The notes below the pieces were generated by a model. The model was not told where the DNA came from. It did no database searches and saw only the letters and a program-made list of their open reading frames with translations. From Polytrichum commune (Eukaryota > Streptophyta > Polytrichopsida > Polytrichales > Polytrichaceae), in NCBI GenBank assembly GCA_950295325.1, contig OX485807.1, forward strand, positions 33,386,440-33,450,439: a stretch of 64,000 nt of DNA. Reading direction: 5' to 3'. The translations under genes and the position numbers were made by a program. Position 1 is the first letter of the stretch, and each line of letters begins with the position of its first letter. Shown one piece after another: positions 1 to 64,000 of this stretch.

Positions 1-2954
1 TGTGCCCGCTTCAAAGCATTTAATGACTCGCGCAACGGTCCTCGTGGAACTAGCCTCTCATTCCCCCACAACGATATAGCATTGACCATTACAATCTCTA
101 GATCTCGTGCAAGAGCCCAGTGCTGCAGAAATTTTGATCCACATTAAGAAACTGGGCAATACATTATCCTTTTAACTAAATGGAGATTTTCGTTGGGAGT
201 TGTTCCCCTGTGATTTCCGATTGATTGCATTGCATACAAAATCAACAATTTCTTTCACTTGTGGTGCATGCTTGGAGGTAGTGCTTATATTTGAGTGATG
301 GGCAAACTATTTCGGTTCAATGAGGGCGAGACTCCATTTAACACCTCTTGGCATGCCCAAATGAACCAATATAGAATGTTCCTTGTTCAAACATCCACAC
401 TACCTCCAAGCATGTACCAAAAACTTGCCGAACATGGAAGATGCTACTTTAAACCCTAAACCCTGACCAAAAGTCCAGTTTGACTGTACAACTCTATTGC
501 TATGTGAAAATTCAGAGAAAAATTGCACATAGCAAAAAGGTCAGCAACATTCAAACACAGTTCATAGTACAAACTTGCTGACACCTTAATTGGATATACA
601 CAACAAGTACCAATGTATCCAGACAAGATCAGAAAACAATATAGGATGTCACTGACCTGCATACCATCGTCCAGGATAGCAATACGAATTTGATCACATG
701 TACCCTGCAAATTATTTTGTGTGCTCTGGGAGGAGAGAGTGAAGGGTGTAATGCATCTTTCTCCAGCTTGCTTATGAAGTATAGAGAGGGCGAGCTTAGC
801 TCGATTTGGACCAACCCCAAATTTTGTGGATGTGCCTTCAAGGTGCTTTTGAAGCAAGCGAACTTCATCGCCGCCTCTGTACCCCTGTGCGCTGTTGACT
901 TAGAATGTCACAAGCCATCCCTATTAAGCTTACTTACAATTCCATGGTATGAGAGTTATCCATTAACTTAGCCGGACTTGTGGTAGGAAGTTGTTTTGCA
1001 TACAACACCTTCCATGTTCAATAAGTTTTTGGTGGATGCTTGGAGGTAGTGTGGAGGTTTCAATGAAGAACATTCTATCTCAGCAGTTCTTTGAGGGTCC
1101 AAATCATTCTGGCATGCCAAGAGGTAATAAAATTTTGGCACTCAATGAACCAAAATAGGTTGCTCTTCATTCAAATTCAAAAACTACCTCCAAGCATGCA
1201 CCACTGGAATGAAATCATTGATTGTATAAAAAAACAAGCAATGGGTATCATAGCAGACCAACTCCTGACGAAAAATCCAATTGAGTTAAAGGTTAACTCT
1301 CTTGTACCAAGTAGAAAAAGAAAAAATAATGTAGCATGGCAGAAATTTTGCATGCTCACAAATACTAAGGCATACCTATTCATGTTTGTTCTGAACTGAA
1401 ACAGGAAATAATTTCAGACAAAGAAGGGTAGAGGATAAGTCACCCTGGTAAGGATGAGGGGACACAACTGGGCGGCAAGGAAGTGCCGTGCCAAATACTC
1501 CACCATTGGTGTTTTTCCAGTCCCACCCCATGTTAAATTACCAACGCTGATAACCGGAATGGGGAGTCTGCAGTTTAGGGGAAATTTATCAGGTAAGAAA
1601 TCCAAACATGCACTTATTAAAGGTAAGCTCAAAATTTCATAAAAGTCTTAGTTAAAAAAAAAATTGGACTCTCTGTAACCTAGTTAACTTATGCTTCAGA
1701 TATCACATAAGGTAGAGCATGCTAAAACCATTACCCCACCTAAACCCAACACCCTAAAATCTTGCACTAAAAGTATGTATACTGATTTTGAGAATATGCA
1801 CCACCTTAACATCAGGCTTCTGCATTGTTTTTGGGTCATCTACCAATAAAACTTTGAACCCTTACAACTTTTGGCATACAGAATTCAAGTAAGACAAAAG
1901 TTGATGCATTGGGATCCCATGTCAATTGCTAACAAAAGCAATGTCATTTAGAACTTTCTTATCAAATAATAGAAGCCATACTCAACACTTAAAGCGACGG
2001 TCTTAGCACCATCTACCTTTCAGCTGCTGCCTTTAAGCAAGGTTCTCATCTTACATCAATCAGAAGCCACCAAAGAAAAGCCTTCAAATTAGTTTTTTTA
2101 AAAAGGACATTCCCTGAACATTCATATGTAAGACACTATTGATGGAGGGAACCACACATGAGGAAATGAAACACACAAAATTGAAGCGCGAAATTCCTAA
2201 TCTCCACTTCCAAGGACCAGCTTCCAAGCCATTATAACAAATCTTAAAACTGAAGAAAAGTTGCGTTTGCCAATTGTAGAAGGTTATATAAGTGATGGAC
2301 ATACCGGGTAAGAGTCATACGGAAGAGAACACAGACAGGTAAGGTAGGTGGGCCTACTTCGGGTACTCATCTTAAACGGACACCTATATTTGAGTGGTGT
2401 GTTATTAGGTGTGGATCTAAGAACATACACCAAAAAGACATCAGTGTTGAAAAGAGATTGAAGTAAGTTTTGAAAGTTTGTTATCCATTCTATGCTCAAT
2501 AGTCCACACAATTGGGGGGACCTATATGATCATTTCATGAGAAAGAGAATCTTCACCTTTGATCAAGAATAAAATATTCAACCGATGTCCATAAATTACG
2601 AGGAAAATGGGCTACAGGCAGGAATTGGAATAGCTAATCATCTTCCACTAATTGCGTGCTTCATATCCAACGAGAAGTGGGTGCAGAGCTAAAAGTGTCC
2701 GTTAGGACCCGCTTACCTTGTACAAAAGAAGAAGATTCACGCATTAAAAACCTGAAGATTGAGTACCTGGTTTCACGCAGAATGTGGAAGTGATAAAGTA
2801 CTCGTCGCACAGAAACCCCAAAATCGTAGATGGCACTTGCTAGTGCAAGCACAGGTGCAAGAGACCGCTCTAACACTGGCAAGGCATCCAAATTCTTGTC
2901 TGGTGTCATTGCTACTTGCAAAATTGCCTTCCGCAACCTCTCTCTCATACCCAT
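1..2954 (-). CDS. lpxK: Tetraacyldisaccharide 4'-kinase, 5' part (four exons, runs off left edge)
   Basis: LpxK phosphorylates the lipid A disaccharide precursor. Plant homologues belong to the mitochondrial lipid A-like pathway. Exons read on the minus strand are 2954-2767, 1567-1444, 884-657 and 122-1 (continuing outside). All junctions are GT-AG and keep frame. Exon 1 starts at ATG 2954 ([12 protein letters not shown]) and holds an N-terminal helix typical of plant LpxK. Exon 2 carries [10 protein letters not shown] followed by the Walker A loop GGTGKTP. Exon 3 begins GYRGGDEV and ends DDGMQ. Exon 4 starts [11 protein letters not shown] and contains [12 protein letters not shown]. The exon order and the conserved blocks match plant LpxK closely. 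Introns 1-3 each contain MITE-like repeats but no coding break is seen. The C-terminal half lies outside the window, so integrity of the whole gene is unknown. Confidence 0.9.
162..492. mobile_element. MITE family 1, copy 1 (LpxK intron 3)
   Basis: About 330 bp with imperfect inverted ends related to GTTATCCTTTAACTC and an internal block with CTTGGAGGTAGTG near the left and its inverse CACTACCTCCAAGCATG near the right. Two relatives lie at 955-1297 and 7699-7987. It sits entirely in LpxK intron 3 (123-656). No coding capacity and no clear target duplication were seen. Confidence 0.6.
955..1297. mobile_element. MITE family 1, copy 2 (LpxK intron 2)
   Basis: Begins GTTATCCATTAACT and ends GAGTTAAAGGTTAAC, giving imperfect inverted ends of roughly 30 bp. 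It shares the GGAGGTAGTG and CTACCTCCAAGCATGCACCA blocks with copies 1 and 3. It lies inside LpxK intron 2 (885-1443). Confidence 0.6.
2375..2530. repeat. Dispersed repeat shared with 60890-61040 (LpxK intron 1)
   Basis: The stretch with CGGACACCTAT, TTTGAGTGGTGTG, ACACCAAA and a terminal AATTGGGG block is repeated with moderate divergence at 60890-61040. The copy here lies in LpxK intron 1 (1568-2766). It is probably another short non-autonomous element. No coding content. Confidence 0.5.
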
Positions 2955-2964
2955 CGTGACTTGA

Positions 2965-3430
2965 AAAACACCAAGAACACACTAATTCACATAACAACAT
3001 CCACCAACCCCTTTCGTGATCTTCCAATCCCCCTAAACCCTAAACCTTCGAAGAATGACCAGACTGGGGCCGAAGGGGAATCGTAGCAAACTTTCTGAGA
3101 TCGCAGGTGCACGCGATTGCAAGCCTTGTTGACTCAATTCTACTTATCTTCCCTCTCATGATGGGTAGGAAGGGTAATCACCAGAACCCAGATAATCAAA
3201 TTGTTGCAGTCTAAAATCCAAATCCTGAACTCAAAATTGACGTGGAATCATATCATAATAAACCGCAAGACATTCCTAATAAACCAAGGATCCATTAAGA
3301 CTCATAAAAACACCAAGAGCACACGAATTCACATAACAACATCTACCAACCCTATTTGTGATCTTTGAATCCCACTAATCCCTAAACTCTGCACCTACGA
3401 ACAACCACCAGAGCCTACATATTCAAAATG
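2965..3430. repeat. Direct duplication of the LpxK 5' flank (offset about 342 bp)
   Basis: The block CCAAGAACACACTAATTCAC at 2971 recurs as CCAAGAGCACACGAATTCAC at 3313, and similarity continues for about 120 bp through a CCTAAACCCTAAA stretch. The duplication covers the probable promoter and 5' leader of LpxK, which is transcribed leftward. The inner copy has a doubled telo-box-like motif (AAACCCTAAACC, about 3034-3046). The outer copy has lost most of it. Confidence 0.6.
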
Positions 3431-3439
3431 GTAAAGTCT

Positions 3440-4227
3440 AAAACTTAAACCCCGACTCAACTTCAAAATTCAAAATGGAATTTCGTAGTGAACTGGATGG
3501 GCCCTTCCGGGCATAATTACCATACAGGCATTCCAGTGGGAATTTTCGAAAACGTGACGTTCCTTCTTTCCTGAAAACATATCTCTCTGTGGATGAAAGT
3601 TGATAACAAAATGAATTTATGTTCACATCAATTAGTGAGGGTGGGCTAATAGTTAGTGTAGGAAATTAGTGAAGGCGATCCTAAATTTCTTTACACTATG
3701 AAATTAGTGCCACCAAAACATCTAGGAAGACTCTTCATCCTGGCATTTGAAAGTTGGCACAATTCACTGAAAGTATTAGCACTTGGTACTATTCATTGAA
3801 AATACCAGTTCATTGACTTGGCATTATTAACTAAAAGTATTAATACTTAACACTATTCATTGACAACCATGTGGCACACACCAATTTTCTTGAGATGTAT
3901 GGTGAATGAACATGTCTTCATGAATTTCGTGTCACTTAGTAAACAATTCAACCCTGAATAACTTTGAGATTGGCTAAAAAGTGTGTGCTTCAGGAATTTG
4001 TCTCACCCTCACTAGTTGGGATAATCAATGTAGTAGCCGATTGATAGTATTGGCCCCATCTAGGTTTCACATTGTAAAATCTTGGATACCCAAGTGAATG
4101 ATTTGCCCATATTTTAGAATGTTGTGCTAGGGTTGGTGTATTTCTTTTTCTTTATCAATGAATCATTTCAAATCTTGTTCTAGACTTCCTCATGCCTTGA
4201 CTTGATTGCTCAAGCACTGCATTGATT
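3440..4227. other. Intergenic, no gene recognised
   Basis: AT-rich sequence between the LpxK upstream duplication and the MITE cluster. It contains short tandem-like stretches (TTGGCAC/ATTCACTGAAAGTATTAG near 3750-3850). No conserved coding frame or RNA gene was seen. Confidence 0.4.
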
Positions 4228-4430
4228 TGTCTAATCAGTGTGGGTTACCATTCGGAGTTACATGCTGCTATAACTTTTTACTGACATTAGCATTTCTTTG
4301 CCAATCAAGTTGCATCATATTCTTCAATGTCCAGACAAACTACTTATGTTATTTGGGTAAAAAATGATGCTCTCAGTAAATTATTATAGCAATGCGTAAC
4401 TTCAAATGGTAACCCACACTAATCAGACAA
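4228..4430. mobile_element. MITE family 2 copy (about 203 bp)
   Basis: Inverted ends pair TTGTCTAATCAGTGTGGGTT on the left with AACCCACACTAATCAGACAA on the right, one mismatch apart in 20 bp. Inside each end is the family signature GGAGTTACA..GCTATAAC. Non-coding and AT-rich. Confidence 0.65.
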
Positions 4431-4560
4431 AACAATGTACATGTGCACCCAATCGTGGTCCCAAAGTTCCAATACGGCCAATCGTTGATGGCGGCATGTG
4501 GAATATAAAAACTCAGGCGAACAATTTTTATCAAACAACAATCATTGCTAGACCATACTA

Positions 4561-4756
4561 CACTGATTATCCCAATTCGTGCCTGTTACTATGTGGAGTT
4601 ACATAGTGCTATAACTAGTTATTGAGAATGTAATATTTTACTAAGCAAAGTTATTCATGTTCTATAATGTCCAAACAACCTATTGAACTCCTTAGCAAGA
4701 CGTCATTGCAATGCAGAGTTTCAAATAATAACACACACTAATTGGAATAATCAGTG
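4561..4756. mobile_element. MITE family 2 copy (about 196 bp, diverged)
   Basis: Ends pair CACTGATTATCCCAATTCGTG with CACTAATTGGAATAATCAGTG. The inner part carries GGAGTTACATAGTGCTATAAC, the same signature as the copy at 4228-4430. No coding capacity. It is more diverged than its neighbour. Confidence 0.55.
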
Positions 4757-4966
4757 TAGCATACATGTTTACGTTATTATCTTCTAATTTTGGACACATG
4801 GATGCTTGAGGATTTGTGTGTGCAATCCTAACTTTACAAAGATGCCACACATACAATCAAATCTACCATAAGAGGTGCCGATTTTCTAAGATAAGCTACT
4901 AAATTGGACTAGATAAAATCACTTGCACGAGTACAACATGGCAAGACAACATGGGCCCAAACTACA

Positions 4967-5446
4967 CTACACCGTTTATGGTATTTAGTGTCACTAACCC
5001 TATTTTGAAGCATATGCTAGGTTACTTTGATGTTCAATAACTTCACCATAAGTGTTGTCTCATGACACTTGACCTTCGAGTGTGCTTACTAATATCTTGG
5101 CATGAGTATACATCTTGGAATGAGTATTTTCAATAATGTTATGAGGTGGATGTCTTTGTTCCACACTGGTCTACAAGTTGATTGAAGTGTACACATATGA
5201 CACTTGCCATTAGTATGCTCAAAAATATCTTCCCTTGCATACTAAACTATAAGACTATCATCTAACATATCCCAATGTGCTACTCTAAATGTCATAATGA
5301 AGATATTTTGTCCCTTGAAGAAGTTACTTATATTGATGAATGGAATCATATCGGCAATTAGCGGGCGCGACACTTTGAGACTTCTAGGCATCTAGTGTAG
5401 GCCCTTCGCAAATAGTGTACATGACACAAAATACCATAAACAATGT
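4967..5446. mobile_element. CACTA-like MITE family 3 copy (about 480 bp)
   Basis: The left end reads CACTACACCGTTTATGGTAT then TTAGTGTCAC. The right end is a degraded inverse, with ATACCATAAACAATGTAC. No ORF of note. It abuts another copy at 5443-5655, so the two may be one composite insertion. Confidence 0.45.
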
Positions 5447-5655
5447 ACATGTTGTATTTACTGTCACTTACTATTTGGAATCATGCAATGCTGTAACCAT
5501 TTTACTATATATCTCATGTTTTGTCAACAGAGGTTGAACATTAAATATTATGAACATTAACATCTTAACTTGGTAAAAAAAACATGAATAGTAAAAAGAT
5601 ATAGCATTGTGTAACTCCAAATAGGAAGTGACACTAAATACAATAACTAATGTGT
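5443..5655. mobile_element. MITE family 3 copy (about 210 bp)
   Basis: TTGTATTTACTGTCACTTAC followed by TATTTGGAATCATGCAATGC on the left is answered by GCATTGTGTAACTCCAAATA and GGAAGTGACACTAAATACAA on the right, giving inverted ends of about 45 bp. This is the most compact member of the family also seen at 12123-12325, 14183-15473 and 52482-52685. Confidence 0.6.
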
Positions 5656-6363
5656 GGTTTAGTTACAGAAGGAATCTGCCATTTTGTGCACCTTCGAGTT
5701 TTTGGCAACAACTGTGTGATTAGGGGAGAGCAAGACTGTTTTGGGAGATTTTGAGCCAAGTAAAGCTTCCAGGTCCTGATTTGGCACTCCCCTCCATGAA
5801 GATCTGGATGGTCTAGGAAGTATTAGTTACGGATTCTTAGCAGACAGTGTTTTCTATTCTGCTTGTGGAGATGTTTGAGAGAAAATTATTCCTAGCCGAG
5901 CGGCTATGTGGACACAACTCTTGAGAAACAAATTGAAGCATATCCAGCAAGTATGTCCAATAATGGCATCTTGAATGCTGCAGAATATAGATACTTTGTT
6001 GCACCAATTGTGGTCACTCCTGGAAGGCCAACTGAACCAAGTCCACATGGTGCTGTTATCATCTCTGCTACCAAGAAAAAGAAACCAGGCAGCCTTACAG
6101 CAAAAACTACCTGCAATTACTACAATGCCAATAAATTTGTATTGAACCTCATCTTTCCTGAGTGTTGTTGGTTGGCGAATTAGTCCACAGCCTCCATCTT
6201 ATCTTCTAACAAACACTTCTGTACTACACAAGGAAAATTCTCATGGATATTTTATGCAAAGGAAGTGACAGACTGTAGACATTTGCAAAAACTGCTCAAG
6301 ATGGGATTCACCAAGTGCATTGCAATGCTGTACCTTGAACGGACTGAAAAGAATAGATTTTTT
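5656..6363. other. Intergenic with possible decayed coding fragment
   Basis: An open minus-strand stretch around 5904-6116 reads like protein (PGVTTIGATKYLYSAAFKMP) but has no start, splice context or family I can name. It lies just 3' of LPA2. It could be an exon remnant or chance. Nothing else is supported here. Confidence 0.25.
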
Positions 6364-9300
6364 TCACTCTTTTGGTGGACCTGCTCCTAAATACTTGACA
6401 ACACCATATCCAGCAGCTCCCAGGAGAAATAATCCTACAGTTGGTGTGAACGATGGGTATAACGTGTTCACTAGGAATGTGTCCCATTCTTCAGGCAAGA
6501 ATCCTGCATGACAAGTAATGCACAGATTAGCACCTGTGAATATAGAATGATAAAAAAGATACACAATGACCAACCATCTACCATAAAAATGATTCTACAG
6601 AAAAACCAACACACAGAACCACCGATCAATTTAAATTTTGGAAACTGAAAATGAAAACTGACAAAACTACACCTCAACTCCTGTATCCATAAATCACCAG
6701 ACGAAGGATGATGATGATCGTTTATGGCTACTTTCATTGAATTACAATTGGAGGACTATCTGGAGAATGCAAAACCTCTGTACAAAAACCACATGCAAGA
6801 TCAAAGGTAAACAGAATCTCCAAGATCATCTGTTGTCTAAGTCTATAGAAAACCCCTGAGCCATCCAAAATCCCACTCCAGAAGAACAGCAGGATATTGG
6901 TGATAAAACAATATTAGCAGTAGCCAACCTTCACAAATCCTTATCAGGATATATTTCAGTATGAAAAGGATAGAGGATTAGAAAAATAGAGTAGAGTTGA
7001 ATTTTTTGTGGAGCAATGACTTCTTCCCAACCAGGCCGAAATGAGAGGAAACCCATGGATGCAGTAAAATGCAGACGGCAAAATGGCAAATTGAGAATAT
7101 AGAACTAACAGCTAATCTGGCTCACCAAATGTGCCTAAACCAATAAAACCACTTTGCCCGAGTTAAGGGCAACCAAAACTCCCATCAGCAGCCACAGCCA
7201 AAAATTCCAAGCAAAGAGCGGGAAAGTAACTACCTGAGGCAGCCAATGCAAGGCCCTCTACAAAGATGAGCAAGCCCAGAAAGGTGAGTGAGGCGACATA
7301 AGCGGTCTCAATTTGCTGAGCCTTGGGATCCCCAGGAGCTTGAATCAATGGCTGCTGTGGTGCACTTCTTCGAATTGTGCCAGATTTCTTCTTCTCCTTC
7401 GATGACGATTTACCAGATGCAGGTTTAGCAGAAGCCCCGAAACCTAACTTGGTTGCACCTGCCACCCCAGATTTCCCATCCTCTTGTTGACCTGAGCTTG
7501 ATGCTTTCTCCTCCACATCACCTTCCCCTGAAAATGCTCGAATTCTCACCACTCTGGAACTTCGTGAGAAATGTAGTTGCACATCCTTGAGATACACACA
7601 CACCACCAAAAGGAAAAATCTGATGAGAAGAGGGATGCTTAGTATGGCATGAACCAATATAACTAAATTTAATCAATTTTAAATCAACAGAGAGTTACGT
7701 TATCCTTCAACTCAGTGGGACTTTTCATTAAGAGTTTGTCCCCACTGGTCTTCCATCGGTTGTTGTGCATACAAAAGTATCTTTCCACTTGCGCCGCAGG
7801 TTTGGAGGTAGAGTTTGAATTTGAATGAGAGCAACCTATTTCGGTTCATTGAGGACCAAACTCATGTTAGCACCTCGTGAACCTCCACACTTCCTCCAAG
7901 CATGCACCAAAAACTTCCCAAACATGGAAGGACTTCTATGCAAAACCACCAACTCCTGACCAAAAGTCACGTTGAGATAGAGGATACTCTAATAATCCAT
8001 AATAGAGGAAGATGACATCACATATACGAATAATACCAATAATTGGAGTTGGCACCTTTCTCGAACATCCAGTGATGGATGTCGGTAATGCACAAGGTGA
8101 AGCAGCAGCTACCATCTGGCCCAACGTTCGGTAATGTGACCCTCGTACACCTGAAAAGAAGTTTGGTTGTCAGACCTACAACAAGCAGTCTTCAGTCCAG
8201 TATCCACAACATTTCTCCTCCTATTTAAGGAGGAAAACCGAGTATGAATTTTCTCAGGGATTCTGAAATCCAGAAAGCAATGATGTTTTCCACCCCAGCT
8301 GGTTTTGCAATCAGATAATGCTGCTCTAATAACGAGAAGTCAATGACATCCAGGTCACTCATCAAGAACGATAATATTGGTATAGGTGGAGAACCTCGAG
8401 TTTCCAGCAACATTTCTCATCAGCCAATCCAATGACAGCCAGATCGACTTCATCAAGAATGACGAACTTGATACAGGTGGAGAACCTCCAATTCACAGTA
8501 ACGTTTGCTTCAATTAAGTATCATCAATTACAAGCATCATATTCCATCAAAGTTTGGATTGACATAAATTTTCCTTAGGTTGCCTATGATGGTCATTGAA
8601 TTCATCTAGCCTCCTTCTTAACCCGGGACTGCTTTATTCTCTGCCGAGCTAAAACTCTATAAGATGGGCAACGCTTCTGAAGTTCAATTGTGACATGACG
8701 ATACTCGAAATTGCCTCAATTATCGAATACTTCTCAGCAATCCTAACTCGATGCGTTTCATGGTACATTTAGCCACATTGTACTGACATTCACAAGATCA
8801 TTGCAAATATATACATTGGCTCTGCAATGTTGGCATTGCTCTCTCCCTCCACATGACCCTTCTCTCGTCAAATGATTCCTTCCCTTCACAATCTCACCAA
8901 CTCTAGGAACTTCTACATTTTCCCCCCCTTACTATCCACATTGCTCTTTTGACCACAATTCAGCATGTCCCACCCCAAAAATCCTACACTCAAAGACACA
9001 AACCCGAACCGTGACACCAAGTAAATTTCAACATATATTAATATCAAGCGCCAATGCCCTCACATATATATAAATAACGGGCAGAATCAGGCCTGATTTA
9101 TACCAGCTAGAGGAAATGCACCAATGGAATTTTTTTAAAAGAAATAAATTTCCTTGGCGCCCCCTTCTACGCTCCATACATAAATGCTACGACCCTCACA
9201 TATCCTCGAAGCAATTCAGCCTGCGTTCAATTTAATTCTAGCGAATCTTTACGAGAAGCTACGTATCATTCCACATCCATGCAACCACGCAATACCAAGA

Positions 9301-9439
9301 TTGCGTGGTCAATAACCATACCCTAACCAAAACTAGTGACAAACAATCTCCTCAATGGCGAAATCGGCACAAAAAAAAGGAAAGACGCACCAGAATCCAC
9401 GGCTGCGAGGCTTGAGGAAGCGACGCAGCAGAGCGACAT
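6364..9439 (-). CDS. LPA2: LOW PSII ACCUMULATION 2 (LPA2), chloroplast photosystem II assembly factor
   Basis: LPA2 is a thylakoid membrane protein needed for efficient assembly of photosystem II. Exons on the minus strand are 9439-9391 (tentative), 8150-8056, 7585-7234 and 6503-6364, all GT-AG and in frame, giving about 211 aa. If translation starts in the second exon (ATG 8115) the protein has about 183 aa, close to Arabidopsis LPA2. The N-terminus is rich in Ser/Ala/Arg (MVAAASPCALPTSITGCSRK), as expected of a transit peptide. A basic low-complexity linker (SSSKEKKKSG) follows, then two membrane segments: LTFLGLLIFVEGLALAASG, split after its last residues by intron 3, and PTVGLFLLGAAGYGVVKYL. 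The block GFLPEEW..FLV..LYPSFTP between them is diagnostic. A MITE (7699-7987) lies in the intron before the main exon. Confidence 0.85.
7699..7987. mobile_element. MITE family 1, copy 3 (LPA2 intron)
   Basis: Begins GTTATCCTTCAACTCAGTGG and ends with ACTTTTGGTCAGGAGTTGGT in inverse, so the ends pair over about 35 bp. It shares the TTTCGGTTCATTGAGG and CCTCCAAGCATGCACCAAAA blocks with copies 1 and 2. It lies between LPA2 exons at 8056 and 7585. Confidence 0.65.
8160..9390. other. Probable first intron of LPA2 or intergenic DNA
   Basis: No coding frame with a recognisable product. Two related 90-bp blocks (GGTGGAGAACCTC-GAGTTTCCAG at about 8386 and GGTGGAGAACCTCCAATTCACAG at about 8477) form a short direct duplication. 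If the first LPA2 exon at 9391-9439 is real this whole stretch is an intron. Confidence 0.4.
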
Positions 9440-10586
9440 GGTATAAATTACGCTCTCCAAATCTTCCTTCCTTTCAAAATTGTCTACGAGATTGTGTAGC
9501 ATTCGCCATAGCCCAGTTTCTCCGAGCTCACCACCTTCAAGCCTCGACCCTTCAGGCTTCTTTACCCAGCGGTCCCCCACTACTCGACTAATGGTCCGAG
9601 ACGGTATCTTCTGCACGCAGAGTTGTGGTAGAACGGACCAATGGTCGGGACGTGGGACCAGTGTGGAATGGTTATCTTACACGTGGCGAGTGGTCGTTGC
9701 GTCCTGAGCTCCCCTCACCTGGAAGCCTTCCGTGAAGGCTCATTTTAAGTTGAAGGCATCTATAACCAAAAAAACAAGAGAGTTTTGCATCTGTTTAAGA
9801 GTATACTTTAACCTCCCTAATATCATGCCTGTGGCAAACAAAGTGCATGTGATATTAAGGACATTTGCAGTTCTTAGCATGGATGCGTGATAATAGAGAA
9901 TTAATGTAGCATGTGACATAATGAAATAACACAGTCAACATTACAGAGGGTGACATTATGGAGGTTAGGGTATAGAGAGTAAGAGCCCTAATCTGAACAC
10001 CAATGTTCATTCTTTTTTACTTGTTGAGCATCATGGAGCTCAACTACCAGATATCGACTTTGACTTACAATCAATTGTAAGATGCACTTAAACCTCCACG
10101 ATTATGTATCAATACATGTGGATTGTTCATATCATTAATAATACAGTCAAAGAGGGTGTGTGTGATGGACTATGAACAAATCCTTCCATAAGTACATATA
10201 AATCATTCCATGCTTATTTTTAGGATAACGGGCTCTCATTCACGTCAATGAAAGAACATCAACGCTTCTTCTACTCTCTTTCTTCCCAACACTATCTTGA
10301 CACACAATCCCTTCAAAAAAGAACTAGATGTGTGCAACCTAACCTTTGCTAATCCAAGCTTAAATCACAAGTTGTTGATTTTTTATTTGATTTACAATCA
10401 AGGTTTGTTCTTACACTTTTCACCGCACATTTAGCTGCAAAGGAAGCTTCCACATATTCAACCACGATTTCAAATAATTTTCTCTCACTCATGGCTTCTA
10501 ACCCAACGTTGGGGGTTGGGGACCTAAACCACTATAGGGTGCCCATACCCAAGCTACTATGATATACTGTACAACCTATCACATCA
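9440..10586. other. Intergenic, no gene recognised
   Basis: The first 270 bp, upstream of the tentative LPA2 start, is more GC-rich (including TGGTCGGGACGTGGGACC) and may hold the promoter. The rest is AT-rich with no supported coding or RNA feature. Confidence 0.4.
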
Positions 10587-11030
10587 TCATGTTGTAATGT
10601 CCAACAAGTCGCCTCCCAAAAGATGTAAGAAATGAACAAGCTGAGACATGTTTTCCTTGCCGAGGGAACCTTGTTGAAGGGCTTTGGCCACGACTTCCAA
10701 TGACTCAGGATACAACATGGGATTCATGGTGTCATGATCAATACCAATTGATGGAAGGGAATGTGGAGTATTCGGGGTGGCATTTTCGATTAGATTGGCC
10801 ACTTGCAATAAGAAGTTCCCTTTTGCAGCAACATCCTTCACCTTGTGAGCACCTGAGGTAGTGGGGTTCCTCCCATGTCGTAACTCTCCACCTAATGTTG
10901 TGAGAACTTGTGCAATCTCCATGATGTGACTCATGTCGGCACATGAGGTGATTGAGTTTGATCTTGAACCAACAACATCCTCTACAAGAAACCATGAAAT
11001 CCCATTACGATTATGCACAATATATGGCAT
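10587..11030 (-). CDS. Hypothetical ORF, 147 aa, unrecognised
   Basis: An ATG-initiated frame with protein-like composition and amphipathic helices (AQVLTTLGGELRHG, LLQVANLIENATP, LEVVAKALQQGSL) ending HFLHLLGGDLLDITT. I recognise no family. It may be an exon of a larger decayed gene whose upstream piece is the frame at 11530-11719. No promoter or clear splice partner was found. It could also be a chance frame. Confidence 0.35.
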   Translation of the reverse strand: MPYIVHNRNGISWFLVEDVVGSRSNSITSCADMSHIMEIAQVLTTLGGELRHGRNPTTSGAHKVKDVAAKGNFLLQVANLIENATPNTPHSLPSIGIDHDTMNPMLYPESLEVVAKALQQGSLGKENMSQLVHFLHLLGGDLLDITT

Positions 11031-11529
11031 TGCTTCTACAAGTGCTAAAATGTATAATTATCGGGGGGCCATATTAACTTGAAGCCTTCCTTGTAATTTA
11101 CAACTTTGACTTCTACACATATATTGCGGCTCAACCTAATTCTCTCCTTTGGGAATTATCTTGGATTATTAAACCATTTCAAAGTAAACTATAAATCGAC
11201 AATAGTAGCTATGATGTCCTACAAGAATGTCCCTTAAAGATCACTTGACAACTTCCAAAAACTTCAAAGCATATCCTCTCCAATTTACAGGGGTTCATTC
11301 TACTGTGGTCGACACATCTTCCATCCACATTACTTTTCACATGCCTAGTAAGTACACATTTATGTGTAATAGAATCCCTCAAGTTGCCTGATGTGAAAAT
11401 TTGTTCCAAAGATTGTTCAATGGTAGCTTTCTCTTTGTAGGTGTAAAACAAATTGAGCAAAGAGGCTTGACACTTGCTTGACATATGATTTGAGAACCCC
11501 GTGAGAAAATGTAATCAAGAATGCAATAC

Positions 11530-11719
11530 CTTTATCGATTGCATGTCCATGTGAGATGTACTCCTTATCAAGGCACTCATGTGGGGAGGAAGACAATCCA
11601 CCTTGGTTGCATTTCATAGTCAGAAGAGGAGTAGTTGCAATATAATTGCCTTCATTCTTCATAGATTGCAGGATGTCTGCCACTTCCTCCTTGCTTGCCA
11701 TAGCATGCTCCCTAGTCAT
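11530..11719 (-). pseudogene. Possible exon of an unrecognised gene, duplicated at 53088-53277
   Basis: Reads MTREHAMASKEEVADILQSM and continues to HAIDKG before a GT donor at 11529. The same exon recurs inverted in the right duplication arm (53088-53277, about 90 percent alike), where homology stops within 3 bp of this donor. The function is unknown. Conservation of the frame in both copies suggests it was once coding. Confidence 0.35.
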
Positions 11720-12000
11720 AAATAATCATAATCCTGGTAAGAATTGAGATCACTTGAACTTTGATTTATTTGGTTAAAAGTGTAAGTTGCATAAGAAGTT
11801 GAAATTGGGGAAAATCTTCATGTCATGAACTTAGTACTTCCTCCATATAATATATTATGTATCAAATAAACATTCAAAGGTCCATGGGCAATTTTGATAA
11901 TGTTAAGTAGTTATGAGCATGAAGGTAAAACATAACTCTTGGAGAACATTTTAATACATGTTACAAGAAACAACAGTTGAGCAAAATATGAATCCTTTAC

Positions 12001-12015
12001 ACACACACACACACT
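12001..12015. repeat. (AC)n microsatellite
   Basis: Seven to eight ACs within the left duplication arm. The right arm has the matching (GT)n at about 52793-52807. Confidence 0.8.
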
Positions 12016-12122
12016 TGAAAACTACTCAAAACAAAATTGAACCCATTGCATGTGTCCCAAATCCTTAGGGGTTAAGTAAGTGTAGGCGTGCACATAAGTA
12101 CCACCCGCCCCCCCTAGCAAAT

Positions 12123-12325
12123 ACTAGACTAAAGATGGTGTTTAGTGTGCTTACTCTTTGGAGTTACACAATGCTATATATTTTGACTATTGATGTTTTT
12201 ATCCAAGTAGAGTTGTTATTGTTCTATAATGGCCAAACAACCAATTTAACATTTGTTGGCAAAGAGATATAGCATTTAGTAACTCCAACTGAGTAAGTGA
12301 CACTAAATATCATATTTAGTGTAGT
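12123..12325. mobile_element. MITE family 3 copy in left duplication arm
   Basis: Ends ACTAGACTAAAGATGGTG / CATATTTAGTGTAGT with inner GGAGTTACACAATGCTATAT and its inverse. The right-arm copy (52482-52685) keeps a better left end, ACTACACTAAA, so the insertion predates the inverted duplication. Confidence 0.6.
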
Positions 12326-12944
12326 GACATATGATACATATCCATCGTCACTTAAAACTCGGATATATCGACATTTCATCAGAATATTAGGTATTCACTT
12401 TACCACACAATCATTAGATGTTTACCTTAACTGTATGATGAAGCACAATGAACAACACATAATGTCAAGTCCAATCACCATAGCCAGCCTTGATCTTACT
12501 CTTTGGAAGGCACAAACTCATCGCCAATGTCATGCTCCATCGATGATTTGCGCCGAGTCTTTAGTTTGGGTTGCTCCTTGTGAAATCAGAAAGTTTCTTT
12601 CACTGCCAGATGTGAACCACACACTTAGAAATTAAAGTTGACCGAGTCTTCTAGATGTAGCCCAAAATGACTTTAGATTGAATTGATTAAAGAACCCATA
12701 AAACAGAGATGATAGATGAATGGTACACCATGTTTATTGATATTTTCTTGTGAACTTAATGAGGAATAGATGTCTAGAGCACTGCTCGGGAAGAACCGGC
12801 AGTTAGTTGCAGATGAACCGGTTGAGTCTGAGAAATAACCGGTAGAAGTTGGAGACTTCAAGAGAAATACTGATCATTTTAGAGGGATCTATAGAATATG
12901 TCTCAAATGAATAAAGCAAAACTAGAAGATGTCAACATGTAATC

Positions 12945-14182
12945 TGCTGGATTTAAAATCACTAGGATCTTGATTGACTATGTCCAAGAACTTTATGGGC
13001 ACTGGTCTAGAGAGACATGACTCGCATTGAACAAAGTAAAACAACATTGTTGATTGAGTTGATTTGGAGTGGCTTCCTGAAACAAACAGCTACTTGCAAG
13101 AGTGATGTGTTGTCTTGTAAACATGGATAGTTCTAGTTGGCTATCTGACCAAGACCAAACATTGGCTCATTTCAAAGACCATTTTTACATCATCAATCAC
13201 TTGCAACTAGACTCCATTTGAAGAGTGAGTTACTAACACGTTGGTTGTTGTTGTCAAAGTTTGGCCCATTTTAAAGGCCACCCCATAGGGCTTAGCTCAA
13301 GCATTCAAAAGTGTTATTGGGAACTTAAGACAAGCAATAGGAAAAAAAAAAAATCAACTCTTTACGTAGACATGTCTTACTTAGACACCTACTTTTGGTG
13401 CTAATTGGTTCAATGTCCTCCCAAAATATTCATTTTGTATATTATTATAAGGATGATTATAACGGCTCATTGTTTAGGTTAGTCAAAAAGTCAATAGCTC
13501 AACACCCTCTTACAATTACCTATTCTAGGCACACCTATGTGATCACTTGAGAAGATTGCATATATGTTCTTCGGGAAGTTATCACAATTTGAGATTTAGT
13601 CACCTTGATTTCATTCTATGGCATTGAATTCATACAAGATTTGTTAATTGATTGGAATTTTTTCTTAGGATTTATTCCACATTAGAAAAGCTCAACTTTT
13701 TGGAAATAACCATAAATAGACTCATCTATGTTAGCTTCTTAAAGTATGTGGACCTTTTGTGGTCTCTCTTCTTGATCAAACACATGTTTGAGTGGTATAC
13801 AAGGCATGACTCATAGATAAGAATGAATACCAAAAGAAATGTATCACTACATGCTCAAAATAACCTATTCATACTAAATTCAAATTTTAACATTATTGGG
13901 AGGCATAGGATTACTTGAAAAGAAAGAGAATCTCCAATTTTCTCTCTTATAAATTATGCATCTAAACTTCAACCTGAAACTTAAAATATCGATCTTTGGC
14001 TTTTGCAATTGTTGCATGCATTCAAAAGTTGTATGCGGAGTTGAAAGTATCCACAATAGGGCCACATACCTTAGTTCCATTTGAATAGGAGAAGTGAGCA
14101 AGAAGATAATTACTTGGTCATTAGATATACTATAAAAGACATGTAAAAAAACACATAAGAAGGCATCAAAACAATCCACAAC
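12945..14182. other. AT-rich intergenic DNA, no gene seen
   Basis: No supported coding frame, RNA gene or repeat structure between the duplication arm and the MITE at 14183. Confidence 0.4.
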
Positions 14183-14378
14183 CACTACACCATTTATGGT
14201 ACTGAGTGTCACTTACTATTTGCCAAATATCATTTGATTTCTTAGTTGATAACTAACTAGATCTACAATAAAATGTTATAGCACAACATAAGTCCATTGT
14301 AGATCTATAGATCCATTGTAGATAATGTTTATTGTAGATCTAGTTTGCGATCAACAAAGACATCAAATGATATTTACA

Positions 14379-15358
14379 GGGGATTGATATTTCCACACCT
14401 TTTTGCCGGTTCGGTTGCCGTGTCACTGAGGCGTTATATATGATATTCTTCATGGTGCATCCGGACCGTTGATCCACCAAGGCCCATCCAAGGGCCTCAA
14501 TGATCCTAGGTGGCGGTGGGGTGGGGGGCGGGGGTGGTGTTTGCCACCAAGGCGGGGTGGGGCCGTGGGCCTCATGTCTTTTTTGGGGAGGCCGGATTTA
14601 GGGTGGTGTCGGGCCTAGTGGCTAGGCGGGCCCAGTGGCTAGGCCTACTTATTATATAACTAGTTGGTTAGCCTTACTCTACTTACTAAATGACTAGTTG
14701 GTAAGCCTTACTCTACTTACTAAATGACTAGTTGGTTAGCCTTACTCTACTTACTAAATGACTAGTTGGTTAGCCTTACTCTACTTACTAAATAACTAAT
14801 TGATTACCCTTCCTCTACTTACTAAATAACTAGTTGGTTACCAACTAAATATTCGATTTGCTTGACAGTAGGGATGATACATAGATTATGTAATGTAGGT
14901 GACACTAAGTAGGATACAATTATTTACAAATATATATGAATTATTATCAACTAGTTATTTAGTAAGTAGAGGAAGGGTAACCAACTAGTCATTTAGTAAG
15001 TAGAATAAGGCTAACCAACTAGTTATTTAGTAAGTACAGTAAGGGTAACCAACTAGTTATATAATAAGTTGGCCTAGCCACTAGGCCCGCCTAGCCACCA
15101 GGCCCGATACCACCCTAAATCCAACCTCCCCAAAAAAGACATAAGGCCCACGGCCCCACCCCGCCTTGGTGGCAAGCACCACCCCTGCCCCCCACCCCAC
15201 CGCCACCTAGGATCATTGAGGCCCTTGGATGGGCCTTGGTGTATCAACGGTCCGGATGCACCATGAAGAATCTCATATATAGCGCCTCAGTGACACGGCA
15301 ACCGAACCGACAAAAAGGTGTGAATCTAGCCAAAAAAGGTGTGGAAATATCAATCCCC
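14379..15358. mobile_element. Foldback transposon with long inverted arms and 8-bp target duplication
   Basis: 980 bp beginning GGGGATTGATATTTCCACAC and ending with its exact inverse. The arms run about 430-480 bp each and include paired GC-rich blocks (GGTGGGGTGGGG / CCCCACCCCACC) and inverted copies of a 34-bp repeat. It is flanked by TATTTACA at 14371-14378 and 15359-15366, a perfect 8-bp target duplication as in hAT-type insertion. No ORF, so it is non-autonomous. Confidence 0.85.
14655..14850. repeat. 34-bp tandem repeat in the foldback arm
   Basis: About five to six copies of a unit reading ACTAGTTGGTTAGCCTTACT followed by CTACTTACTAAATG. Inverted, more diverged copies occupy about 14945-15065 in the other arm. 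Confidence 0.75.
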
Positions 15359-15500
15359 TATTTACAAACTATAGAACATTAATAGGTTTACTTAGTAAAA
15401 ACTGAAGTAAAATGTTATAGCAGTGCATAACTCCAAATAGAAAGTGACACTAAATACCATGAACTGTGTAGTGTGTCAGATATTATACTAGAAGGGGTTG

Positions 15501-16247
15501 CAAAGTTGTCATAATCAAATTATCCACACAGTTGACAAGAGGATTGAATTTCAAACCCAAGATCTGTTCCCACTGGGTTTTTACCATAAGCCAGCCAGGG
15601 AGAGAATTTGCAGACTTGGCAACCAGCTCAAGCACCTAACTTAGCTCTATCAACAATCTGAGAGTCGTGCGAGTTCATGGAATCCACGCATTTTACATTC
15701 CCAAGCCGTCCATTGAGATGGAAAGAAGTGTCAATGGGAGGATTGAAGCTTTCTACAACTAAGCTTCAGGCCACGAACTAGACCAGAAGGGACCAGAATT
15801 ATCAATCGTTGGAAAGCGTGAAGTGGCGGAGGAGAACCTCAAATGAAACGTGGTTACTGTCACATTGCAAGTTGTCGGAATCAAATTATCCACACAGTGG
15901 ACGAGAGGATTGAATGTCAAACCCAAGATCTGTTCCCACTGGGTTTTAACCAGAAGCCAGCCAAGGAGAAAATTTGCAGACTTGGCAACCAGCTCAAGCA
16001 CCTACTGTAACTTAGCTCTATCAACAATCTGAGAGTCGTGCAAGTTCATGAAATCCACGCATTTTACAATCCCAAGCCGTGCATTGAGATGGAAAGAAGT
16101 GCATGTGAACGGGAGGATTGAAGATTTCTACAACTAAGCTTCAGGCTACGAACTAGACCAGAACGGACCAGAACTATCAATAGTTGGAAAGCGTGAAGTG
16201 GCAGAGGAGAACCTCAAATGAAACGCGGTTACTATGATATTGCAAGC
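15501..16247. repeat. 366-bp tandem duplication
   Basis: Two units of about 366 bp. TATCCACACAGTTGAC at 15521 recurs as TATCCACACAGTGGAC at 15887, and similarity continues to the end of each unit (CCTCAAATGAAACG). Identity looks above 90 percent. A minus-strand frame reads LELVAKSANFLLGWLLVKTQ but I cannot assign it. It may be a duplicated exon. It lies just upstream of the LINE. Confidence 0.75.
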
Positions 16248-16862
16248 TTGATCAATGCAGCCGTAATGTAACAGCAGCCAGGGAGCAGCCACACAGCGGC
16301 AGCAATAACTCTATACCAAACAAACACATGTATATATAGAGGTGCAGACTGGCCTGGTGCCGAGTCCCACCAGGAGGGAGCTTTACAGTTCTAGAGATAC
16401 ACGCTACTGAGTTAGTAACAGCAAGTGAGCTAGTAACAGCAATAAGCAATGGTGAGTTTTTGAAGCTTGGCTTTCACGGAGTCCAGTGTGCGGCTGATGA
16501 GGCACTTCACATGCCACCGATCGTACAGGGGGAGACTAGTTTTCACTTTAGCGGACAGGCTCCCGCGAATCGGCTCGCAGCTAGCGAAGCTTCGACGGTG
16601 AGAACTGAAGCTTGATGCTAAATCAGAAGCGGCTTGAGTCTCTATTCTGAAATAAAACGTGTTCGAATGCTGACGACCTTAACGCCCTCGTCGTTGAGCC
16701 CACAATTTTGGCCCCCCCACCTATTTTGCCGCCTTTGTTATGAGCGCCATGACTACGCAATGTGCATGTAAGCTCTCCCGATCTAGAGGGTGGTGCAATG
16801 ATGGATGGTTACCAAATCTAGATACGGGTTTTTGTTAGTGGAGCTCCTCGTGCCCTCATAGG

Positions 16863-19800
16863 ATGAGCGCCCCAACTGCCGCACCCGGAGCCGCATACTC
16901 AAGCCCGACCACAGCCCTCGGAGACAAACCAAGCAATGACGCTACATCGAAACAACACAGCTACAACAGGAGAAGGCCGGATGCAGATCTGAAAGAACAA
17001 AGATGTACATATGCAGATCCAAAGGAAGGCACAGCAGAATGCGGCTATAGCTGCAACCAGATCTACCTTAGATCGGAAACCCTAGCGGCAGAAACAATCA
17101 ACCAGGACGGCGTGCAACAGACCCGGGAGCAACCCTTCCGCAGACAACCCTGCACACATCGAAGCAGCACCGGAAGCCGGACTGCACTCACCACACCAGC
17201 GGCGACCTCGAAAAGTACTCGGACATACCGACATGGCCAAGATCTCAACCCTGAGCGACTATGGAGAGAAGACACCAAACCAACTACAAGAGGCAGGAGT
17301 ACAAACCAGCACCTTAGGGTTTTATTACTCATCATACAATGGGTGCTCATAAGCACCATAATCCTGTGTGATCACACACACCAGCACATACCCTCCACAC
17401 TGATATGTGCTTGCACATACCACAACACTCTCCCACCAAAACCCCCTAACATATTCTACACACTCAGCTGTCATGCTCTCAGGCCCACCCTAACAACACA
17501 TCCTCCAAAATCCCCTCTCCCAGCCCTCACTAAACATCCCCACTCATTGCTCCCAAGCGCTAACACACTCGCACCTCCCTCGCAGCCCACAAGCGCCCCA
17601 ACCACCGAGAAATCGCCACCAACACCCACAACACACACAGGCACACACACAAAGATTAGTAAAAGCAATGATACTTACCAGCACACAATCACACACACAG
17701 AAATAAACCAAACACCCAATGTAACATTTCAAAGCTTACCTTCCACACAGCCGAGTTGCCACTCCTCGCCCCCTCCCTCGACCAAGAGCCAGATCCACAC
17801 TCACCATCATGCAAAACCCCCTAAAAATCACCACCATTGCACATTCCAGCACACTCACACCCTAAGACCAGACTGCCCTCCCGAAAACACCATTACCCAC
17901 CCCATCTCCGAAAAACGCCACACAAAGATCCAGCGCTTCCTCTGGCCGAAAACAGATGGTCACCCTGACACACAACCCAGATTGCCTCGCCAAGCCCCAC
18001 AAACCTCCTACCATTCTATCTCCAGACGAAGACACACACTCGCCTCCAATACCCAGCACACCTTACCACCGAAAGCAACTCAACCCCCCACCAAAACACA
18101 CAGACAACCCAGCACGAATCCCATCTACAGAAGACGCCACATTAACCCACAACAGATTCGACAAGCCCTCTCCCCGAAATCTGACTGTCACCCACCCAGT
18201 CCTCCTAAAAACACAAGCGCCCTCCTAATCTCTGAACACCGCCACACACCCACCCTCAAATCCCAGCAATACCTCTCCCCCCACAGAGACTCCAAACACC
18301 CAACCCACACTCTTCAACCCTCTCAAATACCCTCGCCCTCAACAATCCTCCTCACTCATCTGCACCATCCCTCTCCACACTCAGCAATCCTCCTCACTCA
18401 TCTGCACCATCCCTCTCCACACTCAACAATCCTCCTCATTCATCTGCACCATCCCTCTCCACACTCAGTACACAAGATGGCCACTACCACCAACCACCAC
18501 ACTCGCAGCAACCCAGGTACCGCACACGACACCAAGACCAGAGCGAGGAGCACTTCGATAACTGGCGCAGGCAGCACAGGTAGATCCCGACGGCCACTTG
18601 CAGGTCAAGGAGAGGACGAGGGAGCAGCACCGCACAAAGGCCGAGATGGGAGCGAGGGAGCGGCTCTGCACCCACCAGGAGCTTCAACGGCAGGGAAGAC
18701 TCGGAGCGGCGAGACTCGGAGGAGACGAGCTCTCATCACCGAGTTTAGTGATGAAGACGAACAGGAGGCATCTGCTCTCCAACCCAACCAACCAGTGCTT
18801 ATAAAGGAGCAAGCTCCCCCCTCAAGCGACTATGACATTGACATGCAGCTTGCTGATGTCTCTCCGGAACACGGAGGAAGCTCACTCCAGCTTTCATCCT
18901 CTCATGATGACCACGCCGACATCCCGAATCAAGCCGCCATTTCCACAACTCGACTTGACGCCATCAACCTAGCCGACGCGACACCCACCAATTCACACAA
19001 GAGCCCAAGGAATGAAGCCTCCACCGACACACAAAATGCCAAGAGAAGAAGGAGTGAGGCCGGGAGGCACACGACAACACTTAACCCAAGCAAGCCTCCA
19101 CACGTGAAGACTAAAGAGTCCATTCCAAGCATTGACATCGTCTCACACATGTGGCTTGGATTCCCCATCCACGAAGCCATTGCAACACAACAAGGCAAGG
19201 AGGTTATCCACGAAACCCGCACCAATGACGAATTCACAAGACTAGGGACCCCCGCACGAGAGATCATCGAATTCAAGACACTTCGAAGAGCGTTTCCGCA
19301 TGTACCGCAAACTCACTATCCGAATGAGAGGCCGGATGCGGTTCCCGGCAACCACCTCCACTTCACCCAAATCCCAAAGTTAGAAAAAGTTGACCCAACA
19401 ACCGGCCTATCCGAGGGCTTTCATATCACCATTCGATATGATTTTGGTTTCAAAAACATGACTAGGCAAGAGGCGAGGGGAGCGTGTTTGGAGCGGCTCC
19501 GCCACATGGGCATCACCTTAGGTACCACGTACTCCAACCCCATAGACATTGGTCTAAATGCCGTCACCAAAAATTGGGCGGGCTTCATCAAAGTGCATCT
19601 ACAACAACCACATAAAGATGGCATCGCACTCCTCAAAGGTAGCCGAGCGTTCGTAATGGAGTTGGAGAATGGCGAAATAGTCATTGGCAAGATAGAGAAG
19701 GGGTACGAGCTAGTAATAAAGGCCCGGAATTTACGCTTATACATCAAAGGTGAGACACTCCGTCATGAACACGCTTTTCACATTTTTGAAGAAATTGTGC

Positions 19801-20747
19801 AAGAAAGTTACTATACCGGGCGACAACACGAATTCATGGGCCTCACCAAACCGGTCATAGATAAAACCTTCGCTTTCCTAACTCTTACCACGGAGGAAGC
19901 CCGGGACATCGTACTCAAAGAGGGTCTCACTTTCAAGCATGAGAAGTTACAAGTAAGTGTTACTCATGACCGAGGGGCCGGTAACCCATCGGAGTTACGG
20001 ATAAGTTTAACCTTAGTTGCCAACAACTTACCACAACGTGAGTCTCAAACATCGATCATAAGGGCCATCAAGCATCTAGTCGGGGCGGACAACGTTGTGG
20101 GCGTGAGCTTTGGCAACAACCACTCCAACACCGACAAACAATCCGGATGGTGCCATATACAGTGTCTAAACGCCGCGGTCTACACCGAATGGCTTCATAA
20201 GTCCACATTCATCCTAGGAAGGAGGATAGACTTCATCCCTCACCACGGGAGCATAGATGGCACGGACCCCAACAACATGGCGATCCGGCTAGCCCAAGCA
20301 CCCGCGAGAGAAGCAATTGCGGAAAAGATCCAAGCCATGAGCAATGTCACAAACTTACACCCTACTCTCACCGAGAAGCATCTTACCAAGACAATGAAGG
20401 AGTTAGAGGAGAAATTGGATGAAAAGTTCGGAACGCTCACCACCAACATCAACGCACACACGGACCGCCGACTTGAAGCAACCACGGCCACGCTCACACA
20501 CCACACCAACAACCTCCAAGCTCTTTTTGGTACCATTGCACATGAGTTTCAACAATCTAACCTAAGGATGCAAAGTCTAATTAACGGCCTATCCGCCGCC
20601 GCACCGGACCTCTTACAAAGGACCGCTCTACCTCCACTACCACATGGCCTCAATATGACCGCACCACCTCTACCCCTACAAGCCCCCCCGGGCTTCCACG
20701 GTCACCCATCAATGCATCATCAAGACCCTAGCTCATTCCATGGATAG
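16863..20747 (+). CDS. LINE ORF1 protein (nucleic-acid-binding, 1294 aa)
   Basis: Starts at ATG 16863. Roughly residues 1-600 are low-complexity, rich in Pro, Thr, His and Ser, and include a 14-aa tandem repeat (LLTHLHHPSPHS). Residues about 580-720 are charged (RRRALITEFSDEDEQEAS). Residues about 850-1130 look folded, with blocks such as GEIVIGKIEKGYELVIKARN and TFAFLTLTTEEARDIVL, which I infer to be RRM-like. A coiled coil follows at about 1165-1210 (MKELEEKLDEKFGTL), then a Pro-rich tail. No CCHC knuckle was seen. LINE ORF1 proteins bind their own RNA as chaperones. The stop overlaps the next ATG (ATGGATAG at 20740), suggesting coupled translation of ORF2. Confidence 0.75.
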   Translation: MSAPTAAPGAAYSSPTTALGDKPSNDATSKQHSYNRRRPDADLKEQRCTYADPKEGTAECGYSCNQIYLRSETLAAETINQDGVQQTREQPFRRQPCTHRSSTGSRTALTTPAATSKSTRTYRHGQDLNPERLWREDTKPTTRGRSTNQHLRVLLLIIQWVLISTIILCDHTHQHIPSTLICACTYHNTLPPKPPNIFYTLSCHALRPTLTTHPPKSPLPALTKHPHSLLPSANTLAPPSQPTSAPTTEKSPPTPTTHTGTHTKISKSNDTYQHTITHTEINQTPNVTFQSLPSTQPSCHSSPPPSTKSQIHTHHHAKPPKNHHHCTFQHTHTLRPDCPPENTITHPISEKRHTKIQRFLWPKTDGHPDTQPRLPRQAPQTSYHSISRRRHTLASNTQHTLPPKATQPPTKTHRQPSTNPIYRRRHINPQQIRQALSPKSDCHPPSPPKNTSALLISEHRHTPTLKSQQYLSPHRDSKHPTHTLQPSQIPSPSTILLTHLHHPSPHSAILLTHLHHPSPHSTILLIHLHHPSPHSVHKMATTTNHHTRSNPGTAHDTKTRARSTSITGAGSTGRSRRPLAGQGEDEGAAPHKGRDGSEGAALHPPGASTAGKTRSGETRRRRALITEFSDEDEQEASALQPNQPVLIKEQAPPSSDYDIDMQLADVSPEHGGSSLQLSSSHDDHADIPNQAAISTTRLDAINLADATPTNSHKSPRNEASTDTQNAKRRRSEAGRHTTTLNPSKPPHVKTKESIPSIDIVSHMWLGFPIHEAIATQQGKEVIHETRTNDEFTRLGTPAREIIEFKTLRRAFPHVPQTHYPNERPDAVPGNHLHFTQIPKLEKVDPTTGLSEGFHITIRYDFGFKNMTRQEARGACLERLRHMGITLGTTYSNPIDIGLNAVTKNWAGFIKVHLQQPHKDGIALLKGSRAFVMELENGEIVIGKIEKGYELVIKARNLRLYIKGETLRHEHAFHIFEEIVQESYYTGRQHEFMGLTKPVIDKTFAFLTLTTEEARDIVLKEGLTFKHEKLQVSVTHDRGAGNPSELRISLTLVANNLPQRESQTSIIRAIKHLVGADNVVGVSFGNNHSNTDKQSGWCHIQCLNAAVYTEWLHKSTFILGRRIDFIPHHGSIDGTDPNNMAIRLAQAPAREAIAEKIQAMSNVTNLHPTLTEKHLTKTMKELEEKLDEKFGTLTTNINAHTDRRLEATTATLTHHTNNLQALFGTIAHEFQQSNLRMQSLINGLSAAAPDLLQRTALPPLPHGLNMTAPPLPLQAPPGFHGHPSMHHQDPSSFHG
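18338..18463. repeat. 42-bp tandem repeat (three units) inside LINE ORF1
   Basis: Units begin at 18338, 18380 and 18422, each close to CTCAACAATCCTCCTCACTC then ATCTGCACCATCCC. The length is a multiple of three, so it adds 14-residue copies without breaking the frame. Confidence 0.9.
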
Positions 20748-21555
20748 TGACCATATAAGATACCACCAATGGCCCCTACTACTTATTTGTTGTATTTTTT
20801 CTTTTCTATATAATAAAGAGTTCACAACTTTGGCTCACATACTCTTCCCATACACAATCACATACAAAGCCTTGTCCACCAAGAGACATACGTACATACT
20901 ACTAACTACATTCCTCATCATCACACTATACGCCCACAATAACCCCCCAATCCCACAACACATAGCATCTCCAACTAGTATCACAAAACACTTGGAACAC
21001 ACAATCCATAAAGGTACCACTACCCCCCACCACCAAATCCACACTTCTACTTATAACATACAAAGTCATACTCAATACATAGTCATAAGAAAGCCTCCCA
21101 TACCAAACACACCAATCCATAACATAAGTAGTATAGGCTACATCTACCAAATAACACACTTACATCTTTAAAACCCAAAAAGCAAAACCATACACTACTA
21201 CACGTGGAATAATTCTACAATTATCCTCCTTTGTGGTGATATACAACCTAACCCGGGCCCACTCTCACATATCAACAAAAACCTCCTCCGGGAATACATT
21301 CAAAGACAAGCACAATACTCTATACTCAACACAACCACACTCAAAAACCAATACGCACAATTAGAAGAAATATTCCCCCTCCTCATCACTACCATGTTTG
21401 CCTACACCAACCCACTAAATTTATACAACACCCCACAATCCATAAAATACACCACCAATATCACTCATACAACCCATAAACCAAATTCCTACCTTCCCCA
21501 CTACATATCACACTACATTGCCAAGCAAACCCCCCCTTCCACCCACACACTCCAA
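20740..21555 (+). pseudogene. Displaced 5' part of LINE ORF2 with first 2A-like copy
   Basis: A frame opening at ATG 20740, overlapping the ORF1 stop by 8 nt, begins with a hydrophobic stretch (PLLLICCIFSFLYN) and runs to a TAA at 21169. Beyond that stop the same frame stays open to about 21555 and encodes TWNNSTIILLCGDIQPNPGP. This is a diverged copy of the TWNNSTILLLCGDIHPNPGP segment near the start of intact ORF2 (21578 on). The offset between copies is 436 bp, which is not a multiple of three, so the duplication moved the original ORF2 start out of frame. I infer that ORF2 once began at 20740. Confidence 0.65.
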
Positions 21556-21990
21556 TAACAAGACCTACATAGGCCACATGCTCTACCTAACACACCTACA
21601 CCACAAAACCATAAAAATCAAAAACACACAACACTACACTTGGAACAACTCCACTATCCTCCTTCTATGTGGAGACATACACCCCAATCCGGGCCCACCC
21701 TTGCACAACAACAAACTACCCTACGAATACACACAACGACAAAAGCAATACTTCATCCCCACCACAACCACACTCAAAGCCCGATATGCCCACCTGGAAA
21801 AATTATTCACACCACACTTAACCCACGGAAACCATAGTAATCCTAACCAAGCATTGAGTCATCTACAAAGGCACCAAGTAACATTGTCAAAATACCCAAT
21901 CCACCACCAAATATATGCCCTCATCATAACATATAGCCCCCTACCACAAACATGCAACCAACAACTGGCGGGTGACATAGACCCACATTG
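21125..21990. repeat. 436-bp tandem duplication around the LINE 2A-like motif
   Basis: First unit about 21125-21560, second from about 21561. Shared landmarks include ACACTACACTTGGAACAACT against ACTACTACACGTGGAATAAT and the NPGP codons at about 21251 and 21687. The two copies have diverged clearly at the nucleotide level yet still encode similar peptides. Confidence 0.75.
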
Positions 21991-24900
21991 CCTATCCATA
22001 CTTAGAAACCTACAAGACACCCTAGAGCCCGTAATTTCCAACTTACAACACATAACCAACCACACGCCTCTCAATACCATACCCCAAGCCTACTCACATA
22101 TCAACGCAAAAATAGCCAACGGAGACACCACAAATATGACCACCCTCAAGGCCGAGTTACCACACCTACCCCAACCCCTCCTACAAGAATTATTTAAATG
22201 TACCCTACCAGTAGTAGGCTACCATCCTACCCCCAACACAATAAACCCCATCCCAATCCCCGTCATCAATACAGCCCAACATCTCACCTTGCACCTCAAG
22301 ATAATCACTTGGAATGCAGGCTGTATTAGCACAAGTCTCCCAGGAATACAAGAACTCACACGCACACTCCATACGGATCCACACATTATACTTATCCAAG
22401 AAACCAAGCTTTACAAGCTAAAATCCACGTCTTACATAGATAGAAAATTACAAAATTACAAAATTATATATAACAACTCGAACAACGCCACACAAACACA
22501 AAATCGATATTCTGAGGCCAACAAGCCTAGAGGTGGCATACTAACCATGATTCCTACAAATATTTATACCAACGAAAACATAACAAAAATCCCAATGCCT
22601 AGTACAACCTCACCATATCTCCAAGTCATCATGATAAAAAACAAACCAATACAACCAATACTCATCATCCACATATACATGCCCACCCACCCTCAAGACC
22701 TATACTTAACACACCTAATCCAAACTCAAATCTCCGACCTAATTATAACCCACCCAACATACCACATTATCCTAGCCGGAGACTTTAACCGAGACATAAT
22801 GCTAAAAAGACGCTCATCCAACGGAATGAAATCCCCACCCACTCCACAAGACTATGAATGGGCCCAACTCACACAAAATCTAGGATTACATCCAATCAAT
22901 AACCTAACACACTACACAAGACAAGGCGGACACAATTATACCTCAACTAGCTTAATTGATGGCTTCTACACTAACCTCCCAAACCCCAACACCTTACAAA
23001 GCCACACACTCACCCACCTCAACCTAAATTCCGACCACTACCCGGTCCAACTACAACTAGCCCCCAATAGCATAGTCATTCAACCACCAAAAACCTCAAA
23101 CAACAAACCAAGAATCACATACCCTATATCTCAAACAAATCTACAAAACCTCCACATAACATTTCTAAATAAACAAAATCTCGCAATATCCAACCTCACC
23201 AACATACTTAACCAAGAACAACTTACCCACACACAATGGGAAGACGCCCAAAACCAATTCCAAGTAATAATATCCTCCCTCAGTCAATGCGTTGAACAAA
23301 CATGCATGTCCCAACCCGCACCCCCACTCCCCCATCGAGCCAAACTCCAGGGAGGATTCCTCCCTAGGCAACAACAAAAACTTTGGAAATCACACCTTAA
23401 AACCCACCATAACATCCGCAAAGCCATCCACATGGCCTGTCAATATTCACACACACAACTACACAATAACCCAGAAATCAAAACACTACTCTCACTTCCA
23501 AATGTCAACATACCCCCCATACCCACCACCCAAACCGACCAACAACAATGGATAACAGACCTAGCCGCCATATGCAAAACAGCCAAAAATGAAGCATATA
23601 AAATCACAGCAAAACAAACCACGCTCAACTGTAAATTAGCCATCACCAAATATAGAACCCTACTTAACACGAAACCCAAAACTATCCACAAGAGAATATT
23701 TCAACCTACAACAGAGAGTTGCCTAGATTGCATACAAAACCCCCAAGGGACCATCCTAACTGACCCCACGGATATAGCTACCGAAATTTACAATACCCAA
23801 CAAGCCTCATTTCAAAGACAAGCACCTAACTGCGACGATATCATCGACCATCCAAGTACGTGCATGTGTGCCATTCGGAAATACCCATGGCACACCAAGG
23901 ACGGCCTAATACTTGACAAAAGAGGACCACAAGGAATACAAATCACTACACAATTTACTAGAGAAATTTACGACAAATGCGTCAAACGGCTCACCAAGGG
24001 CAAAGCCCCAGGACCGGACAACATTCCGAACGATATTATCAAAACACTCCCCCCACAATGTCACGACCTTTTGTTCTTATTTTTCCAACATTGTTACCGA
24101 CAACGAGAAATCCCCACATATTGGAAACACAGTAAAACAATTTTGTTACACAAAAAAGAAGACCCCACTAAGCTAACAAACTATAGACCAATAGCCCTCG
24201 CCAATACAATTTACAAATTATACACCAGTACTATCACAACCCTCTTAACTAGCTTTGGTGAACAACACCGCTTACTGCACTTCAGCCAAGAAGGCTTCCG
24301 ACCACTACGAAACACCTCCAGACAGATCCAAACAATTATAGCCGCCCTCGAAGATGCCAAAATCACAAACAAAGACATATATATCACATATATTGACTTT
24401 AGAAACGCATTCGGGTCTATTGACCACGCACGTCTATTAGCCCTAATGGAAGATTTAGGCTACCCTAAAGACGCTATAGAAATCATAGGTAACATATATA
24501 AAAATTCTACTACCGCCTTTACGGGCAACCATTTCGGTACAACACCCCCTATCACTATAAGCCGAGGCACCATCCAAGGTGACACTCTCAGCCCGTACTT
24601 GTTTATTATCTTTCTCGAACCACTCCTTAGATGGCTCGAAAAAGACAATATGGGCTACCACTTCAACACCTCCCCGTCCACGTGTACCACATCGGCGTAT
24701 GCCGATGACCTAGCCATCCTATCCGACCAAATTCAAAACATACAACCTCAAATAGCTAAACTACAACTATTTGCCGAATGGGCACATATGGACCTTAACC
24801 TAGCCAAGTGTGCCATCACGGGCTCCCCTAATAGATCCAAACTCAAACCCCACACCTTTAAAGCCTACATTCAATCACACAATATTACATACAAATCACA

Positions 24901-27900
24901 AAACCTACCAACCCTTACACAAAATGAACCATATACCTACTTAGGACTCCAACTCGTACCATCTCTAAAGTGGAACCTACAAAAAGACCTTACCCTCAAA
25001 AAAGCCAAGCAACAAGGCCAACTACTTGCCGCCTCCCCGGCAAGCCTAAAACAAAAGATCAAAATACTAAACACCGTCATAAAACCACGAATAGCATACG
25101 CATACTACGCGGTCCCTTTCTCAAAACCCGACATAAAAAAGCTAGATAAAGTCATTAGCAAAATCACAAAAGAAGCATGCCACATACCTAAAAGTACGGC
25201 CAACATCCTTACACATTTACCCCACGAACACTTCGGCATAAACGCCACTTCATTACTACCGGACTACATCCATTGCATTGGTCAACAATTACTACAAGCC
25301 CTTAACGACCCGGGACAATTAGGCACTATATACCAAGGCTTAACCAAATACATAACCGCCAAATATGGAGGCTCCCTACACCTACACAAACTCAAACAAC
25401 AAGCCTGCTCCCGATCCCCAATAGCACGCACCCTCTTCCTCCTTAACAAAGAATATGAAATACACATAACCACTGCAAATAAAACATTCCCCATCAAACA
25501 AACCCCATTAGAAACCGCATGGAAAGCCAACCCCGCATATTCCAACCTAACAAATATATCCAAAGCACAAACCCAAAAATTCCTAGACAAACTTTACACA
25601 TATGGTATTACAACCCTAACACAAATCCAAAACACAACCAACAAGGCCATACTTACCCCGGAAGAATTCCGAAATATATATAAGCATGCCCCCAAAACCA
25701 TAAAAGCGGCACTACAAGAAGCTCAAACATTCTTTCCCCATACACAACTCCCCACACCCCACATAACTCCCCCACTAGACCAACAAACAAACACAACCAA
25801 CATCCAACCCACACCACACTTACCACTCACGCTAGGACGGGCAATACACAAAATAATCAAAGAAAAAACCTCCACCCGAAAAGATAAATGGGGCGCGAAA
25901 GCTATAACCAAATCATATTTATGTCAATGGAAATACACAAATAACACCACACAACAATGGCGCACAGAAGAAAGTCTCCTACATCAGGACAACATCCTAC
26001 TTGACCACAATTTACTAACCATAACTCAATACCATAACACAACAACAAAACAAATAAACGAAAAAACATACGCTCACTACCTTACCTATGTCCAAACAAA
26101 AGATACTAAATTCATACAACCGCCACTAAAAATCACTAACCTCAAGACAACCATCCAAGAATGCAACCCTGATAAAGACATCCTAGTCAACAAGCCAACC
26201 ATACAAACCAACACATCGGAAGCCAATATCTACGACCACAATGGCCACCACGCAGCCACCCTTACCATTGAACGACTACAATGGTTATGGAACCAATTCT
26301 CGCACAACAACTCCCAACACCTAACCAACTTCTTACAACCACCCCCCCAAGACTTCGAAACGGAAATACTATGGCTCATTCAAAGATATATAACCATACT
26401 TCCCAAAAAGAAACCAAAAACAATTCTACCAGCTAACCTCCACCAAACACTACATCCAGACACTACCAAAGTCTTAATTAACTCATTTCAAATCACCCAC
26501 TCATACTACTCATCCCCCCTCACTTGCCCCATCCAACTTACACAATACAACTCACCACACAACCGAGACATCATATTCGGATCATCGGGACATGCAAAAT
26601 CTTCCAAATGGACAGGACGAGGCCTAGCTTTCCCCACGGACTACAACACAACCGTAGAAGCTATTCACTGGGCCAGAATGGCCGCCAAAGAAGATACAAA
26701 CACGGTCACCATCCTAATAGTCAACCATAACGACTGGACATCACACCAATTATCACTCGCCAATAAAGCCGATATACACGTCATGGCTACAATACCCCCA
26801 CACACCATACAATACAAACCCACACCCGAATGGCCAACATACTACCAATATGTGGAACCATCACTTACATCACTAATATGCATACACAACCAAACAACCC
26901 TAACCCCCAATACCCAAACCCCACACATGTTAAAACAAACCCTACTCCAAACAATAAAAACACGCATAGACACCCATCCCATCAACCCTACTCCCCTACA
27001 ATACAAAGTCAAACTCTCCAATGCATGGAAAACCGCCCCCAAAATACCCATAACACACATTAATAATCCCACCATTACACCCATACCAACTTCATATAAC
27101 CGCATCCACCCACTCAAATTCCACCCGCCCCAATGCGTATATACAGATGGCTCATTCATACCACCAACAAAAAATTCTGAAGGTCAAATAATAGGCAACA
27201 CCGCAGGATCAGGCGTCTATAGTCCTAACAACAACACACGCCTATCCGAAAGACTACCTGGCTACCAAAATATACTCCGGGCCGAACTTAACGCCATACT
27301 CATAGCCATCGAAAATATAAAAGTTACACAAACAGACATGCATTTATTCACGGATAGCCTCAACAGCATATACTTAATAAACAACCACATACAACATCCT
27401 ACATCTCAACACCATCATCCAGACAAACTACTCATAGCCGCCATAGTACGACAAATATATTGGACCCCATACCAAATTCACATACACAAAGTCCGCGCAC
27501 ACTCAGGCATTACAGGAAATGAAATAGCCGATGAACTCGCAAATATAGGAACAACCCAAGAAAAACCAACAAACACCCCACACATCCACACCGCCCATGC
27601 AACCCCATACTGGCTAGCCAGCTGTCCAACAGCCACACATGACGGCGCCATCCGCAACCTACGCACATTTATATCCAAAACACACGAATCCCAGGAAAAA
27701 ACTCTTGCCAACCACAAATTCCCATACGTCGCCAAATGGTTATCAAATAAACAAATAAACCAAAAACTCTCTAACCACTTCTGGCAAAATGACAAAATCC
27801 CAGACACCCAAATCACACAAACATTAAAATTCCGATACGCCCAATATATGGGAAACCATAGAAAAAACATATTCTGGCCCCTCACATACCAAAACCCTAA

Positions 27901-28564
27901 TTGCACATTATGTCACAAAAACGAACGTGACACATGGCCCCATCTACTATCTACATGTGAGCACCCATACTTAAAAGGACTCAGAATCGCACGACACAAC
28001 AAAGCAGTTCACCTTATCACTCAAACCCTACAAGCAAATAAACATACTAGGTTCTTTACCATGGTCAATGCAGGACACCTCAACAACCGCCCACAAGAGC
28101 ATACCGTACCGGATTGGCTACTCCAATGTATATGCTCCCCACAACCATGTCAATGCCAAGCCAAACTCAGACCTGACATACTATGCATACTAGGCGCTCC
28201 CACCCACGTGACACCACCCCTATCGCCATCACAATACCACACAGTACAATTCATCGAATTCACGTACTGCCATGATAGATTTCCTGAACAAGCCATTTCA
28301 CAAAAACACGCCAAATACGACCCACTCAACACCACCATTCAAAACAATGGCTGGAAAATCAACCCCATCATCACAATCACGGCAGGCGTGCGAGGAGCCA
28401 TACATGAGCATTCCATCCAAAAACTCATTGAATTAAAAATCCCAAAATCAAACGTCAAAAAACTCATGAAAGAACTCCACCAAAACGCTATCAAATACCT
28501 CACTTACATAATACTAAACAAACGAAAATTAGACAACAAACAAGCACCGGTCCCCCCACCATAA
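21578..28564 (+). CDS. LINE ORF2: 2A-like leader, APE endonuclease, reverse transcriptase, RNase H
   Basis: The first in-frame ATG is at 21578 and gives about 2328 aa. Residues about 20-40 hold LLLCGDIHPNPGP, matching the NPGP tail of 2A ribosome-skipping peptides. An AP-endonuclease domain spans about 240-490 (IITWNAGC, IQETKL, GDFNRD, SDHYPV). The reverse transcriptase spans about 800-1090 with KGKAPGPDNIP, NYRPIALAN, GTIQGDTLSPYLF and the catalytic YADD at about 1040. A long region of no assigned family follows. RNase H lies at about 1850-1990 (YTDGSF, LRAELNAI, FTDSLNS, KVRAHSGITGNEIADELA), keeping all acidic residues. A zinc-knuckle-like CTLC..H..C motif follows near 2110. The frame is intact, so the enzyme may be functional. 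Confidence 0.9.
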   Translation: MLYLTHLHHKTIKIKNTQHYTWNNSTILLLCGDIHPNPGPPLHNNKLPYEYTQRQKQYFIPTTTTLKARYAHLEKLFTPHLTHGNHSNPNQALSHLQRHQVTLSKYPIHHQIYALIITYSPLPQTCNQQLAGDIDPHCLSILRNLQDTLEPVISNLQHITNHTPLNTIPQAYSHINAKIANGDTTNMTTLKAELPHLPQPLLQELFKCTLPVVGYHPTPNTINPIPIPVINTAQHLTLHLKIITWNAGCISTSLPGIQELTRTLHTDPHIILIQETKLYKLKSTSYIDRKLQNYKIIYNNSNNATQTQNRYSEANKPRGGILTMIPTNIYTNENITKIPMPSTTSPYLQVIMIKNKPIQPILIIHIYMPTHPQDLYLTHLIQTQISDLIITHPTYHIILAGDFNRDIMLKRRSSNGMKSPPTPQDYEWAQLTQNLGLHPINNLTHYTRQGGHNYTSTSLIDGFYTNLPNPNTLQSHTLTHLNLNSDHYPVQLQLAPNSIVIQPPKTSNNKPRITYPISQTNLQNLHITFLNKQNLAISNLTNILNQEQLTHTQWEDAQNQFQVIISSLSQCVEQTCMSQPAPPLPHRAKLQGGFLPRQQQKLWKSHLKTHHNIRKAIHMACQYSHTQLHNNPEIKTLLSLPNVNIPPIPTTQTDQQQWITDLAAICKTAKNEAYKITAKQTTLNCKLAITKYRTLLNTKPKTIHKRIFQPTTESCLDCIQNPQGTILTDPTDIATEIYNTQQASFQRQAPNCDDIIDHPSTCMCAIRKYPWHTKDGLILDKRGPQGIQITTQFTREIYDKCVKRLTKGKAPGPDNIPNDIIKTLPPQCHDLLFLFFQHCYRQREIPTYWKHSKTILLHKKEDPTKLTNYRPIALANTIYKLYTSTITTLLTSFGEQHRLLHFSQEGFRPLRNTSRQIQTIIAALEDAKITNKDIYITYIDFRNAFGSIDHARLLALMEDLGYPKDAIEIIGNIYKNSTTAFTGNHFGTTPPITISRGTIQGDTLSPYLFIIFLEPLLRWLEKDNMGYHFNTSPSTCTTSAYADDLAILSDQIQNIQPQIAKLQLFAEWAHMDLNLAKCAITGSPNRSKLKPHTFKAYIQSHNITYKSQNLPTLTQNEPYTYLGLQLVPSLKWNLQKDLTLKKAKQQGQLLAASPASLKQKIKILNTVIKPRIAYAYYAVPFSKPDIKKLDKVISKITKEACHIPKSTANILTHLPHEHFGINATSLLPDYIHCIGQQLLQALNDPGQLGTIYQGLTKYITAKYGGSLHLHKLKQQACSRSPIARTLFLLNKEYEIHITTANKTFPIKQTPLETAWKANPAYSNLTNISKAQTQKFLDKLYTYGITTLTQIQNTTNKAILTPEEFRNIYKHAPKTIKAALQEAQTFFPHTQLPTPHITPPLDQQTNTTNIQPTPHLPLTLGRAIHKIIKEKTSTRKDKWGAKAITKSYLCQWKYTNNTTQQWRTEESLLHQDNILLDHNLLTITQYHNTTTKQINEKTYAHYLTYVQTKDTKFIQPPLKITNLKTTIQECNPDKDILVNKPTIQTNTSEANIYDHNGHHAATLTIERLQWLWNQFSHNNSQHLTNFLQPPPQDFETEILWLIQRYITILPKKKPKTILPANLHQTLHPDTTKVLINSFQITHSYYSSPLTCPIQLTQYNSPHNRDIIFGSSGHAKSSKWTGRGLAFPTDYNTTVEAIHWARMAAKEDTNTVTILIVNHNDWTSHQLSLANKADIHVMATIPPHTIQYKPTPEWPTYYQYVEPSLTSLICIHNQTTLTPNTQTPHMLKQTLLQTIKTRIDTHPINPTPLQYKVKLSNAWKTAPKIPITHINNPTITPIPTSYNRIHPLKFHPPQCVYTDGSFIPPTKNSEGQIIGNTAGSGVYSPNNNTRLSERLPGYQNILRAELNAILIAIENIKVTQTDMHLFTDSLNSIYLINNHIQHPTSQHHHPDKLLIAAIVRQIYWTPYQIHIHKVRAHSGITGNEIADELANIGTTQEKPTNTPHIHTAHATPYWLASCPTATHDGAIRNLRTFISKTHESQEKTLANHKFPYVAKWLSNKQINQKLSNHFWQNDKIPDTQITQTLKFRYAQYMGNHRKNIFWPLTYQNPNCTLCHKNERDTWPHLLSTCEHPYLKGLRIARHNKAVHLITQTLQANKHTRFFTMVNAGHLNNRPQEHTVPDWLLQCICSPQPCQCQAKLRPDILCILGAPTHVTPPLSPSQYHTVQFIEFTYCHDRFPEQAISQKHAKYDPLNTTIQNNGWKINPIITITAGVRGAIHEHSIQKLIELKIPKSNVKKLMKELHQNAIKYLTYIILNKRKLDNKQAPVPPP

Positions 28565-28800
28565 CAAAAACGGATTACTATGTGACTTACCCGAGCCCAC
28601 CTCCCACCGGAGGCATTAAAACCGTACACTGCATCACGGTACACCGTGATCAGTGCACGACAAACGGGCTCAAATTTACGCCGGTATTAAAATATGGGCG
28701 TTATTTTTTCTTTTCTTTTCTGGTGCAATGATTTATGTTAGAATTAAAATCTATTTTTGCGGTTGATTTGGTCTCCAAACAAGAAAACGGTAGAACCGTG
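28565..28800 (+). other. LINE 3' untranslated region with stem-loop
   Basis: Directly after the ORF2 stop, 28627-28655 forms a hairpin: CACTG, one bulged C, ATCACGGT, a 2-nt loop, ACCGTGAT, CAGTG. LINE reverse transcriptases commonly recognise such 3' stems. A poly(A) tail was not identified. Confidence 0.6.
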
Positions 28801-29632
28801 AGGCTCTGCTCTTTATTATGAAAGACTGTAATTGTAGTTGTCCACTTTACTCATGCCAATTCAAGGCTATTCACTATACCAAACCTTTCTTGGATTTTGT
28901 GCACCTTCTTCTCAAATACGGGTCAAGGATTGGAGCTACTCATTTATCACCCGAATTTTTAAAAAATAAAATAATCAAGAACTACCGAAATAACTATAGT
29001 TAACTAGATTTCTTTCAATGTATTTTAGGGAGCACTTATATATATAAACTATAATTAACATCCACATTAAATAAAGTGGACCAAAAATAACAAGAACAAG
29101 TAACGTCCAAGTGTGAACACAAAGTGGTTAGGAAATTTGCTCTTGAAACGAAGAAGTTGATGCATAGTCTTTGTCCTACACATAGAGCCAACAAACCACG
29201 AAGGACCCTGGAGTTTTCTGTGCAGACACTTTAATTTCAAGGAAAGGTTGGTCTATATGGCACGCCAATCTAACACGAGGTGCCTAGAGTGAAATCAACC
29301 AGGGGAGGGCACATCTTTCCTACAAAGTTGTTTTTCGTTAGCCTTTAATGAAAAGCAACATTCTCCTTTTTAAAGTTTTAAATAAAGTCAACAAAGCCCT
29401 AGGGGCGGGCACTAGCAAAAATGTGGAAAACATGTGCGTGAAAATATAAGGTGGAATTTTTTTTCAAGCAATAGCATCCTCTAAATGTAAATTTGGGAAT
29501 TGTGTTTGATGTATGGTGTGGTTTAAGTTGTGGTTTTTAAAAATTAGATGTAGAAAAACATAAATAAAATTAACTTCAGATTATTTATTTATAGGTTCAA
29601 CATAAATATTTTTCCATTAGTGACATTGGATG
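28801..29632. other. AT-rich DNA between LINE and hAT element
   Basis: No coding, RNA or repeat feature supported. The last 8 bp (ATTGGATG, 29625-29632) are the left copy of the hAT target duplication. Confidence 0.4.
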
Positions 29633-29654
29633 CAGGGCATAAAATTGACACCCT

Positions 29655-29790
29655 GGGGGTGTATTTTGCTTCCTAGAGTGTCCTAGGACACCCAAATCTC
29701 AAACAGGGTGTCCCCGAGGACACCCAAAAATCCTACAAGGGTGTCCTTTTTACACCCAAAAAAAATTCAAGGTGTCCCCTGTACTTGTAG
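29655..29790. repeat. hAT subterminal repeats, left end
   Basis: Several copies of GGTGTCC or its complement GGACACC in both orientations, mirrored at 51708-51790. Such motifs are typical transposase binding sites near hAT ends. Confidence 0.7.
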
Positions 29791-31042
29791 GGCCTATCAG
29801 CGTATATGTTTGACAAAGTTTTTGCAAGTTTTTCTTTTTTGACACTCAAAAACTTGCACAAAAAAAAATGCACGTCGATTGACACGCACATTCTAGAAAT
29901 TGACACGTACTGTGACTTGTGAAGAAAAAAATCACACGTCAATTGACACACTAGAAATTGAAATGACATGTATTACTTGAGTACTATAAAGTGCAGCTCA
30001 AGTATCCGGAAAACATAACCCATAACAGTAGGAGAACTTCCTACACTCATTCACATACTTAAGTTAAACTTTGCTCTTGCAATTTGCTTTGTAACCGGGA
30101 GCTAGGACGGTGAATGGAGAACGAGACTAACTAGGAACATGGCGAGGCAAATGTTTCTATCACCGTGGTGCCTCCACATCCTCCACTCAATATGAGTTTT
30201 TTCTTGCTTCCAACCAATGTGAGTTTTTCTTGCTTTTCAAGCAAAACTGTTTTGAGCAATTCCCTTTGAATCACATGCTTCTACATATCTGTTGATATTC
30301 TGACGGTGGGTGATAGATCCAAACTTTCGAGCTTAGTATTCCTTGTCCATTCTTTCTTTGCAAGTCTGACTTAATGAGACGAATAGGTGGATACTCACTT
30401 TGTACATGCTTGGGTATGGTGCCTTTGGTTCGGATACTCTTTTGTGCTTTACACCAAAGACGAAAAAAAAGTGCATGTGACCTTCTCACAAGTAGGTCAC
30501 TCTAAGGCATTTTTGTGCACCACGTGCGGCTGGGGGTTTTTTGTTTTGGGGCTATTTACCTTCAAGGGTTGAATTAAAGCCTCCCTATAATTACTTATAT
30601 TTCAAAAATGGCCCATTTGTTTGCACCCTTTCATTACTTATATTGTCCAAGTCACTGCAATTTTTTGTACTCTATATTCATTTTAAGTAATAAAAGCTAA
30701 TCTACTTCCTAACGCAATTGACGAGTGTTGAGGGAAAGCATGAAAACAAAGAAGGGTACAAACAATAATACCATTGCAAACATAGTTATGAAGAAAACAC
30801 ATAGGAGACCATAGCAAAGTAATATCATTTCAAACATTGTTATGATGAAAATACATAGGAGATGGCAACACAAATACCATAGCGGTCATTGCAATGCAAG
30901 TGACCAAAAACACAGAGCATAGTAAAGCGGGTTTAGAATTTATGATTTAGGATGGAGTCACAATGTTACAACGCGTACAAAATAACCCCAAGTACTCCAC
31001 AAATAAGGTAAGGGTGGAAACAGAGGAAAAATGTCTGTGTGT

Positions 31043-32229
31043 TCACAAACACAACATGCGGTTTACAAAATGCTGACCCAAACTCATCAAAAAACGGGAA
31101 GAATAGCAGTGGTTTAGTCGGAAAGCTGCGAATTCCACTATGCTCCCTACAAATTCTTTGCCAGAGCTGTGGATGATGGCCAAATGGGGAAGAAGCTTCA
31201 TAAAACTAGCGTGGTCCTTGTCTGTGGGATCTACGCGATCCCATTCCCGCTGGGCGTGGCAGCGACTCAACACCCAGTTGCCAAAGACATCAAGCGCATG
31301 ATCTAGAAGGTGAGTGCTTATGAACATAATAATTCATAAATTCACTCAAATATTATAATTCACCACTAAAATGTAATGATTCATCACTGAAATGCAATAA
31401 TTCACCACTAAAATGCAATAATTCCTTAATCCAATGTTCGGCATTTAGGATTTATTGCATTGCAGTGAACATACAAAAACCTTGAATTCAAAATACCTAA
31501 ACCTCCATTTTATATAACATTTCATCAATCATAAAAAAATTCTTAAGAAATGACAATCTTTAAACTCTAACATGCTGTAAGGTTGAATACTTACATTGTG
31601 TGAAGCAGTCGAAGATGATCCAAGCTTGGTACTAAATCCTATATACTTTGGTATGTCACAAACTTGAACAGCTGCTCTGAATCATCCATGTCTAGAGTGT
31701 ATACTTCGTTTGTAGAATTGTAGCTCATGGTCACAGTAGATATAACACAATCTATATCAATCCATTGGCTATATGTGTGATCATATTTAAACTTATCATG
31801 GCCATGATGTTTTCTATAATATTGCAACGTTACTTCAATATGAGGATTGTTAGGATTTCTCCTCCCTGATTCTTTTGTTCGGGCAAGGAGGTCAACCGCC
31901 TGCCTCAATACTCCATATTGTTTCCCATTGCGACGCCGCATAGCTTGCACCCTGCCCACCCACCATGACCCCTCATCTACTCCGTTCAATATGTTAGTAG
32001 CATTTCCAGCTTTATTAACATTACTTGAACGTCCCCTTTTTCGTTTGGCAGCGGATCTTACAGTTGACGATAGCCTTATCGTGCTTCGTTGGACAAAATG
32101 CACCCCACAGTCTGATCCTCTGCATAACAGACTTGACCCACATGAAGATCCTGCTTGAAGACAATTATCATGGTTCACCGGTGAGTGTGTGAGCACTTCA
32201 TGATGAAAATGGACGAAAACGCAAAGCAA
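31043..32229 (-). CDS. Unrecognised protein, probably two exons, inside the hAT element
   Basis: The upstream exon (about 32229-31640) has a basic segment (AAKRKRGRSS) like a nuclear localisation signal, then a folded-looking region with WWVGRVQAMRRRNGKQYGVL and DIDCVISTVTMSYNS. The downstream exon (about 31310-31043) reads ALDVFGNWVLSRCHAQREWD and ends RMLCL. The splice joint is not certain. I recognise no family. It runs opposite to the transposase, so it is either a second hAT gene or captured host sequence. No start was fixed. Confidence 0.45.
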
Positions 32230-33170
32230 ATTGAAACCCTAGCCATATGCAAATGGGTGTGGAGAAGACGACCCAACGACGGCCTGTTCCCTTTTCATCC
32301 ATTTTTGGACAAACAGAAATCCCAATTATCATCCATCCCCGTGAGTCCTAAACCCATTTACATATCATACTAAACATACCTTCTAGGATCCTTATCTTTA
32401 GCCCCTATATTAATTTTACAAAAAAAATAATGGCCCACGTTTTATGTCCATCTAACTTATTTATAATGGGATTGTCTCAATTTAATGGCCCTTTCATTAT
32501 TTGGAATTCCTTTATAATTTTTATTTCAAATGATTTTAATCCTCTCTATAGTATGCCGCACGTCGTTTTTAAAATGCACTAAGTGACCTACCCGTGGACC
32601 TTCTGGTCTATCCTGAGAAAAGTTAGTAAATAAGGTAGTCAGGGTTTGGATTTAGGTACCCTGATAAATATGTGTTTATTTGAAATTGAACTTTATTTTC
32701 TGCAGGATTACCAGCGATCTTGAATTATACCGTTTCATTAGGACTTGATGCTGTTGTGGAGGTCAGTAGTGTTTCCTACCCATTGTGTTCAAAACTTCTG
32801 TTTGTCCCAGGCTTATAGAGTCCACACAGTTTGCAGGTTACTTGAGAATTTCCAATTTGTTTCCTATCTTGTGACCAGTAGTCAATATTCTGCTTTCATT
32901 TTTCACAGATCTGTAGACTGTTTGGTCATGTTGCCTTGTTCCCTGTTAAACACAACTCTAATTTCCACACTCTAAATTTTGGCCGATTCACAAATGTGGA
33001 TGGAGTCAGTTCATTCGCAGAGGAATTTGAAACCCAATTAATACTAATTTCCAAAGGTGATGGCCAGGGTGCCATAACTTGGTGACATAGGGCTATAGAA
33101 TAATCAACAGATTTTACACATGTAATCCAATCTCTTCTAAACACATGTCTTTTTGGTGTTTGTTCTTATG

Positions 33171-33425
33171 TTTGAGCATTTGATTTCAATTTATGTTTGA
33201 GCATTTCATTTCAAGTTATGTTGTGGGCATTTGATTTCAATTTATGTTTGAGCATTTGATTTCAAGTTATGTTGTGGGCATTTCATTTCAATTTATGTTT
33301 GAGCATTTGATTTCAATTTATGTTTTGAGCATTTCATTTCAAGTTATGTTTTGAGCATTTGATTTCTATTTATGTTTGAGCATTTGATTTCAATTTATGT
33401 TTAAGCATTTGATTTCAAGTTATGT
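33171..33425. repeat. Minisatellite upstream of the hAT transposase
   Basis: About eleven copies of a 23-26 bp unit close to GAGCATTTGATTTCAATTTA TGTTT, alternating CAATTTATG and CAAGTTATG forms. It lies about 80 bp before the transposase ATG. Confidence 0.85.
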
Positions 33426-33508
33426 TGTGGGTGTTGTGGGCATTTGGATGGAAACAAATTCTTGAGCATTGAAGTTAAATATAATTGTCAACCTTCTATG
33501 TATAGATC

Positions 33509-35092
33509 ATGGGGAAGAGTAAGAGAAACGAGAAGCAAACAACCCTTGCAGGTTTTATCAAAAGACCGAAGGTGGATTTGAATGTCGAATGCAATGAGGT
33601 GGATGGAGAAAGTAGCCAAATTCCTAAAGAGAGTCACCAAGTGGAGAAAGAAAGTGCTACGGTGGTTCAAGGGTGTAGCAATTATGAAACTCTACCAGAG
33701 GAGCAAGCACTTATGCATATTCTAGACCATGAGGCAAATTTGGATGGGCAAGGGAGCATGAAAGCAAGAAATTATAGAGCGGAATGGAGATTCAAGTATC
33801 CCTGGGTAAGAGCTATTGATGTTTTGGGTCAAATTCGATTGAAGTGTATTTTTTGTGAGAAATTTCGAGCAAGTGGACCTTGGGGGGTGGAAAAAGGATC
33901 AGTGAATTTGCAGAACTCTGGATTGCTCAAACACAACTTGAGCAATCAACATATCTATGCCCGTACTAGATGGTTGGGTTCACAGGGGAAGATTGCAAGA
34001 TCAATGGAAACACATATGCAAGAGGCATTGGAATCTAGCAAGGTTAAGATCATTTCCTCTATAAAAATGATTTATTTCTTATCTTTGAACAACATGCCTT
34101 TATCTTCTTTCCCTGATCTCATCAAGTTTGGAAGATACATGGAAATGCCAAGCATTAGTGCAGTGAATGACTATGGGACTTACGAATATGCAGTTTCGGG
34201 TAGGGAATTTCTACTAGCCATTGCTAGTGTCCTTGAAGACAAATTGATTGAGGAGGTTAATACTTCTCCATTTTTCTCTATTATGGTAGATGAGTCCACT
34301 AATAGGGCTTTGGAGTCACATTTGATTACCTATATGACTTATTTAGAGGGTGATGGTATAGGCCAACCCAAAATACAATTCCTAAACCTTCAAGGCCTTC
34401 CAAATGGAACAGCAATATCCATTTTTGAAGCGTGGAAGAAGACTAGTAACAAATATGATTTGGTTCAAAGCCACCTTGTTGGACTTGCTACAAATGGGGC
34501 TGCATCTATGGTTGGTGTGCATGAAGGTTTTGCAACAAAATTGAAGAGAGAGGTCTTACATTTATTTAGAACACATTGCATAGCCCATAGAGAGGCATTG
34601 GCTTCGAAAGATGCAGTGGAAGCAATCACCCCTCTAACTTCATTGGAGAAGTTATCCAACAGATTGCATGGATGGATTGGGAAGTCTTTTTTGAGGAATG
34701 AAGTATTACAAGGTTTTTTAAGTATCATGGAGATAGGGCGCTTGAAGATGTTGCATATTCACAATGTGCGATGGTTGTCAATGGGCCAAGTAATGGAGCG
34801 GATGGCATCAACTATGCCAGCCATTTTATCTTGTTTTCGTGGTCCAAGTGGATGTGAAGAACTGTACCATGAGTTTCGATGTTATTCGGTTTTGTTTTTT
34901 ATTCACCTTCTTGCAGATGTACTTGGAGAGTTGAATACATTAAACAAGATTTTCCAAAAGGAAAACTTGGATCTAACTGAGATTGGAGATGCCATAGAGA
35001 TTACGACACGGTCTTTGTCAAGAAAATTCCTGGTGTATGAATATGAGGAGTTTGGTGCAGATACCAAATTTGTGGCACAATTTTTGGACATT
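33509..35092 (+). pseudogene. hAT transposase, N-terminal two-thirds
   Basis: Starts at ATG 33509 (MGKSKRNEKQTTLAGF). A BED-like zinc finger is formed by CIFC and H..H of LLKHNLSNQH at residues about 110-150. The catalytic region includes FSIMVDESTN (first Asp) and LATNGAASMVGVHEG, where the usual second Asp of the TDGA motif is Asn. HCIAHREAL and VRWLSMGQVMERM are conserved. The host frame is broken after codon 528 by the 15.8 kb element at 35093, which adds 14 foreign residues and a stop at 35137. The missing Asp means the enzyme was probably inactive even without the insertion. Confidence 0.88.
35089..35092. other. Target duplication CATT, left copy
   Basis: CATT precedes AACACTATATTCG here and follows CGAATATAGTGTT at 50913-50916. 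Confidence 0.8.
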
Positions 35093-35488
35093 AACACTAT
35101 ATTCGTTAATCGGAGACTTTGGAAAGTCTCAAAATAAAATACGCCCATAGTTTGGGATGCCAATATTGTGAACATATGGAACTTTGGGAACATGACGGTT
35201 TACAAATTCGCCCGCGAAGAATATTCACATTACTAAAAATAGTAAGTCTTCATATCATAACATAAACATGAACTACACGTGGAAAAAACAATCCAATCCC
35301 AAAATCAAATAGTATTATGTCATTATAAAGTTTAAGGTGTGCATCCCATATATAAGGGTCTTATGGGATTGTATGGCACATCCCAAACGTATTTATAAAT
35401 TTGAATATTATAAATTTATTATATAATAATTGCAATAATACCAAGTCTATAAAGTCCCCCTACATTGAGCCATTAAATCCAACTTATG

Positions 35489-38400
35489 TTATGTTTCCCC
35501 GTCTCCATATTCCGCTTCATATCCATTCTCGGCTTCATTTTCCACAGCTGCAATACGTGCCAGGTTGTCTTTGGCAAAATCTATATGTTTTTGGGGGATG
35601 GTCATTGTTTCCGATTTAGAGCCCTTACGCGGTTTCCAAGCACAAAGTATGGTATCCGTGTTTATCCAAACCGGTCCATATGCTGAGTCCACTGTCCACT
35701 TGAAATTCTTTTTGGTGTCCCAACCTAAATAGGTCCGGAGAACGTTCTGGTCTTTGGTGCTAGGACGGCAATATTCCACTTCAATTTGATGAAAGTTGGG
35801 GCTAGTTCGGATAAAATTGGGTGAAGACAATGCTTTCACCAACCAAATTGGCTTGGGGTGCTCCTCATCTCCTGCTCGTACGAGGACCATATACCCTTCA
35901 TGGCAATCAACACCCACACGAAACGACGGTGCCGGCCGATTGCGCGCAGGACCAACGTAATGCTCGTCCATTTCGAACTCTTCACGGACCTCTCCATTGT
36001 CAAAGAACATGGTGTCGGACTCCACAACCGTCAAACGACTTTGTGGCCAAAATCCTTGTGTCAAAGTTATACGTGTGTCGCCACCAAGTGTCATCAAGGC
36101 CGAGCGAATGCGATCCCAATACGCGGTCAACGGTTCATAAGTATTCCTAACACGTTTGGTGATGTCTTCCTCACACAACTCTTTCCAATATTCAATGAAT
36201 TCGGATATACCTTTGATGATTTCCGGCCCATTCTTCATGGGATCGGGTTTACAAGGCTTTGGATCCCCATCCGGGAGCAAACATTTTCCATCCTTGTTCT
36301 GACGCCACACGAGTATCCCATCCTCCGGACACCAATTAGGAGATGTGCACAAAAGCTTAAACTGCATAGCAGGGACACCATCATCCCTCATATAGAAGCG
36401 GAATTGTTGTGCTTTCGTGTGTCCCACCAAACGGTCGTCTCCCTTCAGCATGTATGGCTTGATGAAGGCCTTGAAATTTGGTACTTCCTCAATCATGTGC
36501 GGGATTACGGGCACATTGTCCAAATCCATGTATGATTTCATAAGAAGCGGTATGGTGGGAAAATCCTCTTCATGCAACTTCATGCTCCAACGTCCAAATG
36601 ACGCATCAATGTCATCGTGTGTGTGCCCCACCATCAAGAAAGACACAAACACCTCTTTGAATATGCCTTTTGCCACAAGCAATGACCAAAAACAAAACAC
36701 ATATCGACATTTATTGTCTTTAGCACAATTATCAAGTTGAACATGGAGAGTTGGAGGCAATGGTTTTGCACAAATGGGTTCTCCACGTGGTTCCGGCAAT
36801 GCCGACATACAAACCTCCTTCCCCTGAAGCACTGCCTCGTAAAGGGGTGTTGTTCCACAACCATCAAAAAGCGCACGGGAAGAGTGAATCGGTGGCTTCT
36901 CAAGATCGCGCAAGAGTTTTGCAAATGAACCAACCGTGTGGTTGGCATCGCCAGGGTAAAAATCCAAACCATAATGGGCATATTTAACGTTCCCATGGCC
37001 GTGGGCGATCATACCTGAGAAAAAAAAACGATGGATGAACAACAAAAATATGGTATAACCACTAAACAGACGGATGAAGTTTGACATATGACAAACAAAC
37101 CCAAAAACATTAGAAATCCTTTCAAACACATTTGTGATTCCATACGAACCTGTGACAGCTACGGGCAACTTGAAGAGACCATCCGTGGCTTTAATTTTGC
37201 GTGCATAACAAGGGCATGCGGTTTTGGCATGGTCCATTTTATCATGGATGACAGTTAGGACCTCCGCAGGCCTCATTATGGATAGTGCACGATTCTTGTA
37301 GTAATCTTGACGGTGTGCCTCCTGGTTGTTGACATGCTCAATGTATTTTCTTTGGTGTCTTGTATGGGACTCGGTGCCTATAGGATGGGCGTCTCGAAGA
37401 CCTTTGTACTTTTCACACGTCGTACACCTGGCAAACTTGTCCCCGGGTCTCTTCAAAATGTACTCTGCAAACTGTTGGTTTTTAATTACACTACACTCAA
37501 CTTGGACAAAGAAATGGGCCCACACCCAGCTTTGCGACCCACTTCGTTTATGTCCGTTAAGATGTTCTTCCATTTTGTGCCCGTGGGCAACACCATTTGG
37601 ACAACTTTCTCCCCGGAGGACAATGTCCTCGTCTTGTGGGGCATTGCATCGGCCAACGGGACTATGATGGTGGAGAGTGTCGCGGAGGCTTGGAGTGTAG
37701 CCTCTCTAGGTTTCTTGGTGCCCGAGTTGCCATGAAATCGAGAACGGCGTCCCAACAAAGAATACTTCCTAAACCTATAAAAATCAGCCTTGGAGACTGC
37801 ATGGATGGAATACCATGCTGTGCAACACACTTCCACATTCTCAAGGGTAACCACCTTATTGCCATGGCTGTCAACATGCAAATTTCTGTGGACCTCGAGT
37901 TTTTTTGCCGACCTCATACGAAAATCCGCAAGCCACATCTCTTGCCGAAGGGACCTAATTTTTTCACGCGGAAAGAATTGACAACATTTCTTCGCACAAC
38001 AGTCCTTTGTGGATACTTGACGGATAGAGTCCTCTCCAAGTATGGAATCCCGTCTACGTTCTTTTTGTATGCCAGACACACGACTAGAATCGTATTTGCG
38101 CAGACCTTTGCGAGGACGTCTTGCGGCCAACAAAGCTGACTGCGTTTGCTTGTGCCGTCGCCCATGATCCCACAAGCTTACTTCTTCATGGAGAACTCGA
38201 CGCAGGGGCCATCGCCGCAAGGAAAATCTCCAAGTCAACGGGACTTCCAACGGAAGTAAAGAATTCAAGATGCAAACGCCAACATCATCCAATCCAAGGG
38301 GGTTGGCATCAATACATTCAAGGGGATCGGAGTTTCTACAAATGCCATTTGCCACAGGGACACCATGCTCGTTCAGAAGAACAACATCAAGGCCCACCCA

Positions 38401-38652
38401 CTGCTCCCTCCCGAAACCGGCACACAATGGAATGTGGTCGTTATCATCCCCATAATGTTGGGAATGTTCCTGCCCTTCCAAAGATTCATGGGAGGATGTA
38501 TCCCCAGACACACCCAGGACGTTAGCCCCTCGAATATAATCCTCCGAAGGCGAAGAGAGGCGACATTCCGTATCCGACGACGATGCATTCGTCGACAACT
38601 CAAATGCACTATCTCCCATATCCATCGCAAACCCACCTAATGACGCGAACAT
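35489..38652 (-). CDS. DDE/DUF7869-like transposase of the 15.8 kb element
   Basis: The ATG at 38652 opens a frame (MFASLGGFAMDMGD) running to about 37510. The second part runs to a stop at 35489, with one GT-AG intron at 37149-37015. The N-terminal half is acidic, then has a Cys-rich segment (CCAKKCCQFF) and a conserved block EVCCTAWYSIHAVSK. The C-terminal half has FARCTTC, then the putative catalytic core: LDNC at about 36.73 kb, CRYVFCFWSLLVAKGIF, and MVGHTHDDIDASFGRW at about 36.62 kb. These match a widespread eukaryotic transposase-like family with RNase H fold (DUF7869, from memory). Around 37500 the two halves are in different frames without a convincing intron, so a frameshift may have disabled this copy. 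Total length about 1010 aa. Confidence 0.7.
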
Positions 38653-39030
38653 GGAATCACAACATATATAAGTCAATCACAAATACAACAAGATTTTAGT
38701 AAACCTAAGTCACAATAGAGCACAAGTCACAGTGGGAATAACAGAACGATCGTCTGCATGCAAACACGCTTCTGTTTGAGTTGGGCATATATACGAACGG
38801 GAGTTCGAATGTTCCCCGTCATTCTGTATGTCAACTAAAACATGGACCGTTTCAATTGTGCAGGGATACCTGTTATATGCCTACACATAACTTCCGAGAG
38901 TCATTGACGCATATGAATGTATTATTCCATGTGCCCCAAATACACATCCCTCGCCCATACTATGTGTATGTGGAGCAAATGGAGCATTTTCCCACATCCC
39001 GCAGTCAATGTCCAGATACATTCCCTGAAT
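38653..39030. promoter_or_regulatory. Upstream region of the transposase gene
   Basis: About 380 bp between the transposase ATG and the palindrome array. It includes one half-decayed palindrome (ACGAACGGGAGTTCGAA, about 38792-38808). No TATA box could be assigned with confidence. Confidence 0.35.
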
Positions 39031-39034
39031 GAAT

Positions 39035-39880
39035 TCGAACGCACGTTCGTATTTATGTCTAATATTTTGTTGTAAATACATATATATTTGTGTGCGTGCC
39101 CAGGGAGGCGTGATGTATGCATCGACATACTCCCAGGTGGAAATCACGAACGCACGTTCGTAAACTCTCGCTCATCTTATGTATATCTGCTGAAATCATT
39201 GATATTTTCGACCTTCTGTTTGCAAATTACTATCGTATTGTATTTACATCTTCATACCCCTTATATCCATGAGTATATGGATTCTGAAAATAAGCGGTGT
39301 CACTTACGAACGCACGTTCGTAAACTCTAATGTCATTTCAGTATGTACCATACACCGTTTACGCGCATTCAATATTTACGAACGCGCGTTCGTAAACTCT
39401 TGCACATTCCCAATGTTCTTCGGATGCTCAAAATGTACATTTACGAACGCTCGTTCGTATATGACTTTCATATTGTTTGTGCCTATGCATAATCGTATCT
39501 GAGTCTATACATTTATGGATGTAAAATATACGCCAAGGCGGTATTTACGAACGCACGTTCGTAAACATCCAACCAACCTCGATATATCTCATCCACAAAC
39601 ACATGCGCGCACTGAAGGTTTACGAACGCGCGTTCGTAAACTCTTGCACATTCCCAATGTTCGGCGGATGCCCAAAATGTACATTTACGAACGTTCGTTC
39701 GTATATGACTTTCATATTGTCTGTGCCTATGCATAATCGTATATGGGTCTATACATTCATGGATGTACATATATGCCAAGGCGGTATTTACGAACGCACG
39801 TTCGTAAACATCCAACCAACCTCGATATATCTCATCCACAAACACATGCGCGCACTGCAGGTTTACGAACGCGCGTTCGT
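39035..39880. repeat. Palindrome array A: ten copies of ACGAACG-NN-CGTTCGT
   Basis: Cores start at 39036 (first base changed), 39146, 39306, 39378, 39443, 39547, 39622, 39687, 39790 and 39865. Nine are exact at all 14 fixed positions, usually extended to TTTACGAACG NN CGTTCGTAAA. The central pair is CA, CG, CT or TT. Each core carries four or more CpGs in otherwise AT-rich DNA. The array lies upstream of the transposase, 0.4-1.2 kb from its ATG, and resembles an operator or binding-site array. Confidence 0.9.
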
Positions 39881-39885
39881 AAACC
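39365..39885. repeat. 244-bp tandem repeat carrying three palindromes per unit
   Basis: CG-type cores at 39378, 39622 and 39865 are spaced 243-244 bp. CA-type cores at 39547 and 39790 are spaced 243 bp. The DNA between them (CATCCAACCAACCTCGATAT, TGACTTTCATATTGT) is repeated as well. Confidence 0.85.
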
Positions 39886-40254
39886 CCCGGTATTTGCGGC
39901 GGTATTTGCGGGATAAGGTTGTCTGCCACCTATGAGTGTACGGTTCACGCACAGGAAACTGGCTCGAGCGCCCTCCGTCGGGTGTCTGGAGCGCACACTT
40001 GGTGTCTCCCGCAAAAAAGAGCTCTGCAATGGGGGGGAGAGCTTTAAGTACTCCTCTACCGTGGTTCAAAATCCCTTGGATTCTCTTTGAAAAGCGGATT
40101 CCCGCCGCCTACTTTAACCTAACAATATGCCATTCTATTCATGCGGGACATAAATAACTTTCTGTATTGAATATGTATGGCATGCACGCATTGATAATAT
40201 GTTCATCCGTTCCACACCTTAGGTGTTACCAAGGTTTCCCGAACCAAAAAATAA

Positions 40255-40510
40255 AATGTATATTCCTATATACATATCGATGTATATATTTACTTATATT
40301 TACATATATATATATATATATATCTTTGTATATATGTAAATATATATCTATATATATCTATATATGTGAATATATATCTATATACCTATATATATATGTG
40401 AATATATATCTATATACCTATATATATGTGTGAATATATATCTATATATCTATATATATGTTTCTTACATATATCTATACTTTACATATATATACATTAC
40501 ATGTATCTAC
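40255..40510. repeat. AT-rich satellite-like tract
   Basis: Irregular tandem copies of TATATATCTATATACCTATA TATGTGAA, with (AT)n. Short frames across it are artefacts. Confidence 0.85.
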
Positions 40511-40867
40511 ATTACATTTATGTACATTATTGCGGCAAATACTCACCAAGTGCATGAACACCAATAAAAAGTCTGGTGAATTCATGCAAGCTACTAAGGT
40601 AGATTAAGGAGATGAATTCAAACCATGCCTAGATATACTTTATATCTTAATTCAAATGCAACTCCAGGTTTGCAAATAGTGAATTGATTCAACATTGTGT
40701 GGAAATGTTGAATTAATTTGGAATGGTGCATAAGATAGTGTAATGATATGAATTGAAACCATACCTATATGGAGTCCCACTTATGCATTGTGTAATTAAA
40801 ATGCACTCAACACTATTAGGTTGGATCACAACATTCCTCCATATAGTGCGGATGGTAAAAAAAACTA

Positions 40868-40894
40868 GGGGTTTAGGGTTTAGGGTTTAGGGTT
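40868..40894. repeat. Interstitial plant telomere repeat (TTTAGGG)n
   Basis: Four consecutive GGGTTTA units inside the 15.8 kb element. Confidence 0.85.
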
Positions 40895-41119
40895 TGTGAG
40901 GGATGTGCATGTCCAGTAGTTCATATAACAGGGTTTACATACAAACTATATTCACTACTCATAAATCCATATTGCACTAACTTAATTTATTTGTAGCTTA
41001 CATTTGATGCGAGCCAAACTTTCAACGATCACCATATTCTGTAATTGGGGACATTTTCATGATTTTGGATACTATTTCAGAACATGGTATTCAAATAAAG
41101 AACAAGTAAAACACAAGAA

Positions 41120-42145
41120 TACATTCAATGTGACACAATAAAGCGATTTGCATGGGCAACACTAACCAATTTGGCACAAATACATCTCATCCGAATAATA
41201 ATTTGAACCACATATTAAATCATTTGCATTTATTTTGAGACTTTCCAAAGTCTCGGATTAACAAATATAATAATAAATTTAATGCAGTAGTTCAAGTTCA
41301 CACATAATAAACTGAATTGAAAGCCTAGTATTTGAAATTGAATTTTCCCGCACCTCTTGTAAGAAAATCCTAAACCGTTCCCACCAATCTTAAATCGGGA
41401 CCTTTATGGATCTTATATTAAATTATTTGAGGAACCATTTAAAAACTTGAAAGATATTTCAATTATGAGAACACTATATATTTGAAAACACCATATTAAT
41501 ACACATCGTTGGGGGTAGGGTTTTCATCGAATCCCTAGTACATGATGTGCAATGTGGAAATTGAATTCATACTCCTTATCTAGAAGATGTTTACAATGAA
41601 TCCAAAGTAGATGAAGGGGATGTAGCATTTAAAATGCATGTTTTGTACTGGACTCCTTATGTTTATGTGATGGAGGCATATACATATTAAAAAGCTTGAA
41701 ATTAACGTGCATTTATTGCTTATACATCCAACTTAGATTATTTTCGTTAATTAGAGAGTTATCATTATATTCCGCAATTGGAGACTTTTTTATGATTTTG
41801 AGACTACTTAAGGACATGTTTTTCAAATAAATAACAAAGAAAACACAAATATATATTCAATGTGACTTAATCAAGCGATTCGCTTGGACAAAATTGACCA
41901 ATTTGACACAAATACATGTCATCACAATAAGAAATTGGACTAGATATTAAATCATTTGCATTTAATTTGAGACATTCGAAAGTCTCTGATTAACGAATAT
42001 AGTGATAGTTGGGAAAGTCTCAAACTAAGTGCAAATGGTGTAATATATAGTTGCATTTCTTATTGTGATGACATAGATTTATGTCAAATCGGTTAGTGCC
42101 CCCCATGCAAATCACTTTATTAAGTCACATTGAATATATTTATGT
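41120..42145. repeat. Internal copies of the element's terminal sequence, partly head-to-head
   Basis: GAGACTTTCCAAAGTCTCGG then ATTAACAAATATA at about 41240 is nearly the inverse of the left terminus of the 15.8 kb element. A second copy (AAAGTCTCTGATTAACGAAT then ATAGTG) ends near 42004, followed at once by the inverted GGAAAGTCTCAAACTAAGTG. Flanking blocks (TTCAATGTGAC, ATTAAATCATTTGCATTTA) are repeated in both. These look like ends of related non-autonomous elements, or scars of a composite origin. Confidence 0.65.
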
Positions 42146-42179
42146 GCTTTGATTACATTGAATTACTAAACCCCAATGA

Positions 42180-42430
42180 ATTCCAACCCATCCCCCCCAT
42201 CCACCCATCCACCCATCCCACACCCCATGCTATCTCCCCATCCCATCCCCTCATCTTCCTAGCCCGACCCATCCCTTCCCTCCCCAATGGGAAGCGGCCA
42301 TGTGGCAGCCCGAGGGAAAACCCTAGAGGCGCGGGCTACCTCCCCGCGCCCCCTCCTCTCCTTCCTCATTCTCATTTGGAGCAGAGAGAGGAGGAGCGCC
42401 GCGTTGGTTTAGAGTTTAGAGGCGAAGCTC
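42180..42430 (+). promoter_or_regulatory. Probable promoter and leader of the DGQHR/HAD gene
   Basis: A sharp switch to C-rich then GC-rich DNA: repeated CCATCCACCCATCC, a telo-box-like AAAACCCTAG, a CTCCTCTCCTTCCTCATTCT pyrimidine patch of the kind seen around plant transcription starts, then GAGAGTT-rich leader repeats. Confidence 0.45.
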
Positions 42431-43031
42431 TTGCATTTTTTAGTTTTGTGTGGTGCACTTCTTTTGTAGGCGCAAGTGTTGAGAGTTATTGACAGTCCCT
42501 TGAGAGTTGCAGCTCAAGAATAGAGAACTCGAGTTAGAAGAGTTGAAAGTTGGAGAGTTTAAAGTTTATAGAGTTTAAAGCTTGAGAGTTGGAAGGCTAA
42601 GATTAGGATACTCAAGCTATAAGCTTGATAATTGCAAGTTTTAGAGTAGCAGCTTGAGAGATACTGCATTTGAAGTTGCATATACATCAGAGTCTTAGTT
42701 AGGGTTTGTACATAGCATGCAACAACTAGTGTGAAGGCAATTTCAGTGGTGCAGTGGTGCATTTGACTTTCAAATCACCTTGCTTTTGTGGGGTTTCCTG
42801 GGGTTTTCAACAACGGAGCAAGCAGCTTTTGGGTGTGTAAAATTTCAGAGTAAGCACAATATTCCTTCCCTTCTCAAATCCTTCACAGTCTATATTTGTT
42901 CATTATTGAATGGCATGTGTTTTGGAAGTCAAGTTCGGATCCTCGTTCTGAATTCTCTGTCACATTCCAAGTCTATATGTTTTGATTGTATTGTTTTTCT
43001 TCAATCTCACCTTTCTGACGAACACTTGCAG

Positions 43032-43079
43032 GCACAAGTGCAAGCTTTGTTGAGACACAGCAAGCAAGACCTTGCCATA
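43032..43079 (+). other. Possible small non-coding leader exon
   Basis: Acceptor CACTTGCAG before 43032 and donor CATAC|GTATGT at 43080 bracket about 48 bp. The following intron to 43693 carries palindrome array B. Confidence 0.35.
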
Positions 43080-43178
43080 CGTATGTATACGAATTCGTAT
43101 ATATACGAATCCGTATATGTACGGACACTATATTGTTATTATTAATTATATATATAAAAACAAACAACAGGCTCATTT

Positions 43179-43659
43179 ACGAACGAGCGTTCGTAAATAC
43201 CTCTACCGCGCACAATATACACCCATTTACGAACGCGCGTTCGTAAATGCATAGGCCGCGCAAAATATATACCATTTCACGAACGCGCGTTCGTAAAGAT
43301 TCTTTGGAACCCAAGGACTACGTTTACGAACGTGCGTTCGAAACTCTAAATCCAAAATGGAGGGATATATCCATGCTGTAATTCATATAAGTACTTAAAT
43401 CCAATCACAACACTAAATTTAACTCAGTAGGTTCTACAATATCACATGACTTTACGAACGCGCGTTCGTATAGTTATGTACAAAATACTAATAAACAGGA
43501 ATCTCATATTACGAACGCGCGTTCGTGAAAGATGTGAACCAATGTGAATGCATTAGAAACACCCTGAAATGCATAAAGCATTCAAAACTTCGTATTTCCA
43601 AAAACCACACTATGAAAATAATATGCATGGCACGGTGTTGTTTACGAACGAACGTTCGT
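43179..43659. repeat. Palindrome array B: seven copies in the 5' intron
   Basis: Cores start at 43179 (AG), 43229 (CG), 43279 (CG), 43326 (one mismatch), 43454 (CG), 43511 (CG) and 43644 (AA). The first four are spaced 47-50 bp. The last sits 35 bp before the splice acceptor preceding the start codon. Confidence 0.9.
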
Positions 43660-43693
43660 AAAAACAATTCTGATTTGCTCTTGTGTGATGCAG

Positions 43694-46600
43694 ATGGCTA
43701 AAGCTAACAGAAACGCCATCGACTTGTTCGCAGTGCCAGTGGAGCGCCTTCCAGAGGGCGTCTCGGATACCAATGGGAACGACAACTATGTCCCAAAAGA
43801 AGAATTCATGGCTGAGTGGACGGCCATCCCCACGAAGACCGAGGAAGGGTTGTTTGCATTGCGATTCACTTATGAGCTGCAGACAAGGGCTGACCAACCA
43901 GACCAATGGGTGCAGACAAAGAATTGGGAGATAGAATCCGCAGAGGCACAAGGAGACTTTGTTATTCTGGATATGAAAAATAAAAAAGACCATGTGAACC
44001 TCCTCTTAAACTACCTATTGCACCCATTCTCTTATGCTTATGCATGCAATAATGTCGCATCCGATGCGAAACATTTCAATCTGGATGCTCTCTTCACCAA
44101 ATATGCCCTGAGTCAACACTGGACGGCGAGGAAGTTGACTGCCCTGACCTTGAATGTTTCGAAGTACAACAGTGTTGCCGCGGAGGCAAATAAAAAAAAG
44201 AAAAGTCCGAAAAAACCAGCTGCTTCGGGGGCAGGAGGATCGAGAAGTGCTCCGCGGCCTGTGCCTTCGGGGAGCAGGTTGACAGAAGGGCCCAGCAGAC
44301 AATCCACTCCATCCAAGAGGTCGAGGGACGAGATGGAGAAGTCCGGATTGACGGAAGGCGCTGAGGTTAGTTCTCCTCCAGTGATGCCAACCCCTTTGAA
44401 GAAGGGAGAAAACCCAGACGCTGCCAAAGCGACAAAAATCCTTCGAGACTTCAACAACTACTCCAAGGATTGCTGGCCTATGGGACGCCACTTCACTTTC
44501 AACGTGGATTGTTTCAAGTGCGAGAAATCTCCTAACAAGTGGGTGGTGAGGTCTCGTGAAAGCGGAGGGGTGAAGTGGCAGATTAATAACCTCATGAACA
44601 ACGTGAAGTGGGATAGGCAGACCGTCTGCGTGATGCCCAAGGGTTTTTTGTCACGCCCCACTGAGAAGGATTGGCCAAGAATCCAGAATGGAGAGTTCTG
44701 GATAATCGATGGACAACACAGTCTAGAGGCGTCACAGATCATCCTAAAGGATGATAACTTCCAGCACGAGCTCAAGGCGGACCTGCGCTACTGGAAGGCG
44801 TTTTTGGTTTGGTCTGACGACTGGGACAAGCTCCGCAAAATATCGACATTTTTGAATTCCGGAAACAAGATCAAGGCATTCGAGGCCTCCTGGGCGGCGA
44901 ATATAGTGGCGGCCAGAGACGTGTGGGTCGCGCACGGATGCCCGCCAAAAGAGAGGGAGAACGCCAAGACGCAATCTCCACAGTGGAAGGTGAGTTTACG
45001 AACGAGCGTTCGTAAAGCATATGTTGCATTAAACAATTTCTAAATTTTCCAACTTACGAACGCGCGTTCGTATTTAGTATTGAACACTGACGTCCTCGTA
45101 TGTATGTTGCAGGCGTTCTGTGATGCGATGGTGGACAAATTCTCCTCCATCGACATGAAGTCCACAAGCACCAAATCAGTTCTGGAGCTCAAAGATGAGC
45201 TCCGTCTGATTTGCTGCAACAGAGACACCTGGGAGTTGTGGACCCAGTTCTTCGACGCTCACAGCTCGGGCGATCTGGTGAACCCAGACACAGAAAAGAA
45301 GTACGCTCAAGAGAAGAGCGGAGAGGCTCCGCCTCTACTGCGGGAATTTTTTAGGGCCCTGCAAGGACTGACTGAATCAGAGTTGCAGCGATGTGCGGTT
45401 CACGTTCTTGGGAACACCGTCGGAAGGACCATCCCTTATCCCAAGATATTTTTGAAGAGACCAAAGCACAAGCCCGGCACGTACTCGATCAAAGAGTGGT
45501 GCGACCACAGGAAGCTGAAGACCGCTGCGATGCGGGAGATTAGCGGCCTATTGCCTGAGATGCACCTTTTCCAGGCCGACGAAGATATCAACTGGGCGAA
45601 ATGGAAGGAGTTCAAGGCGCTGTACAATATCAACGGTGCCTCAATGCGCAGCCTGGTGAAGGAGCACGTCGCCGTCCTGAAGCTCAAGGGAAACAAAAGA
45701 GCAAAAAAAACAGAAACGGAACCTGAAGAGCTTCAACGGTACATCTCCTTCTTGGAGAGGAAGAGGAACGCCACCTTCGAGGGCGTGGCAAGATTTTGTG
45801 TGGTGACCACGGGGCTGGAGAGGACCACGTTTTCCAAGTGGGATGGCACCTTCAGCAGGTCCGAGGTCAGGGAGGATCGAAGGGGTTGTCCCTTCGCGGT
45901 CATCGACTTCAGAGGGATACCCGGTGCCTCGCGACAGGGCGCGAAGGGGGAGCCTTTTTACAACCCTTTCATGGCGAGATTCATGGAGCACAAATCTCCG
46001 ACCATGAGGGAGCCGCACGTATGGCTGTGGATTGTGGAGCAGGAGAAGCAATCCGTCGTCATCGATTTGTATGAGAACAAGATCAAGTTCGAGTACAACA
46101 TCTTCCACAGCACATACGTGCCAGCGAAGACGGAGGGAATTGTTGCCGTAAACGAGGCCAGAGGCAATAGGCAGGTGGGAGCGGTGAGCCTCATCTTCTT
46201 GACGTACAATGCGCTTAGGAATGGGCGAGCACCCATAAAGGCGATCAACACATTCAAGAAGATATACAGCATCCCTCACCCACCTCCAAAGGATCTCTTC
46301 CAGGAGACTCTGTACACTGTCTTCCCGGCGCTGGAGCTGAGGATGGAGTTCTACGTCTCCATATTGCAGGGTTTGGCAATGATTGGCGAGACTGTCTACA
46401 ACGTATTTGGAGGCAGCAAATTTATGTACGCGGCCATGGTAAGCCATCTCACACCACTTTTTACGAACGCTCGTTCGTAAACACTGCATGCTCCAAACAA
46501 TTTACCATGGGCAGCCGATACTTATGATTGTTTTGTTAATTGTTTTTTTATTATTTCCTCGCTCAAAGCCTTCATGTTTACGAACGCGCGTTCGTAAATG

Positions 46601-49428
46601 ACTGAATCTTTGCCTTCTTATCTCAGATGCTGGGGCTGTGCGTGAACACATATATTGACGCCGTCGACGAGGAGGATTACAAGTTCCACAGGACAAAAGC
46701 GTCGACGATGGACCTAGCTGACATGTCCGTGCCCAGAACAGACTTCAACATGCCGGCCGAGGAAGGCATGCCGCCCATGGAAACAGACGACGACGAGCCT
46801 GGCCCCTCCGTCAACGTCGATGCCATCCTCCAGGCTTTGGATGTCACTCCTCTCCGGTTGTTGGCCCCATCGGCGGAGCCTTCAGAATACCAAGGGACCC
46901 CGGCTGGATGTACTGGATCCTCGGCGGGTGCCACCCAGGATGTCCTCCCCGCGCTTACCTCAGGCGCGAAGCCCTTCGGCACGCCAGGAGGTTGTTCGAC
47001 GTCAGTGTCCCCCAAGCAAAGGCTGGCGGTCCCGAAAATGGAGACCCTCGATGTCCTCGACCAACGCTCCCGTCCCACGTTGGACCTGTTCCGCAACACG
47101 CGACGGAGGATGAAGAAGACCCCGTACGTGGAGTTGCCCGAGGGGGCGATCATCGAGGTCTCCGACGAGGACGAGGGGGACATTGACATTATGGTCGAGC
47201 TTGGGGTGGAGTTCGACAAGAACAAGAGGGTCAAGGAGGAGGCCCTTTCCGTCGCCGAGCTTAACGCAAAGCTCGAGCAGAAGATGAAGGAAGACATGGC
47301 TGCGGCTGCAGAGGAGAATGCCCGGAAAATGAGAAAAATTGAGGAGGAGCTGAAGTCCTCCAACGAGAAGACGGACGCCATACTGGCGATGCTGACCAGG
47401 CTGCAGAACTTTGCAGTGGCCCCTCAGGCAGCATTCCCATTCCCTGCGGGATACCCCATGCACGGTCCTTTCCCGGGAGGGCATTCCTACCAGCCAGCGC
47501 CCCACCCAACGCCGGTGGGGACTCCTCCACCCCCTACAATGCCCACGGACACCGCCAACATACACGACGCAATCTCGGCGGCTATCCGTGAGGACGAGGA
47601 TTTACGAACGCACGTTCGTGAATCTTCAGGTCCAACAGTCCTCACCCCACCCCCACCAAGGGTAGGACTGCCTTCACAGACGGACACGGCACCTTTCACC
47701 GTCGTCCCCAGTTTACTAGATAGGACAAGGGGCGATGATACTGCGCGACACACTGACTTGGTCATTGTGGAGGACACGCAGGGGAGCCCGAGTGACACCG
47801 CAGGCGTCCAGAGGATGGACGTCGAGGACAGCCCTGCGGAAGACCGACATCCCCCCGCATGCATTGGGGACGTGCACATGGAGACTCTCGACCTGGGTGG
47901 CGAGGAGGACGACATACAGCAGACCCATACGTCTCAGGCGGCGCGTGCTGACGACGTAATGGAGACTGAGGCACCTGCGGCGGCGGATGTGACGAACGCG
48001 CGTTCGTTAATCGCTGAGGAGGGAGCTGCCGCTCAATCCAGCGCCGCTGCCCCTCCCTCCGATGACGAGGTAACTCATCTTTGAGATTACCGCATGCATT
48101 TACGAACGCACGTTCGTAACATCTCTAACCACATGCGTTGTGTTTTTGGCGCGTTGTATACATCGGCATCCGAAACCTCCGATAGCCCATTTTTGCGTGC
48201 TTCCTTAGGTCGACCAGTTTTGTAGGACACGGCATCTTGTTGCCCTAGGAACCTGTACGATAGATTATCATCTGAGACAAACTGTAAATTTTCACGGAAT
48301 TCATATAAATGAAACATTTTTTTGCATCGAATCGCGTCGTCTCGCATTGGTTGTTTTGTGTATGTTCATGCGGGTTCAAATCTGTTGTGCATTTCTGCCT
48401 CGTTCACGAACGGACGCTCGTAAAAGGATGCCACCCCGCGACCATCTCCTTCACGAACGCCCGTTCGTAAATGCACTATAGGGTTCATTCACAAATGAAC
48501 GTTCGTGAATGGTGCGCATGGTCACTGCTGGCCTTTCACGAACGATCGTTCGCAAATGTACCCTTGTTCTCGCCCTTCGTCTTTTTCCATACTGCATCTT
48601 CATGTTTGCTAAATTCTTTATTGGATCATAGCATTAAACTAGTCGAATTGTTAATCACAGGACCCCCCGGAGATAGGTCGCAACCCCTCCACGAGTGGAC
48701 CTCAGACCCGAAACAAGCCGTTCATCGTGTTTGACCTCAACGGGGTGTTGTGTCACACCGAACACATCCCGAGGGTCCCCACGCGTCCCTTCCGTCACCC
48801 CGACGAAAGGGACTATGACGGCAAGCTCGACACCCTAATAAACCGCAAGGCTGTCCGCGCCCGTCCCGGCTTGCGGGACTTCCTTCGCGAGGTTGTCGAG
48901 TTCGCCCACGTCATTGTGTGGAGCTCAATGGTCATGGAGAACACGGAACCCATCGTCGACTTCCTATTCCGTGATCTCCCGAGCCCTTGCCTTGTCCTCG
49001 GGCAAGAGGACTGCGATGAACTACTCGACGAAAAGGGTCTACCGGTTCCCAAGTTCGGCGGCCGAGGCCGAGGGCAACAGTTCCTCAAGGTCCTAAGGTC
49101 CAGACTTTGGCGCGGCGTCCCCCGGCTTCAGGGGACCCCCCACGGGTGGTGGCCTACTCCGGAGAACACCCTCCTGGTCGACGACAGCCCCGCCAAGAGC
49201 GTTTTGAACCCCCCAGGCAACGTCATCTTTCCCGACACGTGGACCGGAGATAGGAAGGACGCATTTTTGGTCGATGCGCTAGCGCCGTACCTTAGAAGGC
49301 TTGTCCTCCACGCCGGTAGCATCCCCTTTTTTGTTAGGTCCAACCCCATCGGCAATGCGGGACTAAGCCCCCGCGATAATGTATACAAGAGCATCATGAG
49401 GCTCGCGAAATTTAATAAACTCATTTGA
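43694..49428 (+). CDS. 1610-aa DGQHR (ParB-like) / coiled-coil / FCP1-like HAD fusion protein
   Basis: Exons 43694-44989, 45113-46438, 46627-48069 and 48661-49428, all GT-AG, phase 0, lengths divisible by three. Exon 1 has a basic patch (KKKKSPKKP, about 168) and, at about 333-400, WIIDGQHSLEASQII and YWKAFLVWSDDWDKL. The former matches the DGQHR signature of DndB/ParB-related proteins, with Ser replacing Arg. Exon 2 (about 433-874) is conserved-looking but unassigned. Exon 3 has an acidic region, a coiled coil (VAELNAKLEQKMKEDM, about 1080-1135) and Pro-rich linkers. Exon 4 is a HAD domain of the FCP1/NIF type: VFDLNGVL, VIVWSS, LLVDDSPAK. The second motif-I Asp is Asn, so phosphatase activity is doubtful. 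I infer a nuclear, element-encoded protein. Palindromes fill its introns. Confidence 0.75.
44990..45112 (+). other. Intron 1 (123 bp) with a palindrome near each end
   Basis: The donor GTGAG is followed within 8 bp by a palindrome (core 44998-45013). A second (45056-45071) lies 41 bp before the acceptor TTGCAG. The copies are self-complementary and complementary to each other. Confidence 0.85.
46439..46626 (+). other. Intron 2 (188 bp) with a palindrome near each end
   Basis: Cores at 46463-46478 (24 bp after the GTAAG donor) and 46580-46595 (31 bp before the TCTCAG acceptor), the same layout as intron 1. Confidence 0.85.
47604..47619 (+). repeat. Palindrome inside exon 3
   Basis: ACGAACGCACGTTCGT, translated in frame as part of DLRTHVRES. 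No splice sites bracket it convincingly, so it seems to be coding. Confidence 0.75.
47992..48007 (+). repeat. Second palindrome inside exon 3
   Basis: ACGAACGCGCGTTCGT, translated as TNARSL near the end of exon 3. Confidence 0.75.
48070..48660 (+). other. Intron 3 (591 bp) with five palindromes, three decayed
   Basis: Cores at 48102 (exact), 48416 (one change), 48453 (exact), about 48491 (CGAACG changed to AATGAAC by transitions) and 48538 (one change). The changes look like CpG decay. Confidence 0.75.
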
Positions 49429-49602
49429 AATATCTTCATGTATGTGCGTGTTATCATTTGGTTCACATATCTAACGCTTCATCCGTTTTTGGATGTCTTT
49501 GTTGTCTGTGTTGTTGTTGTTATTGTTGTTGTTCCCCATAGTTTGCCCCCATATGTGACGCCCCCGTCCTCCACGGCCTTTCCCGTCCCCCCTCGTCCCC
49601 AG

Positions 49603-50510
49603 GCTCCCCTTCCCGCGGCGTGACGTATTCCGTGATCCCCTCACTCTACCACTTCTCGGCGGTGGATGCAGCCTCGGCCGTGGACTACTCCCGGGACGTC
49701 GACGACGGTGTTGTCAACAGCCCGCCCCCCAGGGTTGTCCCTCGGGCGTTCGCCCCGTCGCCCTCCCCCCTCTCCAAGGAGAAGCGGACGCTCGTTCGTT
49801 TGGGGCATGTGTCGCCCTCGAGGGACGACGCCATCGCTCGTCGTGGGCCGAGCCGACGTCTCCACCTGGAAGCAACCCGGTGCGACCCCTCCCCCGTCGT
49901 CCCCGTTCCTCCTCCTGCAAACCCATCCCCGGTCGTTGGCCCTCCTTGCCATGCTTCCCCCACATTACTGAACAGTGCCGCAATTCAACCGGATTCGTAT
50001 GCTCTCCTCGACGCCCCCATCGTCCCCGGGATCGATGTCACCAAATCCAAGGTGCCCTTCTTTGTCCCTAAACCCATATTCACCGTTGCTTTCCTCTTTG
50101 TCTGCGCGTGCCAAGAGCTTTACGAGCGCCCATCCCAAACCGCCCTTCCTCATTTCCCCACTCCGTTCTTATTATTATCTTCCTATGGCGTTTTTTGGCA
50201 GGTGGCTCCCCGCTCGCTTGGTGGCCAACCCTCCTCGACTTCGTCAGTGCCAAGGCACGCCCTCAAGGCCGCATCTTCCGAGTCCGATCGTTCTCTGGCC
50301 CTCCGGAGAAGCGCAAGACGTTCCCTTTCGCAAACGCCCTCGTATTCTACTTATAATACCACCTCGTACAATTCGGGAGCGCGTCCTGAAACATGCAAGA
50401 ACGACACATATTCCTTTCCAGGCAACACACAAGGATACAGTCGTGGGCCTGAGATTTTTAGAGCCATGGAGGCCGCCCAAAAAAAGGACTTAGCCGCAAA
50501 AAAAAAATAG
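49603..50510 (+). CDS. Pro/Ser-rich frame after the HAD gene, possibly an alternative C-terminus
   Basis: A frame runs from an acceptor-like CGTCCCCAG (exon from 49603) to a stop at 50510, with an in-frame GT-AG intron at 50052-50201. It could join a donor at about 49318 in the HAD exon (CACGCCG|GTAGCA, phase 1), replacing the last 36 residues, or be a separate gene. It encodes RGVTYSVIPSLYHFSAVD, then Pro/Arg-rich sequence and a Lys-rich tail (AAQKKDLAAKKK). A degraded half palindrome (GGACGCTCGTTCGT) is at about 49797. No family recognised. Confidence 0.4.
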
Positions 50511-50912
50511 TGGGTCGGACTAGTGTGACTAGAAGCGTACTAGTGGGACGGACTCCCTAAATGGGCTTAGGTGTAGAACATATTTAAGTGCTTACTTTCT
50601 ATGCTATTCCAAGTTACTCAAGACATTGATGGTATTTCCATTATAATTGTATTTCTATCCCAATTAATTCATTCAACTTCCATTCATTCTTCGCATCTTC
50701 CCTTCCATTCATAACGAGTTGTCATTTCATACGCAACTATTTTCATGTATGCCTCACATTTTTTTTCACTTCCATGCCTTTATGTATAATAATAGTAGCA
50801 TACCATTATACATATGGGATTTTTAGTCGTCATTACTGGTCCAATTTTGAAATGTGCATCCTTATATAGTCTCATAATCAACAAAAAGTCTCCAAATACC
50901 GAATATAGTGTT
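50511..50912. other. Right terminal region of the 15.8 kb element
   Basis: AT-rich, no gene. Ends AAAGTCTCCAAATACC then GAATATAGTGTT, the inverse of the left terminus. Confidence 0.75.
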
Positions 50913-50916
50913 CATT

Positions 50917-51572
50917 TCTAGAGGTGGTGAGATCCATTTTCAAGACTCTACAGGAGTGGTGCATTCACATATATTGCATTATGCACCATTGCCTCATGCA
51001 ATTGAGTTTGGTGGTGCAAGGTGATTGCACAGGCCTATGTGGTTAAGGTGATAGAATCATTGCAGCAACGATTTCCTGATTTGAAGCTCTTCAATGCAGC
51101 TAAGCTATTTAGCCCTGTCTGTTTTTCAACAGACTTGACACTTCTTCATCGAAATGCTCGTTTATGGCTTCAGAGTTTCATTGACCACTTCTGCACTAAT
51201 GGAGGGAATCTTTTTGATGAGCGTGGTTTAAAATCAGAGCTTTGAGGTTTTTTGGATACACTTCATATTTCATGTGGTGGTCTTAAAATGCACCAAGCTT
51301 GGATGGTTTATTCTTCCAATTTGGACTATGTTGGAAGATATCCTCATATGACAAAGTTGTGGCAAGCTGTTCTTGTAATTCCTGCTAGTACAGCTTCTTG
51401 TGAGAGAGGATTTTCTACTCAAAATCATATTAAATCTACTTTACGGTGTAGTTTGGTATTAGAGACTTTGGAAGCACAAATGAGAGTTGCAATGGCAAAA
51501 ATCCCCATAGAGGCCATTGACTTTGAACAAGTATGGGTAAAGTGGTGTGCTATGAAAGGCCGCCGCTTGTAG
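50917..51572 (+). pseudogene. hAT transposase, C-terminal third
   Basis: Resumes in frame directly after the CATT duplication (SRGGEIHFQDSTG), continues to about 51018 where a frameshift occurs, then VVKVIESLQQRFPDLKLFNA, a TGA at 51243, and finally the hAT dimerisation domain (VLVIPASTASCERGFSTQ, LETLEAQMRVAM) to 51572. The domain order and the N-terminal half at 33509 show that this is the same gene. The frameshift and stop add to the missing catalytic Asp as signs of decay. Confidence 0.9.
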
Positions 51573-51707
51573 GTTTGATTTGCATTGCAAGTTATGATAT
51601 GTAGTGATTTTTTTGATTTTTAATTGAAATTTTGAAATGATATTATATATTTTTCAAAATTGTACCTATTTTGACCAAAAAAAAATTTTTAAGAGAAATT
51701 TATGAGG

Positions 51708-51790
51708 ACACCCAAAAATTGGAGCAGGGTGTCCTTGGGACACCCAAAATTTGGGACAGGGTGTCCCTTGAAAATTTGGCTAGGGTGTCA
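51708..51790. repeat. hAT subterminal repeats, right end
   Basis: Alternating GGACACCC and GGGTGTCC, mirror of the left end at 29655-29790. Confidence 0.7.
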
Positions 51791-51837
51791 AATTTATGGC
51801 CTGATTGGATGAGTAATAAGCAAAATGTATGTGGACA

Positions 51838-51862
51838 TGTGGATGGATGGATGGATGGATGC
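51838..51862. repeat. (GGAT)n microsatellite
   Basis: About six GGAT units directly at the inner edge of the right duplication arm. Confidence 0.85.
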
Positions 51863-51863
51863 C

Positions 51864-53280
51864 GATTACATGTTGACATCTTCTAGTTTTGCTTTATTCA
51901 TTTGAGACATATTCTATAGATCCCTCTAAAATGATCAGTATTTCTCTTGAAGTCTCCAACTTCTACCGGTTATTTCTCAGACTCAACCGGTTCATCTGCA
52001 ACTAACTGCCGGTTCTTCCCGAGCAGTGCTCTAGACATCTATTCCTCATTAAGTTCACAAGAAAATATCAATAAACATGGTGTACCATTCATCTATCATC
52101 TCTGTTTTATGGGTTCTTTAATCAATTCAATCTAAAGTCATTTTGGGCTACATCTAGAAGACTCGGTCAACTTTAATTTCTAAGTGTGTGGTTCACATCT
52201 GGCAGTGAAAGAAACTTTCTGATTTCACAAGGAGCAACCCAAACTAAAGACTCGGCGCAAATCATCGATGGAGCATGACATTGGCGATGAGTTTGTGCCT
52301 TCCAAAGAGTAAGATCAAGGCTGGCTATGGTGATTGGACTTGACATTATGTGTTGTTCATTGTGCTTCATCATACAGTTAAGGTAAACATCTAATGATTG
52401 TGTGGTAAAGTGAATACCTAATATTCTGATGAAATGTCGATATATCCGAGTTTTAAGTGACGATGGATATGTATCATATGTCACTACACTAAATATGATA
52501 TTTAGTGTCACTTGCTCATTTGGAGTTACTAAATGCTATATCTCTTTACCACAAATGTTAAATTGGTTGTTTGGCCATTATAGAACAATAACAACTCTAC
52601 TTGGAAAAAAACATCAATAGTCAAGATATATAGCAGTGTGTAACTCCAAAGAGTAAGGACACTAAACACCATCTTTAGTGTAGTATTTCCTAGGGGGGTC
52701 GGGTGGTACTTATGTGCACGCCTACACTTACTTAACCCCTAAGGATTTGGGACACATGCAATGGGTTCAATTTTGTTTTGAGTAGTTTTCAAGTGTGTGT
52801 GTGTGTGTAAAGGATTCATATTTTGCTCAACTATTGTTTCTTGTAACATGTATTAAAATGTTCTCCAAGAATTATGTTTTACCTTCATGCTCATAACTAC
52901 TTAACATTATCAAAAACGCCCATGGACCTTTGAATGTTTATTTGATACATAATATATTATATGGAGGAAGTACTAAGTTCATGACATGAAGATTTTCCCC
53001 AATTTCAACTTCTTATGCAACTTACACTATTAGCCAAATAAATCAAAGTTCAAGTGATCCCAACCCTTACCAGGAATATGATGATTTATGACTAGGGAGC
53101 GTGCTATTGCAAGCAATGAGGAAGTAGGAGGCATCTTGCAATCTATGAAGAATGAAGGCAATTATATTGCAACTACTCCTCTTCTAATTATGAAATGCAA
53201 CCAAGGTGGATTTTCTTCCTCCCCACATGAGTGCCTTGATAAGGAATACATCTCACAAGGTGATGCAATCGATAAAGGTA
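51864..53280 (-). repeat. Right arm of the 1.4 kb inverted duplication
   Basis: Reverse complement of 11527-12944. It includes the MITE at 52482-52685, the (GT)n run and the exon-like frame at 53088-53277 (MTRERAIASNEEVGG). Homology ends at GATAAAGGTA, 3 bp past the exon edge of the left copy. Confidence 0.85.
52482..52685. mobile_element. MITE family 3 copy in right duplication arm
   Basis: Ends ACTACACTAAATATGATATT and its inverse-like ACCATCTTTAGTGTAGT, inner GGAGTTACTAAATGCTATAT. It is the counterpart of 12123-12325 and has the cleanest tips of the family here. Confidence 0.65.
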
Positions 53281-53303
53281 ATGGTAGGCTAAGAATAAGG
53301 GTG

Positions 53304-53374
53304 CATGGTCTACCAGAATTTGCGTTAGGCCCACCTCCAATAAGTAGGCTTGACGCAAATTCCGGCAGACCATG
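53304..53374. repeat. Imperfect 22-bp inverted repeat (hairpin)
   Basis: CATGGTCTACCAGAATTTGC and GCAAATTCCGGCAGACCATG pair with two mismatches around a 27-bp loop. It fills the gap between the duplication arm and the CACTA element, possibly a small foldback insertion. Confidence 0.6.
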
Positions 53375-54331
53375 GCAGTGAAACACTCACTACAAGAAAA
53401 CCAGCCCAATGTGACCGGATGTGACTAAGGGCATATGACTATGTAGTCACCTCAGTCATTGGTTTAGTCTAAAATCAGTCCTAAGAGGGTCCAGTCATGG
53501 TCTAGTCATATACGTAGTCATATTTTTGAGGACCTGGGTGCAAACGTCTACGGGAACGGGACATATGTTCTCCTGCCCGGTTCCCAGAGTCATGCTATGA
53601 GTGCTCACTATGTGTAGTCATGCTAATGTGCTCACTATGTGTAGTCATGCTAATGCTAATGCGTTATGTATGTCTTACTGTAGTAAGAGAGTTGGTTTGG
53701 GTGACTACATGACTTCCTGTAGTAAATGAACTGACTAATAGTTGTCATATATTTCAATCAGATGATTTTGAAGTCCTCTAGTCGTTGGCTCCATGGGTGA
53801 GTGTTGTGATATAGAAGTAGGTCTATAATCTTCACTTACATAATAGCTCGTCTATTCAACACTACCATGTCTGCGCGCAAACATGATCACGTGTCATTTT
53901 AGAGGCACCCCATCATAGAAACAAGAACTAAACACACCTTCAAAAATTAGTAAGTAATTGGCTTGGGCGTCCAGAAATCATGATTCCACTTGGAATATCT
54001 TCCCACTTTCTTTTCAGATGCACGACATTGCCGTGTATGCTTAACCAGGCTACAGAATTCCCATGCTCACAACAAAGCCGTTATTGATCACCTTCCCATA
54101 CTTTTTTGAGATGCCAAAGTGTTTGCAAAATAACGTAGTCATGTGGACAGTTTTCTTTACTGGATTCAGTCATGACTGCGATATAACATAGTCACAGACA
54201 CAATTTCCTTTACTTATATTGGTAATGAACCCCCTTTGTCCATACAACTTTAATTTGTTAACTGTGCAATCTCTGTGAGTACTCTTTTGCTGTACCAAAA
54301 TTCTACAGATAGTAGTTGGGCTCCTACAGTC

Positions 54332-57300
54332 CTACTGTGGTGATTCATCATTGTAGTCTGCCTCTGTATCCTCCATTTGCATAGCAAGCTGCACCTCGTT
54401 GCTAGAAAGCTCCCTGGAACTTGATAAAATAGGTGGCATTGCTACGGCATCATCAGCGACATGATGTGCCATCAATCCCTGAGTTACAACATCGTCGCAT
54501 AAGCTTAGGCAGTGTAGATCTGGTCTTCCTTCAGCCATGGAAGTCACTCTCACACTTCGTGCTTCTTTGTGTAGAACTACCTTCCATCCAGGATGTGCCA
54601 CATCGTCAACAAAGAAGACCTGTTGAGCATGAAGAGGAAACGCAAACGAATCTGATGAGTACGGAATGGTACGGTCAATGTTCACGAGAGTGAAACCGTA
54701 CTCATCTCTTTTCATAGTTGCCCGTGGCCCAATCCACGTGGCGCGGACCCACTTACAATACAGTAGGAGTATTTCGAACTTCCCATAGTCAACCCCAATA
54801 ATCTCTTCCACCCACCCCACGTACTCCACGTTTGCAAGCCTGTGATTCTTGTCCTTTCTGCTGGAACGACAAAATTGTGAGAATGTTGCAGCTACTCCGC
54901 TGTCGCACGTTGACAAGTGGCCCTCTGCTCCTCGCACACGTATATGGTTCCCGTATGCATACATGTTGCGATACGATTTTGCCTCGCATGAAGGTGGTAG
55001 GACAAGGCCAAGAATATCTTCATAGACCTCTGTGCCTGCTGCCACATCCCGTTGCACCGCGATAGGAAACCACTCAGAAAACTGCTCATTCCTTGCAATT
55101 GCTGGATACTCTGCTTTTCTGCCCCGTGATCGACGACGTATCTCTGCACGCATTCTGTGCCGCGCTTCCATCTCCAAGTAGTGACGTCTGATTGGAAGCC
55201 ACAGTGGATGGAAGTTTTTTTACATAACAAAAACAGCCGGCAGATAAATGTAAACGTCATCAACATCTAATTCCCTAGTCATGTGTTGCAATATGATGAC
55301 TGAAATTAGTACGCAATAGACCTTTGTTGACTATAGAGTCATATTGTCCCTTCTAGACAGAGTGCATGACTAAAACATGTGATGCTTACTATCTGTTAGT
55401 CATGTGTTGCAATATGATGACTGGAATTAGTACGCAATAGACCTTTGTTGACTATAGAGTCACATTGTCCCTTCTAGACAAAGTGCATGACTAAAACATG
55501 TGATGCTTACTCTCTGTATGACTGTAGAGGCTCAGCATTCGTGAGAACAAACTCGTGAATCCGTGCCCTCAGCTCTGATGTCAAGAGTCGATATCGACCT
55601 GTACCCTCCGCGTCCTCACTCTTGGCCCCTACTTCCTCCTCATCATCCCAAGTCCTTCTGCGTGTTAGCTCACAGTCTTGCATGTACTCTGTGCAAAATC
55701 CTAACGCCTCCTCTATTGTGTACCCCCTCGCCATGGATCCCTCAGGTTTTGCTCGTTGCCTAACATAGCCCTTCAGTCTCTTCAGGTACCGCTCAATAGG
55801 ATACATCCATCGGGTGTGTACGGGACCACATATATCCAACTGCTGCACCAGGTGAATGGGGAGGTGCGACATGACATCAAAGAATGAAGGTGGAAAAACC
55901 ATCTCTAGCATGCATAGAGTCTCAGCTGTGTACTCCAATAACTGTTCCATGGACGAGGGATCTACGGATTTTGCGCACAATCGTACAAACACCCGGCTAA
56001 GCCGCATTATTGCCACCCACGTATCCCTGTCTAAGAGAGTGCGCAAACACAAGGGGAGCAATTGTTGCATCAAGACATGGTAGTCATGAGATTTCAGCCC
56101 CTTCAAGTCCCCATCCGACGCAATGCATTTTGCAAGTTGGCCAGCGTAGTTCGTAGGAGTCTTCAAATTGCGGATAATGTCTATGAATTTTGCCTTCTCT
56201 TCTTTCGATAGTACATATGGAGCTGTTGGAAGTACGACAGACCCAGGTTTCCTTCCTGGAAGAGGGTGCAAATATGGTCGAATGTTGGCCTCTTTTAAGT
56301 CTAGCCGGGCCTTCAAAGTGTCACGGACTCCCCAAATTGTTTTCATCACGTTCTCGCAGATGTTTTTTTCGCAGTGCATGGGATCCAAAAGATGTCTAAT
56401 GAGGAGGTCCTGCCAGAAATCCCAGCAAAGCATTCCAGCTTCAGATTTACTCACTTTCGACAAAGACTCTTAAGCATTCATTAAAAATATATACGTCCAT
56501 ATTTTGTTTCATCCATACTGGCAGTCATGGATTTCAGAAATTGCACTATTCACAGTCACTCTTCTTACCAACCAGGTTACTAGAGTCAGTCAACAATTAT
56601 AACTGAACATACTGGAACCAGTGATTGATTTCAGAAATTGCACTATTCACATTCAACCTGCTAACCGTATTTGTTACTAGAATCAGTCAACAATTCTAAC
56701 TATCAGTTACTGGAACCAGTGATTGATTTCAAAAATTGCACTATTCACATTCAACCAGATAAGCATGTTTGTTACTAGATTCAGTCAACAATTCTAAATG
56801 TCAGTTACTGGAACCAGTGATTGATTTCAGAAATTGCACTATTCACATTCAACCAGATAAGCGTGTTTGTTACTAGATTCAGTCAACAATTCTAAATGTC
56901 AGTTACTGGAACCTGTGAATGCGCTAAGTACCTGCCAATACGGAAGCTTGTACAGAGCGGAGAGCCGCTTCACTCCGGTGCGCTGAATGGGGTCGCCTTC
57001 TCCTCCACCTCTTCTTCCCTGTGACTCTTGCAGGAAGGACAATCTTTCTTGTGTATAGCCCTTGATGTCGCATCCTGTTAGAATTGGAGGGGGAGGTCGG
57101 TACTCTTGTTGACCATCAAATGAATGCCTGAGCCTACGATATGGATGCCATCTACTGAGATACCGGCGGTGACCTAAATATACATTTTTTCCGAGAGCCT
57201 TTGACCGCCGAGTTGTAACATCTGGCCCACACTCGGTACACGCTCTATACCCTTTTGTGACTTGGCCAGATGTGAGTCCGTACGCAGGGAAGTCGTGAAT

Positions 57301-59056
57301 GCACCAAAGAAGTAGAGCCCGTAGTTTAAAATGTTGTCTTGGGGGCTCTTCAGACACATCTATGGCTGGTACCCCTTTCCAAAGTTCCAAGAGCTCTTCA
57401 ATCAATGGAGTAAGGTACACATCGATGTTCTCCGAGGTCACGCTCTCGCGACCTGGAATAAGCAATGCAAGCATGATGAAAAATGGCTTTGTCACTAGTC
57501 ATGCAGACAAATTATAGTAAACCTTCTTACCATGCTCGTTACTAGATGCAGTCAACAATTCTGAGTGTAGATACTGGAACCAGTGACTGGTTTTAGAAAT
57601 TGCACTATTCACAGTCACACTATTACCATGCTGGTTACTAGATGCAGTCATCAGTTCTGAGTGTAAGCAATACCTGGAATAAGCAATGCAAGCATGATGA
57701 AAAATGGCTTTGTCACTAGCCATGCAGGCAAATTATAGTTCACCAGAAGGACCGGCCATGTCGAGTGACTGAGCGACTGGTTTCCGAACGGATTCACACC
57801 GTCCAATGCCATCCCCAAGCGTATGTTCCTATGCTCATCTGTAAAGTTGGCATCCAACGAATCAATATGCTTCCAGGCCTTCGAGTCGGGGACGCATTCC
57901 ACATTAATACCCTCCTTCTTCTGATTGGCATGCCATTTGTTAAGTTCCGCCAATCTTTTGCACCGGTACATGCGCTTCAGACGGGGAATCAACGGAAAGT
58001 GGCGTAGGATTTTGGATGGGATTGGGCTGGACTCCGACTTGTATCTCGGGGCGTTGCACTTTGGACAGGACTTCGCATCCTGCAACTCCTTCCTGAATAG
58101 GCAACATCCATTGCGGCATGCATGAATGTTGTTATAGGACAGTCCTAGCTTCACCACATACTTCCGGGCTTCATAGTGGGAACGGGGTAGGTAATTGTCG
58201 CTTGGAAGGAGAATATGTAGCAGTTGAAGTAGTTCATCAGCAAATGCATTCGATACTCCAAACACCGCAAAGCAATTGAGGAGCAGCAGAGTTGCGACCA
58301 AGCGACTTGTTGTGGCACCTGCAAAGAGGGGAGTTCGGGCATGCGCAAGTAATTCCTCCATTAAATATGCCGTGCAATCCCCTTCCTCCCCGGGGATTGC
58401 GTCGTCCTCCTCCACATCGTCTGTTCTTCTACAATCCTCACGGTCTTCGTCCTCGAGGTTATCGTATCTAGAGAGGCACTCCATGATCATTCTTATTGCG
58501 TCCATGCCCCCATTGTTGTTGTCCAGCTGATGAGGGCTTTCCCTAACTTCCTCTTCAACAAGGTCCTGTTCCGCATCCACGAGTCCAGCCTGAACATAGC
58601 ACACCCCCGGAATTAATAGTTGAAAGTATTTTAGCACTGGAACATTACCTGATTGCGTGTCCGATATGACTGGATTTAGTGAGAATGCATGACTAGTTTT
58701 GGTGGGATGTTACTTATGACAGTCAACCTTGATTAGAATCAGTCATATGTGACTAGACCTAGTCACAAATTCTAATAAAAACCAGTAATGTTGGCCATGC
58801 CATATTGAACTGTTCTAGTCATATTTCAGCTGTTCTCCTAGTAGTTATGTAGACATACCAAAATAGGCACAGTGAATTGAGGGTCTCTTCCGATGGTTCT
58901 GAGATGCTTGCGAATGGTTCCCCTACTGATGCAACGACCTCCCATACAGTTCCTGCATGGGCAACGGTAATGCGTTAGCCCCAATCTATCTGCCTCTCTC
59001 TCCTCTAGTTCCCAGAGGTGGAGGTCGCTTGCCCCCGTCGCTCCACGCCTAGCCAT
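54332..59056 (-). CDS. CACTA Tnp2-like transposase, five coding blocks
   Basis: Blocks 59056-58838 (about), 58637-57651, 57495-56899, 56463-55507 and 55177-54332. The first, MARRGATGASDLHLW, holds the Cys-rich transposase-associated domain (CPCRNCMGGRC). The second holds the catalytic-domain signature IHACRNGCCLFRKE, CPKCNAPRY, HFPLIPRLKRMY, LGMALDGVNPFGN and YNLPAWL. The third continues with IDVYLTPLIEELLELW. The fourth has the DUF4218-type LLDPMHCEKNICENVMK and HLPIHLVQQL. The fifth has the DUF4216-type region (QVFFVDDVAHPGWKVVLH). Exact splice sites were not all fixed. The segment VTKPFFIMLALLIPG occurs twice (ends of blocks 2 and 3), so the gene may be damaged there. Confidence 0.85.
55276..55514. 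repeat. 121-bp tandem duplication inside the CACTA element
   Basis: TAGTCATGTGTTGCAATATG begins at 55276 and 55397, and the two units differ at only a few positions. It lies between transposase blocks 4 and 5. Confidence 0.9.
56525..56920. repeat. 97-bp tandem repeat, about four units, inside the CACTA element
   Basis: TTGCACTATTCAC recurs at 56541, 56638, 56736 and 56833. Each unit includes TACTGGAACCAGTGATTGAT and CAGTCAACAATTCTAA. A diverged fifth copy lies at 57540-57660. It lies in the gap between transposase blocks 3 and 4. Confidence 0.85.
57450..57735. repeat. Direct duplication of a transposase segment around a repeat unit
   Basis: ACCTGGAATAAGCAATGCAA GCATGATGAAAAATGG occurs at about 57450 and 57671, each followed by TTTGTCACTAG. 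The DNA between is one copy of the 97-bp repeat. One copy must be out of place in the mature message, or it contributes a repeat-bearing intron. Confidence 0.75.
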
Positions 59057-60435
59057 TTGTCAATGTAAGGCGGTCAATGCCACTTGCTCCTGTTCAGAAA
59101 ACCACACGGAATTGAGCGTGGGAACTAAAAACCCTAATCACACTACAATTTCACAACATGGATCTTGACTGATTATGCCAGAACTCTCAGTTTAACCATC
59201 AAGTTCACCAAATGACTGCTACCAATATCTAGAATACTAGACTCACTGCCACACGTACTCCCCCCCCCCCCTTCATGTAAGCTTAAAAGAGAACTTCAGA
59301 CTGGAAGGATTTTGGTGGCAGTCTTTAAAGTCTATATCTGCTTTAGGATCATCCAACTTATGGACGCCCTAGCTTGCAAGACTCACCTAGGTCAGTCATA
59401 AGTTTGGTTTTTGTGATTGTACAAAGTCACAATCCTTCTTCATATAGCCAGTTCAGTAGTGAGAAGTTTGGTTCATGTGACTGACTAATAATTCAGAGTA
59501 ACAACATCCTCCACAAATTGATATACTATAATAGTTAAATTTGCCAACTATAATAAAATACCAATAGATATGAAGTCTATAAACAACCTATGACACGAGT
59601 TCATGAAATCGCGCAGTCAAGTGTCTCAAATGCTTCAACAATTAGGCACGTGCATAAAAATCCCACTGAAATCAAAAAATATAAATCAAGTCCATTGTCA
59701 ATGTTAAATGTATTGTTAGTTGCTGAACTCATAGTACTTCAGCCAGTTCAATGACCAACAACTTTTGTATGTGGAGAACAATATAGGTATTGCAATTTTA
59801 TTCAGCATATCAAGTCAACTACATATCAAGTCAACTACATATCAAGTCAACTACATATCAAGTCAGACTACATATTCAACATATCAAGTCAACTACATAT
59901 CATGTCACTGCCGTCAGTTACATGAACCAAACTGCTAACTACTGAACTCTCTATGTGCTGACTTTTTATGTGACTTCGCACCGTCACATAAACCAAAAGT
60001 ATGACTGACCCTGGTCAGATCATCCTTCAGCAAAAAGGAATGAAGAAGGGAGCAAGGGTTGCGACCACATGTTTACAGAATTCGATCCTTGGTTGATTGC
60101 TAGCAGTCATACGATGCAAATATGTATCCATTACTCTTATTCTTTATTCCACTTACCACTAGCTGCCAAGAATCACACATATCATAAATACTCATCAAAA
60201 GCTCACATGTGATGCAACTTCCCACAACTTCCCACAACTTCCCATTCATATTCAATTGAATAGAGTGCTCTTCATGACTTATCATAAATCACCAAGTGTC
60301 CTATGACGTCCTCTCTATCTAGAAGCCCATACTGAATCCAACATAGTAATCACCTATCAACACTCTATATAGTGTTAAGCCAAACAACAGTCTACGGTGA
60401 TCTATCAAATGCAATAATTAAGAGTTCCATGAATA
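59057..60435. other. CACTA flank and unassigned DNA
   Basis: Holds a C10-type homopolymer (about 59260-59272), subterminal AGTCA motifs to about 60010, and a 16-bp tandem repeat at 59806-59905. No gene recognised. The expected 3' exons of the MSI4/FVE-like gene are not here. Confidence 0.5.
59806..59905. repeat. 16-bp tandem repeat CATATCAAGTCAACTA
   Basis: Five to six units, some with small insertions. Confidence 0.85.
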
Positions 60436-61564
60436 TTATTCACTTGAGGCATGGAAGTGAAGTATCCACACTGCACACCTGTGCCCTGTATGTTGAAAGA
60501 AAAGTCCGTAAGGCACCTTCACTGGTTGCTTAAATTTACTTGTATCAAGTGTCTTGCCCACCTGTAATATTAGACAACATTAGAAACTACTTGACAAGAT
60601 TTCGATTTAATATTGAAGTGACGAGGGACATAGTTATTCAAACTTGACTCTTCACAAACCAGCGTGCAATCTCAAAGGTGCAGCTAACTGGGACTCGAAA
60701 TGTGAGAACTCACAGAAGGACCAACTGGAGACAAACTAAAATAAGGCAAAAAACTCTAACCTTCTCATAGTCCCAAACATTAAGCAATCCATCCTTAGCA
60801 CAGCTTCCGAAAACGGATGCTCTGTCAGGACACCACTGCACATTGCAATCCACAAGGTCATTCATTAAGATAAGTGGGCCTGATTTGGTTAATCGGACAC
60901 CTATGTTTGAGTGGTGTGTGGGTAGGTGCAGATTGAAGATTGGACACCAAAGAGACCTGTGTTTGAAAGAGATTCGACCCTGTGCTCAAAAATTGTCAAC
61001 CATTCTAGACTCAACAGTCAACATAATTGGGGTGCCTAGTGGCCTTCTTATGGCTCACCATCAGTGGACTTTAATAAGTTGAAGCAACTCAAGATTAGCT
61101 CGGAAACTTTCATTGATCATGGCTTCTTCATATACATTTGCGGACATACAAATTTTTTAACCTCACGACTCCAAGTAGTATAAGGCAGTTGGAGTTTAAA
61201 GGTTGAGAGTTTTGTCAAGCAGTTACTTCCAATATTCAGCTGACATTCCTTATTTTGTTTTTTATACCCAACATTTTGCAATTTCCAAATGCACTGTGGG
61301 AGAACATCACATTTTCCATGACAAGGATCTTTAGTTGCAAATAAGGGTGCTATACAATGACAAATTACAAATTCCAGTTAACTATGTGTGCAAGTGCTGA
61401 TAAATTTATACAAGTGAAATAATTTAATTACTGCTGATGCAATTGAGTATACCTGGACACACAGTACAGCAGCAGAATGCCCTTCAAATTGCTCAATAGG
61501 AACTCCTTGACCACTAGCTGAAATTTTGCGGTGATCAAACAACCTTACAGAAGCATCTGCTGAC
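60436..61564 (-). pseudogene. MSI4/FVE-like WD40 gene fragment (three exons)
   Basis: Exons 61564-61453, 60835-60761 and 60561-60436, all with GT-AG edges and joined in frame. They read SADASVRLFDHRK and PIEQFEGHSAAVLCVQ, then WCPDRASVFGSCAKDGLLNV and WDYEK, then VGK and PYGLFFQHTGHRCAV. The order and motifs match the last-but-one WD repeats of plant MSI4/FVE, a histone-binding protein that works with histone deacetylase and PRC2 complexes. The message would end at TAA 60436 after HFHASSE, where homologues continue for another WD repeat. Upstream exons are replaced by a PA200-like fragment only 87 bp away. It is therefore truncated on both sides. Confidence 0.7.
60890..61040. repeat. Second copy of the dispersed repeat at 2375-2530
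   Basis: CGGACACCTATGTTTGAGTG, GGACACCAAAGAGAC and CATAATTGGGGTGCCTAGTG match the LpxK intron copy with moderate divergence. It lies in an intron of the MSI4/FVE-like fragment. Confidence 0.5.
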
Positions 61565-61650
61565 CTGTGCATATATCATCACAAGTGCCATGTCAAAAGA
61601 GAAACACAATATTGATGTCATCAGGAATACCTTCTCTGGATGTGAATTAC

Positions 61651-62942
61651 CTCAAAGGAGCGCACAAAATTCGTGAAGAGAGTGGGCAAGAAAGGCTCCC
61701 AATCAAAAGAGCTTCTTGAGTGCTTGATGCAGCGTGCAATAAGAGAAGCCCACTGTAGATTCCAATACCGACAATTGGGAAGTGCTGCCCAGAGGCTAAA
61801 GCACTCAGATATCCAAGCACTGTAGACAGTCATAAACCCAAGCAGATTATAAGATGTTGCATACCCAGAGATGTTATGTCACCAAAAACTTGTCCTCCTA
61901 AACAACATCTTTCAGGGTACTCCTGAGCATCTAAGGATTGTACAATTTCATCCACACTAGGACTAATCCAGGGGGGATCTGGGTAAAACCTCCCACTCCT
62001 AACACTCAAAAGCCTGTAAGCTACAAGTGGCTCTCTGCATACCTTGGGGATTTATTTAGTCCATGTTCTACTGCCTCCATCACAGTTGGAGGCATGAAGA
62101 GTGTGATGAAACCCATAGCTTCCAAAGATGAGTTATGTACCACGTCATCAAGGGCAGGTCTGCAGAAAGGAACAACCTACAAATGAGATATTCTTCTCTA
62201 CTTCTAAAGGGATAACACAAACCACAAACCACAAAATGGTCTAGGCAAGAAATAGATGTTGCAATGCACTATCTGAATTTGATTTGTCCTTGAAAAAGAC
62301 AATAGTTACAAATAAAGGCATCCAAATCAATGCTCAATGACATTTCAATAACCTAAAGAGGCTCTTTTTACGTCTGAAAAAATATTCAATAAATAAGAAA
62401 ACACAGGCTCTTGGAGTTTGTGGAAATATGTTGCGTTGATGATAGATGCTGTCTAGGATTAAGCAAGGATCTAACAAGAACAACAAACACAATAGTGACT
62501 GGTCTCAACCAACAATCCCACTATCTGTAGCAACATCAATTCAAGATATAATCACCGCCATGAAAATGTACGGATGGCATACAGTTTTGAATGAGATTTT
62601 TCATGTTGCAGAACTAGTACATCCCACAACAACCAGAATGGTAATGAATGTTGTCACATCAAATTCAATAAAAGCCTTAACGTACAATCTGTAAAGCAAT
62701 GGGTGGCATCCGTTAGTATGGAGATGTGATTAATTAGGTATTTGGCACCCATCTACAAGACCACAACAATCTAAGTTGTTCGCATGATAGCAACATCTCA
62801 CTTTGTTTGAGGGCAGAATGTGGTTCATTCTTTCTACATAGAGAACATACCGGAATTCAGACCAAATTTCAATTGTTGAATCAGGTTGGAAGTAGTGACG
62901 ACAGCAGCGTACAAGTGTAGTAATAGAGTCCAAGTGGTGCAT
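61651..62942 (-). pseudogene. Proteasome activator PA200 (PSME4)-like fragment, three exons
   Basis: Exons 62942-62851, 62159-62043 and 61819-61651. The two later joints keep codon phase (2 then 2) and use GT-AG. They read YFQPDSTIEIWSEF, RPALDDVVHNSSLEAMGF and LFMPPTV, then LWAALPNC and YWNLQWASLIARCIKHSRSS, DWEPFLPTLFTNF and FEV. This matches the N-terminal HEAT-repeat part of plant PA200, which caps the 20S proteasome. No downstream PA200 exons follow. The next exons belong to a WD40 gene. The start and upstream exons were not found. This is probably a captured or rearranged gene piece. Confidence 0.55.
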
Positions 62943-63773
62943 CTTTAATCCAAGTCCTTCATAGGGTTACCGTCTGAGGATTTCAGAAACAAATCACACA
63001 CTCAAGATTCATAAACTAGATTCTTAGTTTTCCAAAACAAGACTCCAACCTCTACCTTAAGAGTGTGAAGCAGCATTGACTCGTGCTACACTAAGTCAAT
63101 ACAACCAACACTAAAAATCAGCATTTGAAGGCATCAAGTGAAAAGGAACCATGGTGATGAGATGGAAAATTCCCAAAAGTACAGAGAGTCCAAAATGCCT
63201 AGGGTCGGTAAAGCAGAAAAGATGAAAAAAGCAAAATCAATTTTGGAAAGATTCACAAACCTGGATGAAGCGAGGCTTCATGTGTCCCCATTTGGCCAAA
63301 TGTCGACCTTCATGGTAGCCTGGGACTGAGGCAATTAATCGAACCTGGTAGACAAGTTAATCAGAGCCGGGACAAGTTAATCAGAGCCGAAGGCTGGTTT
63401 AGGAGCAGATATAAAGGGTTACATAAAGGATGTGTACATACATTGAGTTAGGAATAAAATGAAGCTCCACTTACAGACAGGACCACAAGATACAAATGAA
63501 TGCAGAAGTGCAAATTGAGAGGTGCAAGTTATCTGAGGGTATACCTAGGTTTTCAATAAGCTTATGCTATGAGCCAGCACTGGTGATTGCAAGTGAACTT
63601 GAAAATAGACTAAGAATTTCATCAAGATTGTTTTCAGAAAGAGTCAGCATGCCCTTAGAGGGAGTGCAAAACCTCAAAATTTATCGAATGCATTGCAGTT
63701 GCTATTGGATATTCTGCAGCATTGTCCCCTCTTAACCCAACAACAAAGGTGAAGTCCAGGACATAACATTCAC
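62943..63773. other. No gene recognised
   Basis: AT-rich sequence with short frames only. A small direct repeat (GACAAGTTAATCAGAGCCG, twice) lies at about 63352-63390. Confidence 0.4.
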
Positions 63774-63902
63774 CTGGTGGGAACAGAAAATGATGCTGAA
63801 GACAAACACAGTCATGCACTAGAGACTGGATTCTGCGAGTACGTTCAGGAAAAAGGTCAACATTCAGGCATGACAGACAAAAATTAACTACATCTACAAA
63901 GT
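63774..63902 (-). CDS. Possible isolated exon, unassigned
   Basis: Bounded by an AATAG acceptor and a CCAG|GTGAAT donor. It reads FVDVVNFCLSCLNVDLFPER then TRRIQSLVHDCVCLQHHFLF. The composition is convincingly protein-like, but I cannot name the family. It lies upstream of the PA200-like exons on the same strand and could belong to them, though phase 1 at its end does not fit the next exon directly. Confidence 0.3.
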
Positions 63903-64000
63903 CTATTGTGATACAAAGAGCTCAGGTGCAGGTTAGACTACCACAACAAAATTTAGTTGGTAATCCTGAACAAAGGTTGCATATCCAGCACATCATTGCA

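Follow-up and report, generated by a model that had tools for sequence, protein, structure and literature searches.

Dispersed family-specific palindromes in a DNA transposon of Polytrichum commune are candidate binding sites of an element-encoded protein

A CpG-rich palindrome, ACGAACG-NN-CGTTCGT, recurs in the non-coding parts and, twice, in an exon of a DNA transposon in the window, the 64,000-nucleotide stretch of Polytrichum commune DNA analyzed here. The sites have a fixed geometry, are conserved among copies of the element, and differ in sequence in related families that share its gene plan. We postulate that they are bound by a dimer of one of the element's own proteins, likely the product of its second gene (gene 2), and that this binding probably serves anti-silencing self-recognition; we give this reading a probability of roughly 0.55. 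An earlier note on the same DNA had suggested binding by an element protein, with escape from silencing as one option, and the spacer, the conservation, and the palindromes of other families favor that proposal.

The transposon (family F1) occupies 35093-50912 (15,820 bp, or 15.8 kb), the bounds drawn in the earlier note. Its inverted ends, AACACTATATTCG and CGAATATAGTGTT, are flanked by 4-bp duplications and were checked against copies with unrelated flanks. The target duplication is CATT in the window copy (35089-35092 and 50913-50916), and a second copy, at C4:40154999, has TTTG/TTTG; the duplication rests on two of the four copies examined, those with both ends readable, the left end of a copy at C5:45647450 having been searched for and not found and that of a copy at C4:36926385 lying outside the piece compared. 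Gene 2 exon 1 of the C4:40154999 copy is identical to that of the window over 432 aa, yet the flanking DNA differs, from which we infer a recent move of the element. CACTA/EnSpm transposons have CACTA ends and a 3-bp target duplication; the F1 ends read AACACTA but the duplication is 4 bp, and membership in that group was rejected. The element interrupts a hAT-type transposase gene (33506-35137 and 51246-51572, with zf-C17orf113 and Dimer_Tnp_hAT domains) and is thus a nested insertion.

The transposase gene (35492-38676) lies on the minus strand. Its main open stretches are 38676-37489 and 37705-35492, a small intron is predicted around 37010-37150, and the product matches DUF7869 (PF25273; E = 3.4e-40). 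Gene 2 is placed divergently on the plus strand; its four exons, as predicted from splice signals, together give an open frame of 1,610 aa. Exon 1 (43694-44989; 432 aa) and exon 2 (45113-46438) were drawn from the open frame and splice sites, exon 3 (46627-48069) is a low-complexity linker, and exon 4 (48661-49428) encodes a NIF/FCP1-like phosphatase domain (aa 1377-1570). The match of exon 4 to PF03031 (NIF) is above cut-off (E = 8.8e-14; 51.9 bits versus 21.8), and a Pfam scan of gene 2 gave nothing beyond NIF above cut-off. The end of exon 1 (aa 240-432; 44411-44989, plus strand) encodes a domain with the motif IIDGQHS, here called the GQH domain (alignment A1). Between gene 2 and the right end there is a further plus-strand open stretch of 322 aa (49542-50510), which matches no Pfam family and contains one decayed palindrome (49784).

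Other features of the window were seen alongside these genes. Internal stretches at 41108-42150 repeat the element's own terminal sequence, resembling nested short non-autonomous copies or end remnants, and a short plant-type telomere repeat, GGGTTTA (TTTAGGG type; 3.9 copies), lies inside the element at 40869-40895. At 17001-29000, the GC skew is −0.31 to −0.64 in 11 of 12 1-kb steps, the exception being 19001-20000 (−0.07), and the AT skew is positive.

The window contains 23 exact and seven decayed copies of the palindrome, as the earlier note stated. Exact copies span 39146-48468, compared with a mean of 0.00 in 100 dinucleotide shuffles; with up to three mismatches allowed there are 31 matches (38793-49799; shuffle mean, 0.90), comprising the 23 exact copies, the seven decayed copies, and one match (39683) that overlaps an exact site. 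The claimed confinement to 35093-50912 stands, with zero matches elsewhere in the window at this threshold, as does the placement of the copies upstream of the transposase, in the 5′ intron, in later introns, and twice in an exon. The array upstream of the transposase (38793-39880) has nine exact (39146-39880) and two decayed copies, and that in the putative 5′ untranslated intron of gene 2 (43179-43659), an intron predicted from sequence, has six exact copies and one decayed. Introns 1, 2, and 3 hold two exact copies each. Those in intron 1 (44990-45112) lie at 44998-45071, the first of them a few bases past the splice donor, those in intron 2 (46439-46626) at 46463-46595, and those in intron 3 (48070-48660) at 48102-48553, along with three decayed copies. 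The two copies in exon 3 (47604-47619 and 47992-48007) lie in stretches encoding EDLRTHVRESS and DVTNARSLI, respectively. The spacers between copies, described earlier as unrelated, are not all so: the upstream copies at 39378-39621 and 39622-39865 form a direct duplication (about 95% alike) and a 50-bp tandem repeat in the 5′ intron includes three palindrome copies.

The genome-wide count that the earlier note had proposed gave 5,602 exact copies versus 4 of the reversed pattern. The 100 genomic places listed of these 5,602 all fall at 0.64 to 2.47 Mb of contig C1 in six clusters, each of which holds F1 elements or fragments, identified by gene 2 exon 1 matches in three clusters and by sequence matches in three (L019, L020, and L021). 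To judge from these clusters, the palindrome is part of the element family among the 100 places listed. L019 (C1:638000-647999) is a deletion derivative with 33 exact sites, in which a 49-aa transposase remnant and exon 4 were the only coding remains found. The 5′ array of L019, at 6984-8148 of the locus, has expanded into tandemly repeated palindromes with units of 160 bp and 34 bp.

The geometry of the palindrome was compared across 13 F1 loci (the window and 12 further copies, 10 kb each). These contain 211 exact sites, in which the half-sites are always spaced 2 bp apart; none occur at spacers of 0, 1, or 3 to 24 bp in the 13 loci. The F1 consensus is TTTACGAACG-NN-CGTTCGTAAA, with a free center. 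Exon 1 is 84 to 100% alike among the copies compared, and the palindromes occupy the same intron and exon positions. Both intron 1 sites are recognizable in all 13 copies (22 of 26 sites exact). Of the 12 other copies, 10 have the exon 3 site at 47604 in the same place (exact in 8, with a single mismatch in 2), and 10 likewise have the site at 47992 (exact in 9, with a single mismatch in 1); both are thus present in 11 of 13 F1 copies, with one mismatch in 3 of 22 sites. Two copies, L008 and L010, are uninformative on exon 3 because both break off in exon 2.

Conservation in the introns was measured in 12 F1 copies (the decayed L010 was omitted), or 11 for intron 2. Palindrome columns, whose labeling by content tilts the comparison in their favor, are 94.8% pairwise identical (9,507/10,029 comparisons) versus 57.5% for other intron columns (22,079/38,393) and 57.6% for the two center bases (823/1,430). 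CpG retention, under the same labeling, is 93.5% inside palindromes (4,966/5,312) versus 30.3% outside (624/2,060). The cleanest comparison comes from intron 1 alone, where the two sites have fixed positions: 99.4% versus 60.2%. On the strength of these alignments, we consider that the F1 palindrome is under selection; retention of CpGs inside the sites would fit either selection or protection from methylation.

Thousands of copies in a genome might also be expected of a tiny palindromic mobile unit, as the earlier note had suggested, or of an ordinary host factor site. That copies as little as 84% alike in exon 1 have their sites at the same intronic and exonic positions speaks against a mobile unit, and extra copies arise with local tandem duplication; the idea was dropped. 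All 100 places listed fall in F1-family clusters and related families carry different palindromes (see below), which makes a host factor site unlikely as well. Taken together, we regard this pair of explanations as extremely improbable.

The palindromes could in principle act as RNA, their stems forming hairpins in transcripts that affect splicing, decay, or small RNAs. The gene 2 sites are presumably transcribed, and the first intron 1 site lies about 9 nt (F1) or 12 nt (family F7) past exon 1. Within a family, however, the sequence itself is fixed, beyond what pairing would explain, and the 61 distinct one-mismatch gene 2 sites (including 20 C>T, 15 G>A, 8 T>C, and 8 A>G) show no clear bias to G-U-keeping changes. 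A search of 35000-51000 against Rfam gave no match. With no clear strand bias in decay and no Rfam family, we rejected RNA hairpins as a very improbable explanation.

Binding by a protein, the reading that we prefer, gains from the comparison of families. A genome profile search with DUF7869, in which 150 of 1,491 candidates were scored, led to family F2 (L022/L026 and L023/L027), whose transposase shares 43% and 37% identity with that of the window in its two main parts. The window palindrome was not found in the F2 loci. They carry the palindrome CCACGGGTG-NN-CACCCGTGG, with 15 and 14 copies at no more than one mismatch (12 and 11 exact) and five more copies further downstream in the second locus. 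These sites lie upstream of the transposase, before gene 2, in gene 2 introns and an exon, and in a transposase intron, where F1 has none. The F2 gene 2 domain has diverged (VNGQHT; 22.7% identity over 291 aa, E = 2e-7), and genome-wide its palindrome has 819 exact copies versus 0 of the reversed pattern.

Searches with the F2 protein and a third protein exposed more families, from which 11 gene loci were sampled (L028 to L035 and L040 to L042); family counts from the protein searches are to be read as “at least,” with 90 to 150 copies scored of 806 to 1,090 candidates. F7 was found beside an F3 gene. The half-site, up to the 2-bp center, is CCCACGGGCG in F2b (L028 and L029), GGTTCCTCTCG with variable inner bases in F3 (L030, L032, and L033), TTCCACTCG in F4 and F5 (L031, L041, and L034, the last with three good sites only), CTTTCACTCG in F6 (L035/L036), TTTGGGTCG in F7 (L037/L039), and CTTCCTCTCG in F8 (L040 and L042). 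The F7 palindrome has 9,731 exact copies genome-wide versus 0 of the reversed pattern, the highest of the three counted (F1, F2, and F7). There are seven distinct 9-bp half-sites, or eight if one base further out is counted. The palindrome code is not unique to each lineage, since F4 and F5 share the inner 9-bp half-site, as do F3 and F8. Counts of each motif in each family (two mismatches or fewer) are almost block-diagonal, with overlap between sister families only. At C1:61419900-61433700 (L032/L037), F3 and F7 genes lie side by side, each with its own palindromes and the motifs unmixed.

Shuffled loci repeat one palindrome at most twice. Repeats were present in all eight loci from L028 to L035 (3 to 15 copies, L034 being the lowest) and in all three from L040 to L042 (8 to 9 copies), versus at most 1 in 50 shuffles for each locus. 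A first repeat statistic, which drops two-letter half-sites, missed F2b and F3 (the inner bases of F3 vary); a second statistic detects both.

The families share a plan. The transposase, of DUF7869 type, is divergent from gene 2 in F1, F2, F6, and F7, the families examined in this respect, and palindromes lie upstream of it in all four. The NIF domain was found by Pfam in F1 and by tblastn with the window's exon 4 in F7, F6, and F2, the families in which the 3′ part was examined. Palindromes of all related families have a 2-bp center and occur at matching places. Every sampled family has at least one copy with sites directly after exon 1, although there are none at that place in L029 or the rearranged L022/L026. 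Because CG (TG in F2) borders the center in the half-sites, the palindromes look like versions of one ancestral site.

Among nine representatives, the distance between GQH domains correlates with the distance between 9-bp half-sites (Mantel r, 0.895; reached by 3 of 20,000 permutations), which shows that protein and palindrome change together in these sequences. Shared ancestry alone would yield a correlation of motif and domain, and co-divergence cannot tell which protein binds, because the transposase shares the element's descent and diverges along with it. The DUF7869 transposase is 37% to 64% identical to that of the window in other families and so tracks the palindromes, as would be expected if they were its own binding sites. 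The distribution of sites makes this distinctly unlikely. The window element has no palindrome (at three mismatches or fewer) in its left 3.7 kb or right 1.1 kb, where the transposase must act, and there is none in the 6 kb containing the F6 transposase. Two further DUF7869 loci (L024 and L025) have neither a detectable gene 2 nor an array in the 8 kb examined of each, where gene 2 could lie beyond the 8 kb and L024 repeats one palindrome twice.

Of the gene 2 product, the transposase, and a host protein, we favor the first as the probable binder, because the element ends carry no sites and because an array is absent from the 8 kb examined of each of the two loci in which gene 2 was not detected. 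Weaker evidence in the same direction comes from L012, L016, and L018, in which the GQH domain is 95 to 97% like that of the window versus 84 to 85% for the whole of exon 1, in step with an unchanged palindrome; exon 4 is likewise conserved among F1 copies. On balance, it is somewhat more likely than not that the GQH-NIF protein of the element binds the palindromes.

Binding could also serve ordinary self-regulation, with the sites acting as operators for the gene 2 protein or the transposase and host silencing left unaffected. Palindromes with fixed spacers are common among operators. Arrays lie upstream of the transposase in F1, F2, F7, and F6 and also toward the 5′ end of gene 2, and introns together with the promoter side would suit autoregulation equally well. 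However, sites occur also in later introns and exon 3, and in L019, a derivative without most coding sequence, and more than 20 sites per element seems beyond what operators need. We therefore find this explanation quite unlikely.

What the GQH domain is related to can be approached through its motif. G101, Q102, H103, R47, and N149 are invariant in all 14 domains of alignment A1, from which L029, L041, and L042 were omitted on account of a stop within the GQH region. The DGQHR/DndB/GmrSD and ParB/Srx group is characterized, in the available text of its description, by the motif (I/V)(I/V)DGQ(H/Q)R and a further conserved R and N (PMC4619093). The likeness lies in the GQH motif with conserved R and N; the difference is that the residue after [DN]GQH in the aligned members is S or T instead of the R that this source describes (PMC4619093). 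The earlier note had called the product a DGQHR protein, a name that the motif resemblance supports but no curated model does. GmrSD_N scored 13.5 bits on the window domain, below its cut-off of 33.2, and E = 0.056 to 0.078 in 2 of 14 members, with unrelated families equally good in the same scan. PF14072 (DndB/DGQHR) and PF03235 (GmrSD_N) had 0 matches in the genome; of 14 control genomes, 2 and 9, respectively, gave matches. Searches of the GQH region gave nothing in NCBIfam and unconvincing best values in PHROGs (E = 0.32), Pfam (E = 0.056 among 14 members), and PADLOC (E = 0.031 in 1 of 14 members); the best hit of a PDB profile search with the domain was an unrelated protein (E = 0.14). 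An AlphaFold model of the window domain from the single sequence had a pLDDT of 35. Exon 2 sequences across families contain stops.

We treat “ParB-like” as a possible lead for the GQH domain. In bacterial-style partition, parS sites are palindromes of similar size, and the domain looks like the DGQHR/ParB-Srx group, so the palindromes might be pairing or segregation sites of the parS/ParB kind. It is not evident, however, why a chromosomal transposon would need partition; neither the window's gene 2 nor its GQH domain matches a ParB model in Pfam, and no partition or restriction partner was seen in these elements. Such a role has only the slightest probability.

Returning to binding by an element protein, we envisage the following. 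A dimeric protein, most likely the gene 2 product with its GQH domain and NIF-type phosphatase, would bind the two-fold symmetric site. The palindromes would be retained through the element's non-coding parts and would multiply through local tandem duplication, allowing the protein to recognize its own family along the element. The bound element might then be kept open or be reactivated against host silencing, perhaps through the phosphatase, as with VANC on VANDAL elements; the phosphatase suggests action on the transcription machinery. In related families, protein and palindrome would have diverged jointly, presumably without cross-recognition now. An effect of anti-silencing or activation has, in our estimate, somewhat less than an even chance. 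A more specific version is that a ParB-like GQH domain joined to an RNA-polymerase-II-type phosphatase loads on the CpG palindromes of its family along the element, shields the element from cytosine methylation and silencing, and splits transposon families by joint change of protein and palindrome, which would constitute an orthogonal self-recognition code in a eukaryotic DNA-transposon superfamily; we offer this as a rather unlikely speculation.

If the protein does bind, one genome contains at least seven diverged palindromes along with their proteins. This would be a ready set for studying transposon self-recognition and the joint change of specificity in protein/site pairs, and the pairs would be candidates for sequence-specific epigenome tools. 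It would also test whether anti-silencing by dispersed motifs arose independently of VANDAL elements, the only ones from which, to our knowledge, it is known. A literature search of open-access papers found the VANDAL/VANC work and nothing recognizable as this palindrome system.

Among known systems, TnpA of En/Spm binds many short subterminal repeats of the transposon that encodes it and counteracts methylation; those repeats are near the ends, whereas no sites occur at the F1 ends. Fungal DNA transposons that carry a TET/JBP dioxygenase have an accessory enzyme proposed to allow escape from silencing by DNA methylation (PMC12730594). They resemble the present case in that several DNA transposon lineages would have an accessory enzyme against silencing, and differ in that catalytic demethylation is proposed and the available text of that report mentions no dispersed cognate motif (PMC12730594). 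The closest known system is VANC in Arabidopsis, which, as far as the accessible parts of the source describe it, is a transposon-encoded protein that binds a short motif dense in the non-coding parts of its own VANDAL family, with accompanying loss of methylation; the motif spreads via tandem repeats and differs between related families (PMC5735166; for VANDAL/VANC anti-silencing, see also PMC10398659 and PMC6446971). F1 shares with it a short, family-specific motif that is dense in introns and other non-coding parts and spreads in tandem, and related element-encoded proteins paired with different motifs (PMC5735166). It differs in that a few sites are exonic, and in that its motif is a 20- to 22-bp palindrome with a fixed 2-bp center. 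VANDAL elements, moreover, are Mutator-like and their VANC proteins carry DUF1985/DUF287, which a Pfam scan did not find in gene 2, whereas F1 combines a DUF7869 transposase with a GQH and NIF gene 2. The sequence-level traits of VANC/VANDAL are matched here with different proteins and a palindromic motif. The best reading is a VANC/VANDAL-like self-recognition system, probably anti-silencing, in a different transposon lineage.

Follow-up and report, generated by a model that had tools for sequence, protein, structure and literature searches.

A ParB-like gene of a Polytrichum commune transposon and the candidate binding palindromes which appear to diverge with it

In a window of 64 kb from Polytrichum commune, meaning the whole stretch of DNA analysed, we find a strong, albeit indirect, link between a family of proteins with a predicted ParB-like domain and the palindromes of the very element which encodes them. 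As far as sequences can tell, the palindrome has roughly kept its position next to the gene in relatives of this protein while both of its arms have changed in step. We consider these co-diverging palindromes the strong result of the present analysis.

Results

Gene and element

As the preliminary description had proposed, the gene forms a single frame of 1610 amino acids over four exons which are all in phase 0 (Table 1). The joined exons run to the stop codon without a frame shift or an internal stop, and the three introns of 123, 188 and 591 bases all follow the GT...AG rule. WIIDGQHSLEA, YWKAFLVWSDD, DLNGVL, WSS and VDDSPAK, the motifs quoted in that description, are all present in the translation.

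Two long inverted repeats flank the gene together with a divergent DUF7869 gene, a LINE-like element and a hAT-like frame. The exact end of the left repeat is uncertain; past one mismatch the match starts, as read by eye, with ACCTTTATCG at 11528, and the trinucleotide AAT on both outer sides possibly constitutes a 3-bp target duplication. From this arrangement we infer that the inverted repeats and both genes make up one element, with the DUF7869 protein presumably being its transposase; a literature search for DUF7869 yielded no entry. The segment 16839-28564, which we take to be a LINE-like element on account of its translated long frames, shows an extreme skew of one strand (A 36%, C 33%, G 13%, T 18%). 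The frame at 33506-35137 on the + strand, between the inverted repeats, is presumably hAT-like and includes a zinc finger of the C17orf113 type (PF25431, E 1e-9). Just outside the right repeat, the frames at 54332-56469 on the - strand presumably encode a CACTA/tnp2 transposase-like protein.

Table 1. Coordinates of the ParB-like gene, its domains, the palindromes and the surrounding element (positions refer to the window unless given as residues).
Feature	Position	Strand	Remarks
Left terminal inverted repeat, 1421 bp	11524-12944	+	97.4% identical to right repeat
DUF7869 gene, divergent	35489-38676	-	two overlapping open frames; PF25273 E 3.4e-40
Array upstream of DUF7869 gene	38793-39880	.	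11 sites, first two imperfect
Array upstream of ParB-like gene	43179-43659	.	7 sites, one imperfect
Exon 1	43694-44989	+	PH/FERM-F3-like domain, disordered linker, ParB-like domain
PH/FERM-F3-like domain	exon 1 residues 12-161	+	AF2 model, VIA
ParB/sulfiredoxin-fold domain, motif DGQHSLEA	44489-44878, residues 266-395	+	structure model
Two palindromes, intron 1	44998-45071	.	first directly behind splice donor
Exon 2	45113-46438	+	helical domain (residues 30-220), then methyltransferase-like domain
Degenerate DNA-methyltransferase-like domain	45824-46438, may reach ~46692 in exon 3 (by eye)	+	fold match
Two palindromes, intron 2	46463-46595	.	
Exon 3	46627-48069	+	possible methyltransferase-like end, low-complexity part, possible coiled coil ~47224-47415
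Palindrome inside coding exon 3	47604-47619	.	
Palindrome inside coding exon 3	47992-48007	.	
Five palindromes, intron 3	48102-48553	.	three imperfect
Exon 4	48661-49428	+	FCP1/NIF-like HAD domain and stop
Isolated palindrome-like site downstream of gene	49784-49799	.	two mismatches, doubtful
Right terminal inverted repeat, 1420 bp	51864-53283	-	97.4% identical to left repeat

Domains of the encoded protein

The AF2 model of exon 1 (mean pLDDT 76, pTM 0.42) supports a ParB/Srx fold for residues 266-395 and thereby places this segment within the ParB/sulfiredoxin fold, whose commonest eukaryotic member is sulfiredoxin according to the relevant passage of PMC12704722. This assignment derives from the structure model since exons 1 and 2 of the window copy match no Pfam or NCBIfam family; profile searches against PDB sequences gave nothing usable either, and an alignment of exon-1 relatives produced weak matches to DUF6551 in 10 of its 44 rows (best E 0.012). 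The gene had been described as encoding a ParB-like protein of the DGQHR family. While the ParB-like fold is upheld by the model, membership in that family is not borne out: the TIGR03187 profile detects one of the 44 exon-1 members, at E 0.5, the window row not being this one, and the last residue of the pentapeptide is Ser or Thr throughout the 44 rows and never Arg (DGQHS in 41, GGQHS, DGQHT and DGQYS in one each). GxxR is given as the P-motif of nucleotide-binding ParB proteins in the corresponding part of PMC12704722. Its Arg is absent from 44/44 rows, 42 of which read GQHS, and this loss renders a CTP-driven clamp of the parS type doubtful.

In the AF2 model of exon 2 (mean pLDDT 63.5) residues 30-220 are helical, with pLDDT values, taken by tens, mostly between 73 and 91 and 61 at the lowest, while the confidence drops below 50 across residues 368-442. 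Behind the nucleotide domain no helix-turn-helix was identified, and no fold match covers the helical part of exon 2. A methyltransferase-like domain, absent from the preliminary description, probably follows in exon 2 and may reach into exon 3, as suggested by the modelled structure of exon 2. Foldseek on its own ranked methyltransferases first for exon 2, at E 0.059. In hhalign, YhdJ alone reached a probability of 1.1%, eight other proteins of E. coli giving 0.1 to 0.5%; this alignment left the motif I regions unpaired, and only a profile of seven enzymes paired both. The spliced stretch has no match in Pfam or PHROGs. N6/N4 DNA methyltransferases of the beta class are characterised by the motifs DPPY and DPFxGSGT. 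Both positions are altered in all 17 exon-2 relatives scanned, which show DFRxxP in place of the former and [NS][VI][FYA]GG[STA]K in place of the latter.

The coiled coil assigned to exon 3 proved to be the weak part of the preliminary description, as PF14932 scores below its cut-off (E 0.0028) and the periodicity of the segment was reached by 27 of 300 shuffles in a heptad test, which is not significant (288/300 in the relative P0019). The assignment of exon 4 to the FCP1/SCP-like HAD domains of NIF type, by contrast, stands far above chance (PF03031, E 7.7e-16). FCP1/SCP phosphatases carry a DxDx motif. In motif I of the window copy the first Asp is kept and the second is Asn, which had been put forward as an argument for binding rather than catalysis. 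DxDx is, however, replaced by DLNG[VM]L in all 22 exon-4 relatives which are readable at this position (26 of 48 being unreadable by pattern), so that the exchange provides no special argument about the window copy; its interpretation as decay of this copy is ruled out for the same reason. Among the exon-4 relatives, P0119 on a contig of 311682 bases is a DLNG-type HAD protein of 39-40% identity, and might represent the host gene which gave the HAD domain. In the literature we found nothing linking an FCP1-like or phosphatase domain with a transposon or transposase.

Palindromes within the element

The palindromes reported in the preliminary description are real. At up to three mismatches ACGAACGNNCGTTCGT has 31 matches versus 0.90 expected in shuffles, which amounts to 30 sites after subtraction of one overlapping shift, 23 of them perfect. 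The arms hardly differ among the 30 sites and in most cases reach out to TTT/AAA; variation is seen at the two central bases, the first of which tends to be C (21/30). All sites are confined to 38793-49799, none being present elsewhere in the 64 kb or in the terminal repeats, which rules out dispersed repeats unlinked to the element. They lie ahead of each of the two divergent genes, in every intron of the ParB-like gene and twice in its exon 3, with one doubtful site downstream of that gene; the presence of sites upstream of both genes led us to reject RNA hairpins as well. The array upstream of the DUF7869 gene includes a tandem duplication of about 244 bp (39362-39884; self-match of 280 bp at 94.3%). 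Just upstream of the array of the ParB-like gene, a different short motif, CGTATATATACGAATC, occurs in 2.8 copies at 43080-43123.

With the palindromes masked, noncoding CpG o/e amounts to 0.32 and 0.38 in the terminal repeats, 0.85 in the upstream array of the DUF7869 gene and 0.94 in the introns (1.08 in intron 3). Upstream of the ParB-like gene it is 0.57 in the gene's own array and 0.47 at 42001-43160, with TpG/CpA still in excess, and it reaches 0.78 in a palindrome-poor downstream stretch and 0.72 in the nested LINE. As a sign of escape from methylation, this mixed picture of CpG retention is suggestive at best.

Relatives and co-divergence of protein and site

A first search with exons 1-2 yielded 20 proteins, an exon-1 profile search at least 55 (8000 best candidates scored), three of which were already known, and an exon-4 search 48 relatives at E <= 1e-8. 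According to their identity to the window, 72 exon-1/2 proteins were split into clades A (28 proteins, >=60%), C (14, 42-60%) and B (30, <42%). Since scans of viral contigs and genome contigs with the exon-2 alignment found no relative, the palindromes of these proteins were deduced from translated flanks: their open frames often continue past the exon ends and thereby display translated palindromes.

We scored all 16384 seven-base arms by the number of proteins whose flank peptide fits arm-NN-reverse complement. In clade A the highest score goes to ACGAACG (ACGAACG-NN-CGTTCGT), with 19 of the 24 proteins that have flanks; in clade C it goes to ACGGACG (6/12, with ACGGCCG in 4 others) and in clade B to TGGGTCG (16/30), where the "flanks" of most rows contain some 23 coding N-terminal residues. 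Over 100 shuffles of each clade, no arm was ever supported by more than 2 proteins, and direct-repeat arms reach 2, 0 and 1 proteins in A, C and B, respectively. With a spacer of 1 or 3, no arm is found in more than 3 proteins, apart from 8 in clade B at spacer 3; with spacers of 0, 4 and 6 the same palindromes reappear in shifted readings. Five proteins of clade A, two of clade C and fourteen of clade B have flanks without these arms; by eye, the variant arms TCGGGCG and TCGGTCG each fit three proteins of clade B, and TGGGTCG is shown by two of these as well. The peptide frame RT.VR cannot separate A from C1.

The preliminary description had named homologues lacking palindromes as evidence that would speak against it. 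In 44 exon-1 relatives the frame continues for 8 residues or more beyond the aligned end, and in 35 of these a palindrome peptide can be read in the first 20 codons after exon 1 (12/15 in A, 8/10 in C and 15/19 in B); for this count, the clade-B patterns were relaxed so as to include variant types and a single case with one mismatch. The distance from the end of exon 1 is mostly 2-4 codons in clades A and B, and 6-7 codons in clade C.

In a maximum-likelihood tree of exon 1 the five palindrome types of 34 typed rows need four changes, which is the minimum. This tree comprises 49 rows, 15 of which were dropped before the count (2 ambiguous, 13 untyped), with the window typed by its DNA; according to a warning of the program, two long branches join between clades B and C. 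In exon 2 a type could be given to 15 of the 18 rows, whose three states (B3 counted with B) need two changes. As protein and sites reside in one element, part of this co-divergence is plain co-inheritance, yet the fact that both arms stay complementary indicates more than co-inheritance alone. The DUF7869 protein would co-diverge with the sites as well, which counts against self-binding by the ParB-like protein. Of the parS-like recognition initially suggested for this gene, the link of protein and palindrome persists, while the CTP-driven clamp is doubtful with GQHS in place of the GxxR P-motif.

Palindrome types in the source genome

The genome (407.8 Mb, 64 contigs) was searched for the A palindrome and for the C1 and B palindromes, the latter two having been predicted beforehand from the peptides of relatives. 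The counts are 5602 places for the A palindrome (with 4 for its reversed control), 1394 for the C1 palindrome (reversed control 1) and 10011 for TTGGGTCGNNCGACCCAA, the B palindrome (reversed control 0). Exon 2 has at least 95 matches of 83-100% identity, these being the best 95 of 1174 first-look candidates, and stops are present in 16 of the 95 scored; the protein family is real and large and includes many intact copies. The A sites listed cover the start of contig C1. Both exon-2 copies which are listed for this range, at 2241207 and 2466223, have A sites within 100 bases, and the range includes other A clusters without an exon-2 copy among the matches listed. In our reading, the spacing of the B sites at 620538-626108 of contig C1 matches an upstream array with three introns behind it. 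At 616090-617356 of the same contig B palindromes recur every ~78 bases (17 among the matches listed), an array which resembles a tandem-repeat expansion of the candidate binding site.

Discussion

We are inclined to think, with some reservation, that the product of this gene is a DNA-binding regulator which recognises specific sequences of its own element and keeps that element expressed in a VANC-like manner. A ParB-fold protein, probably as a dimer, would recognise palindromes of ~20 bp with inverted arms and a variable 2-bp spacer, which the element would keep ahead of both divergent genes and within the introns of the ParB-like gene. Binding at many clustered sites would mark the DNA of the element and maintain its expression, most likely through counteracting silencing by the host in the way of VANC in VANDAL elements, and the HAD and methyltransferase-like domains might act as effector or DNA-reading parts. 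We infer the ParB-like rather than the DUF7869 protein to be the binder, and likewise the dimer, the anti-silencing and the roles of the other domains.

The best functional parallel is VANC, as portrayed in the pertinent sections of PMC5735166 and PMC10398659. It is also encoded by its element, its short motifs also cluster in introns and upstream regions, and tandem duplication of motif regions and a joint divergence of protein and motif are likewise described there. The VANC21 motif in these sections is, however, a non-palindromic 9-mer in one orientation, whereas inverted arms with a 2-bp spacer are found here (PMC5735166, PMC10398659). Anti-silencing is established for VANC, whereas for the ParB-like gene it is proposed by analogy. 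As to kinship with VANC, no Pfam match to DUF1985 (the term used in PMC5735166) was found in any of the four exons up to E 5.

It is unlikely, though the least so among the alternatives, that binding to the palindromes merely represses or tunes the protein's own and the DUF7869 promoter by autoregulation as in KorB, with no role in silencing; the many intronic and two exonic sites seem more than promoter control needs. Bacterial ParB, Noc and KorB with their parS, NBS and OB sites resemble the present system in their ParB fold and in a site length of about 16 bp, as far as PMC11790492 and PMC12704722 go on this point. They are set apart from it by the eukaryotic element, the loss of GxxR, the lack of an identified helix-turn-helix and the extra domains found here. 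TnpA of maize Spm differs as a protein, and its sites lie near the Spm ends. It is likewise element-encoded, and the passage on it in PMC10398659 associates its activation of the element with DNA demethylation.

The fold match of exon 2 would also suit an epigenetic writer, in which an active methyltransferase-like domain methylates its own element guided by ParB-type binding. Such a function has been proposed for algal transposons, and the section of PMC12477816 on Sola1 of Ectocarpus (Sola1-1) describes an accessory protein that combines a ParB-like with an N4/N6 DNA methyltransferase domain, and refers to comparable proteins in transposons of green and red algae; phages often fuse the ParB fold to N6/N4 methyltransferases, too (PMC12704722, passage on phages). 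Given the altered motifs in all exon-2 relatives scanned and the failure of Pfam to find a methyltransferase, we nevertheless consider this reading improbable. The algal proteins unite a ParB-like and a methyltransferase domain, the pair predicted here, in one transposon protein encoded on the strand opposite the presumed transposase; by this description, domain order and strand agree with the present gene, and the passage in question names no binding site (PMC12477816). The gene studied here differs from them in its DUF7869 neighbour, altered methyltransferase motifs, PH-like N-terminus, FCP1-like HAD C-terminus and palindrome arrays. With ParB-methyltransferase accessory proteins in print, the kind of protein is not new, and this part of PMC12477816 lends independent support to our domain reading. 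In the literature on ParB/DGQHR proteins, works 50 and 51 cited by PMC12477816 set aside, these palindromes were not found to be reported; as far as our searches go, what is new is the joint change of sites and protein, the fusion with a HAD domain and the decay of the methyltransferase motifs.

The divergent genes share one element, as would be expected if the palindromes were transposition sites of the DUF7869 protein and the ParB-like protein a passenger or transposition helper, but the terminal repeats contain no palindrome and the sites follow upstream regions and introns, which makes this quite improbable. Segregation or clamp spreading of the element as with parS would fit the modelled ParB fold and the 16-bp core palindromes, yet it is highly improbable in view of the P-motif Arg missing from every row, and an integrated element presumably needs no partition.

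Returning to a regulator which keeps its element expressed, we tentatively extend it, with somewhat more doubt than confidence, to a self-recognition code. Each transposon lineage would have a ParB-fold reader with decayed methyltransferase and HAD domains together with a private palindrome in tens of copies per element, giving mutually blind systems (A, C1, B and more) with >17000 sites in one genome, each of which would spare only its own family silencing. In the section of PMC12477816 referred to above, ParB/methyltransferase proteins of transposons are proposed to bind and modify their own element; here, candidate sites can be read directly, and at least three palindrome types are available to be swapped in tests of specificity. 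If true, sequence-specific self-recognition of transposons would have arisen from a bacterial-type fold too, besides VANC, and the family would provide naturally matched pairs of reader and site which might be used to steer chromatin.
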